A stretch of 44,730 nucleotides of DNA from a virus (IMGVR_UViG_3300042261_002345:1-44730); one strand, 5' to 3'; numbered from the stretch's first letter, positions 1-44,730 are shown. Translations and numbers: made by a program. Notes: a model not told the origin generated them from the sequence alone.

Positions 1-655
1 ACAGGAACCAGAGGTCGGGGTCCGCTACTGACTTGACAACAGCAGGTGAATTCACCGACCACCGTCGCGTCTGTAACGAGTACTCAATGTGTCCCAGCAA
101 TGATAGGCGTCGGGCAACAGTATACGGAGACAACTGACCGCCACGAGCACCGTCAAGAGCACCAAGCAGCAAGCCGCAGGCACTGCAGAAGGTCTCCCAG
201 GAACCTTCTCCCTGAGCCGACAACCAGTTCAGCAACTGCTCATGAGCCTGGAGATACTCGAACGTTGCAGAACTCTCCGAGGCCACTCCATCTGCATCGT
301 CATCGCGCGCTGCGTCTCCACGGACCCGGGCATCGTAGAGATACAGAAAGGGATGGTTGCTGCCCGTATCGAATTCCCCTCTGACCATGCACTGGATCTG
401 TTCGAGCGTCAGTTGCTGCGGCAGCGGTTGAGCGATGCCAGCAGTCCTACATACATCGGACACCTGCTCGGGCAGGGAAGCGCCTTCTCGGCATTCGACC
501 CCAAGAAACAGGTAGAACTGGCCACGGGGCCTCTTCTCAACCTTGACAAGGGGAATTCGGTGCCCCATTCGCTGCTGTCGCACCGCATTCCTGATCCTGG
601 TCAAGATGTTGGCAGGCATACCAGCGCACATACAAGCATAGTACACGAGAGCCAC
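1..655 (-). CDS. Unknown protein, 3' end outside window (defence cluster)
   Basis: Reading the minus strand by hand from 655 gives an uninterrupted frame of about 218 codons that runs off the left edge, so the C-terminus is missing. The start is GTG at 655-653, preceded by a strong AAGGAGG ribosome site 7 nt away that lies over the end of the upstream gene (stop at 660-658, 2 nt gap). This indicates translational coupling. The visible part begins MALVYYACMCAG and ends near RRWSVNSPAVVKS; the stretch TVARRLSLLGHIEYS has the look of a winged-helix recognition helix and wing. I recognise no family. By position it is the last visible member of the helicase/570-aa gene run and probably works with them. 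The reading frame is well supported; the function is unknown. Confidence 0.75.
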   Translation of the reverse strand, partial: MALVYYACMCAGMPANILTRIRNAVRQQRMGHRIPLVKVEKRPRGQFYLFLGVECREGASLPEQVSDVCRTAGIAQPLPQQLTLEQIQCMVRGEFDTGSNHPFLYLYDARVRGDAARDDDADGVASESSATFEYLQAHEQLLNWLSAQGEGSWETFCSACGLLLGALDGARGGQLSPYTVARRLSLLGHIEYSLQTRRWSVNSPAVVKSVADPDLWFL

Positions 656-657
656 GC

Positions 658-2370
658 TCAAACCTCCTTGTCGTTGAGTATTCGTGGTCCCCTCAGGAGA
701 AGGGGTCCCATAGCGAAGCTACATGGGGCATCGGGAATCCGGCAGTCCAAATTCGCGAAGAGGTCGATCTCAAGCATTTTGCTGGCCATACAACGCCCTC
801 GTGTGATTGCCTCCACAAAGTATCGTCCTGCTGGCAACGTTGGCAAAGGGGTGCGAGTGTTTGCCTCTACATCGTCGTGGAACACTTCCGCACCCTCATC
901 ATCGGTGACCCGCAGCAACACAAGAGAGTCACGAAAAGAGTAGACGCTGATTTGGGGCTGGAAACCGTCCATCCACGCTTTCCGTCGCGGGTGCCGCAGC
1001 CCCCCTTCGAATGCAATGGTCATCGAGCCGGCAGGCCGGAGTTCGTCACACAGATCTTCGCAGCCTCGCATAGGCAAGACCTCGTCCCAGACGTGGCTCA
1101 GGATCATACAATCGTGGTACTCGCTCCACTCATCTCCACCACAGTTGATGGTGCTCTTCGTGCTCCACCGCACAAGATCCGCTTCGCGGAGGATTTTCAT
1201 CTGCTTGTCGTACAGGCCTTTGCAGAGCAAGAGAAACAACTCGGCTGGCTCGGGTGGGCGCCAGTTGGCGTAGACCCCGCTATTGGGGCTTTCCTCGTCC
1301 TGGACCAAAATCCAGAACGACCGTTTCGCAACGATGAGTTCCTTCACTCTTTCGTCACCCTCGACGCTGTAGGTGCCACCACTATCTGGCTGTATCTCCC
1401 ACAACGGCCTGTACCACCCGCGCCTATCCGGCACAAGAGGCTCAGGAGCGGCGCGAGGACTGCGCCGAATACTCAGCCCAGTCTGGGCGGCCCTTGCGGA
1501 CTGCTGTGCGTACAGGAGGTACTTGACATCGCCCGTGAACACATCCTCTGTGCGGTATAATCCTCCATACAGCCGCGGAGTCGACAGTCGCGCCCCTCTC
1601 CGGCCAGCGTCTCGAAGCGCGCCCGCATCGGTTGCTACGTAGATGTCAAAGGCAGATTCAATGAGTGCGTCCAGTCGACGTGAATCTTCGTCTTCGATAA
1701 TGTCCCGGAGGTGTCTGCGATTCAGCAGACTAGCGTGTGATGGATTACGAATCCATGCCCCAAGCGCAGGACGATCGAGTCTTCTTGGCAGGCGTCCCTG
1801 GCGTATCTGGTCTGCGAATACTGTGGTCAGCCGCTGCTTGTCACCCTCTCGCAGAATTGTCTGCGATATCGGATAACTAATGAATGCCCAGGGCCCTTCA
1901 CCCTTGACTGCGGTAGACACAAGGCCGGAACCGCGCAGCCATTTGCTCCAAGTCAACCACATCCCCTCTTCAATCCCCGCGGGCAGCAGCCCCTGCGGGC
2001 GCCCCAGTCCCTCGATGCCAAGAATCTCCCTCAGCCGGGCGAAGTAGTTGGAGTCATCAATCATCTGATCATCGTCAACCGCCATCCTGCTGGCCGCTAG
2101 GACCATCGCTGCAAGGAAACCCGCACATCTGGGAACGCCCTTCCTATCCTTGCGAGCCGCCAAACCTAGATCGACTCTTCGTCCTTTCACCCATTGGCCA
2201 CGGACTGCATCGACGAAATCCTGCACAGCGGCGTCATCGCTCCGTTCGGAACCAACGTTTATCGTTCCCACGACTTCGTCATCCAGGCTCAGGAATACCG
2301 GGGCTCCCGGCTCGACGTTTGACGTGAAATACTCTATGATCGCGTCGTTCCACTGATCGTAGCTTGCCAT
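658..2370 (-). CDS. Unknown 570-aa protein coupled to the NERD helicase
   Basis: The frame is open further upstream, but the ATG at 2370 is chosen because a GAGGAGG ribosome site lies 6 nt before it and overlaps the helicase stop codon, leaving an 11-nt gap. The protein has an N-terminal part with the motif VFLSLDDEVVG (residues about 25-35), a central Arg/Trp-rich region, and a C-terminal region of alternating strands (YSFRDSLVLLRV, then LPAGRYFVEAI) that looks like an Ig-like beta sandwich. No catalytic motif of a known nuclease, ATPase or methylase was seen. Gene order (helicase, this gene, edge gene, all tightly spaced) argues for one complex. It may recognise substrate or act as effector for the helicase. 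I could not assign it to a named defence family. Confidence 0.85.
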   Translation of the reverse strand: MASYDQWNDAIIEYFTSNVEPGAPVFLSLDDEVVGTINVGSERSDDAAVQDFVDAVRGQWVKGRRVDLGLAARKDRKGVPRCAGFLAAMVLAASRMAVDDDQMIDDSNYFARLREILGIEGLGRPQGLLPAGIEEGMWLTWSKWLRGSGLVSTAVKGEGPWAFISYPISQTILREGDKQRLTTVFADQIRQGRLPRRLDRPALGAWIRNPSHASLLNRRHLRDIIEDEDSRRLDALIESAFDIYVATDAGALRDAGRRGARLSTPRLYGGLYRTEDVFTGDVKYLLYAQQSARAAQTGLSIRRSPRAAPEPLVPDRRGWYRPLWEIQPDSGGTYSVEGDERVKELIVAKRSFWILVQDEESPNSGVYANWRPPEPAELFLLLCKGLYDKQMKILREADLVRWSTKSTINCGGDEWSEYHDCMILSHVWDEVLPMRGCEDLCDELRPAGSMTIAFEGGLRHPRRKAWMDGFQPQISVYSFRDSLVLLRVTDDEGAEVFHDDVEANTRTPLPTLPAGRYFVEAITRGRCMASKMLEIDLFANLDCRIPDAPCSFAMGPLLLRGPRILNDKEV

Positions 2371-2381
2371 GTATTGCCTCC

Positions 2382-4352
2382 TCAGTCCTGGGCTCGCCAC
2401 TCCACGATGTCGGGACATGCTTCGGCCACGTGTGTCAGGGCCTCGCGTACCGCCGAGGGCCTCCGAGTAATCGTGATAACAAGAGTATCCATGGCTCGGG
2501 TAAGCGGAATCATCATCCACCGCGAGGCGTATTGCGACGCTGCTTGACTGTCATTCTCAAAGGCTCCTGGTTCCGACGGGGACACTGAGCGGAGCCGCCA
2601 TTCGTTAACCTTGTACTCGAAGAACTCATCAAGCCCAAGGTTGATCACGGTCCATCCCTCAAGCCCACGGCAGGAGTCATACTGGATAATGCGGTGCTGA
2701 TCAACTGAAGTTGGATATGAGCGGCGCACGTCTTCTGCGGCGCCATCCCATACAGACAGCCCAAGCGATTCAAGGTGCTCGGCGGCGTGTGAACGGCGCA
2801 CACCACCATCGGTTGTTCGCACCCGGGTTGGCGGAACACACATGAGCATATCGACCGTGCGATTGCCCGCAGCGTAGTTCGCATCCAGGATGGCTGTATG
2901 GGTACGTGGCTCGCTGAAGTACTCGCCGTCGATGATGATAACACGTCCGCCAGTAGCCTCTTCATTCTCGCGGACCACCCACCCCTCCAAGTTCAACCTG
3001 CACGCCAGCAGATTTGCAAAACGAGCAAGATTCGATTTCATGCGTAGGCACGTCTGCAACTTGATGACGCGGCATTCATCGGGGGTCAACCCAGCACGCC
3101 AATCGCATGAGACCTGGTTCCGCACATACTGATCCACGCCATCAGCAATGACAAAACGGTGTGATCGATACAGAATTCGCAGCAGATCTCTTTCGTCCTT
3201 ATTCCAGTCATGGGCTTCGTCCAACAGCAGGTAGTCCCACTCCAGTTCGTCTGGCGTGGCGGCCAGGGCACGCGAGATGTCCTTATCGGTGAGTACGCCG
3301 GCTGCGTAGAAGTCTAAGGTGCGTTTCTTGAGCTTCTCGAAGTCGGCAATCCCGTCTTCCTTCTCCTCCGGTATGGAAAGAGCACGGAAGATGCTCCACA
3401 GGAAAGAGTGCAGAGTCCTGATCTGGACCGCCCTGGTATCTGGCAGCCCCAGTAGCGTGAGCAGCCGACGGATGTCGGCGACAAGTGCTGTGTTGTACGT
3501 CAAGACGAGCGATCTGGAGGCACCCTGCTCATAGGCCTTCCAAGCCAATTGCAGAAGGATTACCGTCTTCCCCGTGCCGCCACGACCGCGAAAGACGATT
3601 TGCTTCGTTCCAATTGCAGACAACCACTGCCGGTCCAACGCAGCCTTGCTGATCCGATCCATGCGAACACGGTCAAGAGCCGTCGGCTCCAACCGCCTGC
3701 AGAGTGGTTCGACTATCTTGCCGCAGTCCGAGTGTCCGATTGGGTCAAGCATGCAGCGGCCGTCCGGCGATCTCGTTACGCGAACTAGCTGGGAAATGAC
3801 GTTTAGCAGCATATCCCACGATAGGTTGCCGCCGACGATGTTGTGAGGTCGTGGTGGAAGATCACGGTTGCTAACGTTTCGCAGCCATACGAGGCCGGTG
3901 ATGAACGGCGAGGCGACCCCTTGGCTTTGCAGATAAGAGCGCAACGAATACACTTGCCGTTCTACCTGTTCACTGGCATCTTTGAACGTTCTTCCCCGAT
4001 CATAGGTAACGTGGACCTTGGAGCCCTCAAATCGCACCCCGTGTTGGTCATGCTCTTTGAGTTCCACAATACAACAGAGGCTTCTAACGTAGATACGGTC
4101 AGGGGCTCCACGCCGATCCTCAGAGGGTCCTGTGCCCAGAAACGGCCTGAAAGTCGCTCTGTCGGAGAAGGCACCCAATATGACGACATCCAGATCGCGG
4201 ACGAGTTGGCCGTGGCATTTCACACTGGGGATGATATGGAGAATGGAGTCATCATCGTTGCGTATCCAGGGCCAAGCCTCTTGCGCAAGAGTCGCTAGGT
4301 GGTTTGCGGCCAGCGCCTCCGGTGTTTCCTCAACCCCGTGGACCCGCAGCAT
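2382..4352 (-). CDS. SF1 (UvrD-like) helicase with N-terminal NERD-like nuclease domain
   Basis: A 656-aa protein. Residues about 45-165 resemble a NERD/PD-(D/E)XK nuclease: LDVVILG supplies the Asp (about 55) and CCIVELKEH supplies the E-x-K (97-99). Residues 240 onward are a superfamily 1 helicase: Walker A GRGGTGKT (256-263), Walker B LLLDEAHD (375-382), a motif III-like VIADGVDQ (401-408), and near the C-terminus GLEGWTVINL and IPLTRAMDTLVIT, which match UvrD motifs V and VI. It should unwind DNA or displace protein with ATP and may cut with the N-terminal domain. The start ATG has GAGGGGG 6 nt upstream. It heads a three-gene minus-strand run and follows vsr after about 125 nt, so it may have its own promoter. 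The domain call is firm; a defence role is inferred from neighbours. Confidence 0.9.
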   Translation of the reverse strand: MLRVHGVEETPEALAANHLATLAQEAWPWIRNDDDSILHIIPSVKCHGQLVRDLDVVILGAFSDRATFRPFLGTGPSEDRRGAPDRIYVRSLCCIVELKEHDQHGVRFEGSKVHVTYDRGRTFKDASEQVERQVYSLRSYLQSQGVASPFITGLVWLRNVSNRDLPPRPHNIVGGNLSWDMLLNVISQLVRVTRSPDGRCMLDPIGHSDCGKIVEPLCRRLEPTALDRVRMDRISKAALDRQWLSAIGTKQIVFRGRGGTGKTVILLQLAWKAYEQGASRSLVLTYNTALVADIRRLLTLLGLPDTRAVQIRTLHSFLWSIFRALSIPEEKEDGIADFEKLKKRTLDFYAAGVLTDKDISRALAATPDELEWDYLLLDEAHDWNKDERDLLRILYRSHRFVIADGVDQYVRNQVSCDWRAGLTPDECRVIKLQTCLRMKSNLARFANLLACRLNLEGWVVRENEEATGGRVIIIDGEYFSEPRTHTAILDANYAAGNRTVDMLMCVPPTRVRTTDGGVRRSHAAEHLESLGLSVWDGAAEDVRRSYPTSVDQHRIIQYDSCRGLEGWTVINLGLDEFFEYKVNEWRLRSVSPSEPGAFENDSQAASQYASRWMMIPLTRAMDTLVITITRRPSAVREALTHVAEACPDIVEWRAQD

Positions 4353-4478
4353 ATAGCCCCCTCGCAGTGGCTGCGACGGACGCGTGATGGAAGTGTGCTC
4401 GCAGCTATACCAGCGTCAACGCTGCTTTGTAACTGAGCGAAGTCCGCTCGTCAACATATTAGCAGACACGGTACGCAA

Positions 4479-4925
4479 CTATCGCGATGCCGGCTTCTGA
4501 GTTGGCCGAGCAAGGAAGCCGACAAGCCGCGATATGAGTGCCCGTCGCTTTGCAGGCGTTGTGTGGCACTCCCACACAATAAGGACTTCCCAGCCCTCGC
4601 GTCTCAATTGTAATCGCGTCCGGCGATCCCGAGCAACGTTTCTCCGAAGTTTCTTCATCCAGAAATCGCGGTTGGTTGACGGGGATGATTGGCCCTTGCG
4701 GCAGGAGTGCCGATGCCAAAAGCACCCGTGGACAAGAATGATCTTTCGTTTTGATGAAAAGACGAGGTCTGGACAACCGGGAAGAGATCGCTTGTGGAGG
4801 CGGTATCGGTATCCGAGGCCGTGAACCAGACGCCGCACAGTCATCTCGGGGCTCGTGTCAGTCCCTCGAATCCGGCTCATGATCTCACTGCGAAGCTTGT
4901 GGGATATTGTGTCCACGGTCCGCAC
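4479..4925 (-). CDS. vsr: Very short patch repair (Vsr) endonuclease
   Basis: The sequence follows the Vsr family throughout: LRSEIMSRIRGTDTSPE at the N-terminus, then YRLHKRSLPGCPDLVF with the catalytic Asp, VHGCFWHRHSC zinc-site residues, RDFWMKKLRRNVARD, and GWEVLIVWEC. Vsr nicks next to T:G mismatches made by deamination of 5-methylcytosine and so protects the sites of a partner C5 methylase, here the gene at 5740-7191. The GTG at 4925 is preferred because GAGGA stands 9 nt upstream. Alternatives are the GTG at 4916 and the ATG at 4943. The ATG at 4943 would share the palindrome CATG with the start codon of the divergent HNH gene. The length of about 148 aa is normal for the family. Confidence 0.9.
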   Translation of the reverse strand: MRTVDTISHKLRSEIMSRIRGTDTSPEMTVRRLVHGLGYRYRLHKRSLPGCPDLVFSSKRKIILVHGCFWHRHSCRKGQSSPSTNRDFWMKKLRRNVARDRRTRLQLRREGWEVLIVWECHTTPAKRRALISRLVGFLARPTQKPASR

Positions 4926-4941
4926 ATGATACCATCCTCGC

Positions 4942-5736
4942 ATGTCCGACTCAAACCCCATAGGTCGCAAGGCACTGACCCGACGGCAGCAGCAGTTGCT
5001 TGACGCCTTTCTGGCGTTCGGCGTTGGAGAACGCGTGACTTTGGACCAGTTGCGTCAGCAAATGGGCCTGCCACTTAATGCCCAGCAACAGCTTCGCCGC
5101 CGCATCTCGGAGCTTGCTGGTCTGGGTTACGACGTCGGGCGGGTCGGCCAGGAAGGGCGAGTGCACTACTATTCCCTGAAGAGCCGACAGCCGGTAGGGC
5201 CTGCTCGTTCCCGCGACGGTCTCTCAAACAAGGACCGAGCCCGAGCTTTGAACGGGGCGGCGGGACGGTGCCAGATGTGCGGCAAAACGATTGTGGACGA
5301 TAAGATCAAGCTCGTCATTGACCACAAGATTCCACTGGACTGGGGAGGAGGGAACGAGCCGGGCAACCTTTGGGCCATCTGCGAGCAGTGCAACGGTGGC
5401 AAGAAGGACCTGTTCCGGTCCTTCGACGCCGACCTAATGCGACAGTGCATGAGCTTCCCCGAGGAACCGCGTCGCATTGGCGAACTGCTCAAGGCGTTCA
5501 AGGGCTCAGCCCCTCCCAGATACCTTCTGTCTATTGTGGGCGGCGGCGCGGAGTGGACGAAGCGTCTTCGCCAACTGAGGCTGCTGGGCTGGCGGATCGA
5601 GAAGGTCTGGTCGAAGGATGAAGGGAACTGGACATATCGTCTCGTCCAAGACCGGCCGTGGCCCGACAACGTGTGGCGAGCTATTAAAGACGTTGAAGAC
5701 AGAGACGAAGGCAAAGAGACGGAAGAAGAATCGTAG
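4942..5736 (+). CDS. HNH endonuclease with N-terminal winged helix, likely restriction enzyme
   Basis: A 264-aa protein. Residues 10-80 form a winged-helix-like domain (RRISELAGLGYDVGRV). An HNH zinc nuclease follows: C110-x2-C113, the catalytic pair DH at 127-128 within VIDHKIPLDWGGGN, Asn142 and C147-x2-C150. The C-terminal 80 residues contain a second helical/wing-like segment. It lies between the C5 methylase (convergent, stops 3 nt apart) and vsr (divergent). That is the usual company of a type II restriction enzyme, so it is probably the endonuclease cognate to the methylase. The recognition site cannot be read from sequence. Being on the opposite strand, it can be expressed independently of the methylase. 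HNH fold certain; restriction role inferred. Confidence 0.9.
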   Translation: MSDSNPIGRKALTRRQQQLLDAFLAFGVGERVTLDQLRQQMGLPLNAQQQLRRRISELAGLGYDVGRVGQEGRVHYYSLKSRQPVGPARSRDGLSNKDRARALNGAAGRCQMCGKTIVDDKIKLVIDHKIPLDWGGGNEPGNLWAICEQCNGGKKDLFRSFDADLMRQCMSFPEEPRRIGELLKAFKGSAPPRYLLSIVGGGAEWTKRLRQLRLLGWRIEKVWSKDEGNWTYRLVQDRPWPDNVWRAIKDVEDRDEGKETEEES

Positions 5737-5739
5737 TCG

Positions 5740-7191
5740 TCACTTGGCAGTATGGGCGGCGACGAGTTGTGAGCGGCCGCCGGTCTGTTCCAGCATCGCC
5801 CTCACATGGCGGGCAATCGCTTCTGCCAAGGCTGGCGGCACTGCATTGCCGATCTGCTTGGCCACACTTATCTTACTCCCGCAGAAGACAAAGTCGTCAT
5901 CGAAGCCTTGAAGCCGGGCAGCCTCTCGGTGCGTAATCGGCCGGTTCGCTTCGGGATGCAGATAACGTCCCTTTTCTGGCTTATAGAACTCCGTACGAAT
6001 CGTGACCGAAGGGCGGTCCCACCAGAGCCGACCGAACAGATCCGTTCCCCCCTTGGTCTTACGTTTCCAACAGTCGGGCGTTAACTGCGGCGGCAAGTCC
6101 CAACGGTTGCCGCCCGCTGGAATGCAGGCGTACCGCTTCACCGACTTCTCCGTGGGATTCCTGCCAATGTGCCAGTCTTCGTTCGTTGGCCGGAATGGCA
6201 GGTCACCGATAGCATCCCTCACCGTCCGCCAAGGCGGGAGGTCGGCAGTGTCGAGTGTGCGTTTTTCGGGGCACACGTGCGTCTGCGGCGGCCTCATCGG
6301 TGTCATCTCTCGCCATCCGATGATGATGGCTCGCTTTCTGGTTTGCGGCACGCCATAGTCGGCCGCGTTCAGAACCCACTTGTCCACATGAAAGCCGAGA
6401 GCTTTGGTGGCAGCACAGATCTCCACCAGTTCTTGGGATTTCATGATCGGCGGCACGTTCTCCATGACAAAAATGCGGGGCTCGGCATCCTCGATTGCCC
6501 GCAGGAAATGCCGCCAAAGCTGGCGACGCGGGTCGTAGGGTACTTTCTCGCCGAGATTGCTGAATCCTTGACACGGGGGGCCGCCAACCACTACATCGGC
6601 CTTGGGAAACTTGACAATCTCCTCGACGGCACATTGAGCTACGCGCTCGGTCACGTTGGCCCGCAAGCTATCACAGGCGTCGGAATCCCACTCGACAGCC
6701 AGAACAGTCTGGAAGCCAGCCTGCTTGAATCCGACAGCCATCCCGCCGCACCCGGCAAACAACTCCAGAACCGTGGGGCCGAGCCCATCCAACGGTTGAG
6801 CCATGACTTGCTGCCACTCAGTCTCGCGATCGCCGACGGTGTGGAAAGGATACAGCCGATAGTCGCGCTCGCCGATGCGTTCAAGTGCTACCACGTCGCC
6901 GGGCTTTATCTGGTGCTTCTCGAAGAACTCCCTAACCCAAGTCCTGGCACGAAATTCTTTGCGGGGTTTCCCCGTCCTGGCATCGCGCGCGATATCCGTC
7001 TCAATGGTCTTGCGCATGCCCTCCAGGCGAATCCGAATGCTGCTCCCCGCCCGCCCCTGCGCCAGGTTGGAGTCTCCAAAGCAATCGGCCGGGAAGAAGT
7101 CGTAGTGCCCGGTAACATAGATATGGCTATTGCGGATATTCCCGGCCGTGACCCGGATCAGCCGCTTTCTTTCCGATACTCTTCCGCTCAC
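5740..7191 (-). CDS. DNA (cytosine-5-)-methyltransferase with N-terminal B3-like DNA-binding domain
   Basis: A 483-aa protein. Residues 10-118 (IRNSHIYVTGHYDFFP, then RARTWVREFFEKHQIKPGD) look like the B3-like DNA-recognition domain found in some restriction proteins. The methylase occupies 138-480: motif I FAGCGGM (145-151), motif IV GGPPCQGFS with catalytic Cys207, motif VI MENVPP with Glu244, motif VIII QTRKR, motif IX REAARLQGF and motif X QIGNAVPP. It transfers methyl from SAM to cytosine C5. The start GTG at 7191 has GGGAG 7 nt upstream. Neighbours are the convergent HNH nuclease and, further on, vsr: a restriction-modification plus mismatch-repair set. Catalytic assignment is firm; target sequence unknown. 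Confidence 0.95.
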   Translation of the reverse strand: MSGRVSERKRLIRVTAGNIRNSHIYVTGHYDFFPADCFGDSNLAQGRAGSSIRIRLEGMRKTIETDIARDARTGKPRKEFRARTWVREFFEKHQIKPGDVVALERIGERDYRLYPFHTVGDRETEWQQVMAQPLDGLGPTVLELFAGCGGMAVGFKQAGFQTVLAVEWDSDACDSLRANVTERVAQCAVEEIVKFPKADVVVGGPPCQGFSNLGEKVPYDPRRQLWRHFLRAIEDAEPRIFVMENVPPIMKSQELVEICAATKALGFHVDKWVLNAADYGVPQTRKRAIIIGWREMTPMRPPQTHVCPEKRTLDTADLPPWRTVRDAIGDLPFRPTNEDWHIGRNPTEKSVKRYACIPAGGNRWDLPPQLTPDCWKRKTKGGTDLFGRLWWDRPSVTIRTEFYKPEKGRYLHPEANRPITHREAARLQGFDDDFVFCGSKISVAKQIGNAVPPALAEAIARHVRAMLEQTGGRSQLVAAHTAK

Positions 7192-7225
7192 GTCATACTC
7201 CCTATTGCGCCTCGTTCGTTTGCCA

Positions 7226-7255
7226 ATTCTACCTCAAGAGACACGGCCACTGCAA
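7226..7255 (-). promoter_or_regulatory. Possible promoter of the methylase gene
   Basis: On the minus strand TTGCAG and TAGAAT are separated by 18 nt, with the -10-like hexamer about 35 nt before the GTG of the methylase gene. The -10 matches 5 of 6 bases of the sigma-70 consensus; the -35 is weaker. This is suggestive only. Confidence 0.35.
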
Positions 7256-7321
7256 GTCCCGTTAACGCCCTGACGCGGACTTTCTCTCTGTCAAAGGACA
7301 GTCAACGACCGAGGGTTTGCC

Positions 7322-7349
7322 TTGCTGGGTCGACGGGGATGTGTATACT
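7322..7349 (+). promoter_or_regulatory. Possible promoter of the XRE regulator gene
   Basis: TTGCTG and TATACT are spaced by 16 nt, ending 47 nt before the ATG at 7397. With the minus-strand element at 7226-7255 this makes a compact divergent control region between the methylase gene and the XRE gene. In many restriction-modification systems such a region is bound by the XRE-type controller; here that is only inferred. Confidence 0.35.
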
Positions 7350-7396
7350 GCCACCAATGGCTGCGATTCTAGGGCATTCGCAAGTCGGAGGACTCT

Positions 7397-7828
7397 ATGG
7401 GCAAGCTAGAGGCAGTCCTGAAGAGTGAAATCGGACGGTTGGCCCGTCGCGAGGCCAAGGCTCTCATGGGCAAGCACGTCGACGAAGTCCGCCGACTACG
7501 AAGACGGGTGGTTTCGCTGGAGCGTGAGATCGGGGTGATGAAGGCTGCGCTCGCTCAGGAGCAGGCCAAGCGGAAGGTGACGACCGCAGTCGAAACCGTG
7601 GCTGGCGAGAAGGGGCCGACGATTCGCCTTTCGCCACGCCTGATCCGGTCACTTCGCAGTCGGCTGGACATCAGCCAAGCCGAACTGGCCAAGCTCGTGG
7701 GTGTCAGCACACTGGCGGTTGGCAACTGGGAGTTGGGCAAGGCCAAGCCCCGCCCCGAGAGCAAGGCCCGGATTGCTGCTCTGCGCGGTCTCGGGCGGCG
7801 AGAGGTCCGACGGTTGCTCACGCAGTGA
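7397..7828 (+). CDS. XRE-family HTH regulator with N-terminal coiled coil
   Basis: A 143-aa protein. Residues 1-65 are charged and heptad-like (VRRLRRRVVSLEREIG), probably a coiled-coil dimeriser. Residues 80-135 hold a Cro/C1-type HTH: SQAELAKLVGVSTLAVGNWE, followed by the usual lysine/proline-rich turn. GGAGGA lies 5-6 nt before the ATG. The gene diverges from the cytosine methylase gene and precedes the NERD/zinc-ribbon gene by 59 nt on the same strand. It may control both, like a C-protein, although C-proteins are normally shorter. Stand-alone housekeeping homologues also exist, so the link to the restriction genes is a guess from position. Confidence 0.8.
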   Translation: MGKLEAVLKSEIGRLARREAKALMGKHVDEVRRLRRRVVSLEREIGVMKAALAQEQAKRKVTTAVETVAGEKGPTIRLSPRLIRSLRSRLDISQAELAKLVGVSTLAVGNWELGKAKPRPESKARIAALRGLGRREVRRLLTQ

Positions 7829-7887
7829 ACAAGCGTTGGGCGTTCACACGGGCGATCTCTTCGTAAGGTACAGCCAGGGAGGTTTAC

Positions 7888-9165
7888 ATGCTCTGCAAGG
7901 AAATCGACTACGCCGCGGCCATCCAGCAGTGGCAGACGCTTCTCGACGGCAACTCGTTGTCCGCCAGCCAGAAGCAGCAGGCCCGGTACTGCTTGGCCGG
8001 CCTCCAGGCCGAGAAGGACATGGCCTACCACCTGAAGGTCTTCTTCGCGGACCGCGACTCGTTCGCCGTCTTCAACAACCTGAAGGTCGAGCACAACGGC
8101 CTCACCGCCCAGGTTGATCACCTGGTGCTGACCCGCTGGACCGCCTACTTCATCGAGTCCAAGAGCGTCTCCCAGGTCATCACGGTCAACGAACACGGCG
8201 AGTGGGGTCGAATCCACAATCGCCGCTTCACTCCCATTGAGTCGCCGGTCGAGCAGTCCAGGCGGCACAAGGAGACGCTGTACAACTTCATGACTGAGCA
8301 CCGCAGCGAGTTCATGGGCAAACTGCTCGGCCTGATGACCAAGCACTTCGCCCGCCTGCTGACGCCCATGCACTACGTGGCCGTGTCCACGCACGGACAG
8401 ATTCAGGGACGCGGCCGGCGGAAGTTCCCCCAGGTGATGAAGGCCGACCAGATTCCGCACGCGATCCTGGCTCACCACGAGGCCCTGAACACCGGGTTAC
8501 TCAGTCTCTCGACCAAGGACGAAGACCTGGAGGCATTCAACAAGAAGGAGTTCGCCGCTGCCATCCAGTTCCTGCTGAAGCGCGATGTGGCCCCAGCGCC
8601 GATTGCTGAGGTCCGGCGGTTTGCCACAGAACTGCCGCAGAAGGCCGACCTGCCGGCCCAGGGCGAGCGCGAGGCCTCGGAGTCCGAGCTGGCCGAGGCT
8701 GATGATCAGCCGGTCGAAAGGCAATTTGCCTGCCGCAAGTGTGAATCGACGAATCTCTCGGTTGCCCACGGGCCATACGGCTACTACCTCAAGTGCAGCG
8801 CCTGCGGCGGCAACACGCCCATCGTGGAACTGTGCCAGAAGTGCTCTGAGAAGCTGAAGGTTTCGAAGTCGGGGGACGCCTACTCGCTAGTCTGTCCGAA
8901 GTGCAACCAGATCAGCCCACTCAGGGTTGGCTCTGGTGCCGAGAAGACCAAGGTTACACCGGACTCGCCGGCACCAAGGCCCGCTACCCCAACACCGAAG
9001 AAACCCGTTGCTGCGGCGTCGTCATCACCGGCCTGTCCCCTCTGTGGCTGCACGATGACCCTGCGTACTGCCCGGCATGGCAAGAACACCGGTGGTCAGT
9101 TTTGGGGCTGCGACAAGTACCCCAAGTGCAAAGGCATTGTGCCCACAGTGTCTGAAAACAAGTAG
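7888..9165 (+). CDS. NERD-domain nuclease-like protein with C-terminal zinc ribbons
   Basis: A 425-aa protein. Residues 40-150 are a NERD domain: AEKDMAYHLK, an Asp at about 77 (AQVDHLVLT), FIESKSV (E90, K92) and EQSRRHKETL, the order seen in PD-(D/E)XK NERD proteins. The C-terminal half carries three cysteine modules: CRKCESTN...CSACGG, CQKCSEKL...CPKCNQ, and a topoisomerase-type zinc finger (CPLCGCTMTLR...FWGCDKYPKCKGIV). NERD proteins are thought to process DNA; topoisomerase-type fingers bind single-stranded DNA. A GGGAGG site precedes the ATG. It is the second NERD protein in the left 10 kb and ends 5 nt before the convergent stop of the first phage gene, which marks the module boundary. 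The exact role is unknown. Confidence 0.85.
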   Translation: MLCKEIDYAAAIQQWQTLLDGNSLSASQKQQARYCLAGLQAEKDMAYHLKVFFADRDSFAVFNNLKVEHNGLTAQVDHLVLTRWTAYFIESKSVSQVITVNEHGEWGRIHNRRFTPIESPVEQSRRHKETLYNFMTEHRSEFMGKLLGLMTKHFARLLTPMHYVAVSTHGQIQGRGRRKFPQVMKADQIPHAILAHHEALNTGLLSLSTKDEDLEAFNKKEFAAAIQFLLKRDVAPAPIAEVRRFATELPQKADLPAQGEREASESELAEADDQPVERQFACRKCESTNLSVAHGPYGYYLKCSACGGNTPIVELCQKCSEKLKVSKSGDAYSLVCPKCNQISPLRVGSGAEKTKVTPDSPAPRPATPTPKKPVAAASSSPACPLCGCTMTLRTARHGKNTGGQFWGCDKYPKCKGIVPTVSENK

Positions 9166-9170
9166 GCCCC

Positions 9171-9701
9171 TCACGCCTTACGGCTGGTGGCCACCAGACG
9201 GGCCAAGGCCTCGAAATCCGGCACCGTGCCCGTCTGCTGATATGCCTTGCGCGCGTCGCGGATTGCATTGTGGAGTTCCGGCCAGGCTTGAGATTCATCC
9301 TCGGCCTCATGGAGATGGCCGATGGCGCGGAGGCGGGTGGCGTAGCCGTCGCGGGCTTCGGCCAGGAGAACCCAGGCGGCTCCGAGGTGCTTCTCCACGC
9401 ACTCCAGGCACGACGGTCGGACAGGCGGCGTCTGAGCCATCTGCTGCTCCCGAGTGTAAGGGATGATGCGCTTGGCGGCCTCGCGCTGCTCGCTGCAGCT
9501 GCACGGCTTGCGGGCCACGCCGGGGACGTGAGCGGCCTTCCGGTACTTCCTGACAGCCGCCCGCCAGGCGGGGTGCCGCTCGTTGTATTCCTGGACGCCG
9601 CCCGGGAGCGTGCGCACCAGGGCCGGGGCGATCTCAGAGAGATACTCCGGTGGGCGCTCGCGCAGGCGGGCCTCAAGCTGCTGGGGCGTGACGCGGATCA
9701 T
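9171..9701 (-). CDS. Hypothetical phage protein, distal end of tail operon
   Basis: A 176-aa soluble protein of unknown family. It contains a cysteine pair motif (KPCSCSEQ near residue 67) and a second pair (SCLECVEKHLGAAW near 98-111), so it may bind a metal ion; the rest is helical and charged. Its ATG overlaps the stop of the preceding gene (9698-9701), so it is translated as part of the tail operon and is the last gene of that operon. Candidates by position are a tail tip or tail chaperone component, but nothing in the sequence decides this. Confidence 0.75.
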   Translation of the reverse strand: MIRVTPQQLEARLRERPPEYLSEIAPALVRTLPGGVQEYNERHPAWRAAVRKYRKAAHVPGVARKPCSCSEQREAAKRIIPYTREQQMAQTPPVRPSCLECVEKHLGAAWVLLAEARDGYATRLRAIGHLHEAEDESQAWPELHNAIRDARKAYQQTGTVPDFEALARLVATSRKA

Positions 9702-10279
9702 GGAAGAGGGTTCCAGTCAAACCAGCCGTCGAACAGGTTCATGATGCCCATGCCGGTGTACTCGCCGGCCAGGAGCGGGTAACACGCCTTCTTCTTCTCG
9801 CCATCGACCGCCCAGACCTCGATGACGCCCCAGTCGCCACAGCCCTCGTCGCTCGTGCCGTCCAGCACCAATTCGTTGTTGTCGAGCAGCCAGTCGGGGG
9901 CGAGCGTGCCGGGCGTCCACTGGTTGTCCTCGATGCAGGGCTGACACTGGCCCCACCAACTGCCGAGCGTCTCGTCGATGTTGACCAGGTTGGCGGCCGT
10001 GACGGTCGGGTCGGTGCAGGCCCAGAGGCCGGTGCCGGGGCTGTCGCAGCCCGGCGGGCCGCCCACGTGGACCACGTTGCCGACGACGTGGCCGTTGACC
10101 TTGACCGTGTAGTTGTCGTCGGTGATGCGATTGGCGTTGCAGGTCAGGACCAGCACGTCCGTGGGGTTGCAGCAGCACTCCGGGCAATCATCGTCGGCGT
10201 TGAAGACCGCGCCCTTGCCGCCAGCCAGCAGGCCGCGCTTGCCGCCCTCGCGCACCACCGTTTTGCCGCGCGTGGCCAT
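9698..10279 (-). CDS. Cysteine-rich hypothetical phage protein (probable tail or decoration protein)
   Basis: A 193-aa protein with a basic N-terminus (MATRGKTVVREGGKRG) and then a cluster DDCPECCCNP followed by a beta-rich, Gly/Asp/Trp-rich body with many further cysteines (about 11 in total). The body (DNNELVLDGTSDEGCGDWG) resembles an extracellular beta sandwich with bound metal or disulfides. It overlaps the next gene by 4 nt and is separated from the previous one by 2 nt, so it belongs to the distal tail operon. It may be a receptor-binding or tail-tip accessory; no family was recognised. Confidence 0.75.
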   Translation of the reverse strand: MATRGKTVVREGGKRGLLAGGKGAVFNADDDCPECCCNPTDVLVLTCNANRITDDNYTVKVNGHVVGNVVHVGGPPGCDSPGTGLWACTDPTVTAANLVNIDETLGSWWGQCQPCIEDNQWTPGTLAPDWLLDNNELVLDGTSDEGCGDWGVIEVWAVDGEKKKACYPLLAGEYTGMGIMNLFDGWFDWNPLP

Positions 10280-10281
10280 CG

Positions 10282-11112
10282 TCAGTACCCCGTCTCTTCC
10301 TGGCAGGCCTCCTGGTCCACCATCTCGTTGATCCAGCCCAGCACGAGCTGGTCGTCCTTGTCATAATGGGCATAGCCGAACGTGGCCGGGATCATCTGGC
10401 CGACGCCCGGCCGCTGCCACTTGTGCGGCGAGGCGACCGGATCGACGCCCGTGGCCAGGGAGTCGCCGGTCTCGGGTTCGGTCACGTCGTAGGTCCACGT
10501 CGCGGGGGTGGTTTCATCGCCCTGGCTGCCGCCGCTCTGGGCCAGGTCCACCGGGAACGGGTGCCGCAAGACCCGCTTGCCGAGGCGGACGATGGCCCAC
10601 TGAACGCCGGTGCCGCCGGCCCGCCACAGAATGTCCGCAGAGCCGGAGTGGACGGCTTCGAGGTTGGCGGTCACGCCGTCGGCGACCTCGGCGAAGGGCC
10701 GCTCCGTGTCCTCGTCGGGCACGTCGATCTTGACCTGGCAGACCCCGGCGGCGCAGGCCACGCCGAGAGCCCCGGCCTTGATCGGCTCGATGCAGACGAC
10801 GAAGCGGCCGAGGTGATCGTCCTCGGTCGGGGCGACGCCCTTGAGGGCCACGCGGTCCTTGAAGTTCTGTTCGCTGGCGTCCGGGGCAATGAGCGGGCCG
10901 TCGATGCCAAGGACGTGGAACTGGTCGACGTCGGCGCCGCTGTCGTTGCGGACCAGCACCAGACCGCTCTGGCGGAATTCGCGCTGGGCCTCGCGGCCCT
11001 GGCTCTGCTGCCGCTGACGCAGCTCCACGGCGGCGTCGATGAACGAGTTGTAGGCCGCCGCGGGCATCCGCAGCGACTCGCCGGAGCGGACCTTTTTCAG
11101 GGCGTCGCCCAT
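10282..11112 (-). CDS. Hypothetical phage structural protein
   Basis: A 276-aa protein. The N-terminal 45 residues are helical and charged (SFIDAAVELRQRQQSQGREA). The rest is beta-rich and acidic, with a repeated strand-turn pattern (LVLVRNDSGADVDQFHVLGI), typical of virion decoration or tail-tip proteins. It lies 3 nt from the preceding gene and 2 nt from the next. It sits in the segment after the tape measure, where siphophages place distal tail and adsorption genes. Function not recognised. Confidence 0.75.
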   Translation of the reverse strand: MGDALKKVRSGESLRMPAAAYNSFIDAAVELRQRQQSQGREAQREFRQSGLVLVRNDSGADVDQFHVLGIDGPLIAPDASEQNFKDRVALKGVAPTEDDHLGRFVVCIEPIKAGALGVACAAGVCQVKIDVPDEDTERPFAEVADGVTANLEAVHSGSADILWRAGGTGVQWAIVRLGKRVLRHPFPVDLAQSGGSQGDETTPATWTYDVTEPETGDSLATGVDPVASPHKWQRPGVGQMIPATFGYAHYDKDDQLVLGWINEMVDQEACQEETGY

Positions 11113-11115
11113 GCC

Positions 11116-11922
11116 TCACGTCCCGATTCCGAGGGCCGAGAAGCTGCCCTCTTCGTAGACCTTCTCGACATACGCCCCGCACGGCCGCTTGACGATCATG
11201 TTGACCGTGTCGTCCACCACGTCGTGGTAGCGAATCCACAGGTACTCCCAGCCCTTCTTCGAGGCCACGGTGATACTGCCGATGGTGATGTTGGTCTTGT
11301 TGGGCGAGGCCGCGAACTTGAAGGTGATCTCCCAGTCGCCGGTGCCGCGCTTCGATCCCGAGGCCCCGAGGAACAGGCACTCGCCAGCGGCGCAGCCCTT
11401 GAAGGGGGCGTTGTTGACCTTGCCGGTGAGCGCGAAGTAGGCCGACTTGTTGACCTGCGCGTCGGCGAGGTAGTGGGTCTCCGAGAACTGGTAGACCGGC
11501 ACGGTGATGTCGCAGCCCTCGACTGAATCGCTGGTGACGCCGATGGCCCCGTGGAAGTTGGGGGCCGAATCACCGCTCTGCCCGTAGCGGCCGATGGTCG
11601 AGAGGCTCTGGGTGATGTGCTGCGCGCCGCCGCCGGTGTCGAAACTGAAGCTCGACTCCCCCGTCTCCGGCGGGTCCTTCTTCTGACCGCCCGGCGGGAC
11701 GTACCGCACCGTGGCGTACCAGAGGTCGGCCCGCTCGGTCGGCTCCAGGGAGATCGTGTCGCGGACCATGCCGCGGTAGCTGGCCGGGGCACTGGCGGCC
11801 ACGGCGTCATAGGCCGCCTGGTCGTCGCTCGTGCCCATCACATGGTAAGCGAGGTCGATGTTCGACGAGCGGCCGATGCTGGCCGGGCGGCTGTCGAGGC
11901 GTTCCTGAACGGTGATGGGCAC
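11116..11922 (-). CDS. Probable distal tail protein, unknown family
   Basis: A 268-aa protein starting at GTG 11922 with AGGAG 7 nt upstream. It is beta-rich throughout (NIDLAYHVMGTSDDQAAYDA near residue 22; later WEYLWIRYHDVVDDTVNMIV). In tailed phages the first substantial gene after the tape measure usually encodes the distal tail protein that forms the baseplate hub; length and position fit, but no Dit motif was identified. One plus-strand gene separates it from the tape-measure gene. Assignment is by synteny only. Confidence 0.7.
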   Translation of the reverse strand: MPITVQERLDSRPASIGRSSNIDLAYHVMGTSDDQAAYDAVAASAPASYRGMVRDTISLEPTERADLWYATVRYVPPGGQKKDPPETGESSFSFDTGGGAQHITQSLSTIGRYGQSGDSAPNFHGAIGVTSDSVEGCDITVPVYQFSETHYLADAQVNKSAYFALTGKVNNAPFKGCAAGECLFLGASGSKRGTGDWEITFKFAASPNKTNITIGSITVASKKGWEYLWIRYHDVVDDTVNMIVKRPCGAYVEKVYEEGSFSALGIGT

Positions 11923-12020
11923 GGAATGCTCCTACTGTGGCAAATCAGCCCTTGCGTGGGGCAACGCGGGGCAGTTAAATGAGTGTGTCAGATGCAACTC
12001 AAAACACAACGGGGGTCACC

Positions 12021-12419
12021 ATGGGAACCGCCTATCGTGCTCGCTGCAAGCAGTGCGGGAAGAAATTCATGGTCAGTGAGGGCGGCGGCTTTCACTTTGA
12101 ACTCCTCCACTGCGACAACTGCGGCGAGAAGAAGGGCGTTCCTCACGAAGACATGGGCGACATTCTGCCTCGGCATCTGAAGTCGCTCCTTCTCACCAAG
12201 GCGAACGAATCCGAACTCCGGAAGGATGAAACGGCGCGACGCCTTATGTCTGCGCCCGGCACCCCCCTGAGCGATGACCAGTATGCCAGAGAGATCTCTC
12301 TTCTCGCCGGCAAGTGCCGCTGCGGCGGCGCCTTCACACTGAACGCTCCGGCGCGATGTCCCAAGTGCCGTTCCACTGACTTCGAAGACACCGGCGAAGA
12401 GTGCGTGGACTACGACTGA
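12021..12419 (+). CDS. Small double zinc-ribbon protein inserted in the tail operon
   Basis: A plus-strand gene among minus-strand tail genes. ATG 12021 is preferred to the in-frame ATG at 11979 because GGGGGT lies 5 nt before it. The 132-aa product has an N-terminal zinc ribbon (RCKQCGKKF...LLHCDNCGEKKG) and a C-terminal one (GKCRCGGAF...ARCPKCRSTDF), linked by a charged helical segment. It ends in acidic residues. Such proteins bind nucleic acid or act as adaptors. It ends 31 nt from the convergent tape-measure stop. Opposite orientation and self-contained expression mark it as a cargo (moron-like) gene rather than a tail part. Confidence 0.8.
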   Translation: MGTAYRARCKQCGKKFMVSEGGGFHFELLHCDNCGEKKGVPHEDMGDILPRHLKSLLLTKANESELRKDETARRLMSAPGTPLSDDQYAREISLLAGKCRCGGAFTLNAPARCPKCRSTDFEDTGEECVDYD

Positions 12420-12450
12420 CGCCGCGCTCACTATCTTCCGGCTCAAGCGG

Positions 12451-14451
12451 TCATTCAAACTCCAGTCCGCCGAGCTTGGCATGCTCCAGCAGTTTCTCGG
12501 TGTTCTTGGCTGTGGCCTCGGTGGCCTTGGCGGTTCGTTCGGCGACGCCGCCGATGCCCATGCCGGGAATGGCGGCAGCGTTGAACGTCCCCTGGGCGGC
12601 GAACATGTTCTTGCGGACCTCGGCCACGGCCTGTCCGATGCCCTCGAAATCGTAATCATCCGGCCCGCGCGGGAGGTCGAGCGACTTGTCCTCGTCCTCG
12701 CCGGCCTGCCGCTTGGCCTTGGCGGCGGCGATGGCCTCCTGCCACTCTTTTCGCGCGGCGTCCAGTTCGTCCTGTGACTGCTTCATCCGGGCGTCGTACT
12801 CGTCGTTGAGGCCCTTCTCCTTGGCGTCATGTTCGGCCTGGAACTGGTCGAGCACCTTCTGGTGCAGGGCGTCTTCGCGGTTGCGCTCGGCCTCGCGCTG
12901 CCGCTGGCGGGCGTCGACGGCGGCGTTGGCCTCGGCGTCGATCTTGCGGTTCTCGCTCTCCAGCCAGGCGTCGGCCCCGCGATTGGCCGAGTCGGCATCG
13001 AAGGAGTCGTCCCACAGGCTCTTGACCCAGTTGATGCCCTTGCTGATCTGCACGCCGGCCCAGTTCCAGGCCTTGTTGATGCCCTGGCAGAACCGCGTCC
13101 AGACATTGGAGAGGAAGGCCGTGGTCTCGATCCAGCCGATCTCCAGCCCGTGCCAGACCCACTCGGCGCCCTTCAAAGCCCCGTACCAGGCGTCCCAGGC
13201 CAGGCGGATGAAGAAGTTGCGGAAGTTGAGCCAGATCGACAGCAGCGCCTTGCAGCCCTTCTCCCACTCCATCTTCAGGGTGAGCCACAGAATCCGCGCC
13301 GCCAGGCCGATGTCGCCGGCGGCCAGGGCGTCAGAGATGCCTTCGAAGGCCGTGAGGGTGTCGTCCTTGAGGTCGCCGAACACCCCGCCCAGCCAGTCGA
13401 GGGCCTTGCCGCCCGCCCCGGTGACCCAGAGGATAATGCCGCCCAGGGCCACGATGGCGGCAATCACCGCGCCGACCGGCGTGCAGATGGCGCCGATGAT
13501 GGAGCCGAGGATGCCGAGCACCGTGCCGACGGCGCTGGCAATCGTACCCAGCGCCCCGATCACGGTGCCGACAGCCGAGATGACCGTACCCAGCATGACA
13601 AACGCCGCGCCCAGGCCCGCCAGCACGCCGCCGACGATGAGGGCGACCTTGACCAGCCCCTGGTGCTCCCTGATCCACTTGGTGACGCTGACGATGACGC
13701 GTGTGAGCCACTTGGCGAGGCCCGACAGGGCCGGCGCGACCGCCGCCCCGATGGTGTTGTAGCACTTCTTCAGCACCCGCCAGAGGTCGTGCAGCGTGTC
13801 CTCGAAGCGCCGCGCCGCCTCGGCGCTCTCGCCGGACATGATGAGGCCCAACTTCTCCGCGTGGGCGGTGAGCCGCTCAATGCCGGCCGCGCCGCCGGTC
13901 ATCATGGGCAGCAGCTGCGTCCCGCTGCGGCCGAAGATGGCGATGGCCGCGGCGGCTCGGACGGCCGGGTTCTCGACCCGGCTCAGCCGGTCGGCGATCA
14001 GCTTGAACTGCTCCTCGGGCCGCAGGCCATTGAGGTCGTCCATCGTCAGCCCCAGCGTGGCCAAGGCCTCGCGGGCCGTCTGACTGCCAAGGGCCGCCTC
14101 CGCCAGCAGCCGCTGCATCCGCTTCAGGCCCACCTCGACCGCCTCCAGGCTCGACCCCGACCGCTCGGCCACGTAGCCCAGGGCTGACAGGGCCTCGACC
14201 GAGACGCCGGTCCGCTCGCTCATGTGGGCCATCTCGGCCCCGGCCTCGGCCCAGCGCCGGGCGCTGTCTACGAGCGGCGTGACGATGGCCGCCCCGGCGG
14301 CCGAGAACTTCAGGCCCAGGTTGCGCACGCTCGCGCCCCAGGCGGCCAGCTTCCGCGAGGCCGCCTTGAGGCCGCGGGCCATCGCCGAGGAGTCGGTGAA
14401 GATCTCCACGAAGGCCCGACCCGCGCGAATGGCACCGCTGCTCCCCGCCAT
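12451..14451 (-). CDS. Tail tape measure protein
   Basis: A 666-aa protein, the longest in the tail cluster. It starts with a helical segment (AFVEIFTDSSAMARGLKAAS) typical of tape measures and continues with long alpha-helical stretches. A strongly hydrophobic Gly/Ala/Val zone follows (about residues 268-360, several LG-IGALGTIASAVG-like turns) that could form membrane segments during DNA injection. A Trp-rich part comes next, then a long charged coiled coil (about 500-600, RQREAERNREDALHQKVLDQ). It follows the tail-assembly chaperone region as expected. Its length would set the tail length. The ATG has GAGG 8-9 nt upstream. Confidence 0.92.
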   Translation of the reverse strand: MAGSSGAIRAGRAFVEIFTDSSAMARGLKAASRKLAAWGASVRNLGLKFSAAGAAIVTPLVDSARRWAEAGAEMAHMSERTGVSVEALSALGYVAERSGSSLEAVEVGLKRMQRLLAEAALGSQTAREALATLGLTMDDLNGLRPEEQFKLIADRLSRVENPAVRAAAAIAIFGRSGTQLLPMMTGGAAGIERLTAHAEKLGLIMSGESAEAARRFEDTLHDLWRVLKKCYNTIGAAVAPALSGLAKWLTRVIVSVTKWIREHQGLVKVALIVGGVLAGLGAAFVMLGTVISAVGTVIGALGTIASAVGTVLGILGSIIGAICTPVGAVIAAIVALGGIILWVTGAGGKALDWLGGVFGDLKDDTLTAFEGISDALAAGDIGLAARILWLTLKMEWEKGCKALLSIWLNFRNFFIRLAWDAWYGALKGAEWVWHGLEIGWIETTAFLSNVWTRFCQGINKAWNWAGVQISKGINWVKSLWDDSFDADSANRGADAWLESENRKIDAEANAAVDARQRQREAERNREDALHQKVLDQFQAEHDAKEKGLNDEYDARMKQSQDELDAARKEWQEAIAAAKAKRQAGEDEDKSLDLPRGPDDYDFEGIGQAVAEVRKNMFAAQGTFNAAAIPGMGIGGVAERTAKATEATAKNTEKLLEHAKLGGLEFE

Positions 14452-14461
14452 CTTGGTTACC

Positions 14462-14545
14462 TCAGGTTTTGAAGAACATCACCGCCAACCGGCAGACGAA
14501 CCGAATGGTCGCCTGCCGGTCGGTGCGCCACATCGCCTTCAACAT
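14462..14545 (-). CDS. Small 27-aa ORF just before the tape measure gene
   Basis: Reading by hand gives ATG 14545 to TGA 14462, product MLKAMWRTDRQATIRF plus 11 residues. Nearly every codon ends in G or C, like the neighbouring real genes, whereas the other reading frame through the same bases does not. The TGA is followed at once by GG, so the stop region also provides the ribosome site for the tape measure gene 10 nt downstream. Many siphophages have a short gene between the chaperones and the tape measure. It is too short for family recognition. Confidence 0.55.
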   Translation of the reverse strand: MLKAMWRTDRQATIRFVCRLAVMFFKT

Positions 14546-14564
14546 TGACCACGAGACCCAACCG

Positions 14565-14963
14565 CTAAAGCAACACCCCCGTGAGGGCGAAGCTCAGGCC
14601 CAGTTGGATCGCCTTGACGAACGCCTGATGCAGCACGTCGAAGAAGGCGCTGTTCTTGTCCGCCAGTTCGCGCAGCACCGGCAGGAGCTTCGTTTTCGCG
14701 GCCACGAGTTCCTCGTTCGACATCTTGCCGTAGAGCAGGTTGATGGCCTCGTCGGTCTTCTTCTCCCGCAGGCTCTGGATCAGGGCGGGAATCTCCGCCA
14801 GGGCCAGACTCCGGATGCCCGGATAGAGAATCACCACCAGGTCCGTCAGGGCCTGCCCGTATTGGCTCGACAGCGCCGCCGTGAGCCGCTGAATCACCTC
14901 GTTCTCAATCGCCGACGGCAACGGCGCCGCAACCGGCGCGGTGACAACCGTTTCCTCTGCCAT
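14565..14963 (-). CDS. Hypothetical phage protein upstream of tape measure
   Basis: A 132-aa mostly helical protein (IQRLTAALSSQYGQALTDLV; LREKKTDEAINLLYGKMSNE) ending in a hydrophobic helix (AIQLGLSFALTGVLL) that may insert in or touch a membrane. It stands between the lysis-like small genes and the tape measure. It may be another tail-assembly protein or, given the hydrophobic end, take part in lysis. No family recognised. Confidence 0.75.
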   Translation of the reverse strand: MAEETVVTAPVAAPLPSAIENEVIQRLTAALSSQYGQALTDLVVILYPGIRSLALAEIPALIQSLREKKTDEAINLLYGKMSNEELVAAKTKLLPVLRELADKNSAFFDVLHQAFVKAIQLGLSFALTGVLL

Positions 14964-15030
14964 GAATCAAGCCCTCCATGTAAATTCAGTCCTGTGTCTA
15001 ACTCGGTCTCACTTTGCACCGCGCCGCCCG

Positions 15031-15351
15031 TCACGGGGCGGCAGGCGCAGCGCCGGGCACGGGCAGCCGAGCGAACTCCGGCAGTACCTTCAGCCGGTCG
15101 GCCCGCACGTCCTCGACCTTGCGGCCCTGGAACAGGGCGTCGATGGCCAGCAGGGCCTCGTTGTCGGCCAGCGCCGAGTCGCGGGCATAGGCCGGCACCG
15201 CCGGGTCGCTGTAGACCCGGAGGACCGTATTGTCCGAAGCGAGCCGGTACTGGTGCACCGCTGCCTTCTCTGCGGGGCCGGTCAGCAGGCACCCCGGCAG
15301 AGCCACGAGACACACCGCCAGCAACACGATCACGAAGAACAGGTTACGCAT
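15031..15351 (-). CDS. Small phage lipoprotein (spanin-like candidate)
   Basis: A 106-aa protein with a textbook lipoprotein signal: basic start MRNLF, hydrophobic core FVIVLLAVCLVA, lipobox LPGC with Cys21. The mature part is short and hydrophilic and ends in Pro/Ala. It follows a small one-membrane-span protein gene by 33 nt. Together the pair has the look of a holin/spanin lysis set, with this as the outer-membrane subunit. A role in superinfection exclusion is equally compatible with a phage lipoprotein. Confidence 0.75.
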   Translation of the reverse strand: MRNLFFVIVLLAVCLVALPGCLLTGPAEKAAVHQYRLASDNTVLRVYSDPAVPAYARDSALADNEALLAIDALFQGRKVEDVRADRLKVLPEFARLPVPGAAPAAP

Positions 15352-15384
15352 GACACAATCTCCTTCCAGAAAAGGGTGACAGGG

Positions 15385-15732
15385 TTACAGGTTGCCGTTG
15401 GCTTCCAGGGTCGAATGCACGATCTGAATGCCTTCCTTCAGGTTGGCCTCGGTCGCGGCCGTGGCCCGGCGACCGTTGGTTTGCTCGTAGACACCGAGCA
15501 CGTACTTCAGGGCCGTGTCGAGCCGCTCCAGGCTCTTGTTGGGCACGTCGTCGGGGATGGTCCGCTCGGCGAACTTGATGGCAGCGATGATCGTGCCCTC
15601 GTACTGCTGCCACTCGGGCCGGGCCAGGTAGAGCCGGTTGAGGCCCCACAGGATCGCACCCGCCAGGGCGGCAATGCCCGCCGGGGAATTCAGCACCGTC
15701 CAAAGAACCGCCAGAATCGTCTGCCAGGTCAT
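15385..15732 (-). CDS. Small membrane protein, holin-like
   Basis: A 115-aa protein with one N-terminal hydrophobic span (about residues 5-35, ILAVLWTVLNSPAGIAALAG) followed by a soluble helical tail (IIAAIKFAERTIPDDVPN). Size and layout fit phage holins or inner-membrane spanins, and the following gene is a lipoprotein. No endolysin was found next to it, so lysis is an inference from architecture. It lies 34 nt after the end of the chaperone frameshift product. Confidence 0.65.
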   Translation of the reverse strand: MTWQTILAVLWTVLNSPAGIAALAGAILWGLNRLYLARPEWQQYEGTIIAAIKFAERTIPDDVPNKSLERLDTALKYVLGVYEQTNGRRATAATEANLKEGIQIVHSTLEANGNL

Positions 15733-15766
15733 CGGCTCACTCCTTCTTATATATGGGCGCTGCCCG

Positions 15767-16491
15767 CTACCTTGCCGCCCCGGCCCCGTCGGCCGGGACG
15801 AATACCCGCCTCAGCACGTCGATGTTCGCCGCCGTGATCGGTATGCCCCGGTGGCGCTTGCCCGCATACGGATTGAAGTCCGCCGGGCTGAAGGCCCGCG
15901 ACCGTTTCGGATCGCGGTTACAGTTGGCCAGCATCGCCAGCACCGCGCTGGTGTGGCCCCACGCCTCCCGCCCCCGGGCCTCGGCCATCCAGACCAGTTC
16001 CCGCAGCGTCAGCGGTCCGGGGTCGCAGCCGAGGACTCCGGCAAGCTGCCAGATGAGTCGCCAAGCTTCGCGAGCGCCGCGGCCATCTCGCGCTCGAGCG
16101 CCGGACTGTCCAGCCGATCCTCGGCTGCCTTCAGGGCCATCGCCTCCAGCGTCCGGAGCTTGCCGAGGGCCTTGGCCAGGAGCCGCCGGCGCTCCCTGGG
16201 GAAAAAACCCACCAGTTCCTCCAGCAGCGCCGTGGTCGCCCCGTCGATGGCATCCCCGGCCATCGCCCGGCCGAACTCCTCGTCCGTGACCTGCCGGGCG
16301 TCGGCCTCCGGTTTGCAGAGCGAGTAGACCAGGTCGCACAGGAGCACCGGGTCCGAGACCAGCCGCTCCAGGAGCTTGCCGTCCACGACCTCCAGCAGGT
16401 TCACGCTCAGCAGGCCCTTGACCCGCTTCACGGCGTCGACGTTGACCGTGACGCTCCAGGTGCGGCCCGTGTTGTCGGTGAAAGTCTTCAT
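15767..16491 (-). CDS. Tail assembly chaperone, long form (GT-like) by -1 frameshift
   Basis: The -1 frame is open from 16339 to a TAG at 15767. It encodes a clear C-terminal domain (EAWRLIWQLAGVLGCDPG; LRELVWMAEARGREAWGHTS; NPYAGKRHRGIPIT) but has no ATG, GTG or TTG between the slippery site and that domain. Slipping one base back at 16207-16201 joins 97 residues of the short form to 144 residues of the second frame, giving 241 aa. The joining stretch is Gly/Ala/Pro/Arg-rich. A potential GGAGC/GCTCC stem-loop starts about 4-6 nt past the heptamer and could stimulate slipping. This matches the G/GT system known in many tailed phages. Given as a joined span; bases 16201 onward are read in the shifted frame. 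Confidence 0.85.
16009..16491 (-). CDS. Tail assembly chaperone, short form (G-like)
   Basis: A 160-aa helical protein (TFTDNTGRTWSVTVNVDAVK at the start; then LLEVVDGKLLERLVSDPVLL). It lies between the major tail protein and tape-measure genes, the place of lambda gene G. At codons 96-97 the run GGT TTT TTC contains the slippery heptamer T TTT TTC. Ribosomes that do not slip finish at the stop at 16009. G-like proteins bind the tape measure before tail-tube polymerisation. Position, overlap with a second frame and slippery site all support the call. Confidence 0.85.
   Translation of the reverse strand: MKTFTDNTGRTWSVTVNVDAVKRVKGLLSVNLLEVVDGKLLERLVSDPVLLCDLVYSLCKPEADARQVTDEEFGRAMAGDAIDGATTALLEELVGFFPRERRRLLAKALGKLRTLEAMALKAAEDRLDSPALEREMAAALAKLGDSSGSLPESSAATPDR
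16201..16207 (-). promoter_or_regulatory. -1 slippery heptamer T TTT TTC
   Basis: On the minus strand the zero-frame codons are GGT TTT TTC CCC, so the heptamer T_TTT_TTC has exactly the X_XXY_YYZ phasing needed for tandem -1 slippage. It lies within the 330-nt overlap of the two chaperone frames. Confidence 0.85.
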
Positions 16492-16501
16492 GCGGCTCCT
16501 C

Positions 16502-17505
16502 TCAACTGATGGTCAGTGTGCCCGTCGCGCCCGAGTGGGCCGGCGTGTAATCTCCCAGGGGACCGGTCCCGTTTTCCCAGTGCACGGTCAGCGTCCAGAG
16601 ATTGGGCTCGACCGGCATGTCGCCGTTCATGGGGGCGATCACCCAACGGTTGTTGTCGTGCCACAAGTACCACGTCTGGCCCGCCAGCTTCCACCGCGGC
16701 AGCCCGTTCACCAACCCGAACGGCTCGTAGGTGCCGGCCAGGATCGCGGGCGTCGTCTCGCCAGTGCCGATCAACTTCTCACGGATCGTCAGCGTGCCGC
16801 TGGCGCCGAAACCCGGGGCCGGCTCGTAATCGCCGACCGGCGAGTCGCCCTGTGGGCCGACCCAGTACGGGTACTGCGGCGTGATGTAGTAGCCCAGGTC
16901 GTCCGGGCACGTCACGTACCAGCGGTCCGTCTCGGCGTCAAACCAGAGCAGCAGGTTCCACTCCGGGCTCAGCCGATAAGTGCTCTGGCCGTCGTGCGTG
17001 CCAAAGAGAGCCCAGACTCCGGCCAACGCAAACGGCGAGGTGACGCCAGAGCCGACTAAGGGTTTGCGATGGTCTTCCACTGCGGCGCGTTGGCCGAGTA
17101 GGTCGGCTTCACGGTGACCTTGACCGTGATGGCCTCCTCGAGCGACTCGTCGCGCGAGAAGTCCAGGACCGCGCAGTCGGCCCACAGGCCCTTCGAGCCC
17201 GTCTCGGTGATCGGGCCGGTCATGACGGCGATGCCGATGACGGTATCGTTGAAGTAGGCGTCCTCGATGGCCGTGAACCCGTCGTCGTCCGGGTCCCAGA
17301 TCATCTCGAACTCGATGGAGCCTTCCTTCAGCGTGCCGACGCTGGCCTTCCAGCCGGCGTTGGCCCGCGTGGTCACGTCGGCCTCGCCCTTCTGGAGGCC
17401 CATCGAGACGTTCTTCACGTTCGAGAGCTCCGTCCAGGCGGGCGTGCCGCCGATGCCGGCGGCGCAGAAGTAGAGCTTCGCGTCCTTGCCGAGTTTCACA
17501 GACAT
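16502..17505 (-). CDS. Major tail protein, long form with two repeated C-terminal domains, by -1 frameshift
   Basis: The -1 frame runs open past the stop at 17056 to 16502. After the slip at 17065-17059 it adds about 185 residues, giving about 334 aa. The added part consists of two related units of about 90 residues: TSPFALAGVWALFG ... SPVGDYEPAPGFGASGTLTI, then TTPAILAGTYEPFGLVNG ... GPLGDYTPAHSGATGTLTI. Each has an LW-x-D aromatic core strand, and both look like small beta domains on the tail surface. Tail tube proteins with optional C-terminal surface domains made by frameshift are known in other siphophages. The alternative is separate initiation at the GTG near 17078, but it lacks a ribosome site. 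Frame continuity is seen; surface-binding role inferred. Confidence 0.75.
17056..17505 (-). CDS. Major tail tube protein, short form
   Basis: A 149-aa protein with the profile of a siphophage tail tube subunit: KLYFCAAGIGGTPAWTELSN, then a run of strands (ASVGTLKEGSIEFEMIWDPD) and a C-terminal strand ending KTIANP. It lies between the gp10-like and chaperone genes, the standard place. The last sense codons GCA AAC CCT before TAG hold a slippery heptamer, so a longer form is also predicted. A good ribosome site (GGAGAA) precedes the ATG at 17505. Confidence 0.85.
   Translation of the reverse strand: MSVKLGKDAKLYFCAAGIGGTPAWTELSNVKNVSMGLQKGEADVTTRANAGWKASVGTLKEGSIEFEMIWDPDDDGFTAIEDAYFNDTVIGIAVMTGPITETGSKGLWADCAVLDFSRDESLEEAITVKVTVKPTYSANAPQWKTIANP
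17059..17065 (-). promoter_or_regulatory. -1 slippery heptamer A AAC CCT at a stop codon
   Basis: Minus-strand codons read GCA AAC CCT TAG. The heptamer A_AAC_CCT obeys the X_XXY_YYZ rule and touches the stop codon, a position that tends to favour slippage. Slipping moves ribosomes into the frame of the two repeated domains. Confidence 0.75.
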
Positions 17506-17541
17506 GGTTTGTTCTCCTGCCCGCCGTGCGGGCGCTCTTGA

Positions 17542-18249
17542 TCAGCCTGCTCTGACCGACGATGCCCACAGCCGCGGCAACTCCGGTTGCACCTTGCGCA
17601 GCGCGGGGGCCATGTAGGGCCTCGCCGCCACGTAGACGACCTTGAACATGGGGCCGTAGAGTTCCTCGTTCAGCAGGTTGGCCCGCTCGACCTGGGCGGC
17701 GGTCTTGAGCTTCGTGTAGATCACCCGCCCGCCCCGCACGTCGATCTCGCCGCCATCGCCCATCTTCCGGCGGCGCCGCTGTTTGTTCCGCACCCGCGTG
17801 CGGCCGCCGAACTCCAGCGTCTCCGGAGCGCCCGAGCCGCGGGCGAACCCCACCGGCCCGATCACCACCGACTGGGCCACCGGCTCGAAGGCGTAGAACA
17901 GGTTCTTCCTGATCCACGGGTGCGGCTTGACGGCCCGCGGCGGCTCGCCCGGCCGCGAAACACTCGGGGCCCGCGCCGCTCGCTTCCGTATTCCCGCAGC
18001 GACCTTTCGCTCCTGCTCCCGGCGGCTGGTGACGTACCGCATGGAGGTCTGGGCCACGCGGCGGATACGACGACCGGCTTCTTGAAGGGCCTGGCGGTTC
18101 TTCCTGTCCATGAACCGGGTGACGCAGTCGCGGTCGAAGAACCACTTCTTCACGTCGAACCGCAGACCGAAGGCTGTCCGGGCCGCACCGGCAGCGCTGC
18201 CGGCTCCGCCGCTCAAGACCTTGCCAAAGATGCTCCCCAGGCCGGCCAT
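17542..18249 (-). CDS. HK97 gp10-like head-tail connector / tail completion protein
   Basis: A 235-aa basic protein. The central part has the pattern of gp10-like proteins: helix KNRQALQEAGRRIRRVAQ, then PWIRKNLFYAFEPVAQSVVI, LEFGG and a C-terminal AARPYMAPAL motif, which in this family closes the fold. It precedes the major tail protein gene and follows the tail terminator gene by 10 nt. The N-terminus is Gly/Ala-rich (GAGSAAGAARTAFG) and longer than in most homologues. Assignment by pattern and synteny. Confidence 0.75.
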   Translation of the reverse strand: MAGLGSIFGKVLSGGAGSAAGAARTAFGLRFDVKKWFFDRDCVTRFMDRKNRQALQEAGRRIRRVAQTSMRYVTSRREQERKVAAGIRKRAARAPSVSRPGEPPRAVKPHPWIRKNLFYAFEPVAQSVVIGPVGFARGSGAPETLEFGGRTRVRNKQRRRRKMGDGGEIDVRGGRVIYTKLKTAAQVERANLLNEELYGPMFKVVYVAARPYMAPALRKVQPELPRLWASSVRAG

Positions 18250-18259
18250 GCTCTCTCCG

Positions 18260-18688
18260 CTACTTCACCACACGAAAGGTCAACGTCAGCACGCTCGTGA
18301 ATTGCCGCAACTCCTCGAGGTGCCCCGGCGAGTAGACCGGCTCGTTCTCGGTTCTCAGCCACGAGGCGCTGGGGTACTCCGCCAGCCGCCGCAACCGGAA
18401 GAACGTCGCGATCTCCTCGACCAGACTTACCAGCGGGTCGATCTCGTCGTTGGCCTCCGTCTCCAGCTTCTTCTGCACCGCCACGTCGACCGACACGTCG
18501 TACTGCACGACGCTGCGACTCACCGTGACCGTCTCGACGCCCTTCGGCACCACTGTCACGTGGAGGTCCTTCATCTCGGCCAGGTCGAACTGAGGCCGGT
18601 ACAGCCTCGCGGCAGTAAACTCCTGGCTGAAGGTGCCAGCGTTGAGCTCGGTCACTACGGCGTCGGCAATGTCCACGATCAGGGCCAT
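18260..18688 (-). CDS. Probable tail terminator protein (gpU-like)
   Basis: A 142-aa protein with an N-terminal helix (IVDIADAVVTELNAGTFSQE), a beta core (YDVSVDVAVQKKLETEANDE) and a C-terminal strand TSVLTLTFRVV, the alpha/beta layout of tail terminators. It lies next to the gp10-like gene just before the tail tube gene. Its ATG follows the preceding stop by 1 nt, showing tight coupling. Confidence 0.7.
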   Translation of the reverse strand: MALIVDIADAVVTELNAGTFSQEFTAARLYRPQFDLAEMKDLHVTVVPKGVETVTVSRSVVQYDVSVDVAVQKKLETEANDEIDPLVSLVEEIATFFRLRRLAEYPSASWLRTENEPVYSPGHLEELRQFTSVLTLTFRVVK

Positions 18689-18689
18689 G

Positions 18690-19409
18690 TCAGTGGTTCT
18701 CGATCACCTTGGGCGGCATGGGGAATGCAGGCCCGACCTCGCCGCCCGCCGCCACCCGGAAACACCAGACCTCTCCGTCGCCGATGCCGCTCAGCCCGCC
18801 CTTGGCCGTCACGCCGTAGGCTCCCGCGCCGGTCGGCGACCAGACCTCCGGCCCGGCCTGCGTGCCGTCGCTGTTGGTGGGCTGGAGACTGGTGTATCCC
18901 GTCGCCGCGGCCACCACCCGCAGGAGCAGCAGATACCGCTTGCCAGCGCTGACCGGCGCGGCCACGGGAGCGGCAAGCAGCTCACCCGGCGTTCCGCCGT
19001 CCACACCTTGAGCCTGCTCATCCCACCCGCAGGCCGTGTACGTTTCGCTGAGCAGCGTCCAGCCCGCCGGGTTCGCCTCGGCGTCCACCTCGTCGCTGGC
19101 GCCGTTGCCGTTCTTGTCGCACCAGAGCCAGAGTTGCAGCACCGAGAGTTCCGCATCCGCCCCGGCCTGGTCGCCCGTCGCTCCGCCACCGCGATGGGCC
19201 GTGGCGATGACGCTCGCGAGCTGCGTCGTGGCCGGGGGCAGCGCCCCGCCATCCGTGGCCGCGACGCCGTTCACGGACGCCAGGTGGCCGACCGGCACGG
19301 CGCACTCGCCCCACTGGATGCCGGCGGCGTAGGCGACGCCGGCCAGGAGCGAGGCTACGAAGGCCAGGGCGATTATCGAGCGGAACCGTCGCAAACCATC
19401 CCTCCCCAT
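18690..19409 (-). CDS. Exported phage-encoded protein with DxNGNG calcium-type loop
   Basis: The product is up to 239 aa. The N-terminus is a signal peptide: basic RRFRS, core IIALAFVASLLAG, then VAYA as a cleavage site. The mature part holds WCDKNGNGASDEVDAE followed by PAGWTLL, the calcium-binding loop pattern of CnaB/SdrB-like surface domains. GGGAGGG stands before a TTG at 19394, so that codon may be the true start. The 37-nt overlap with the upstream gene then shortens to 22 nt. It is the third of three consecutive exported proteins inside the head-tail operon. Its place between head and tail genes would suit a virion part, but the signal peptide points to the host envelope. Confidence 0.8.
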   Translation of the reverse strand: MGRDGLRRFRSIIALAFVASLLAGVAYAAGIQWGECAVPVGHLASVNGVAATDGGALPPATTQLASVIATAHRGGGATGDQAGADAELSVLQLWLWCDKNGNGASDEVDAEANPAGWTLLSETYTACGWDEQAQGVDGGTPGELLAAPVAAPVSAGKRYLLLLRVVAAATGYTSLQPTNSDGTQAGPEVWSPTGAGAYGVTAKGGLSGIGDGEVWCFRVAAGGEVGPAFPMPPKVIENH

Positions 19410-20398
19410 CCGAGCCGTTTGGCCCGGTCAACCGCCTGCTGTTTCTCCGCCTCCGACAACCGCAGCCCCGCGGCGTAGATCGCCTTGCCCGTCAGAAGCT
19501 TGCGGCCCTTCTCCAGGTTCGCTGCGACCACCTTGTCGCTCTCCCATGCGGCGCGGGCGAAGAGGCCGTAGAGCATCAGGGCATCGGGCTTTGCCGCAGC
19601 CACCTTCGCCGCCGCCTGTTCAGGCGAACCGGTCACCGTCAGACTGCACAGGAGCCACACCGGCAACCCCGGTCGCGCGGCCCGCACGACTTCGGCCACC
19701 GCCTCGGCCCGCGCGGCGTCGAGCGTCGCATCCGGCCGGAAGCTGTGGTCGGTCTCCTCCCAGGCCACGATCACAGCCATCGCCTGAGCGTCGGCGGCCA
19801 GGTACTCCGCCAGCGGCTTCATGGGCGTCGCGTCCTCGGCCGTGACCGCCACCAGGTGCGGGCCTGCCGGCGGGGAACCCGGCCACACGACGACCGGCAC
19901 CACACCCTCCGGCGGCGCCGGCGACCGGCCACGCCACGAGGGCCAGAACCAGCCGTCGAGCCAGCCCGGTACGCCCGGGGCCTTCACCTGGACGCTGGCC
20001 ACCTGAAGAGTGCCGCTACGGGCCAGTGCCTGCTCTGCCGCACCGGCCTGGACCGAGGCGGCATTGAGCCGCACGGATGCCAGGGTCAACTCTGACGCGG
20101 CCGAGACCCCCACGGCGACCGACGCCCCCTCGTGCACCGCGCCCACGGCGGCGGTTTCCGGCACGAATGCGCCAGGCGTTGCCAGCTTGAGCTCGCCACT
20201 GCCAAACGCGAGCCCGGCCACGGTCAGCGGCTGTATCTCCATCGGCGGCAGGGATGCGACCTGCGGCCGGCTCTCCTGCCACGGCGGGAGCGGGGCGATC
20301 TTTGGCGGGCTCTCGTCCGGCCCCAGGACCAGGTAGCCCAGTGCCACCGCGGCGATGACCGCGCCTCCCGCGACGATCTTCTTGGTGGTGTCGCTCAC
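19373..20398 (-). CDS. Membrane-anchored hypothetical protein with Ala-rich stalk
   Basis: A 341-aa protein. Residues 8-26 form one membrane span (VAGGAVIAAVALGYLVL), followed by a Pro-rich linker and an Ala/Val/Ser-rich stalk with repeated LxVASVxV-like strands. The C-terminal 180 residues form an alpha/beta domain (GVVPVVVWPGSPPAG; AVIVAWEETDHSF; PVWLLCSLTVTGS) whose regular strand-helix pattern resembles a TIM-barrel-like fold. Most of the protein would lie outside the cytoplasm. ATGA overlap with the upstream gene. No enzyme family assigned. Confidence 0.75.
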   Translation of the reverse strand: MSDTTKKIVAGGAVIAAVALGYLVLGPDESPPKIAPLPPWQESRPQVASLPPMEIQPLTVAGLAFGSGELKLATPGAFVPETAAVGAVHEGASVAVGVSAASELTLASVRLNAASVQAGAAEQALARSGTLQVASVQVKAPGVPGWLDGWFWPSWRGRSPAPPEGVVPVVVWPGSPPAGPHLVAVTAEDATPMKPLAEYLAADAQAMAVIVAWEETDHSFRPDATLDAARAEAVAEVVRAARPGLPVWLLCSLTVTGSPEQAAAKVAAAKPDALMLYGLFARAAWESDKVVAANLEKGRKLLTGKAIYAAGLRLSEAEKQQAVDRAKRLGWGGMVCDGSAR

Positions 20399-21462
20399 AG
20401 GCCGAGCTCCCTCTTCACGTCAGAAATCGGGTCCACCGGCGCCGGGGCACCCTCCGGACGCGGCTGAAACAGGTTCACGTACTCTGTGGCCCGCTTCCAG
20501 TTACCGTCGATAGCCTTGATAACCTTGGCCACGCGGTAGACGTTGGCGCTGGCCACACCCTTGCCGCTGTTGAGTTGGCTCTCGGCGGCCACAAAGGCCT
20601 CCCGGTTGCGGTTCAGCACCAGCAGCATGTCCACACGGTTGTCGATGCTGAGGTCCGTGCGCTCCAGTTCGGCCAGCGCCGCCTTACCCACCTCGTCATC
20701 GGCCGGCAGGGTCACCCCGGCCAGCAGGTCCGTGCCACCAGCGCCGTCCTTGAGGAAGGTCTGGTAGTCGGCACTCACCTTGGTCAGGTCGGGCGTGCGG
20801 CTACGCACCAGCCAGGCATTGACGGCGGCCACGTAGCTCTTGTGCTCGGCCACCGGGAGCAGCACCAGGATTCGCTTGAGGTCGACCTTCGAAGGGCCGT
20901 ACCAGGCTCGCACCCGGACGGGAAAGTCCCCGATCTTCAGGTTCCAGGAGGCGGTCAGATTCTTGGGCTCGCGGCGATCCTTGAGGATGCCCAGACCGTC
21001 CGCGACCCGCTGGCTGTCCGGAGGCAGACCCGGCGTGTCGGCCAGCGACAGAGCCACGGTCCTCATGGTGACATACACCGGATACCGGAGCACGTAGGAG
21101 GCTGCCAGGGCCTTGTCCGCCGGGTCGGCAATAGCTGCAACGCTGGAGGTAATCCGCTCGCCCAGGCCCTGAGTATCCGGGCCGAAGGCCACGAAGCTGC
21201 TGTAGATCGTAATCAGGGCCTTCGTTCGCGCCGGACCGGACAGCGCCTCGACCTGGGGCAGCAAGGCCGCAACGTACTCGGCCCGGGCCGCCTTGTCGAA
21301 CCCTGCCACGGTGCTCAGTCGCCCCCAGTTGCCCTCGGCCACCAGGGAGGTCTGCATGGTCGCGATCACCTCGGCCTTGGTCGGCGCGGGCACCCCCGCC
21401 TCCTGTCCCCAGGTGGTTCCTGTCAACACCAACACCACGAGTAGCGTAATCACTGCCTTCAT
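20395..21462 (-). CDS. Secreted hypothetical protein
   Basis: A 355-aa protein with a clear signal peptide (MKAVITLLVVLVLTGTTWGQ). The mature part is helical (FDKAARAEYVAALLPQVEAL; KALAASYVLRYPVYVTMRTV) with no catalytic motif recognised. It opens a run of three exported proteins placed inside the virion operon, coupled to the next gene by ATGA overlap. It may alter the host envelope (exclusion, lysis timing) or be a periplasmic factor for virion entry. Function unknown. Confidence 0.8.
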   Translation of the reverse strand: MKAVITLLVVLVLTGTTWGQEAGVPAPTKAEVIATMQTSLVAEGNWGRLSTVAGFDKAARAEYVAALLPQVEALSGPARTKALITIYSSFVAFGPDTQGLGERITSSVAAIADPADKALAASYVLRYPVYVTMRTVALSLADTPGLPPDSQRVADGLGILKDRREPKNLTASWNLKIGDFPVRVRAWYGPSKVDLKRILVLLPVAEHKSYVAAVNAWLVRSRTPDLTKVSADYQTFLKDGAGGTDLLAGVTLPADDEVGKAALAELERTDLSIDNRVDMLLVLNRNREAFVAAESQLNSGKGVASANVYRVAKVIKAIDGNWKRATEYVNLFQPRPEGAPAPVDPISDVKRELGL

Positions 21463-21486
21463 TCGAACCCTTCCTTTCGTTGGTTG

Positions 21487-21834
21487 TCAGAACTCCGTGA
21501 CCAGCAGCGCCTTGGCCGTCTCCGAAGCGCAGATGGCCGTGACGATGCCCGTGTACAGGTTGGCGGCCGTGATGGCGAAACTCCCGCCGTAGGCGTTGAG
21601 CCGGATACCCGTGTTCACCGCGGGCGTCGGCCCGAGTTTGATGTAGACGTCCGTGTCGCTGTCGTTGACCAGCACGGCGCAGATGCGATCTGCATTGGCG
21701 GCCAGGGCCGTCTGGCCGCCGCTGGTGACGTCGACCTTGGTCGTGTTCGTGGTTGCTGCTGACCGGTGGGCCACGACCTGCTCGCCGTGGTCACCGATCT
21801 CAACGTCCGCCGAGCCAATCCACCGCCTGACCAT
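21487..21834 (-). CDS. Small virion-like beta protein
   Basis: A 115-aa beta-rich protein (VDVTSGGQTALAANADRICA; VYIKLGPTPAVNTGIRLNAY). Small phage head-decoration or head-fibre proteins often read this way, with a strand pattern around IRLNAYGGSFAITAAN. It follows the membrane-associated small gene by 4 nt. Call is by style and position. Confidence 0.65.
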   Translation of the reverse strand: MVRRWIGSADVEIGDHGEQVVAHRSAATTNTTKVDVTSGGQTALAANADRICAVLVNDSDTDVYIKLGPTPAVNTGIRLNAYGGSFAITAANLYTGIVTAICASETAKALLVTEF

Positions 21835-21838
21835 GCCG

Positions 21839-22075
21839 CTATCCTCCGAAGGCCAATCGCCATCCAGCCCCGACCGCCAGCGTCGAGGCTGCCCCGATCA
21901 GTAGCCACAGCACCCGGCTCCGCGTCCGCTCGGACGACTCCAGCCGGTCCAGCCGCAACTGAATGCCCGGCTTGCCGTTGCCGCGGATGGCCTCGTCCAG
22001 GGCGTCGAGCTTGCGGTGAATCGAGGCGAACTCGTTCTGGCAGACCGCTTTGTCTCCGTCACACTCACCGCTCAT
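21839..22075 (-). CDS. Small coiled-coil membrane protein (XhlA-like)
   Basis: ATG 22075 forms an ATGA overlap with the upstream stop, which decides the start over the longer frame. The product is 78 aa: a cytoplasmic helix with heptads (FASIHRKLDALDEAIRG; LRLDRLESSERTRSRV) and a C-terminal membrane span (LWLLIGAASTLAVGAGW). This is the arrangement of XhlA/hemolysin-accessory proteins that help holins, though the family match is by layout only. Confidence 0.7.
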   Translation of the reverse strand: MSGECDGDKAVCQNEFASIHRKLDALDEAIRGNGKPGIQLRLDRLESSERTRSRVLWLLIGAASTLAVGAGWRLAFGG

Positions 22076-22494
22076 TGGGCACCTACCTGTTTCGTGTGAA
22101 CCCTTAGGGCCAGCCGGTACGGATCGCTCCAGCGCCAACAGGGTTCGTTTCCCGGCCCAACCACCTCGTAGACCAGCGTCTGGCTGCCGACTGTTTCCTT
22201 GATCCGGTCGCCACGCTCCGGCAGAACGACGTCTCCATCCAGCACCAGGTCGGCCGCCGTGATGATGAAGTCCCGGGCCTCGAACCGCTCGGCTACTCCG
22301 GTGCTCGACTCGATCTCGAAGGTCGTCCGGCCGACCGTGGCCTGGACTTCGACTTCCAGAACTACCTCCACCGTGCCCTGTTCATCCTCTGGGTCGGGCA
22401 CGGTCACCGTGCGGCAGTAGGTCACCAGTTTGGCCAGGAACTGCTTCCGCTGACCGTCGAGCCAGGCCGAGGATTGCTCCAGGAGGTCCGCCAT
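22072..22494 (-). CDS. Probable head completion / head-tail joining protein
   Basis: A 140-aa protein. It has an N-terminal helix (DLLEQSSAWLDGQRKQFLAK), then a beta barrel region with DFIITAADLVLDGDVVLPER and GDRIKETVGSQTLVYEVV, the pattern of phage head-closure proteins. ATG 22494 is preferred (GGAG about 9 nt upstream) over the in-frame ATG at 22518. Coupled to the next gene by ATGA. Confidence 0.65.
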   Translation of the reverse strand: MADLLEQSSAWLDGQRKQFLAKLVTYCRTVTVPDPEDEQGTVEVVLEVEVQATVGRTTFEIESSTGVAERFEARDFIITAADLVLDGDVVLPERGDRIKETVGSQTLVYEVVGPGNEPCWRWSDPYRLALRVHTKQVGAQ

Positions 22495-22626
22495 GTCACT
22501 TGACTCCACCCCGCCCATGCTTCATACTTCCGCCGGCCCGACCTGCCGGAGCCGTCTTGTGGGCTTGACCCCAACCAAGCGCTGGGACCCTCCGGACAGT
22601 TCGGGCCGTTTTCTTGCGCGTCCGCC

Positions 22627-23340
22627 TTACACCGTAGCCAGGGTGCAGCCGTCGTTGGAAACCACGCTCCACCGCTTGTTCGAGCCGTTGGCCTTGGCCA
22701 CCAACAGAATGGCGTCGCCGGCGTCGCCCAGGGTGATGGTGTTGTTGCCCGTCTGGTTGACGGTGGTGGCGCAGGTGATCACGCAGTCCCCGCCGTCGGT
22801 CTTCAGACTGATGAGCAGCAGTTGCCCGACGTAGGTCGGCGCGGCCAGGGTGCGCGTCTCGGCCGCCGCCGTGACCAAGTCCACGTGGCCGCTGTCGGCG
22901 ACCGGGATCGCCCCGGCCGCGCCGGGATCGGCGATCTCGGCAGTGAGGGCGTTATGGACGGTGTTCGTGACCGTGACCGGCCCGGACCAGAGTACGCGAA
23001 CCGTCTCGTCGGTGGCCCCGGCCAGCACCTGGGCGAAACCGATGAAGGTATTGCCGCTGGAGGTGGTGGTGGCACAGCCCGTGCCGGCGGTGCCGCCGTA
23101 GGGGTTGCCGTCGGCGTCCCAGTAGAGGGCCGCCCCCAGGGCCTGCTGCTCGTTGGCCTTCACGACGTCGAAGATGCCCTTCACCCCGAGGGCCCCCAGG
23201 GCATTGGCCGCGATGGGCGTCTTGGCCACGCCGATCATCGACCCCTGGACCACCACCTGACCGGCGACGACCGCCGAGGACGGCGTGTAGTCGATGCTCG
23301 CGCCTTCCTGAACGAACTGTGCCTGAAACGCCTGTGCCAT
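22627..23340 (-). CDS. DUF2190-like capsid decoration protein with extra C-terminal domain
   Basis: A 237-aa protein. The first 110 residues match DUF2190 style (VQEGASIDYTPSSAVVAGQV; LGVKGIFDVVKANEQQALGA; ALYWDADGNPYGG), small proteins encoded beside major capsid genes and thought to decorate heads. The C-terminal 110 residues are an added beta domain (TLAAPTYVGQLLLISLKTDG; NTITLGDAGDAILLV). The gene follows the capsid gene, as usual. Confidence 0.8.
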   Translation of the reverse strand: MAQAFQAQFVQEGASIDYTPSSAVVAGQVVVQGSMIGVAKTPIAANALGALGVKGIFDVVKANEQQALGAALYWDADGNPYGGTAGTGCATTTSSGNTFIGFAQVLAGATDETVRVLWSGPVTVTNTVHNALTAEIADPGAAGAIPVADSGHVDLVTAAAETRTLAAPTYVGQLLLISLKTDGGDCVITCATTVNQTGNNTITLGDAGDAILLVAKANGSNKRWSVVSNDGCTLATV

Positions 23341-23414
23341 GTGTGCCTCTCCTTATCCGCGGCCTGAGGCCGCCTGCCGTTTACACCGTGCCCGGACAAC
23401 CTGCACGGCCGGGG

Positions 23415-25400
23415 TTACGCCTCGCCCTTGCTCTTGAGCCCGCCGCGCGGGTCCTGCAGGGCCACGCCGAAGTCGTGGTAGCCGCGCATCTGCACGCCGA
23501 GGACATTGAAGTCGGCCTCGGCCGTCTCAATGGTCGGCGACTCCTGGCCGTTGAGGAAGGCCACCTCGATCACCGGCAGGTCGTTCGGATCCGAGAGCAG
23601 ATACCAGGCCTTGGCACTGTGGCCGGGGTAGTGGCTGTTGGCCAGGTAACGGCTGACCTCGGTGCGGAACTTGCCCTGGTGCGGGTTGGCGATGGTGTAC
23701 TGGCCCTTGTTGGTCGTGTTGTCACGAATCTCCAGAGACTTGAAGAGCACCGTGCCCAGCGCCGACAGGGCCGTCGGTACCAGCAGGATGCTCGGCATGA
23801 CGCCGGTCGGCTTGTCGTCGCCGTCGGTCTGGTCCATAAACTTGACCTCGGCCTCCGTCAGGCCATCGATGCCCAGCACCGTCGTGGCCCCGGAGATGTA
23901 GTTCTTGTTGCCGGCGGTGAAGAAGGCGCTGTTCGCGAGGAAGATCGTCCAGAAGACGTCGTTGATCTTCAGGCCCGACCCGCGACCGAGCTTGCGCGGC
24001 ACCGCGGTGATGGCTCCGAGGTCGTCGTTGATGATGTCCCGGCGGTCGATGGAGAGCAGCAGCCCGACCGTGTCGGCCTTGTTGCTGTAGGTCTCCTCGC
24101 CGAGGGTGCCGTGCTTCAGCTCCCCGCCGGGGGCCACCGGCTGGTACTGATCCTTGCCGATGAGCCGGTACGAAGTCACGGTCTTGAAGTCCGAGACGTT
24201 GCGCACCGCACAGATGTTGCGCCAGACGCGCTCGACCGAGAAGAAGCCCTCCAGCAGGAACTTGTTCGAGACGTTCGAGAGGATGCCGCCGATGTCGATG
24301 GTGGAGTAGCCGGCCTGGATGTCGCGGGCAAAGGCGTAGCGCAGGACGGCCCGGCTGTCACGGAAGTTGCGGCCCGTGAAGCCGTTGGCCCAGGCGGCCT
24401 CGAGCAGAAGCTCCTGCAGGCCGATGCCGCCGCTGAACCGCTTGTCGGCGGCGTCGAGCGTCTTCTCGTCATAGAGCTTCTCGACGCCGATAACCTTGCC
24501 GCCGATCATGCAGGCGGCCTCCAGCACCTGGCCGCTCATCGTGTTGTCGGGGATGTGCGCGGCCGGAGCCTTGGGCCGCTCGGCCCGCAGCATGGCCAGT
24601 TCGGTCTTGTTGACGTCCCATCCCTCGCGGATGGCCTGGGCGGCGATGTCCGGATGGCCCTCACCGCAGGCCTTCCGCACGGCATTGATCCGGTCCTGCT
24701 CGGCCGCGGCCTGGGCGCGCAAATCAGCGACCGGGTCGGCGGCGGTCACAACCTTCTCGGGTTCCGCAGCCTGCACGGTGGTGGTGTCCTGGCCCTCAAC
24801 CTTCTCGTTCGTCACAGCGTCCATAGTCCTCGTCTCCTTGGCGGCGTTGGCCGCGATGCTGGCGGACGTCTGGTCGTCCGCGCCGTTACCCACGAAACTC
24901 ACCTCCGACAGGCTGGAGCGCCGGGCCACGTTCACAGGCCCGACGAACTCCCGGCCGTTGACCGTCACGGTCTTGCCCTCGCCGACAAAGTCGACCTGCT
25001 GCACGCCGGCTCCGATGGAGGCCTGCCACGGGTAGCCGTTGTCGGCGTCGGCCACGACCTCGCGGGCGGCGGCGCTGGTCGAACTGACCACGCCCGTGAC
25101 CCGCAGGCGTCCGCCGAGGATGTTTACCGCCTCCAGGTGACCCACACGCGACGTGCGGTTGTGATCGAGGTAGACCTTGGCGCCGCCCCGGATCGACAGA
25201 CCGTCGAGGTCCACGATCACAGGGAACCGCCAGCCGGCCAGCACGAGCGCCCCGCCGGTGTAGGCGTCCATGTGGAACCGCCGCGGCCCCTGGTGCCCGT
25301 CGGCGCCCGAGGCGGCCGCGGCCTCGATGTGAATGTTCCCGAGGAGCGTCAGCTCACGCGGCGCGTCGGCCCGCTCGGTCAGTGTCTTCGTCGTCTTCAT
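23415..25400 (-). CDS. Prohead protease fused to major capsid protein
   Basis: A 661-aa protein. Residues 15-165 resemble phage prohead proteases (VYLDHNRTSRVGHLEAVNIL with His80; LRVTGVVSSTSAAAREVV). Residues 185-270 are a charged scaffold-like helix region (VADLRAQAAAEQDRINAVRK). The remainder is the capsid subunit (LQELLLEAAWANGFTGRNF; NNICAVRNVSDF-like strand; YQPVAPGGELKHGTLGEETY; WYLLSDPNDLPVIEVAFLNG), resembling Mu-T/HK97-type coats. In a fusion the protease would excise itself from the assembled prohead. The gene overlaps the portal gene end by 47 nt. Domain order is clear; the catalytic Ser was not fixed. Confidence 0.88.
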   Translation of the reverse strand: MKTTKTLTERADAPRELTLLGNIHIEAAAASGADGHQGPRRFHMDAYTGGALVLAGWRFPVIVDLDGLSIRGGAKVYLDHNRTSRVGHLEAVNILGGRLRVTGVVSSTSAAAREVVADADNGYPWQASIGAGVQQVDFVGEGKTVTVNGREFVGPVNVARRSSLSEVSFVGNGADDQTSASIAANAAKETRTMDAVTNEKVEGQDTTTVQAAEPEKVVTAADPVADLRAQAAAEQDRINAVRKACGEGHPDIAAQAIREGWDVNKTELAMLRAERPKAPAAHIPDNTMSGQVLEAACMIGGKVIGVEKLYDEKTLDAADKRFSGGIGLQELLLEAAWANGFTGRNFRDSRAVLRYAFARDIQAGYSTIDIGGILSNVSNKFLLEGFFSVERVWRNICAVRNVSDFKTVTSYRLIGKDQYQPVAPGGELKHGTLGEETYSNKADTVGLLLSIDRRDIINDDLGAITAVPRKLGRGSGLKINDVFWTIFLANSAFFTAGNKNYISGATTVLGIDGLTEAEVKFMDQTDGDDKPTGVMPSILLVPTALSALGTVLFKSLEIRDNTTNKGQYTIANPHQGKFRTEVSRYLANSHYPGHSAKAWYLLSDPNDLPVIEVAFLNGQESPTIETAEADFNVLGVQMRGYHDFGVALQDPRGGLKSKGEA

Positions 25401-26832
25401 CCTTCTCCTCCGTGTCGCCCGGCGCCGCCTGTGGCTGCGCCTCGGCGGGCGAAAGTCCCAGTTCCTTCATCAAGGCCGTTTCCTTGGCCCGCTGCCTGAG
25501 TTCGGTTTCCCAGTCCTTGCCCTGGCGGGCATACTCGGTCGCCAGGGTCGTGGTGTGCGAGGCCAGCCGCGTGGCCTGGGCCGAGGCCTCCTTGGCCGGG
25601 TCCACGTGTTCGTGGCCATCCCAGAACCACTGGTGCGGGGCGTCGGCCAGATCGCCAAGGCGCAGGGCCTTGACGGCCTCGGTTAGCCAGGCCGAGAGAA
25701 TGCGGTCGAGCACGACCGCCTCGAGGTGCGACTGCTCGACGCGGATCGACTTGTAGTAGGTCTGGTGATCGAGCCTGCCGCTCGAGTAGTTGTAGCCCGC
25801 GCTGTTCCCGGCGGCGACGTTGAAGGGCATGTTCAGGCAGCGGGCGATCTCGTTGAGAATCTCGTGCTTGAACTCGCCGTAGGTCGTGGCCGGCTGCTCG
25901 GCCCGAATCTGCATCGGCTCCCAGCCCTCGGGGCCGAAGACGGCCATGTTCGGCTCAAACTCCATCGTGACGCCCGCGTCGACGTCGGCCGCCTCGCCCC
26001 CCGGCGGAGCGGTGGTCTTCATGAAGATGGCGATGTTGGCCGCCGACTCAGCCGCCGCAATCACGGCCAGGGTGTAGCGCCGCAGCTGCGCAAAGAGCGG
26101 CAGCGCCGGCAGGATGTCCGGCAGACCCCGCGACTGGCCGGGCCGGTCCTGGCGGAACCAGTGAATAATGGCCTCGGCGGGCACCCGGTCGTAGTCGCGG
26201 CCGAAGCCGCCCGACCCGTCACCGGGGTGCCCGCGGAGAATGTGATACTCGACCGGGTTGCCGGCGGCGTCGAAGACGATGCCGTCCACGGCCTGCTTGC
26301 CGGCCGTGCGGTTGGGGGTCGTCACCTGGTCGGCCTCAATCAGGCGCAGGTCCAGTTGCACCTGGGTCGGGAGGGCGGGATTGTCAAAGAGCACGGCGAA
26401 GGTCTCGCCGTCCTGCGCCCGGGCCATGCGCATGGTTCGCAGCTTGCCGGGCAGGTCCACGGCCTTCGCCCAGGCGGCGAACTCCCGCTCGATGGTCTGG
26501 TTGACGCTCTTGTCGGCACCATCGCCCAGGAGCATCTGCAGTCGTGGCCCGGTGCCGATCACGTCATTGGCCAGCGTGAGCACGATGCCACGGGCGTAGC
26601 TGTTGTTGGCCACTTCGTACCGCGCCCGGCTGCGGACGATGCGCCGCACTTCCGGGTTGGCTGCGGCGTTGGCCGACAGGTGGTCGGCGTTGGCCCAGTG
26701 CTTGCGGTTGTCGGGCGTGGTCTGGGCGGAGTCGAACTTGGCGCGAACGAAGAGTCGCTGTACGGCCGCAATGGCCCGCCGTCGGCCTCCGCCCGACCAC
26801 ACACCCCTGAACTTGTCGAAGATGCGTCCCAT
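25354..26832 (-). CDS. Portal protein (lambda B-like)
   Basis: A 492-aa protein with the lambda-type portal pattern: VRSRARYEVANNSYARGIVL, then NDVIGTGPRLQM, RARQDGETFAVLF-like core (MARAQDGETFAVLF), HWFRQDRPGQSRGLP, a long crown helix (ETELRQRAKETALMKELG) and an acidic/Gln-rich tail. ATG 26832 is chosen; the GTG at 26838 overlaps the upstream stop. It forms the dodecameric DNA channel. It follows the gpW-like connector gene by 2 nt and overlaps the capsid gene. Confidence 0.93.
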   Translation of the reverse strand: MGRIFDKFRGVWSGGGRRRAIAAVQRLFVRAKFDSAQTTPDNRKHWANADHLSANAAANPEVRRIVRSRARYEVANNSYARGIVLTLANDVIGTGPRLQMLLGDGADKSVNQTIEREFAAWAKAVDLPGKLRTMRMARAQDGETFAVLFDNPALPTQVQLDLRLIEADQVTTPNRTAGKQAVDGIVFDAAGNPVEYHILRGHPGDGSGGFGRDYDRVPAEAIIHWFRQDRPGQSRGLPDILPALPLFAQLRRYTLAVIAAAESAANIAIFMKTTAPPGGEAADVDAGVTMEFEPNMAVFGPEGWEPMQIRAEQPATTYGEFKHEILNEIARCLNMPFNVAAGNSAGYNYSSGRLDHQTYYKSIRVEQSHLEAVVLDRILSAWLTEAVKALRLGDLADAPHQWFWDGHEHVDPAKEASAQATRLASHTTTLATEYARQGKDWETELRQRAKETALMKELGLSPAEAQPQAAPGDTEEKDEDDEDTDRAGRRAA

Positions 26833-26834
26833 GC

Positions 26835-27032
26835 TCACACAGCCCCCGGCGATACGATCTTCCGCCTGCGCAGCCCCATGCTGCCGCTCGACAGCGCGGC
26901 CTTGTTGGCCAAGTGCTTGTCGGCGGCGATTTGGTCGGGCAGCGAGTGCTGCTTCATGCCGCCGGCGTCGCCGTGGGCTTCAGCTGGCCCCTCGGCGTTC
27001 TCTCGAATTACGTCTTTCAGATCGTCTGCCAC
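26835..27032 (-). CDS. Small gpW-like head-tail connector candidate
   Basis: The frame is long, but GTG 27032, with GAGGG 8 nt upstream, is the likely start and gives 65 aa: DDLKDVIRENAEGPAEAHGD ... SLPDQIAADKHLANKAALS ... LRRRKIVSPGAV. Small basic proteins of this length between terminase and portal genes are usually gpW-like joining proteins, and the C-terminal MGLRRRKI-type turn fits. It ends 2 nt before the portal ATG. Length and position carry the call. Confidence 0.65.
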   Translation of the reverse strand: MADDLKDVIRENAEGPAEAHGDAGGMKQHSLPDQIAADKHLANKAALSSGSMGLRRRKIVSPGAV

Positions 27033-27070
27033 AGCATTGCCCTCAGGACGACCACCAGACCGGACGAGCC

Positions 27071-27112
27071 AAAAGAAAAACGGCCGGTGGAGGTGTGGCC
27101 CCACACGGCCGT
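27071..27112 (-). terminator. Rho-independent terminator, minus strand
   Basis: On the minus strand a two-part stem (ACGGCC/GGCCGT enclosing GTGTGG/CCACAC with a 2-nt loop and a 7-nt bulge) is followed directly by TTTTTCTTTT. It would stop minus-strand transcription coming from the terminase side before the gpW-like and portal genes, and it lies upstream of the plus-strand nuclease genes. Confidence 0.7.
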
Positions 27113-27286
27113 CGCGTTCCTCTGGCGGTTCAACCCGGCGGGGATCAGCCGCCCGGTTGTCGCCCGGTCTGGTTGTCTGCACCGATCTATAGCGTCATCA
27201 AGAACCAACGCCAGTGGAAAACGTCACCGGCCAATCTTTGTTTCCAGATCTGGAAAGAAAGTCGCCGACCGGCTATTCTGTAGGCT

Positions 27287-28183
27287 GTGGCCAAGCGGCA
27301 ACCAACATCATCACGCCCGCTGAGGGTCGGGGTAGTCCTCGTCCTGCTCTTGCTGGTGCTCCTTGGCGTCGGGGCCATCTGGCTGGTGCAGAACACCCGG
27401 ACGCCTTCTGCGGCAACACGGGGGCGGCCATCGCCAACGGTTGCCGCTCAGGAATCCACCGCCAGCCAGCCAGGACGCCCCGACCGCACCTACGCCTATG
27501 CCGGGCTGCCGAAGGGAGCGATGCCAGTCACCGTCCTCACGAACCTCGGCTACGTCGTCGGCTACAGCGAGGTGCGGCGTGACCCACTGTGGGTCTGCTA
27601 CCGGCTGGCCCGCGTGGCCAGCGAGCCGTCTTCGCCCCGGCCGGACCATTTCACAACCGACACCCGCACCAAGGCCCTGGTGACCCCGGACGCCTACACC
27701 CGCAGTGGTTACGACCGTGGTCACCTGGCACCCAACTACGGCATCGCCACGCGGTATGGTGACCAGGCCCAGCTGGAGACGTTCCGAATGTCGAACATCG
27801 TGCCGCAGACGCCGAACTTAAACCGCACCGTGTGGAAGCGTCTGGAGCAGTTTGAGGCCGACCAACTGGCCCAGCAGTGCGAGGAGGTCTGGGTGATCAC
27901 CGGGCCGGTCTTCGACGCCGCCATCGAGCGGCTCGCTAGCGGCGTGGAGGTTCCGGACGCCTGCTACAAGATCATTGCAGACGAGGACGGTGGCAAGCTG
28001 CGCGTGCTGGCCTTTATCATCCCGCAGGACACGCCGACCCAGGCCCGGATCGAAAGCTACCTGACGAGCGTCGATGAGGTGGAAAGGGAGACGGGGTTGG
28101 ATTTCCTGGCCGACCTGCCAGACGACGTCGAGAACCAGATTGAGGCCCAACGCCCGACAACCCTGTGGTATTCACCGAACTAG
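27287..28183 (+). CDS. Membrane-anchored DNA/RNA non-specific endonuclease (NUC1 family)
   Basis: A 298-aa protein starting at GTG 27287. A basic N-terminus and one strong hydrophobic span (about residues 13-35) anchor it in the membrane with the nuclease outside. The catalytic motif DRGHLAP is at 143-149 (His the general base), and the metal-binding Asn lies in MSNIVPQTPNLNRTVWKRLE. Family enzymes cut any DNA or RNA with Mg2+. The gene is opposite in direction to the virion genes and paired with an HNH gene 9 nt downstream. An exported nuclease in a phage could scavenge host DNA, block superinfecting DNA entry or attack rivals. The nuclease call is firm; the role is open. Confidence 0.92.
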   Translation: MAKRQPTSSRPLRVGVVLVLLLLVLLGVGAIWLVQNTRTPSAATRGRPSPTVAAQESTASQPGRPDRTYAYAGLPKGAMPVTVLTNLGYVVGYSEVRRDPLWVCYRLARVASEPSSPRPDHFTTDTRTKALVTPDAYTRSGYDRGHLAPNYGIATRYGDQAQLETFRMSNIVPQTPNLNRTVWKRLEQFEADQLAQQCEEVWVITGPVFDAAIERLASGVEVPDACYKIIADEDGGKLRVLAFIIPQDTPTQARIESYLTSVDEVERETGLDFLADLPDDVENQIEAQRPTTLWYSPN

Positions 28184-28192
28184 GGAGAAACC

Positions 28193-28966
28193 ATGGCCCA
28201 CAAGACCTCCAGGCAACTGACCGTCGGCAAGGTCTACACCCGGGATGACCTGCGAAAGCTCTTCGACATCCAGGACGCCACGCTGAACACCGGCATCTTC
28301 CAGCCTAGGGACTCGGACTCCATCTGGCTCTTCATTACCGAGCAGAAACAGTCGGACCGCACGCAGTATCACGACCTTCTGCGCGGGGACGCTCTGGACT
28401 GGGACAGCCAGCCGTCGGGCCGAAAAGATGACCTGATTATTGAACATGGCCGCCGAGGTCTGGAGATTCTTGTCTTTTACCGTAAGGAGAAGTACCAGCA
28501 TCCCCACGCTGGTTTCCGGTACGAAGGACCCTTCCGCTACGTTTCGCACTCGGGCAGACGCCCGGCCCATTTCGTGCTGGCCCGCGAGGGCGCCGCCGTG
28601 ACGGTCATGTTCCCGGATGAGGTCGCCTCGCCCACCGGCTTGATTGAGGGCGCCGTCCGCAGGGTCTCAGTGAACGCCTACGAGCGCAATCCCGTGGCGC
28701 GCGAGGCCTGCCTGGCGCACTACGGCTGCCGCTGTGTGGTCTGCTGGTTTGATTTCGAGGCCAACTACGGCACCCTCGGCAAGGGCTTCATCCACGTCCA
28801 TCACCTGAAGCAGCTCTCGCTACTAAAGGGCAAGTACGAGGTCGATCCGATCTCTGACCTGCGACCAGTCTGCCCGAACTGCCACGCCATGCTCCACACT
28901 CAGGAGCCACCGCTGGGAATCGTCGAACTGCAGAACATCATTCAAGAACACGCTCCGACGTCGTGA
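28193..28966 (+). CDS. HNH endonuclease with N-terminal DUF3427-like domain
   Basis: A 257-aa protein. Residues 10-130 have the DUF3427-like pattern (GKVYTRDDLRKLFDIQDAT; TLNTGIFQPRDSDSIWLF; FYRKEKYQHPHAGFRYEG). An HNH domain follows: C179/C181-x2-C184, HVHH at 201-204, then DLRPVCPNCHAMLH with C227-x2-C230. This architecture recalls modification-dependent (type IV) nucleases in which a beta-barrel reader is joined to HNH. If so, it could attack modified DNA of competitors. It is co-directional with the NUC1 gene (9-nt gap, GGGAGA ribosome site), and its 3' end overlaps the convergent zinc-ribbon gene by 29 nt. Domains seen; specificity unknown. Confidence 0.9.
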   Translation: MAHKTSRQLTVGKVYTRDDLRKLFDIQDATLNTGIFQPRDSDSIWLFITEQKQSDRTQYHDLLRGDALDWDSQPSGRKDDLIIEHGRRGLEILVFYRKEKYQHPHAGFRYEGPFRYVSHSGRRPAHFVLAREGAAVTVMFPDEVASPTGLIEGAVRRVSVNAYERNPVAREACLAHYGCRCVVCWFDFEANYGTLGKGFIHVHHLKQLSLLKGKYEVDPISDLRPVCPNCHAMLHTQEPPLGIVELQNIIQEHAPTS

Positions 28967-29135
28967 CGCGGGTTCCGCAGTGGCGGCAGTGCCGGTAGCG
29001 AATGATTCGTCCGTGGGCCCGCGTGGTGTGGTCCACCGGCAGGTCGCGGCATCCGCACTTGCGACATTCGAGGCCTGCGGGGCGATCCGCCGGCGGCCAC
29101 TTCTTTCGCGTGGCAGTTGCTTCCTCCAAGGTCAA
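28938..29135 (-). CDS. Small zinc-ribbon protein (paralogue of 36492-36671)
   Basis: A 65-aa protein with one four-cysteine ribbon: CRKCGCRDLPV ... HCRHCGTRVTTSERV. It shares with the protein at 36492-36671 the pattern C-x2-CGCR ... R-C/H-C-R-HCG-x-RVTT. Such ribbons resemble phage transcription or DNA-binding factors. It begins with ATG 29135, overlapping the terminase stop by 4 nt, so it is co-translated with it. Confidence 0.75.
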   Translation of the reverse strand: MTLEEATATRKKWPPADRPAGLECRKCGCRDLPVDHTTRAHGRIIRYRHCRHCGTRVTTSERVLE

Positions 29136-31417
29136 TTCCTCCTCAGGTCGTCCTGCGTGTACCGCTTCCGCGGCCGGACGGGCTTTTCGTCCATGCCGGC
29201 CGCCCGCACCCCCAGCATCGAGGCCGCCGCAGCACAGCCCACCAGGCAGTCCAGCCAGTGATTGTCCGGCTTAGCCGGCCGCAATGACCATTCATGCACC
29301 ACGCGGCCGTGGCCCTGCGTCTCAACCCACGTTTCCGAGTGAACTACGTGCTCGGCGAAGAGTTCGTGGTCGCGGCCCTTCGCGCCGAAGAGCGAGACGC
29401 AGCCCCGGTCGCCAGCGGCCGTGGCCAGCCCGGAGTGGACGAAGGTCTTCCAGTAGTTGACATCCACGGCCACGTGCGGGAACTCGGCGGTCCTGGCCAC
29501 GTTCGGGACGTACCAGAAATGGCCATGCACCTCACCGGGTTTGCGGGCGTAGCTCGACATCGGCTTTCGGCCCGCGCGGATGCCCAGGCCCTTGGAGAGC
29601 ATCATCACGGCACCGCCAGCCTTGTGCTTCACGTCGGCCACCAGGCCCGGCTTGAAGCCCATGTCCACCAACAGCCGGTCGATGCGAACCAGCCCCTGGC
29701 CGCGCTTGAAGTCGCGGGCCAACTGCGCCGCCACCAGCTTCTCCAGACCGGCCCGGATGGCGCCGTCCGTGCCCACACCGGGGGCGGCCCGGCCGAGGGT
29801 CTTCTTGGCCTCGGCCATCGTGAAATAGCCCCTGGGCTGCTCCGGGAACGTGCCGTAGTCGACGACGTAGCCCGTGAAGCTCTCCTCCCACGCGCAGACG
29901 CACCAGTAGAGCAGCTTCTCGTGGACGTCGACGAACATCGTCAGCTTCGTCGCCGCCAGCGGCACCTCGCCCCGGGCGCGGCCGTTGGTCTTCTCCATGA
30001 CCTGCTCGACCGTGAGAATCTGGTCATGGAGCTGCTCCTGCATCGGTTCGTTCTGGTACTCAGCGAAGAACGCCTCCTCGTCCCGCATCTTCAGGTTCAT
30101 GGCATGCTGGAGCGCCGACAGCTCCTTCTTGGCGTCGAACCGCTCCGGCCAGGCGACCACGGCGCCCTGATCCATCTCGGCGCGGTGCCGGCCGTAGAAA
30201 TCCGTGGCCTCTTCGCCGCCGTGACCCTGCCGCAGGCTCTCGGCCCGCATGTCGGCGTACTTCTGCCAGAGCTTCTCGTTGGCCGGGAAGCTGTAGACGA
30301 GCTTCGTGCACTCGGCCTGCCACTCCGGGCACTTGTCGTGGTCGAGCAACTGGTCGGCCAGGTCGCCCTCGTAGATTTTCGTGCACGTTAGAACGCCCGC
30401 GATCTCCTCGCCGGGGCCGGCCAGACCCAGCACGTCGCCGTTGAGGAGCTGGAGCCGATACCGGGTCTGGGTCGGCGACCGGGCCGACTGCCGGGTCTGC
30501 GGGTCGTCGAGCAGCACCAGCGATGGCCGGATGGTCGAGCCGTCCATGCGGGTGTGCTGCTGGCCGCGCATGTTGGCGTCAAGGCTGGTAATGGTGATGA
30601 TGCTGCCGGAGGACGGGCTCGCCTCCGCGCCCGCCTCGCGCAGGGCCTGCGGCAAGTGCTCGGCCTCCACCGTGGGGAACACCAGCTTGTCCTGGCCCCA
30701 GTGAACGTGCGTCAGCCGCCCCTGGACGTGCTGCTGGAGCTGCCGCTTCGACGAGTTCTCCAGGCACCTGAGGGGATAGACCGCCTCGGGGAAGTCGGCC
30801 AGCAGGCCGGGGTTCTCGAGGATGTACTTCTTCACCGGCAAGAGCAGGTCCTTGGCCCGCTCATCTGACCCGCCGATCAGGCAGACGAACGGCCGGTAGC
30901 CGACGAGCACGGCCCACAGGGCCGACAGCCGCGCCAGCGTGGTCTTCCCCGACCCGCGGGGCATGGCGAACGCAAACAGTCCGCCGTCCTTGACCGCCCG
31001 CTCGATCTTGGCCAGCACCTTCAGGTGGTCCGGCGACCAGGCCCGATAGAACGCCCGCGGGAAGTAGGTCTCGCAGAAGAGCCGCAGCGACGCGCTCGTG
31101 GCCAGCCGACGGTCGTAATCCTCGACCTCCGGGATGGGGAAGATGTCCTGCGCCGCCTTGGTGCCGGCCCGGTTCTTCTCGGCCTGCCGCCGGCGGGCCT
31201 CGACGTAATCGACGGGCTTCGGCCGGGGCCGGTCAATCTCCCGCGCCAGCCAAGCCACGTAGCGCACCAGGTGGATGCGGTGCCCGTCGCCGACGCGGAA
31301 GGCGGCCTTGTCCATCTGACGGCGCAGCCGCGACCGGTCCAGCACCGTGCCCAGGGGTGTGGCGTTGACGATCTGGAGCAACTCGGTCTGCGAGAGGCTG
31401 GTTACGTCAATCGGCAC
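29132..31417 (-). CDS. Terminase large subunit with N-terminal HTH domain
   Basis: A 761-aa protein. Residues 5-65 form a small-subunit-like HTH module (TELLQIVNATPLGTVLDRSR; HRIHLVRYVAWLAREIDRP). The packaging ATPase follows: Walker A PRGSGKTT (153-160), Walker B VLLDDPQT (301-308). The C-terminal nuclease is RNase H-like, with an Asp in MFVDVHEKLLYWCVCAWEES and another in RIDRLLVDMGFKPGLV. The style is close to gpA-type terminases of GC-rich prophages. It cuts and packages phage DNA into proheads. Start GTG 31417 overlaps the small-subunit gene by 11 nt, with AGGAG 7 nt upstream. Confidence 0.92.
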   Translation of the reverse strand: MPIDVTSLSQTELLQIVNATPLGTVLDRSRLRRQMDKAAFRVGDGHRIHLVRYVAWLAREIDRPRPKPVDYVEARRRQAEKNRAGTKAAQDIFPIPEVEDYDRRLATSASLRLFCETYFPRAFYRAWSPDHLKVLAKIERAVKDGGLFAFAMPRGSGKTTLARLSALWAVLVGYRPFVCLIGGSDERAKDLLLPVKKYILENPGLLADFPEAVYPLRCLENSSKRQLQQHVQGRLTHVHWGQDKLVFPTVEAEHLPQALREAGAEASPSSGSIITITSLDANMRGQQHTRMDGSTIRPSLVLLDDPQTRQSARSPTQTRYRLQLLNGDVLGLAGPGEEIAGVLTCTKIYEGDLADQLLDHDKCPEWQAECTKLVYSFPANEKLWQKYADMRAESLRQGHGGEEATDFYGRHRAEMDQGAVVAWPERFDAKKELSALQHAMNLKMRDEEAFFAEYQNEPMQEQLHDQILTVEQVMEKTNGRARGEVPLAATKLTMFVDVHEKLLYWCVCAWEESFTGYVVDYGTFPEQPRGYFTMAEAKKTLGRAAPGVGTDGAIRAGLEKLVAAQLARDFKRGQGLVRIDRLLVDMGFKPGLVADVKHKAGGAVMMLSKGLGIRAGRKPMSSYARKPGEVHGHFWYVPNVARTAEFPHVAVDVNYWKTFVHSGLATAAGDRGCVSLFGAKGRDHELFAEHVVHSETWVETQGHGRVVHEWSLRPAKPDNHWLDCLVGCAAAASMLGVRAAGMDEKPVRPRKRYTQDDLRRN

Positions 31418-31589
31418 GGCCCATCTCCTTGTTTAGCCAGGCAGCGTACTGCACCAGGTTGATCCGACCGTCTGGGCCGGTCGGCAGGCCCCTGGCCACG
31501 TGCTCACGGACCTTCTCCACCGGCAGCGACAGCAGCCGCGCCGCCTCTTCCACTGCCAGGCCCGCCGGGTTCATCGCTGTCGTTTCCAC
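31407..31589 (-). CDS. Small HTH protein, terminase small subunit candidate
   Basis: A 60-aa protein starting at GTG 31589 (GAGAGG 6-7 nt before it; the ATG at 31574 has none). It reads LAVEEAARLLSLPVEKVREH, then INLVQYAAWLNKEMGRAD, and resembles the N-terminal module of the large terminase (HLVRYVAWLAREI), indicating domain duplication. Its length is far below that of usual small terminases, so DNA recognition may be shared between this protein and the fused module. Confidence 0.7.
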   Translation of the reverse strand: METTAMNPAGLAVEEAARLLSLPVEKVREHVARGLPTGPDGRINLVQYAAWLNKEMGRAD

Positions 31590-31630
31590 GCCGGTTCCTC
31601 TCCGCCCAGGATTCTCATGGATCATTGCAC

Positions 31631-31693
31631 ATTACTTCTGGATTGGCCTTGCTTCGCGCCCGGAAGATGGTAACTGATCGTCAACAACGCAGG
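31631..31693 (+). promoter_or_regulatory. Shared upstream block, copy A (before 31719)
   Basis: This block and 32341-32404 share CTTCT-GGA-TG-CCTTGCT-CG (one gap), and both have AACGCAGGCCA starting exactly 37 nt after the first T of TTGCT. Both lie just upstream of plus-strand genes (26-33 nt before the ATG). The match between two non-coding stretches with fixed spacing suggests a common promoter or activator site. No textbook -35/-10 pair is present in either. Confidence 0.55.
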
Positions 31694-31718
31694 CCACGAC
31701 GCAAAGGAGAGCAGGACC

Positions 31719-31994
31719 ATGAAGATCGCCAGCATCACCCTCGAAGGCAGCGCCGACCGCAAGACAGGCCTGCCGGTAGCCTTCGCCACCATCCGCCGCC
31801 CCAGCGGCGGCGAGTACATCGAGGTGACCATCGACTGGCCGAGCGGTCGCAGCCGCAAGCACCTGGTGGCGGCCAACGACCGCGACGACCAGTGGTCGAT
31901 GGCCGAGGGCCTGCAGGAGACCCTCGACGGCCACAAGGGCACGGGCAGCATGGTGCACGACTACTTCCGCGAGATCGAACGTTTCGCCGACTGA
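31719..31994 (+). CDS. Small unknown protein, first gene of the amidoligase locus
   Basis: A 91-aa protein with an AAAGGAG ribosome site. It reads as a small alpha/beta domain (MKIASITLEGSADRKTG; YIEVTIDWPSGRSRKHLVAA; MVHDYFREIERFAD). No family recognised. It is followed 12 nt later by an acidic 73-aa gene and shares its upstream control block with the amidoligase gene. It could be the amidoligase substrate or a helper, but this is only suggested by co-location. Confidence 0.7.
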   Translation: MKIASITLEGSADRKTGLPVAFATIRRPSGGEYIEVTIDWPSGRSRKHLVAANDRDDQWSMAEGLQETLDGHKGTGSMVHDYFREIERFAD

Positions 31995-32006
31995 AAGGAG
32001 ACCGCC

Positions 32007-32228
32007 GTGGACGAACGCGAGATGGAAACCGCCCTCAACGACCTCTTCGCCGAACTGATCCTCGAGGCCGACTGCGACGAATACCCCGAGGACCTCCCCG
32101 ACGAGCTGCGTGGGGTCGAGATGGTGCGGACCTTCGATGAGGCCGGGATTCTGACGTACAACAAGGGGCTGGTCCTGCGGATGAAGGACGGCAGCGAGTT
32201 CCAGATCACCGTCGTCCGCAGCAACTGA
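32007..32228 (+). CDS. Small acidic protein
   Basis: A 73-aa protein starting at GTG 32007, with AAAGGAG about 9 nt upstream. It is very acidic (MDEREMETALNDLFAELIL; DCDEYPEDLPDEL) and ends with a short beta hairpin (GLVLRMKDGSEFQITVV). Acidic small proteins in phages often mimic DNA or serve as peptide-ligation targets. It is followed by a hairpin (32253-32285), which closes this two-gene unit. Function unknown. Confidence 0.7.
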   Translation: MDEREMETALNDLFAELILEADCDEYPEDLPDELRGVEMVRTFDEAGILTYNKGLVLRMKDGSEFQITVVRSN

Positions 32229-32252
32229 CCCGCCCGCCGGCGCTCCCGCCAG

Positions 32253-32285
32253 ACGGCCGCCCACCGGCATTGCCGGGGCGGCCGT
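32253..32285 (+). terminator. Strong hairpin after the acidic gene
   Basis: Nested stems ACGGCCGCC/GGCGGCCGT and CCGGC/GCCGG with a 3-nt loop and a 2-nt bulge, followed by TTCC. The stem is strong but the T-tract is poor, so it may be an attenuator or Rho-assisted terminator. Confidence 0.45.
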
Positions 32286-32340
32286 TTCCACGTCAGTTAG
32301 CCTCAATTCAGGCCCCGAAAGATTCCATTCATAATTCTGC

Positions 32341-32404
32341 ATTTCTTCTTGGAATGCCCTTGCTCCGGTCGCATTCATGCGGCTTAATGTGTGTGTAACG
32401 CAGG
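32341..32404 (+). promoter_or_regulatory. Shared upstream block, copy B (before the amidoligase gene)
   Basis: This is the second copy of the block at 31631-31693 and keeps the same 37-nt spacing from TTGCT to AACGCAGG. It lies in a locally AT-rich pocket (about 32318-32355) and ends 20 nt before the amidoligase ATG, including its AAGGAG ribosome site. Confidence 0.55.
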
Positions 32405-32423
32405 CCAGAACAAGGAGATACGA

Positions 32424-33347
32424 ATGACAAGGCACGCACAGAGACACGAGCAGAACCCGAAAGCCGCGGAGATCACCTTCGGCTGCGAGATCGAATGCTT
32501 CCTGCCGCGGGGCAGCGTCCGCATTGGGGCTTACCACGCGGGCATCGAGCTGGGCGGCCGGTTCCCCAGGGGCTGGAACGCCCAGCGCGACGGCAGCCTT
32601 CAGACCAGCCTCCCGAACTACGAGGGGGTCGAGATTGTCAGCCCGGTCCTGCGGGGCCGCGAGGGGCTGGAGCAGGTCAAGCAGGTCGCCGCCCTCCTCG
32701 AGGAGATGGGCGGGCGGGTGTCGCGGGCCTGCGGGTTCCACGTACACCTTGGCTCGACCAGCATCGCGGGCGAGAACTTCGACGAGGTGGCGGACTTCGT
32801 AAGACGCCTCATTAACGTAACCGCCCAGCACGAGCAGGCCCTCTACGGCGCAGCGGGCACCAAGTCCCGCGAACGCGGCACCTATTGCCGCAGCATCAAG
32901 ACCGCCTGGGGCCACAAGAAGGACCGCCTGCGGAAGAAGATCAAGGCCGACGACCTCAGGCTGGAAAGCGCAGGCATCAGCCGCTACCAGAGCCTCAACC
33001 TGGTTCCCCTGTTCGGCCGCAACAAGACGGTCGAGTTCCGGTGCTTCAGCGGGACGACGAGCGGCCTGAAGATGACGGCCTGGATTCAGATGGCCCTGGC
33101 CCTGGCGAACCTCGCCCAGGCCCGCAATACCCGGTTCGACGCCCCGACGACCGGCTACGCCGACACGACCACCGCGGTGGGGGCGATGCAGAGGTTCTTC
33201 TACCTCGCCGGATGGACCCGCGGCCGCAAGGACTACTACAAGCCGGTCTGCGTCGCCGAGGGCTGGGTCGACGAGATGAAAAACCTCGACGAGGCCAAGC
33301 GCGAGTTGATGCGGCTGGCCCGCAAGTACGACGAGCAGGCGGCCTGA
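32424..33347 (+). CDS. Amidoligase-like enzyme (COOH-NH2 ligase family)
   Basis: A 307-aa protein. The start ATG 32424 has AAGGAG 7 nt upstream. The family signature is easy to follow: TFGCEIECF (E22, E24), RDGSL (D56), GVEIVSPVLRG (E70), ACGFHVHLG (H106, H108), a Tyr/Arg segment RGTYCRS, then YQSLNLVP and TVEFRCFSGTT (E204, R206). These are the acidic and His positions of the glutamine-synthetase/GCS-like amidoligases, which use ATP to join a carboxylate to an amine on peptides or small molecules. The gene has its own control block and is followed by a HARE-HTH gene. The substrate may be one of the two small proteins upstream. Family assignment from motifs; substrate inferred. Confidence 0.85.
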   Translation: MTRHAQRHEQNPKAAEITFGCEIECFLPRGSVRIGAYHAGIELGGRFPRGWNAQRDGSLQTSLPNYEGVEIVSPVLRGREGLEQVKQVAALLEEMGGRVSRACGFHVHLGSTSIAGENFDEVADFVRRLINVTAQHEQALYGAAGTKSRERGTYCRSIKTAWGHKKDRLRKKIKADDLRLESAGISRYQSLNLVPLFGRNKTVEFRCFSGTTSGLKMTAWIQMALALANLAQARNTRFDAPTTGYADTTTAVGAMQRFFYLAGWTRGRKDYYKPVCVAEGWVDEMKNLDEAKRELMRLARKYDEQAA

Positions 33348-33413
33348 GCCGCCTGCGGAAGCAGGCAACCAACCGCCCCGCACAACGCGGGGCCTAACAG
33401 AAGGAGACTGCAG

Positions 33414-34064
33414 ATGAAGAAGAACAATGTGAAGCTCGGAAGCGTGTACGCGGTGAAGGTCAGCGGCTCGGTGGTCCCGGTGCGCCTCGACCGGGAACAC
33501 TCCCAAGGGGGCTGGACGGGCACCAACATGAAGACGCGTAAGGAGGTTCGCGTGAAATCGGCCCAGCGCCTGCGGGGCCTCTGGCCGAAGAAGACGCTGC
33601 CCATTGCCACCGAAGCCATCACCCCCGAGGCGGCCCAGGCCATCCACCACGCCGACCAGGAGAACGCCCGGCTGGAGGAGGAGCGTGCCAACGCCCCGGA
33701 CGGGCAGACGGCCAGCGAGCGGGCGATGGCCACGTCGGCCCCCAAGGCCAAGAAGGACCGCAAGGCGGCCAAGGATGCGACGGACGAATCCGGACGCGGC
33801 ATCGGCGAACCTGACGCGACGGGGGCGAAGAAGGAGCGGCCGAGCCTGCTCAACCTCGCCGCCAAGGCCCTGGCCGAGGCGGGCCAGCCCCTGAACTGCA
33901 AAGAGATGGTCGAGAAGGTTCTCGCGACGGGCCTGTGGCAGACCGAGGGCAAAACGCCTGCGGCCACGCTCTACAGCGCCATCCTGCGCGAGATTGCCAC
34001 CAAGGGCGGGCAGGCCCGGTTCCGCAAAGTCGAGCGCGGCAAGTTCGAGGTTGTTGCGCAGTAG
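33414..34064 (+). CDS. HARE-HTH protein with SH3-like N-terminus
   Basis: A 216-aa protein. Residues 5-60 form a small barrel (KLGSVYAVKVSGSVVPVRLD). The middle is a disordered Ala/Lys/Asp linker. Residues 130-216 match the HARE-HTH domain: SLLNLAAKALAEAGQPLNCK, EMVEKVLATGLW, TPAATLYSAILREI and a final wing FRKVERGKFEV. HARE-HTH domains occur in RNA polymerase delta, restriction enzymes and chromatin proteins and are thought to sense DNA state or modification. It lies 66 nt after the amidoligase gene, behind two short hairpins (33351-33366 and 33376-33392). It ends 8 nt from the convergent radical SAM gene. Confidence 0.85.
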   Translation: MKKNNVKLGSVYAVKVSGSVVPVRLDREHSQGGWTGTNMKTRKEVRVKSAQRLRGLWPKKTLPIATEAITPEAAQAIHHADQENARLEEERANAPDGQTASERAMATSAPKAKKDRKAAKDATDESGRGIGEPDATGAKKERPSLLNLAAKALAEAGQPLNCKEMVEKVLATGLWQTEGKTPAATLYSAILREIATKGGQARFRKVERGKFEVVAQ

Positions 34065-34072
34065 CGCCACCA

Positions 34073-34966
34073 TCACAGCACCTCGCCTTCCGACGCCCCG
34101 GCCAGCACCAAGGCCGGGGCGTCCTCGTTCTGGACGTTGCCGCCAAGGTACTCCGCGTGGGTCGAGAAGATCATGGCCGGGCGGTTCCAGCGCCGCACGA
34201 AGCGGCTCCACTCCGGAGGGATCTTCGTCCGCCGGTCCTCGGCCGGCCGGAAGTACATGGCGAACGGCGTGCCGCCCGTGCGGAAGACCCATTCGAGCCG
34301 TTCCTCCGCGGCGGCCAGGGTGTCGCCGCGATAGCCCGCCAGCACGTAGCAGCCGACCTGACGCTGCGTGAGGCCCGCCGTGCGGAGCATGGTGATGGCG
34401 CGTTCGACGTGCGGCCGCTCGGACGGGTGGTCGAAGGCGGTGTAGAGAATCTGCACCCGCATGGTGCCGAGCCGTCGGGCAAACCACTCCTGGCAGAGCC
34501 GCGAGTCGATGCCGCCCGTGAACCGCGCCGCTTTGGGCTGCGCCTCCAGCATGTCGAGCACCGCCTCGACGTGGCTGTGCGGGCAGGCCAGCAGGTTGTT
34601 GTCCATGATGTCCCAGCCCATCTGGATCGGCAGCAACCGCAACGTGCCCTCCCGCTCCGGCACGAAGCAGAACGGGCACCGGCGGATGCAGCCGCGGCTG
34701 GTCATGGTCAGGCCCTGCTTCAGGTACAGGCCCGGCGTGAAGTCGCCTGCCGGCGAGCCGAAGGCCGGGCCGCCGATGCGCACCTTGTAGCCCTGGGCCT
34801 GCCAGGCCCGGTAGAGTCGGTTGGCTTCATCCACGTCCCACGTGAACACGCACGAGATGTGGACCTCGTCCACGTCCGGCAGGAAGAGCGGTGGATCGCC
34901 GACGAACGCCAGGTCGTCGTCGGGCGTGGCGCTGGTGCGACGGGGAAAGACGCGAGCAATCCTCAA
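34073..34966 (-). CDS. Radical SAM protein
   Basis: A 297-aa protein. The cluster motif is C93-x3-C97-x2-C100 within MTSRGCIRRCPFCFVPEREG. The following barrel strands show NNLLACPHSHVEAVLDMLEA, ARFTGGIDSRL, MRVQILYTAFDHPSER and VGCYVLAGYRGDTLAAAEER, as in B12-independent radical SAM enzymes. It cleaves SAM to a 5'-deoxyadenosyl radical. Its N-terminus (VHISCVFTWDVDEANRLYRA; IGGPAFG) resembles the radical SAM family with a B12-like N-terminal alpha/beta unit, but no cobalamin motif is clear. The stop/start overlap (34963-34966) ties it to the ParB-methylase gene. DNA or protein modification is plausible. Confidence 0.88.
   Translation of the reverse strand: MRIARVFPRRTSATPDDDLAFVGDPPLFLPDVDEVHISCVFTWDVDEANRLYRAWQAQGYKVRIGGPAFGSPAGDFTPGLYLKQGLTMTSRGCIRRCPFCFVPEREGTLRLLPIQMGWDIMDNNLLACPHSHVEAVLDMLEAQPKAARFTGGIDSRLCQEWFARRLGTMRVQILYTAFDHPSERPHVERAITMLRTAGLTQRQVGCYVLAGYRGDTLAAAEERLEWVFRTGGTPFAMYFRPAEDRRTKIPPEWSRFVRRWNRPAMIFSTHAEYLGGNVQNEDAPALVLAGASEGEVL
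34092..34123. terminator. Perfect 12-bp hairpin at the convergent gene ends
   Basis: GACGCCCCGGCC and GGCCGGGGCGTC are separated by 8 nt, inside the last codons of the radical SAM gene and 28 nt past the end of the convergent HARE-HTH gene. No T-tract on either strand, so a Rho-independent terminator is uncertain. Confidence 0.35.
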
Positions 34967-36378
34967 GCGGCCACCTCCTGGGCGCCGCCGGTGACCTCTG
35001 CGTCAGCCGGCTCTTCGGGCGAACCGGTCACAATCCTCTCGGCCTTCCGCCCCGTGAACTCCTCCCAGCGCTTGATGATCACGTCGCAGTAGAGCGGGTC
35101 CAGTTCCATGAGGTAGGCCCGCCGGCCAGTCTGCTCGCAGCCAATCAGAGTCGAGCCGCTGCCGCCGAAGAGGTCGAGCACGTTCTCGCCGGGCCGAGAG
35201 GAAAACTCGATGGCCTTTGCGGCCAGCTCCACCGGCTTCTCCGTCAGATGCACCATGTTCTGCGGGTTGACCTTCTTGACGTGCCACAGGTCGGTGGCAT
35301 TGTTGGGGCCGTAGTAGTGGTGCCCCGCGCCTTCCTTCCAGCCGTAGAACGCCAACTCGAAGGCCCCCATGAAGTCCTTGCGCGTCAGCACCGGGTGCTG
35401 CTTGTCCCAGACGATCCCCTGGGAGAAGTAAAGGCCTGCCCGCTTCAGGGGCGCCGGGTAGTTGCCGATGTTGGCATACCCGCCCCAGATGTAGAACGAG
35501 CCGCCGGGCTTCAGGACCCGCGAGGCGTTGCCGAACCAGGCGTCGAGCATCCGGTCGAAGTCCTCGTCGGAGACGAAGTCGTTGGCCAGCGGCCGGTCCT
35601 TGGCCCGCAGCTTCTTTGTCGTGGCCTGTGCGGCGCCCGGCCGGCGGGCGGCGTCGAAGCCCTGGTGATGTGTCAGGCCCTCGCGGCCGCGGCTGCGGTG
35701 CCCGTCCTCGCCGCGATAATCGACGTGGCGGGGGGCCTCGAAACTCGACAGCCCGGCGGCGATGGCGTTGTTCGACCTCGGCTCGACCTTCACGTTGTAC
35801 GGCGGGTCCATGTTCACCAGGTCGATGGTCGCGCCGTCCAGCAGCCGGTCCAGGTCCTCGGCCGACCCGCTGTCGCCGCACATCAGCCGGTGCTGCCCCA
35901 ACACCCACACGTCGCCCCGGCGGGTCGTGGCTTCGTCGGGCGGCTCAGGCACGGCGTTCTCGTCCGTCAGGCCGACCGTGCCGGCGGGAGCGAGCAGCGG
36001 GGCCAGCTCGTCCTCGGAGAACCCCAGCAGGCTCAGGTCGAAGTTCATGGCCTGGAGGTCCTTGATCTCGATGGGCAGCAGTTCCATGTTCCACTCGGCC
36101 AGCTCGGCGGTCTTGTTGTCGGCCAGCCTGTACGCCTTCACCTGCTCCGGTGAGAGGTCGGTGGCCACGTGGACCGGTACCTTCGCCAGGCCCAGCTTCT
36201 GCGCCGCCTTCCAGCGGGTGTGACCGCAGATGATCACGCCCGCGCCGTCGATGACGATGGGCTGGCGGAACCCGAATTCCTTCAGGCTTGCCGCCACGGC
36301 CTCGACCGCCTGGTCGTTCAGCCGGGGATTCTGCTCGTAAGGCTTGATGCTCCCGATGTCGCGCAACTCGATCTGCAT
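34963..36378 (-). CDS. ParB-like domain fused to DNA methyltransferase (N6-A / N4-C)
   Basis: A 471-aa protein starting at ATG 36378 (GAGGAGA 6 nt upstream). Residues 1-125 are a ParB/Srx-type domain (IKPYEQNPRLNDQAVEAVAA; VIICGHTRWKAAQKLGL). The methylase follows: motif IV NMDPPYNV (189-196), a long target-recognition region, then motif I VLDLFGGSGSTL and GRRAYLMELDPLYCDVI, the beta-class order. Such ParB-methylases are common in phages and mobile elements and methylate adenine or cytosine amino groups, often to evade restriction. A low-complexity insert (HRSRGREGLTHHQGF) lies between. It is coupled to the radical SAM gene. Confidence 0.92.
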   Translation of the reverse strand: MQIELRDIGSIKPYEQNPRLNDQAVEAVAASLKEFGFRQPIVIDGAGVIICGHTRWKAAQKLGLAKVPVHVATDLSPEQVKAYRLADNKTAELAEWNMELLPIEIKDLQAMNFDLSLLGFSEDELAPLLAPAGTVGLTDENAVPEPPDEATTRRGDVWVLGQHRLMCGDSGSAEDLDRLLDGATIDLVNMDPPYNVKVEPRSNNAIAAGLSSFEAPRHVDYRGEDGHRSRGREGLTHHQGFDAARRPGAAQATTKKLRAKDRPLANDFVSDEDFDRMLDAWFGNASRVLKPGGSFYIWGGYANIGNYPAPLKRAGLYFSQGIVWDKQHPVLTRKDFMGAFELAFYGWKEGAGHHYYGPNNATDLWHVKKVNPQNMVHLTEKPVELAAKAIEFSSRPGENVLDLFGGSGSTLIGCEQTGRRAYLMELDPLYCDVIIKRWEEFTGRKAERIVTGSPEEPADAEVTGGAQEVAA

Positions 36379-36491
36379 GTTCTGTCTCCTCGGTAAGTGA
36401 CCTTGCCGCGGCATTGTGCCAGCGCCCGACGGCATGTGGGCAACAACCTGGCCGCGGCGGCCAGATGGTTACACCCGTAGACCTTTGCCGC

Positions 36492-36671
36492 TCACTTTTC
36501 CCACGTTGTGACCCGCTTGCCGCAGTGGCGGCACTCGCGGCGCCGCAGGATGCGACCGCCCCAGGCCGGCCGGGTGTAGATCACCCGGAAGTGCCGGCAG
36601 CCGCAGCGGGCGCACGTCAGACCCCGGACCTCCTGCTCCTCCTGCACTCCGGTGTTACGCTGCTCCGTCAT
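36492..36671 (-). CDS. Small zinc-ribbon protein (paralogue of 28938-29135)
   Basis: ATG 36671 is chosen for its GAGGAGG ribosome site. The 59-aa product has the ribbon CARCGCRHFRV ... RRECRHCGKRVTTWEK, closely like the ribbon beside the terminase gene. It stands between an HNH gene and the ParB-methylase. Two copies in one phage suggest related DNA-binding or transcription roles. Confidence 0.75.
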   Translation of the reverse strand: MTEQRNTGVQEEQEVRGLTCARCGCRHFRVIYTRPAWGGRILRRRECRHCGKRVTTWEK

Positions 36672-36722
36672 GTCCACCCTCCTCGCGTTTTCGCTTTCAA
36701 CAAACAAAGACCAGATTCCCGG

Positions 36723-37085
36723 CTATTCCGCGTGCCCGCTTGAGAAAAGCGTCTTTTCCGGAGGAACCATGCCGCCTTGACGCGACGCCATGTCAGTTGA
36801 CGCGTTTGCAAGACGCGCGGCCCCCGCAGTGTCGTGGTGCCGCACGACCTCACGGCACATGGTGATGAACTCTTCCAGCGTCAAGGTGCCTTTGGCCAGA
36901 TTGATCCGATGATCAACAACCCACAGGTTCTCCAAGGCATGCCTGCCGCCTCGCCCCAGAGGCACGATGTGGTCCAGCGACGCCGTCTCAGGCGTGAGCG
37001 ACCGCCCGCTGAGTGCACACCGGAAGTCCTGGCTCCGAACCATGCTCAGCACCTGCGTCGCCGTGATGTTGGTTCTGCGGCTCAT
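36723..37085 (-). CDS. Small HNH endonuclease
   Basis: A 120-aa protein starting at ATG 37085. The HNH core reads FRCALSGRSLTPETASLDH, IVPLGRGGRHALENLWVVDH and INLAKGTLTLEEF; the DH pair and N-x-W are present. One zinc Cys pair is absent (only FRCALSG), as in single-Cys variants. Phage HNH proteins of this size support DNA packaging or act as homing nucleases. Its first 98 nt overlap the gene upstream in another frame. Confidence 0.85.
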   Translation of the reverse strand: MSRRTNITATQVLSMVRSQDFRCALSGRSLTPETASLDHIVPLGRGGRHALENLWVVDHRINLAKGTLTLEEFITMCREVVRHHDTAGAARLANASTDMASRQGGMVPPEKTLFSSGHAE

Positions 37086-37539
37086 ACCTGTCCTCCGCGC
37101 GCTTGTTCTGATTGCCTGAAACCGTCCATGCCCAGCGCTCCCAGCCCGTTCTCCTGTGGCGACAGTAGCGGTTGTGGGCCTGCATCCACATGCGGTCGGC
37201 CGCTTCCGGCCAGGTGCCGCTCTTGAACCTGTCCCCTTGTCGCCGGCTGCTCCGGCAGGGCTTGCCATGTCGCCGCAACCGGAAACTCTTGACCAGGACC
37301 AACGCCTTGCGTGTCCAAGGATCGCCTTCCGCGTCAAATCGCGTCCGGTCGATTGCGTACTGCGCCCAGCGTCGCCATAGGTAGTCGCTCAACACGTTCT
37401 CGTCCGCAGGCCCCAACCGTGCGATGGCAACGTTCGAACGCAGCGTGCGGCCGTTGCGGTCCACAAGCGTTGCCCGGCTTCCTGAGCGAATGACCGCCAC
37501 CGGCACCACGTCCAGTGTGAACGAGAAGTCGCGTTTCAT
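36988..37539 (-). CDS. Unknown 183-aa basic phage protein
   Basis: ATG 37539 starts MKRDFSFTLDVVPVAVIRSG, an alpha/beta N-terminus, followed by a Trp/Arg-rich part (PADENVLSDYLWRRWAQYAI; RMWMQAHNRYCRHRRTGWER). The last 32 residues (from about NQHHGDAGAEHG) overlap the HNH gene by 98 nt, an unusually long overlap. Either the true C-terminus is in this frame or the frames are joined by slippage. The frame is also open upstream to ATG 37968, which has AAGGA about 9 nt before it, so a longer Arg-rich product is possible. Confidence 0.55.
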   Translation of the reverse strand: MKRDFSFTLDVVPVAVIRSGSRATLVDRNGRTLRSNVAIARLGPADENVLSDYLWRRWAQYAIDRTRFDAEGDPWTRKALVLVKSFRLRRHGKPCRSSRRQGDRFKSGTWPEAADRMWMQAHNRYCRHRRTGWERWAWTVSGNQNKRAEDRYEPQNQHHGDAGAEHGSEPGLPVCTQRAVAHA

Positions 37540-38208
37540 GGCCGCCCCCGGCCCTCGCGCCCCGTTAGCCCACGTCGCGGCCGGGCTGGGCGGTTGGCGT
37601 CTCTGGCCAACCCGCAGGACATATGCGAACGTGGGCCAACGTGGGCCGCCTGTTTGCCGACAACGGCGGCCTGTCCGCCATGTCGGCACGCACAGCGGCC
37701 TGTGCGTCGCACGTCGCCAGGTGTGCGACGAACAGGCGAGTTGTGCGAGCACAGGTCGCACGTGTGGCCATTGTGCGACGACAGCGACGCAGTGTTCGAA
37801 GGGGCGGCGCACCCGTCGGCCGGGAGATCGCGATGGCACGCAACCGTGGCGGGCTGTGCGGCGCTGTGCGACCGCGCCGCGCGGATGTGCGAACAGTCCG
37901 TCGCCTGTGTCGCACATGTGCGACCACCGGCCGCACAGGTCGGCCTGTCGGCGACGAAACTCGGACATGTCCGAGTTTCCTTCGCACAGCCCGCCGGGGC
38001 GGTCGGCGCATCTTTCGGGAATTCTTTCATTCCTTCACCCCCCTCGCGCGCACGCGGCCCTTTACGCGTGTCGCGGGCACGCGCGCGGCACCCCCCGTGA
38101 AAGATTGAAAGAATAGTAAGAGAGAGTTTTAACTTCTTCTTTTCCCGGTAGTTGCGCATCTTCAATTCTTTCTCTTTAGGGGGGTGAAAGAATGGTGAAA
38201 GAATTGCC
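37540..38208. repeat. Gene-poor repeat region: TGTGCG hexamers and palindromes
   Basis: This stretch holds no gene I can support. All frames are open for a long way but the translations are low-complexity and unlike proteins. It contains twelve copies of TGTGCG or its complement between 37689 and 37988 (37689, 37701, 37722, 37742, 37772, 37855, 37865, 37886, 37911, 37917, 37932, 37983). It also has a 16-bp perfect palindrome GTCGCACATGTGCGAC at 37909-37924, and the first half of the ATTCTTTCA array. It lies downstream of the primase gene. A replication origin, partition site or regulator-binding region is the likeliest reading. Confidence 0.55.
37956..37979. repeat. 24-bp perfect palindrome
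   Basis: GAAACTCGGACA is followed immediately by its exact reverse complement, centred on ACATGT like the palindrome at 37909-37924. It could be an operator for a dimeric regulator or an origin element. It also covers the possible ATG at 37968. Confidence 0.7.
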
Positions 38209-38270
38209 TCAAACGGCCTCTTGGACCCCCTGGAGGGGTAATTCTTTCACCAGCGGGGGCAATTCTTTCA
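38021..38270. repeat. Iteron-like array of ATTCTTTCA, both orientations
   Basis: Exact copies of ATTCTTTCA or TGAAAGAAT lie at 38021, 38106, 38185, 38196, 38241 and 38262, with near copies at 38098 and 38165. Several are followed or preceded by runs of C or G (ACCCCCC, AGGGGGG). GCGCATCTTTC-like segments flank the array at about 38007, 38155 and 38281. The array begins in non-coding DNA and continues into the 3' end of the primase gene, where it encodes the repeated VKELP at the C-terminus. Direct and inverted AT-rich repeats in a GC-rich genome beside a primase gene fit a phage or plasmid-type replication origin. Confidence 0.65.
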
Positions 38271-40584
38271 CCGCCGGCGGCGCATCTTTCCTTCGCAACC
38301 GATAAGATGCGCCGCGCCGCCCGGCGCCCTCGCGGACGGGTTTGACCAGCTCGACGTCGCCTCGCTCCTCGAGCGTCTCGATGAGGTCGTCGAAGTCGCG
38401 CTTCCGCATCTTCATGGCCCGCAGCAGCTGGCTGTGCTGCATCTGCTGGCCCGGCTCGCCGTGGAGCCGCTGAATGGCCCGCAGGCACAGGGCGTCGAAG
38501 TCGCCGTCGGCCACGTGCAGCGCCGCCATGTAGAGCATGCGGCGGGTCTGATGGAGGACGAACCGCGAGGCCCACTCAACGGCCGCCACGCCGATGAGCG
38601 GCTCGCGGTGGTTCTCGCTCGCGGCGTGGAGGAGGGCGAGCTTGGGCACCTGTTCGTTGACGCGGCTCCAGACGGTCTTGGCCGCCTCATCGCTGCGGGT
38701 ATCGGCTTCATCGTAGGCCCGGTCGGCCAGGCGGCGGGTTTCGGCGAGGGCCTCACGGGCGTCGCCGGTGTATTCGATGATTCGCGGCTCGGGATGGAAC
38801 TTCTCGAGGTTGCCACGGCCCGGCAGGAAGTCGGCCCACCACCTGGCCGTCTCCAGCAGCCGCTCGGACGGCATGATGAGTTTGGCGTCCCGGCCCGCGG
38901 GGCGCTTCCCGGCCTCGACGATGATCATGCGGGCGAAGAGGCCGTTGGTGAGCATCCGCTCCGAGAGGGCGGCGTAGTAGTGGGTCGGGATGGCCGTGCC
39001 GAAGATCACCAGGTGCGGCTGGTCGATCTCCCCGGCGTCCTTCTGCCCGGCCTTGCGGCGCATGCAGTACTTCGAACTGGAGCTGGTGTAGAAAGTCAGC
39101 AGCGACTTCATCATGGCCTCGAAGCGGCCGTCGCGCGACTTGTTCATGGCCTGAAGGAGCCCGTCGATCTCGTCGGTCTGGAAGAGCATGGCGGGCGTCA
39201 GGTACAGGGCGTCCTGCAGGCCTTCGCCCGAGGCGAAACTGTCGCCGAGGCAGCGCGAGAGGCCCGCCAGGTCGGCGATCTTGCCGTTGACGCGCCGCGG
39301 CCAGTCCTTGCCCGCGCCGGAACTCGCCAGGCCCAACAGGTACAGGTTGGTGCGGACGTCGCCGGTGTCGCGGACCTTGCGGCCGGTGAGAAAGGCCAGG
39401 AAGGTGAGCGCCCCCGCGCTGGCCATCGCCACGTTGGGGTAGGGCGCGGTGTCGAGCGTGAGGTCCATCAGCTCGGAGATGAAGCCGGGGACGCGCAGCA
39501 ACTCTTCCGGCAGTGGCCCTGGATTCTCCGGGAGCGGCGCGGCCGGCTCGACCGGCGGCGGCTCGACCGTCGCCAGGATGCCCGACAGGTCGACGCCCGA
39601 CTCGTCGCTCGTGGCGCCGTAGCCCTCGGCCCTGAGGGCTGATGCCGCGGCGGTGAAGTCGCCGTGATGCTCCAGCATGGCCAGCACGGCGAACGGCGGA
39701 TAGCCGTGGTTGGGCTCGAACGGGGCGGCGCTGGTGGTGAAGACGTAGAAGACGTTTTCCTTCAGCGTGGCACTGTTGCCCTCGGTCTTGCCCGGCCGCT
39801 GCCAGTGCTCGTTCTCGCCGTCGCGGACCTTCTTCCAGCCGTTTCTGAGGAGCACAGCCCGCACGTCGCCGCGCTGGTTGAAATCGTCACCGGGCCGGTC
39901 GCCGTCACTGACGGCCGTGTGCGCAGCGCCGCCGGTGCCGCGTACAGGCTCGGCGGGCGGTGGCGGCAGCTCGTCGAGCTCGCGGGCGGCCTCCAGCAGC
40001 ACGGCCCGCTCATCGTCCGTGAGGGCCGGCAGGGCCGCGAAGTCACCCTGCTCCAGAACGTAGCCCGGCGACGGGGCGCACAGGAACAGCCCACCCTCGC
40101 CGCGGGTCTCGATGAGCACCGGCTCGATCTGCCAGCGGCCGCCGACGCAGCGCGGCGTGAACGTCTTGCCCCGGTAGACGACCGGCGCGGCGTCGGCCAC
40201 GACGATCACCTTGCGGGCCAGCTTCATGCTGCCAGGCACGGCCGAGGCGGCGCGGTAGGCGACGTGCCGTCCGCCCGACTGGCTGCGCTCGAGGAGCAGC
40301 CGCTCCAGGAGGCCCGGCAGCCTCGTCCGCACCCGCTCCGCCCAGGGGCCGTAGGCCTCGGCCTGGCAGTCGAAGTCCAGGAGCTCGAGGTTCCCCGACA
40401 CCGCCCCGGTCACGAGGCACAGCGCCTCCTGGGCGTTGGCGAACCAAGCCGCCGTCTCGGCCTCAGTGGGTCGCCGCTCCTGGTAGGGTTTCCAGCGGGC
40501 CAGGACCGGGCACTTGCGGTCGAGCCGGGCCGGCAGGACCGACAGGCCCGCCCGCAGACACTTTGTGGCAGCTTCGGCGATCAT
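38209..40584 (-). CDS. PrimPol-type primase fused to DUF3987-like ATPase
   Basis: A 791-aa protein starting at ATG 40584 (ATGA overlap with the upstream gene). The N-terminal 200 residues look like a bifunctional primase-polymerase (AGLSVLPARLDRKCPVLARW; acidic motif LELLDFDCQAE at 66-76; QSGGRHVAYR). The second half is a DUF3987-like ATPase: Walker A GLASSGAGKDW, Walker B LFQTDEIDGLL, and a C-terminal winged helix (DFDDLIETLEERGDVELV). It would prime and unwind at the phage origin. The extreme C-terminus contains the duplicated VKELP encoded by iterons. It follows helicase and ParB-like genes in a replication operon. Confidence 0.85.
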   Translation of the reverse strand: MIAEAATKCLRAGLSVLPARLDRKCPVLARWKPYQERRPTEAETAAWFANAQEALCLVTGAVSGNLELLDFDCQAEAYGPWAERVRTRLPGLLERLLLERSQSGGRHVAYRAASAVPGSMKLARKVIVVADAAPVVYRGKTFTPRCVGGRWQIEPVLIETRGEGGLFLCAPSPGYVLEQGDFAALPALTDDERAVLLEAARELDELPPPPAEPVRGTGGAAHTAVSDGDRPGDDFNQRGDVRAVLLRNGWKKVRDGENEHWQRPGKTEGNSATLKENVFYVFTTSAAPFEPNHGYPPFAVLAMLEHHGDFTAAASALRAEGYGATSDESGVDLSGILATVEPPPVEPAAPLPENPGPLPEELLRVPGFISELMDLTLDTAPYPNVAMASAGALTFLAFLTGRKVRDTGDVRTNLYLLGLASSGAGKDWPRRVNGKIADLAGLSRCLGDSFASGEGLQDALYLTPAMLFQTDEIDGLLQAMNKSRDGRFEAMMKSLLTFYTSSSSKYCMRRKAGQKDAGEIDQPHLVIFGTAIPTHYYAALSERMLTNGLFARMIIVEAGKRPAGRDAKLIMPSERLLETARWWADFLPGRGNLEKFHPEPRIIEYTGDAREALAETRRLADRAYDEADTRSDEAAKTVWSRVNEQVPKLALLHAASENHREPLIGVAAVEWASRFVLHQTRRMLYMAALHVADGDFDALCLRAIQRLHGEPGQQMQHSQLLRAMKMRKRDFDDLIETLEERGDVELVKPVREGAGRRGASYRLRRKDAPPAVKELPPLVKELPLQGVQEAV

Positions 40585-40838
40585 TGCTCCTCCTCGGCGG
40601 CGGGGACCGCCGCCTCGGGTTCGACGGTGATGAGCACGGCTTCCAGATTGCACCGGAAATGCCAGAACATGCGCAGGGCCTGGCGGCTCACCTCGAAGCG
40701 CTCGGGCGGATCCGTCATCATCTCGCCGTCGCACTCGTGAGCGGCCTGGACGGCGCGCTTCAGTTCGTCGGCGTCGATGGCCATGGTCAGCTTCAGGACC
40801 TCGGCGACCAGCCGGACAATCTCACGGTTGTTTGCCAC
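40581..40838 (-). CDS. Small helical protein between helicase and primase
   Basis: GTG 40838 with GGAGGT 4 nt upstream gives 85 aa: NNREIVRLVAEVLKLTMAID, then DELKRAVQAAHECDG, and a C-terminal acidic tail (AAEEEQ). ATGA overlap joins it to the primase gene, and it begins 11 nt after the helicase stop. Possibly a replication accessory subunit or primase partner. No family recognised. Confidence 0.7.
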   Translation of the reverse strand: MANNREIVRLVAEVLKLTMAIDADELKRAVQAAHECDGEMMTDPPERFEVSRQALRMFWHFRCNLEAVLITVEPEAAVPAAEEEQ

Positions 40839-40849
40839 GCCCACCTCCG

Positions 40850-42544
40850 TCAGAAAGGAATCAGGTCGTCGTCCGCCGGCACATACTCCGGTTCCGGCTC
40901 CCACGCGGGCTTCGGCCCCAGGCGATGGGCAACAATGCGGTCGTAACGCTCGCCCGCCACGCGGCGCACGGTGATGCCCAGCGTCGGTGCCAGACCGCCA
41001 GCGTTGGCGATCTCCACAGCCTCTTCCACGCTGTCGGGCACCGGCTCGTCGCAGCGCTCGCGCCACCAGGCCTCGGCCTTGCCGCGGGCGTAGCCGGTGT
41101 GCTCGATGCAGACCCACTCGCTGACCCACTCGTTCCAGCCGACCTGGTACTCGACCCGCATGGTGCGCGGATGATCAGCATCGGCCCCGCGCTTGACGTG
41201 GACGTAATACGCCACGTCGGTGACCTCGTAATCGGTGTTCGTGACCTGGCCGGACAGGACACCCTCGGTCGAGGCCCGCGTGTCGTGCTTGTCGCGCTCC
41301 GGTGGCGGGAACTCGTAGCCGCACTCCGGGCAGACGCTGTAGGCCGCATGCACGACGGCGCGGCACTCGGGGCACTCCTTGGCCGGGGCCTCGCCGTCGC
41401 CTCCGCACCGGGGGTCGGCCAGGCGCAGGGCGTCGACGGGGCCGTGCCGCAGGATGTTGCCGCCGAAGTCGAGGACCAGGCAGTCGGCCTTGCCCTCGCA
41501 CAGGCGGAAGCCCCGGCCGACCATCTGGTAGTAAAGCCCCGGCGACATCGTCGGCCTGAGCAGACACACACAATCGACGTTCGGGGCGTCGAAGCCGGTC
41601 GTCAGCACGTTGACGTTGCACAGGTACTTCAGCGGCCGCTGGTCGGCGAAGAGGTCCTTGCCGCCCCGGCCGCGGAAGCGGGCGATGACGGCATCCCGCT
41701 CGCTCGTCGGCGTCATGCCGGTGACAAAGCCGCACTCGACGCCGTGGTCGCGCTTCAGGGCCTCGACCACGTGGAGGCCGTGCTGCACGCCACTGGCGAA
41801 GATGAGCACCGCCCGGCGGTCCTGGGTCTCGCCGACGATCTCGGCGCAGGCCTCGCGGACCAGGGCGTCGACGTCCATGAGCGACTCCACCTCGCTGGCC
41901 ACGAACTCGCCGCCGCGGACGTGCAGGCCCGAGGTGTCGGCCCGCACGGCGCCCGCCTTGCTCCTGAGCGGCGACAGGTAACCCTGAACGATCAGTTCCT
42001 TGACGCCGACCTCGTAGCAGACGGCGTTGAGGAAGTGACCGGGCTGGCAGATCATCCCCGTCGTCATCCGAAACGGCGTGGCCGTCAGGCCCACGACCCT
42101 GAGGTGCGGATTGACCTTGCGGGCGTCGGCCAGGAACGTGCGGTACATGCCGTCGCCCTCGGGCGGAATCATGTGGGCCTCGTCGACCAGAACGACGTCG
42201 AAGCGGTCGAGGTCGCAGGCCCGCTTGTAGACCGACTGAATGCCGGCCACGATGACCGGATGCTCGGTGTCGCGGCGCTTGAGGCCCGCCGAGTGGACGC
42301 CGATCCTGATCTCCGGCGCCATCCGCTGGAGCGTCCCGGCCGTCTGCTCGAGGAGCTCCTTCACGTGGGCCAGCACCAGCACCCGGCCGCCCCACCGGTC
42401 GACGGCGTCGCGGCAGATGGCGGCCATGACGGGGGTCTTCCCGCCCCCGGTCGGGATCACGACGACGGGATTGTCGTCGTGATCCCGGAGGTGCCGGTAG
42501 ACGGACTCGACGGCCTCGGACTGGTAGGGACGCAACTGAATCAC
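40850..42544 (-). CDS. SF2 DEAH-box helicase (RecQ/UvrB-like restriction-type) with zinc finger
   Basis: A 564-aa protein. The start is GTG 42544, which overlaps the upstream stop (GTGA). Motif Q LRPYQSEAV, Walker A PTGGGKT (31-37), DEAH at 121-124, motif III LTATPFRM, motif V VLTTGFDAPNVD and motif VI QMVGRGFR are all present. A zinc finger follows (CPECRAVVHAAYSVCPECGY), then a C-terminal domain with WNEWVSEWVCIEHTGYARGK. This is the usual phage SF2 helicase that opens DNA for replication or recombination. It is encoded between a ParB-like gene and the primase. Confidence 0.93.
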   Translation of the reverse strand: MIQLRPYQSEAVESVYRHLRDHDDNPVVVIPTGGGKTPVMAAICRDAVDRWGGRVLVLAHVKELLEQTAGTLQRMAPEIRIGVHSAGLKRRDTEHPVIVAGIQSVYKRACDLDRFDVVLVDEAHMIPPEGDGMYRTFLADARKVNPHLRVVGLTATPFRMTTGMICQPGHFLNAVCYEVGVKELIVQGYLSPLRSKAGAVRADTSGLHVRGGEFVASEVESLMDVDALVREACAEIVGETQDRRAVLIFASGVQHGLHVVEALKRDHGVECGFVTGMTPTSERDAVIARFRGRGGKDLFADQRPLKYLCNVNVLTTGFDAPNVDCVCLLRPTMSPGLYYQMVGRGFRLCEGKADCLVLDFGGNILRHGPVDALRLADPRCGGDGEAPAKECPECRAVVHAAYSVCPECGYEFPPPERDKHDTRASTEGVLSGQVTNTDYEVTDVAYYVHVKRGADADHPRTMRVEYQVGWNEWVSEWVCIEHTGYARGKAEAWWRERCDEPVPDSVEEAVEIANAGGLAPTLGITVRRVAGERYDRIVAHRLGPKPAWEPEPEYVPADDDLIPF

Positions 42545-43383
42545 TTGCTGACCTTCTCCTCTTCCGGCAGCGGAAAGAGTTCCTCGGCCATGCCGTGGAG
42601 CCTCACCAGCGGCTCCTGGCCCTGCAGGTAGGCCGCGAGCGCCCGCTCGGTCTTGCCGTAGCGCTCCTGGCGGACCGTGGCTCCGCCGCCTCCGCGGGTC
42701 CCCAGGAACGTGCGCAGGAGGATGACGGTCTTCGCGGCGGGCTCTTCGACCACGCAGGTCCGCAGCACCTCGCAGAACTGCTTCAGCCGCGCGAGGTCCG
42801 CGGAGTACCAGGCCCGCGCCACCACGGCCCGGACCTCGGCCGTGAGGATGCCGCGCTGCTTGATCGGCGCAAGATGTTCCGTGGCGAAGGCCACGGCCTC
42901 GCCATGCCGCTCCATCGCCTGGCGGGCCTCCTCGGGCGTCAGCGGCGGGCAGTTGCCCCGGCCCAGCATGGCCCTGAGGCACGCCAGCTCGTTGGTGCCG
43001 GCGTTGGGCAGGCCGCCGCCGAGGCGCAGGTTGTCGGCCAGGCGGCGGATGCGGCCGACGTCGGTGACCATCTGGGCGACCGAGGCGACGTTGAACCAGA
43101 CGTGCATCTCCACCGGCACCCCGGCCTCGACCACGGCCCACAGGCGGTGCTGGCCGTCGAGGAGGTTGCCGCGCGGGTCGAAGGCGATGCCCTGGTGCGT
43201 CAGGTGCCAGCGGCCGGCCTTGATGTCGCGGGCGTACTGCTGGACGACCCGGTCGCTGACGCTGCGGTTGTGGTTGTTGGCGTGCTCCAGCCAGTTGGCG
43301 GCCTGGGCCGGCGTGATGGTCATGCGGACCATGTTCGGCTCGGGCGCGGACACGACGGCTTCTGCGGTTGCGTTCATACTCAT
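42541..43383 (-). CDS. ParB-like protein (DGQHR type)
   Basis: A 280-aa protein. The N-terminal half has the ParB/DGQHR pattern: ITPAQAANWLEHANNHNRSV, DIKAGRWHLTHQGIAFDPRG, NLLDGQHRLWAVVEAGVPVE. The rest is helical (EEARQAMERHGEAVAFATEH) with AERYGKTERA-like turns. It binds DNA or nucleotides (some ParB-type folds are CTPases). ATGA overlap with the ParB-like gene before it and GTGA overlap with the helicase after it show tight coupling. Phage proteins of this kind have unclear roles in replication or host takeover. Confidence 0.8.
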   Translation of the reverse strand: MSMNATAEAVVSAPEPNMVRMTITPAQAANWLEHANNHNRSVSDRVVQQYARDIKAGRWHLTHQGIAFDPRGNLLDGQHRLWAVVEAGVPVEMHVWFNVASVAQMVTDVGRIRRLADNLRLGGGLPNAGTNELACLRAMLGRGNCPPLTPEEARQAMERHGEAVAFATEHLAPIKQRGILTAEVRAVVARAWYSADLARLKQFCEVLRTCVVEEPAAKTVILLRTFLGTRGGGGATVRQERYGKTERALAAYLQGQEPLVRLHGMAEELFPLPEEEKVSK

Positions 43384-44114
43384 TCTCCTTGGGTCTTGAG
43401 GTGACGGGACAGTTCGGCGACCAGGCCTTCGAGGAAGGCGCGGTCGAAGAACGAAACGAGCGTGTTGGCCGCCGACGCCGGGTCGTGCGGCAGTTCGAAA
43501 GCGGTTTTCTTCATCATGGGGCGGCCCGTGCGGACGGGCTTCATGGCGTGACGGCTGACGCTGCCCCTGGGCTTGCGGCCGATGCGACCGGTCTTCATGG
43601 TGTAGGTCTTGCCGTTGCGGGTGACGGTCTTCGTAACTTCAGGCGTGGCCGTACTTTGCACATCATTTTCGCGCGAAAATGATGCGCGGACCCGCGACAC
43701 CATGGTCGCGGTGACACCGACGTGTCGGGCAATTTCCGTCTGCGGCACGGAGGCCCATTCCGGGTCGAGGAAGATGCGCTTGAGGATCGCCACGGCACAG
43801 TCTCTCGGTCTCTGCACCCCGTGATCTTTGTTGGCGCTGAAGCTGAGCCAAACGGCGTCGCGCTGAGTGCCCTTGGTAACCTCCACCATGACGACGGTGT
43901 CGCCCACCTTGCGCGCCACGTGGTAGCGGTGAAAGCCGTCCCAGAGCCAGTGGTCTTTGCCGTCAAAGACAGTCTGGAGAGCGGGGAAGTCCTCGTGAGC
44001 CCGTCGCCGCTCCTCATAGGCCCGCAACGCTTCCTGACACAGAGGCCGTTGCTGGGTGCCGCCATCAATGCGGATATCATTCAGGCTGATCATCCGGTAG
44101 TCCGGGATTGTCAC
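43380..44114 (-). CDS. ParB-like protein with HTH
   Basis: A 244-aa protein. A ParB-type N-terminus (ISLNDIRIDGGTQQRPLCQE; DHWLWDGFHRYHVARKVGDT) is followed by an HTH (QTEIARHVGVTATMVSRVRA) and a basic linker with RNGKTYTMKTGRIGRKPRGS, then a helical end. It is related in plan to KorB/ParB DNA-binding proteins. Its gene contains a 24-bp perfect palindrome (43661-43684) just after the HTH codons, a possible binding site. It is ATGA-coupled to both neighbours. Confidence 0.85.
   Translation of the reverse strand: MTIPDYRMISLNDIRIDGGTQQRPLCQEALRAYEERRRAHEDFPALQTVFDGKDHWLWDGFHRYHVARKVGDTVVMVEVTKGTQRDAVWLSFSANKDHGVQRPRDCAVAILKRIFLDPEWASVPQTEIARHVGVTATMVSRVRASFSRENDVQSTATPEVTKTVTRNGKTYTMKTGRIGRKPRGSVSRHAMKPVRTGRPMMKKTAFELPHDPASAANTLVSFFDRAFLEGLVAELSRHLKTQGE
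43661..43684. repeat. 24-bp perfect palindrome inside the ParB-like gene
   Basis: CATCATTTTCGC is followed directly by its exact reverse complement. Pairing could extend 2 bp further on each side past one mismatch. It is an AT-rich island within a GC-rich coding region. A parS-like or operator site for the encoded ParB/HTH protein is possible. Confidence 0.65.
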
Positions 44115-44730
44115 GACAGATCTCCTTTCTCAAGAGCCGTGCGGTAGTCCAAGGCCAGGATGCCGGCCGCTCGTGCGATCTCCACCGCGTCGGCGGTAAG
44201 CCTGCCGATGACCACCGGCGTCAGAACCGGATCAAAGGTCCTGCTGTAGGCCAGCGCTTGACCGACGGCGTGGAACATGGTCTGGCGGCTGAGCAGCTTC
44301 TTCACCTCGTAGACCCGACACTCGGTCACGATGTCGGCGATGCCTATGCCGCACGGCACCTGTCGCTCAAACACAACGCCTGTCCGCTCCAGGGATTCGC
44401 AGATGGCGTCCTCCATCTGCCGTTCTTCGCGCTGCCTGGTGACCGCGCTTGCCGGCGGGTCGAATTCCCTGGCGATGACTTTCCTATGGATGGCGCCACC
44501 CATCAGCAGCGTGTGGAAGACCCGGCCGAACCTGGGATGGGACTCGATGATCGGCATCGCCAGCCGCCCTCCCTCGCACGACTGCTTGATCAACTCCTCG
44601 GTGCGGGCGTCAGGAACGAACGTCACGTCCGCAAACCAGGCCTGCGGGCTGACGTTGCTGCGTTTGCCGCCGAAGAACTCGGTGAACTCCCTGATGTAGT
44701 CCTCGTTCAACGCGGCCGGACAGAGGTCCG
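44111..44730 (-). CDS. PD-(D/E)XK nuclease-like protein, 5' end outside window
   Basis: The frame is open through the right edge (DLCPAALNEDYIREFTEFFG at its visible start), so the true start is outside; TTG at 44710 is unlikely. The N-terminal part reads VSPQAWFADVTFVPDARTEE. The C-terminal part holds CGIGIADIVTECRVYEVKKL, a D...E-x-K pattern of PD-(D/E)XK nucleases, followed by QTMFHAVGQALAYSRTFDP, a helix with the Gln typical of that fold. It may be a recombination nuclease or a nuclease-fold DNA-binding protein. ATGA overlap with the ParB-like gene. Confidence 0.75.
   Translation of the reverse strand, partial: DLCPAALNEDYIREFTEFFGGKRSNVSPQAWFADVTFVPDARTEELIKQSCEGGRLAMPIIESHPRFGRVFHTLLMGGAIHRKVIAREFDPPASAVTRQREERQMEDAICESLERTGVVFERQVPCGIGIADIVTECRVYEVKKLLSRQTMFHAVGQALAYSRTFDPVLTPVVIGRLTADAVEIARAAGILALDYRTALEKGDLS

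Follow-up and report, generated by a model that had tools for sequence, protein, structure and literature searches.

A phage amidoligase as probable exchangeable cargo of a HARE-linked slot between terminase and methyltransferase genes

Amidoligase_2 enzymes are expected to activate carboxylates as acyl-phosphates and to couple them to amines in an amide bond. They are widespread in phages, and to our knowledge none of the phage members has been assigned a substrate. The family (PF12224), also called the COOH-NH2 ligase family, was reportedly treated by Iyer et al. in 2009. One of the closest described cases is Phage-ZRK32, a planctomycete phage which, according to the accessible part of its description, has genes for an amidoligase, a glutamine amidotransferase, a glutathione synthase and GGCT (PMC10945688). 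Here we examine an amidoligase gene (AL) in a virus record from IMG/VR; the whole 44.7 kb stretch analysed is referred to as the window.

Locus and control regions

The plus strand of the window carries four consecutive genes, s91, s73, AL and HARE, whose third-position GC (0.89–0.93) and plausible ribosome-binding sites make them look coding. The flanking phage operons run in the opposite direction: on the minus strand are terL and a small HTH gene to the left, and radical-SAM and methyltransferase genes to the right. The opposite-strand layout noticed in the initial annotation is thus upheld. The region between terL and the methyltransferase gene is called the slot below. Its features are as follows.

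29132–31417, minus strand: terL, terminase large subunit, left border (PF20454, phrog_38)
31407–31625, minus strand: small HTH protein, left border, overlapping the terL start (weak HTH_17 match)
31647–31694, plus strand: s91 upstream control block, CCTTGCTTCG-N29-AACGCAGGC (one of two matches in the window)
31719–31994, plus strand: s91, 91-aa slot protein (open reading frame; homologues at the same position in many related phages, mostly without AL)
32007–32228, plus strand: s73, 73-aa acidic protein, pI 4.06, GTG start (open reading frame; 32 relatives in viral contigs)
32251–32287, plus strand: s73–AL intergenic hairpin, terminator-like, U tail weak (RNA fold)
32358–32405, plus strand: AL upstream block with the candidate promoter TTGCTC(32360)-17-CTTAAT(32383) and a conserved putative transcript start AACGCAGGC (conserved in relatives)
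32424–33347, plus strand: AL, 307-aa amidoligase of the COOH-NH2 ligase family (PF12224, E = 4e-24)
33414–34064, plus strand: HARE, 216 aa (PF05066, E = 1.9e-10)
34073–34966, minus strand: radical-SAM protein, optional, on the methyltransferase side (phrog_9298, E = 3.6e-27)
34963–36378, minus strand: ParB–N6/N4 DNA methyltransferase, right border (PF01555, PF02195, phrog_498, E = 6e-131)

An alternative start for AL is an upstream in-frame GTG at 32391, which would give a protein of 318 aa. None of s91, s73, AL and HARE matched a PADLOC model; among these neighbours the methyltransferase alone did.

The repeated control blocks that had been proposed for the locus are real: the 44.7 kb contain just two copies of the pattern CCTTGCTNCG-N29-AACGCAGGC, one at 31647 and the other at 32358, and none was obtained in 100 shuffles. 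Local alignment of the s91 and AL upstream blocks gave a score of 22, while the best of 2000 shuffles reached 15, and the AL block is, judging from its sequence, a duplicate of the s91 block. It is kept with identical spacing before AL in two relatives, L001 and L002. TTGCYC-N17-CTTAAT would be a promoter of sigma-70 type, placing the start of the transcript near AACGCAGGC; a strict consensus scan returned no sigma-70 promoter at the AL block and no terminator at the s73–AL hairpin. This hairpin has 16 pairs and a short U tail, and the fold of 32229–32298 reached −35.6 kcal/mol (z = −2.3). Taken together, the conserved AL block and the hairpin make it more likely that AL and HARE form their own transcription unit than that they are part of an s91–s73 operon. 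A sigma-54 reading of the TGG..TTGC motif was rejected, both because the GG-GC spacing is 9 and not 10, and because the conserved TTGC-N17-CTTAAT fits a sigma-70-type promoter better.

Outside the slot, positions 1–9165 of the window are lower in GC and resemble a host defence island, with helicase-like, HNH, C5 DNA methylase, HTH and NERD-nuclease genes. Since these first 9 kb hold non-structural, defence-like genes, the window may comprise a provirus plus a host flank. Between the portal gene and terL, at 27287–28966 on the plus strand and thus opposite to their surroundings, lie two genes that may mark a second cargo position; one encodes a non-specific endonuclease (PF01223), the other a DUF3427/HNH protein.

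The enzyme and the slot that carries it

Both family calls made earlier for this locus, amidoligase and HARE-HTH, were borne out by Pfam profile matches above the cut-off. AL matched PF12224 Amidoligase_2 with 86.3 bits (curated cut-off 22, E = 4e-24), and HARE matched PF05066 HARE-HTH with 41.4 bits (cut-off 25.9, E = 1.9e-10). The window AL is 83–88% identical to those of L001 and L002, an end-to-end alignment of five ALs gave a mean column identity of 72%, and the N-terminal ExE pair, the HVH (HxH) and the Y...N...EFR positions are invariant among 13 AL relatives. Estimates of dN/dS were about 0.14–0.20, and the dN of 0.085 against a dS of 0.60 between the window and L002 points to purifying selection on AL. 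For the AF2 model of AL (pTM 0.88), almost all of the top PDB fold matches were to glutamine synthetase, GCL/glutathione-synthase-like proteins, Dop and PafA. Although these matches are individually weak (E of 8e-3 and up, probability up to 0.97), they agree on one superfamily, which makes the fold match informative. Searches of PDB sequences with AL and HARE gave nothing useful, and AL has no sequence match to solved structures. Profile, alignment and model together identify AL as a real member of the carboxylate–amine ligase family, with a predicted GS/GCL-type fold and conserved acidic, His and Arg positions.

The HARE protein is basic, and its alignment consists of a conserved N-terminal domain, a Lys/Ala-rich linker and the C-terminal HARE-HTH. 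A stand-alone 60-aa version of the N-terminal domain, lacking the HARE-HTH, is found just upstream of AL in two loci (L184:5832-6014 and L191:7206-7388). Among the papers searched, none names both amidoligase and HARE-HTH.

To place the four genes in context, about 100 comparable loci were gathered by searching viral contigs, genomes and phages with AL, HARE, s73 and s91. Most of them have the same layout, with terL and the HTH gene on one strand, the opposite-strand group next, and then the ParB-methyltransferase; HARE is a nearly constant member of the slot, and s91 and s73 are frequent ones. In an independent scan, 80 of 249 HARE relatives were taken, and removal of identical HARE sequences left 72 distinct loci. 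Among these 72 loci, terL lies near HARE in 67 (on the opposite strand in 65 of the 67), the methyltransferase is present in 62, homologues of the small HTH protein in 54, s91 in 35, s73 in 18, AL in 11, a class II glutamine amidotransferase (GAT-II) in 7, and the radical-SAM gene in 3; the last was also seen in L101. The linkage between HARE and AL is therefore recurrent. AL was detectable in 70 of 50,697 phage records, and the comparison of 11/72 with 70/50,697, which gives a rough scale since the search methods differ, indicates that AL is strongly enriched in the slot. An earlier count of 4 in about 40 loci had made AL look very rare there; the HARE scan supersedes it.

The usual partner of AL in the related slots is GAT-II, and the gene order varies: HARE-AL-GATII (L156, L170, L178 and L181), AL-GATII-HARE (L173), AL-GATII-s91-HARE (L171), AL-HARE (L001 and L002) and s91-s73-AL-HARE (the window). 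AL and HARE thus occur without s91 and s73 in L001 and L002, and most slots with s91 and s73 have no AL. The view that the four genes act as one self-contained unit is accordingly not supported; the comparison points instead to a variable slot anchored by HARE.

The contents of the slot also appear to be exchanged. The DNA block 32287–34047 is 83.7% identical to L002, whereas the terL proteins are 50% identical; L001 can be aligned at the DNA level in the AL part only (32358–33340), and its terL is 39% identical in protein. Of the slots in the Phycisphaerae MAG from which both L001 and L002 come (G001), two are of the AL-HARE type and three carry s91-HARE but no AL. Further cargo includes Fic, PIN-domain toxins and Doc; Mom and radical-SAM genes occur on the side of the methyltransferase. 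An AL–HARE block that is more alike than terL, different alleles within one MAG and the varied cargo all argue for an exchangeable accessory slot. Several individual loci are of interest in their own right. A Mom-family DNA modification gene (PF25680, E = 6e-44) lies within the terL–methyltransferase slot at L035:5630-6400 (minus strand). At L019:6564-6683 (minus strand), an apparent remnant of a radical-SAM gene start stands beside an inserted Fic gene, which suggests replacement within the slot. A 7.38 Mb planctomycete contig (G357:C1; e.g. L093 and L111-L114) has 14 copies of s91 and at least 12 terminase homologues belonging to this phage family, apparently reflecting heavy poly-lysogeny by related prophages.

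The phylogenetic tree contains one clade with the ALs of L001, L002 and the window (100/100) and a second with the remaining slot ALs (100/99). The former groups with AL-GATII pairs adjoining lysis genes of other viruses (85/85). This topology suggests two entries of AL into the slot. Two independent acquisitions were not accepted as established, since a single origin was not rejected (AU test, p = 0.15).

Small proteins and possible roles of the ligase

Neither s91 nor s73 matched a Pfam family or, at a meaningful level, a PHROG, in agreement with their description as small proteins of no known family. The further proposal that they are the tagged substrates of AL fared less well. Such tagging would mean that AL puts a residue or a peptide on s73 or s91, or s73 on targets in the manner of PafA and Pup; the PafA/Dop fold predicted for AL would suit this, and so would s73, which belongs to a wide family of small phage proteins (55–90 aa) that are acidic throughout and have a conserved G-x-V...DGSEFQIT core. 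Moreover, s73 lies close to AL in the window, in L011 (order AL-GATII-s73), in PV036454, where AL is followed by a 101-aa ORF and then s73 at a distance of about 0.5 kb, and in the G362 slot (s73, 65-aa ORF, HARE, AL, 69-aa ORF, GAT-II). It would thus be wrong to say that AL homologues are never linked to the small genes, since several phages have both s73 and AL in one slot, and the two genes are close in L011 and PV036454; the link is occasional only. PV036454 is the sole s73 match among the 50,697 phage records, and most s73 loci have no AL inside about 5 kb. As both families are accessory in the terminase/methyltransferase region, some of the closeness is explained without a functional link, though one may exist.

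The neighbourhood survey for recurring small partners likewise went against the proposal. In the 72 loci, s73 was no commoner in slots with AL than in those without (4/11 vs 14/61, p = 0.45), and s91 was negatively associated with AL (1/11 vs 34/61, p = 0.007); both Fisher p-values are approximate, since the loci share ancestry and contig ends truncate some of them. The s73 model (pLDDT 84.6) has a predicted N-terminal helix followed by beta strands, including an ordered C-terminal strand, and found no match in a PDB fold search. The C-terminus varies across the family (SR, SN, SK or extensions), with no conserved acceptor and no Pup-like GG-E/Q. A Pup-like role is unlikely for s73, which is predicted to be folded, its C-terminal strand being ordered, and which has no acceptor conserved at that end. 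Since related phages usually carry s91 and s73 without AL, while L001 and L002 carry AL without either, the two proteins are not dedicated substrates of AL. We therefore regard protein tagging as very improbable. In unrelated phages, AL clusters contain small ORFs of about 70 aa immediately ahead of GAT-II (L055:5248-5460 and L092:625-834, minus strand), and these might be truer small partners of AL than s73.

Two other explanations involve the neighbouring genes or the metabolism of the host. AL, together with GAT-II where this is present, could add or amidate a group on a modified base in DNA hypermodification or anti-restriction, with HARE reading the modified DNA and the ParB-methyltransferase and radical-SAM protein acting in the same pathway. 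The methyltransferase bordering the slot in 62 of the 72 loci, the Mom gene in one slot (L035), the adjacent radical-SAM gene in the window and a few relatives, and the position of ALs of other phage groups, which also lie near ParB/MTase and terminase genes, are all consistent with such a pathway. HARE and other winged-helix domains are also said to have been discussed in connection with methyl-adenine-sensing restriction. However, about 85% of the methyltransferase-bearing slots have no AL, and a second clade of ALs, adjoining lysis genes, showed no methyltransferase partner. The radical-SAM gene is rare and independent of AL, and the neighbourhood of AL revealed no base-synthesis genes. Hypermodification thus appears unlikely. 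AL might alternatively be an auxiliary gene of nitrogen or amino-acid metabolism, a function in nitrogen use having been proposed for the Phage-ZRK32 gene set in the accessible part of its description (PMC10945688). GAT-II beside AL in most related slots would agree with this, whereas no GAT-II or GGCT partner is detectable in the window, and the role of the Phage-ZRK32 genes is, in the same text, itself deduced from growth and gene content (PMC10945688); we consider this explanation doubtful as well. A bolder idea is that HARE, AL and in some cases GAT-II constitute a new phage modification system, in which HARE directs the ligase to DNA or a DNA-bound protein for the addition of an amide-linked amino acid or amine. 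The added group would then protect the phage or reprogram the lysogen. This idea seems to us quite improbable.

The best reading is that AL is moron-like cargo, its substrate being predicted from knowledge of the family. AL is probably a functional ATP-dependent carboxylate–amine ligase, carried as mobile and separately promoted cargo in the terL–ParB-methyltransferase slot of a lineage of temperate planctomycete phages. The enzyme would activate a carboxylate as an acyl-phosphate and attach ammonia or another small amine. This carboxylate would most likely be the gamma-carboxyl of glutamate or one of glutamyl type in a cell-wall compound or metabolite. Since GAT-II adjoins AL in most related slots, where it would supply ammonia, this is presumably the usual amine. 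In the window, tblastn with two GAT-II proteins found none, and Pfam scans of most window proteins revealed neither GAT-II nor GGCT, although the window is a fragment and a GAT-II may lie elsewhere. The window AL would therefore use ammonia in free form, a different amine or an amidotransferase of the host. As acceptors, our guess is that cell-envelope or glutamyl metabolites are to be preferred, DNA or protein being less likely. The enzyme may serve a fitness or host-conversion function, such as a change in the envelope or a metabolite, and would not depend on the lytic operons for its expression. HARE, as the constant member of the slot, would be its putative DNA-binding regulator or a reader of modified DNA outside the chemistry, with s91 and s73 as frequent optional members.

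The enzyme itself belongs to a known family. What is new is its phage setting, which recurs, is exchangeable and is tied to HARE, and in particular the linkage of HARE and AL, often with GAT-II. With this, s91 and s73 lose their status as default substrate candidates, and GAT-II, as a source of ammonia, and HARE take their place. The related prophages with and without AL in one MAG offer a natural presence/absence comparison for the function of AL.

Comparison with known systems

Compared with other members of PF12224, the window AL is typical in exceeding the family cut-off, in its invariant ExE, HxH and EFR positions and in its predicted GS-like fold, and differs in adjoining HARE, with no GAT-II, GGCT or ATP-grasp partner detected in the window. 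Phage-ZRK32 is a tenuous parallel. It likewise is a planctomycete phage with an amidoligase, but it is described as a chronic phage with a glutamine amidotransferase, glutathione synthase and GGCT, and no HARE slot is mentioned in the accessible part of the source (PMC10945688). The AL family is also found in the tailed Arthrobacter phages Kovu and Ottawa, in Bacillus phage 035JT001 and in Heliusvirales phages, in the last of which AL often lies near ParB/MTase and terminase genes. The ALs of these phages are, however, only about 25–33% identical to that of the window; GAT-II or GGCT is present, and no HARE is annotated adjacent to them.

The PafA/Dop enzymes of pupylation appear, from the model, to have their superfamily fold in common with AL. 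In contrast to pupylation, the AL locus has no Pup-like tag, AL lacks a sequence match to solved structures, and the obligate linkage of ligase and tag is absent, as AL occurs without s73 in L001 and L002 and s73 mostly without AL. Like the moron slots of temperate phages, this locus lies on the opposite strand, has putative upstream control of its own and exchanges alleles between related prophages, and it differs from them in that it is anchored by a constant HARE protein.
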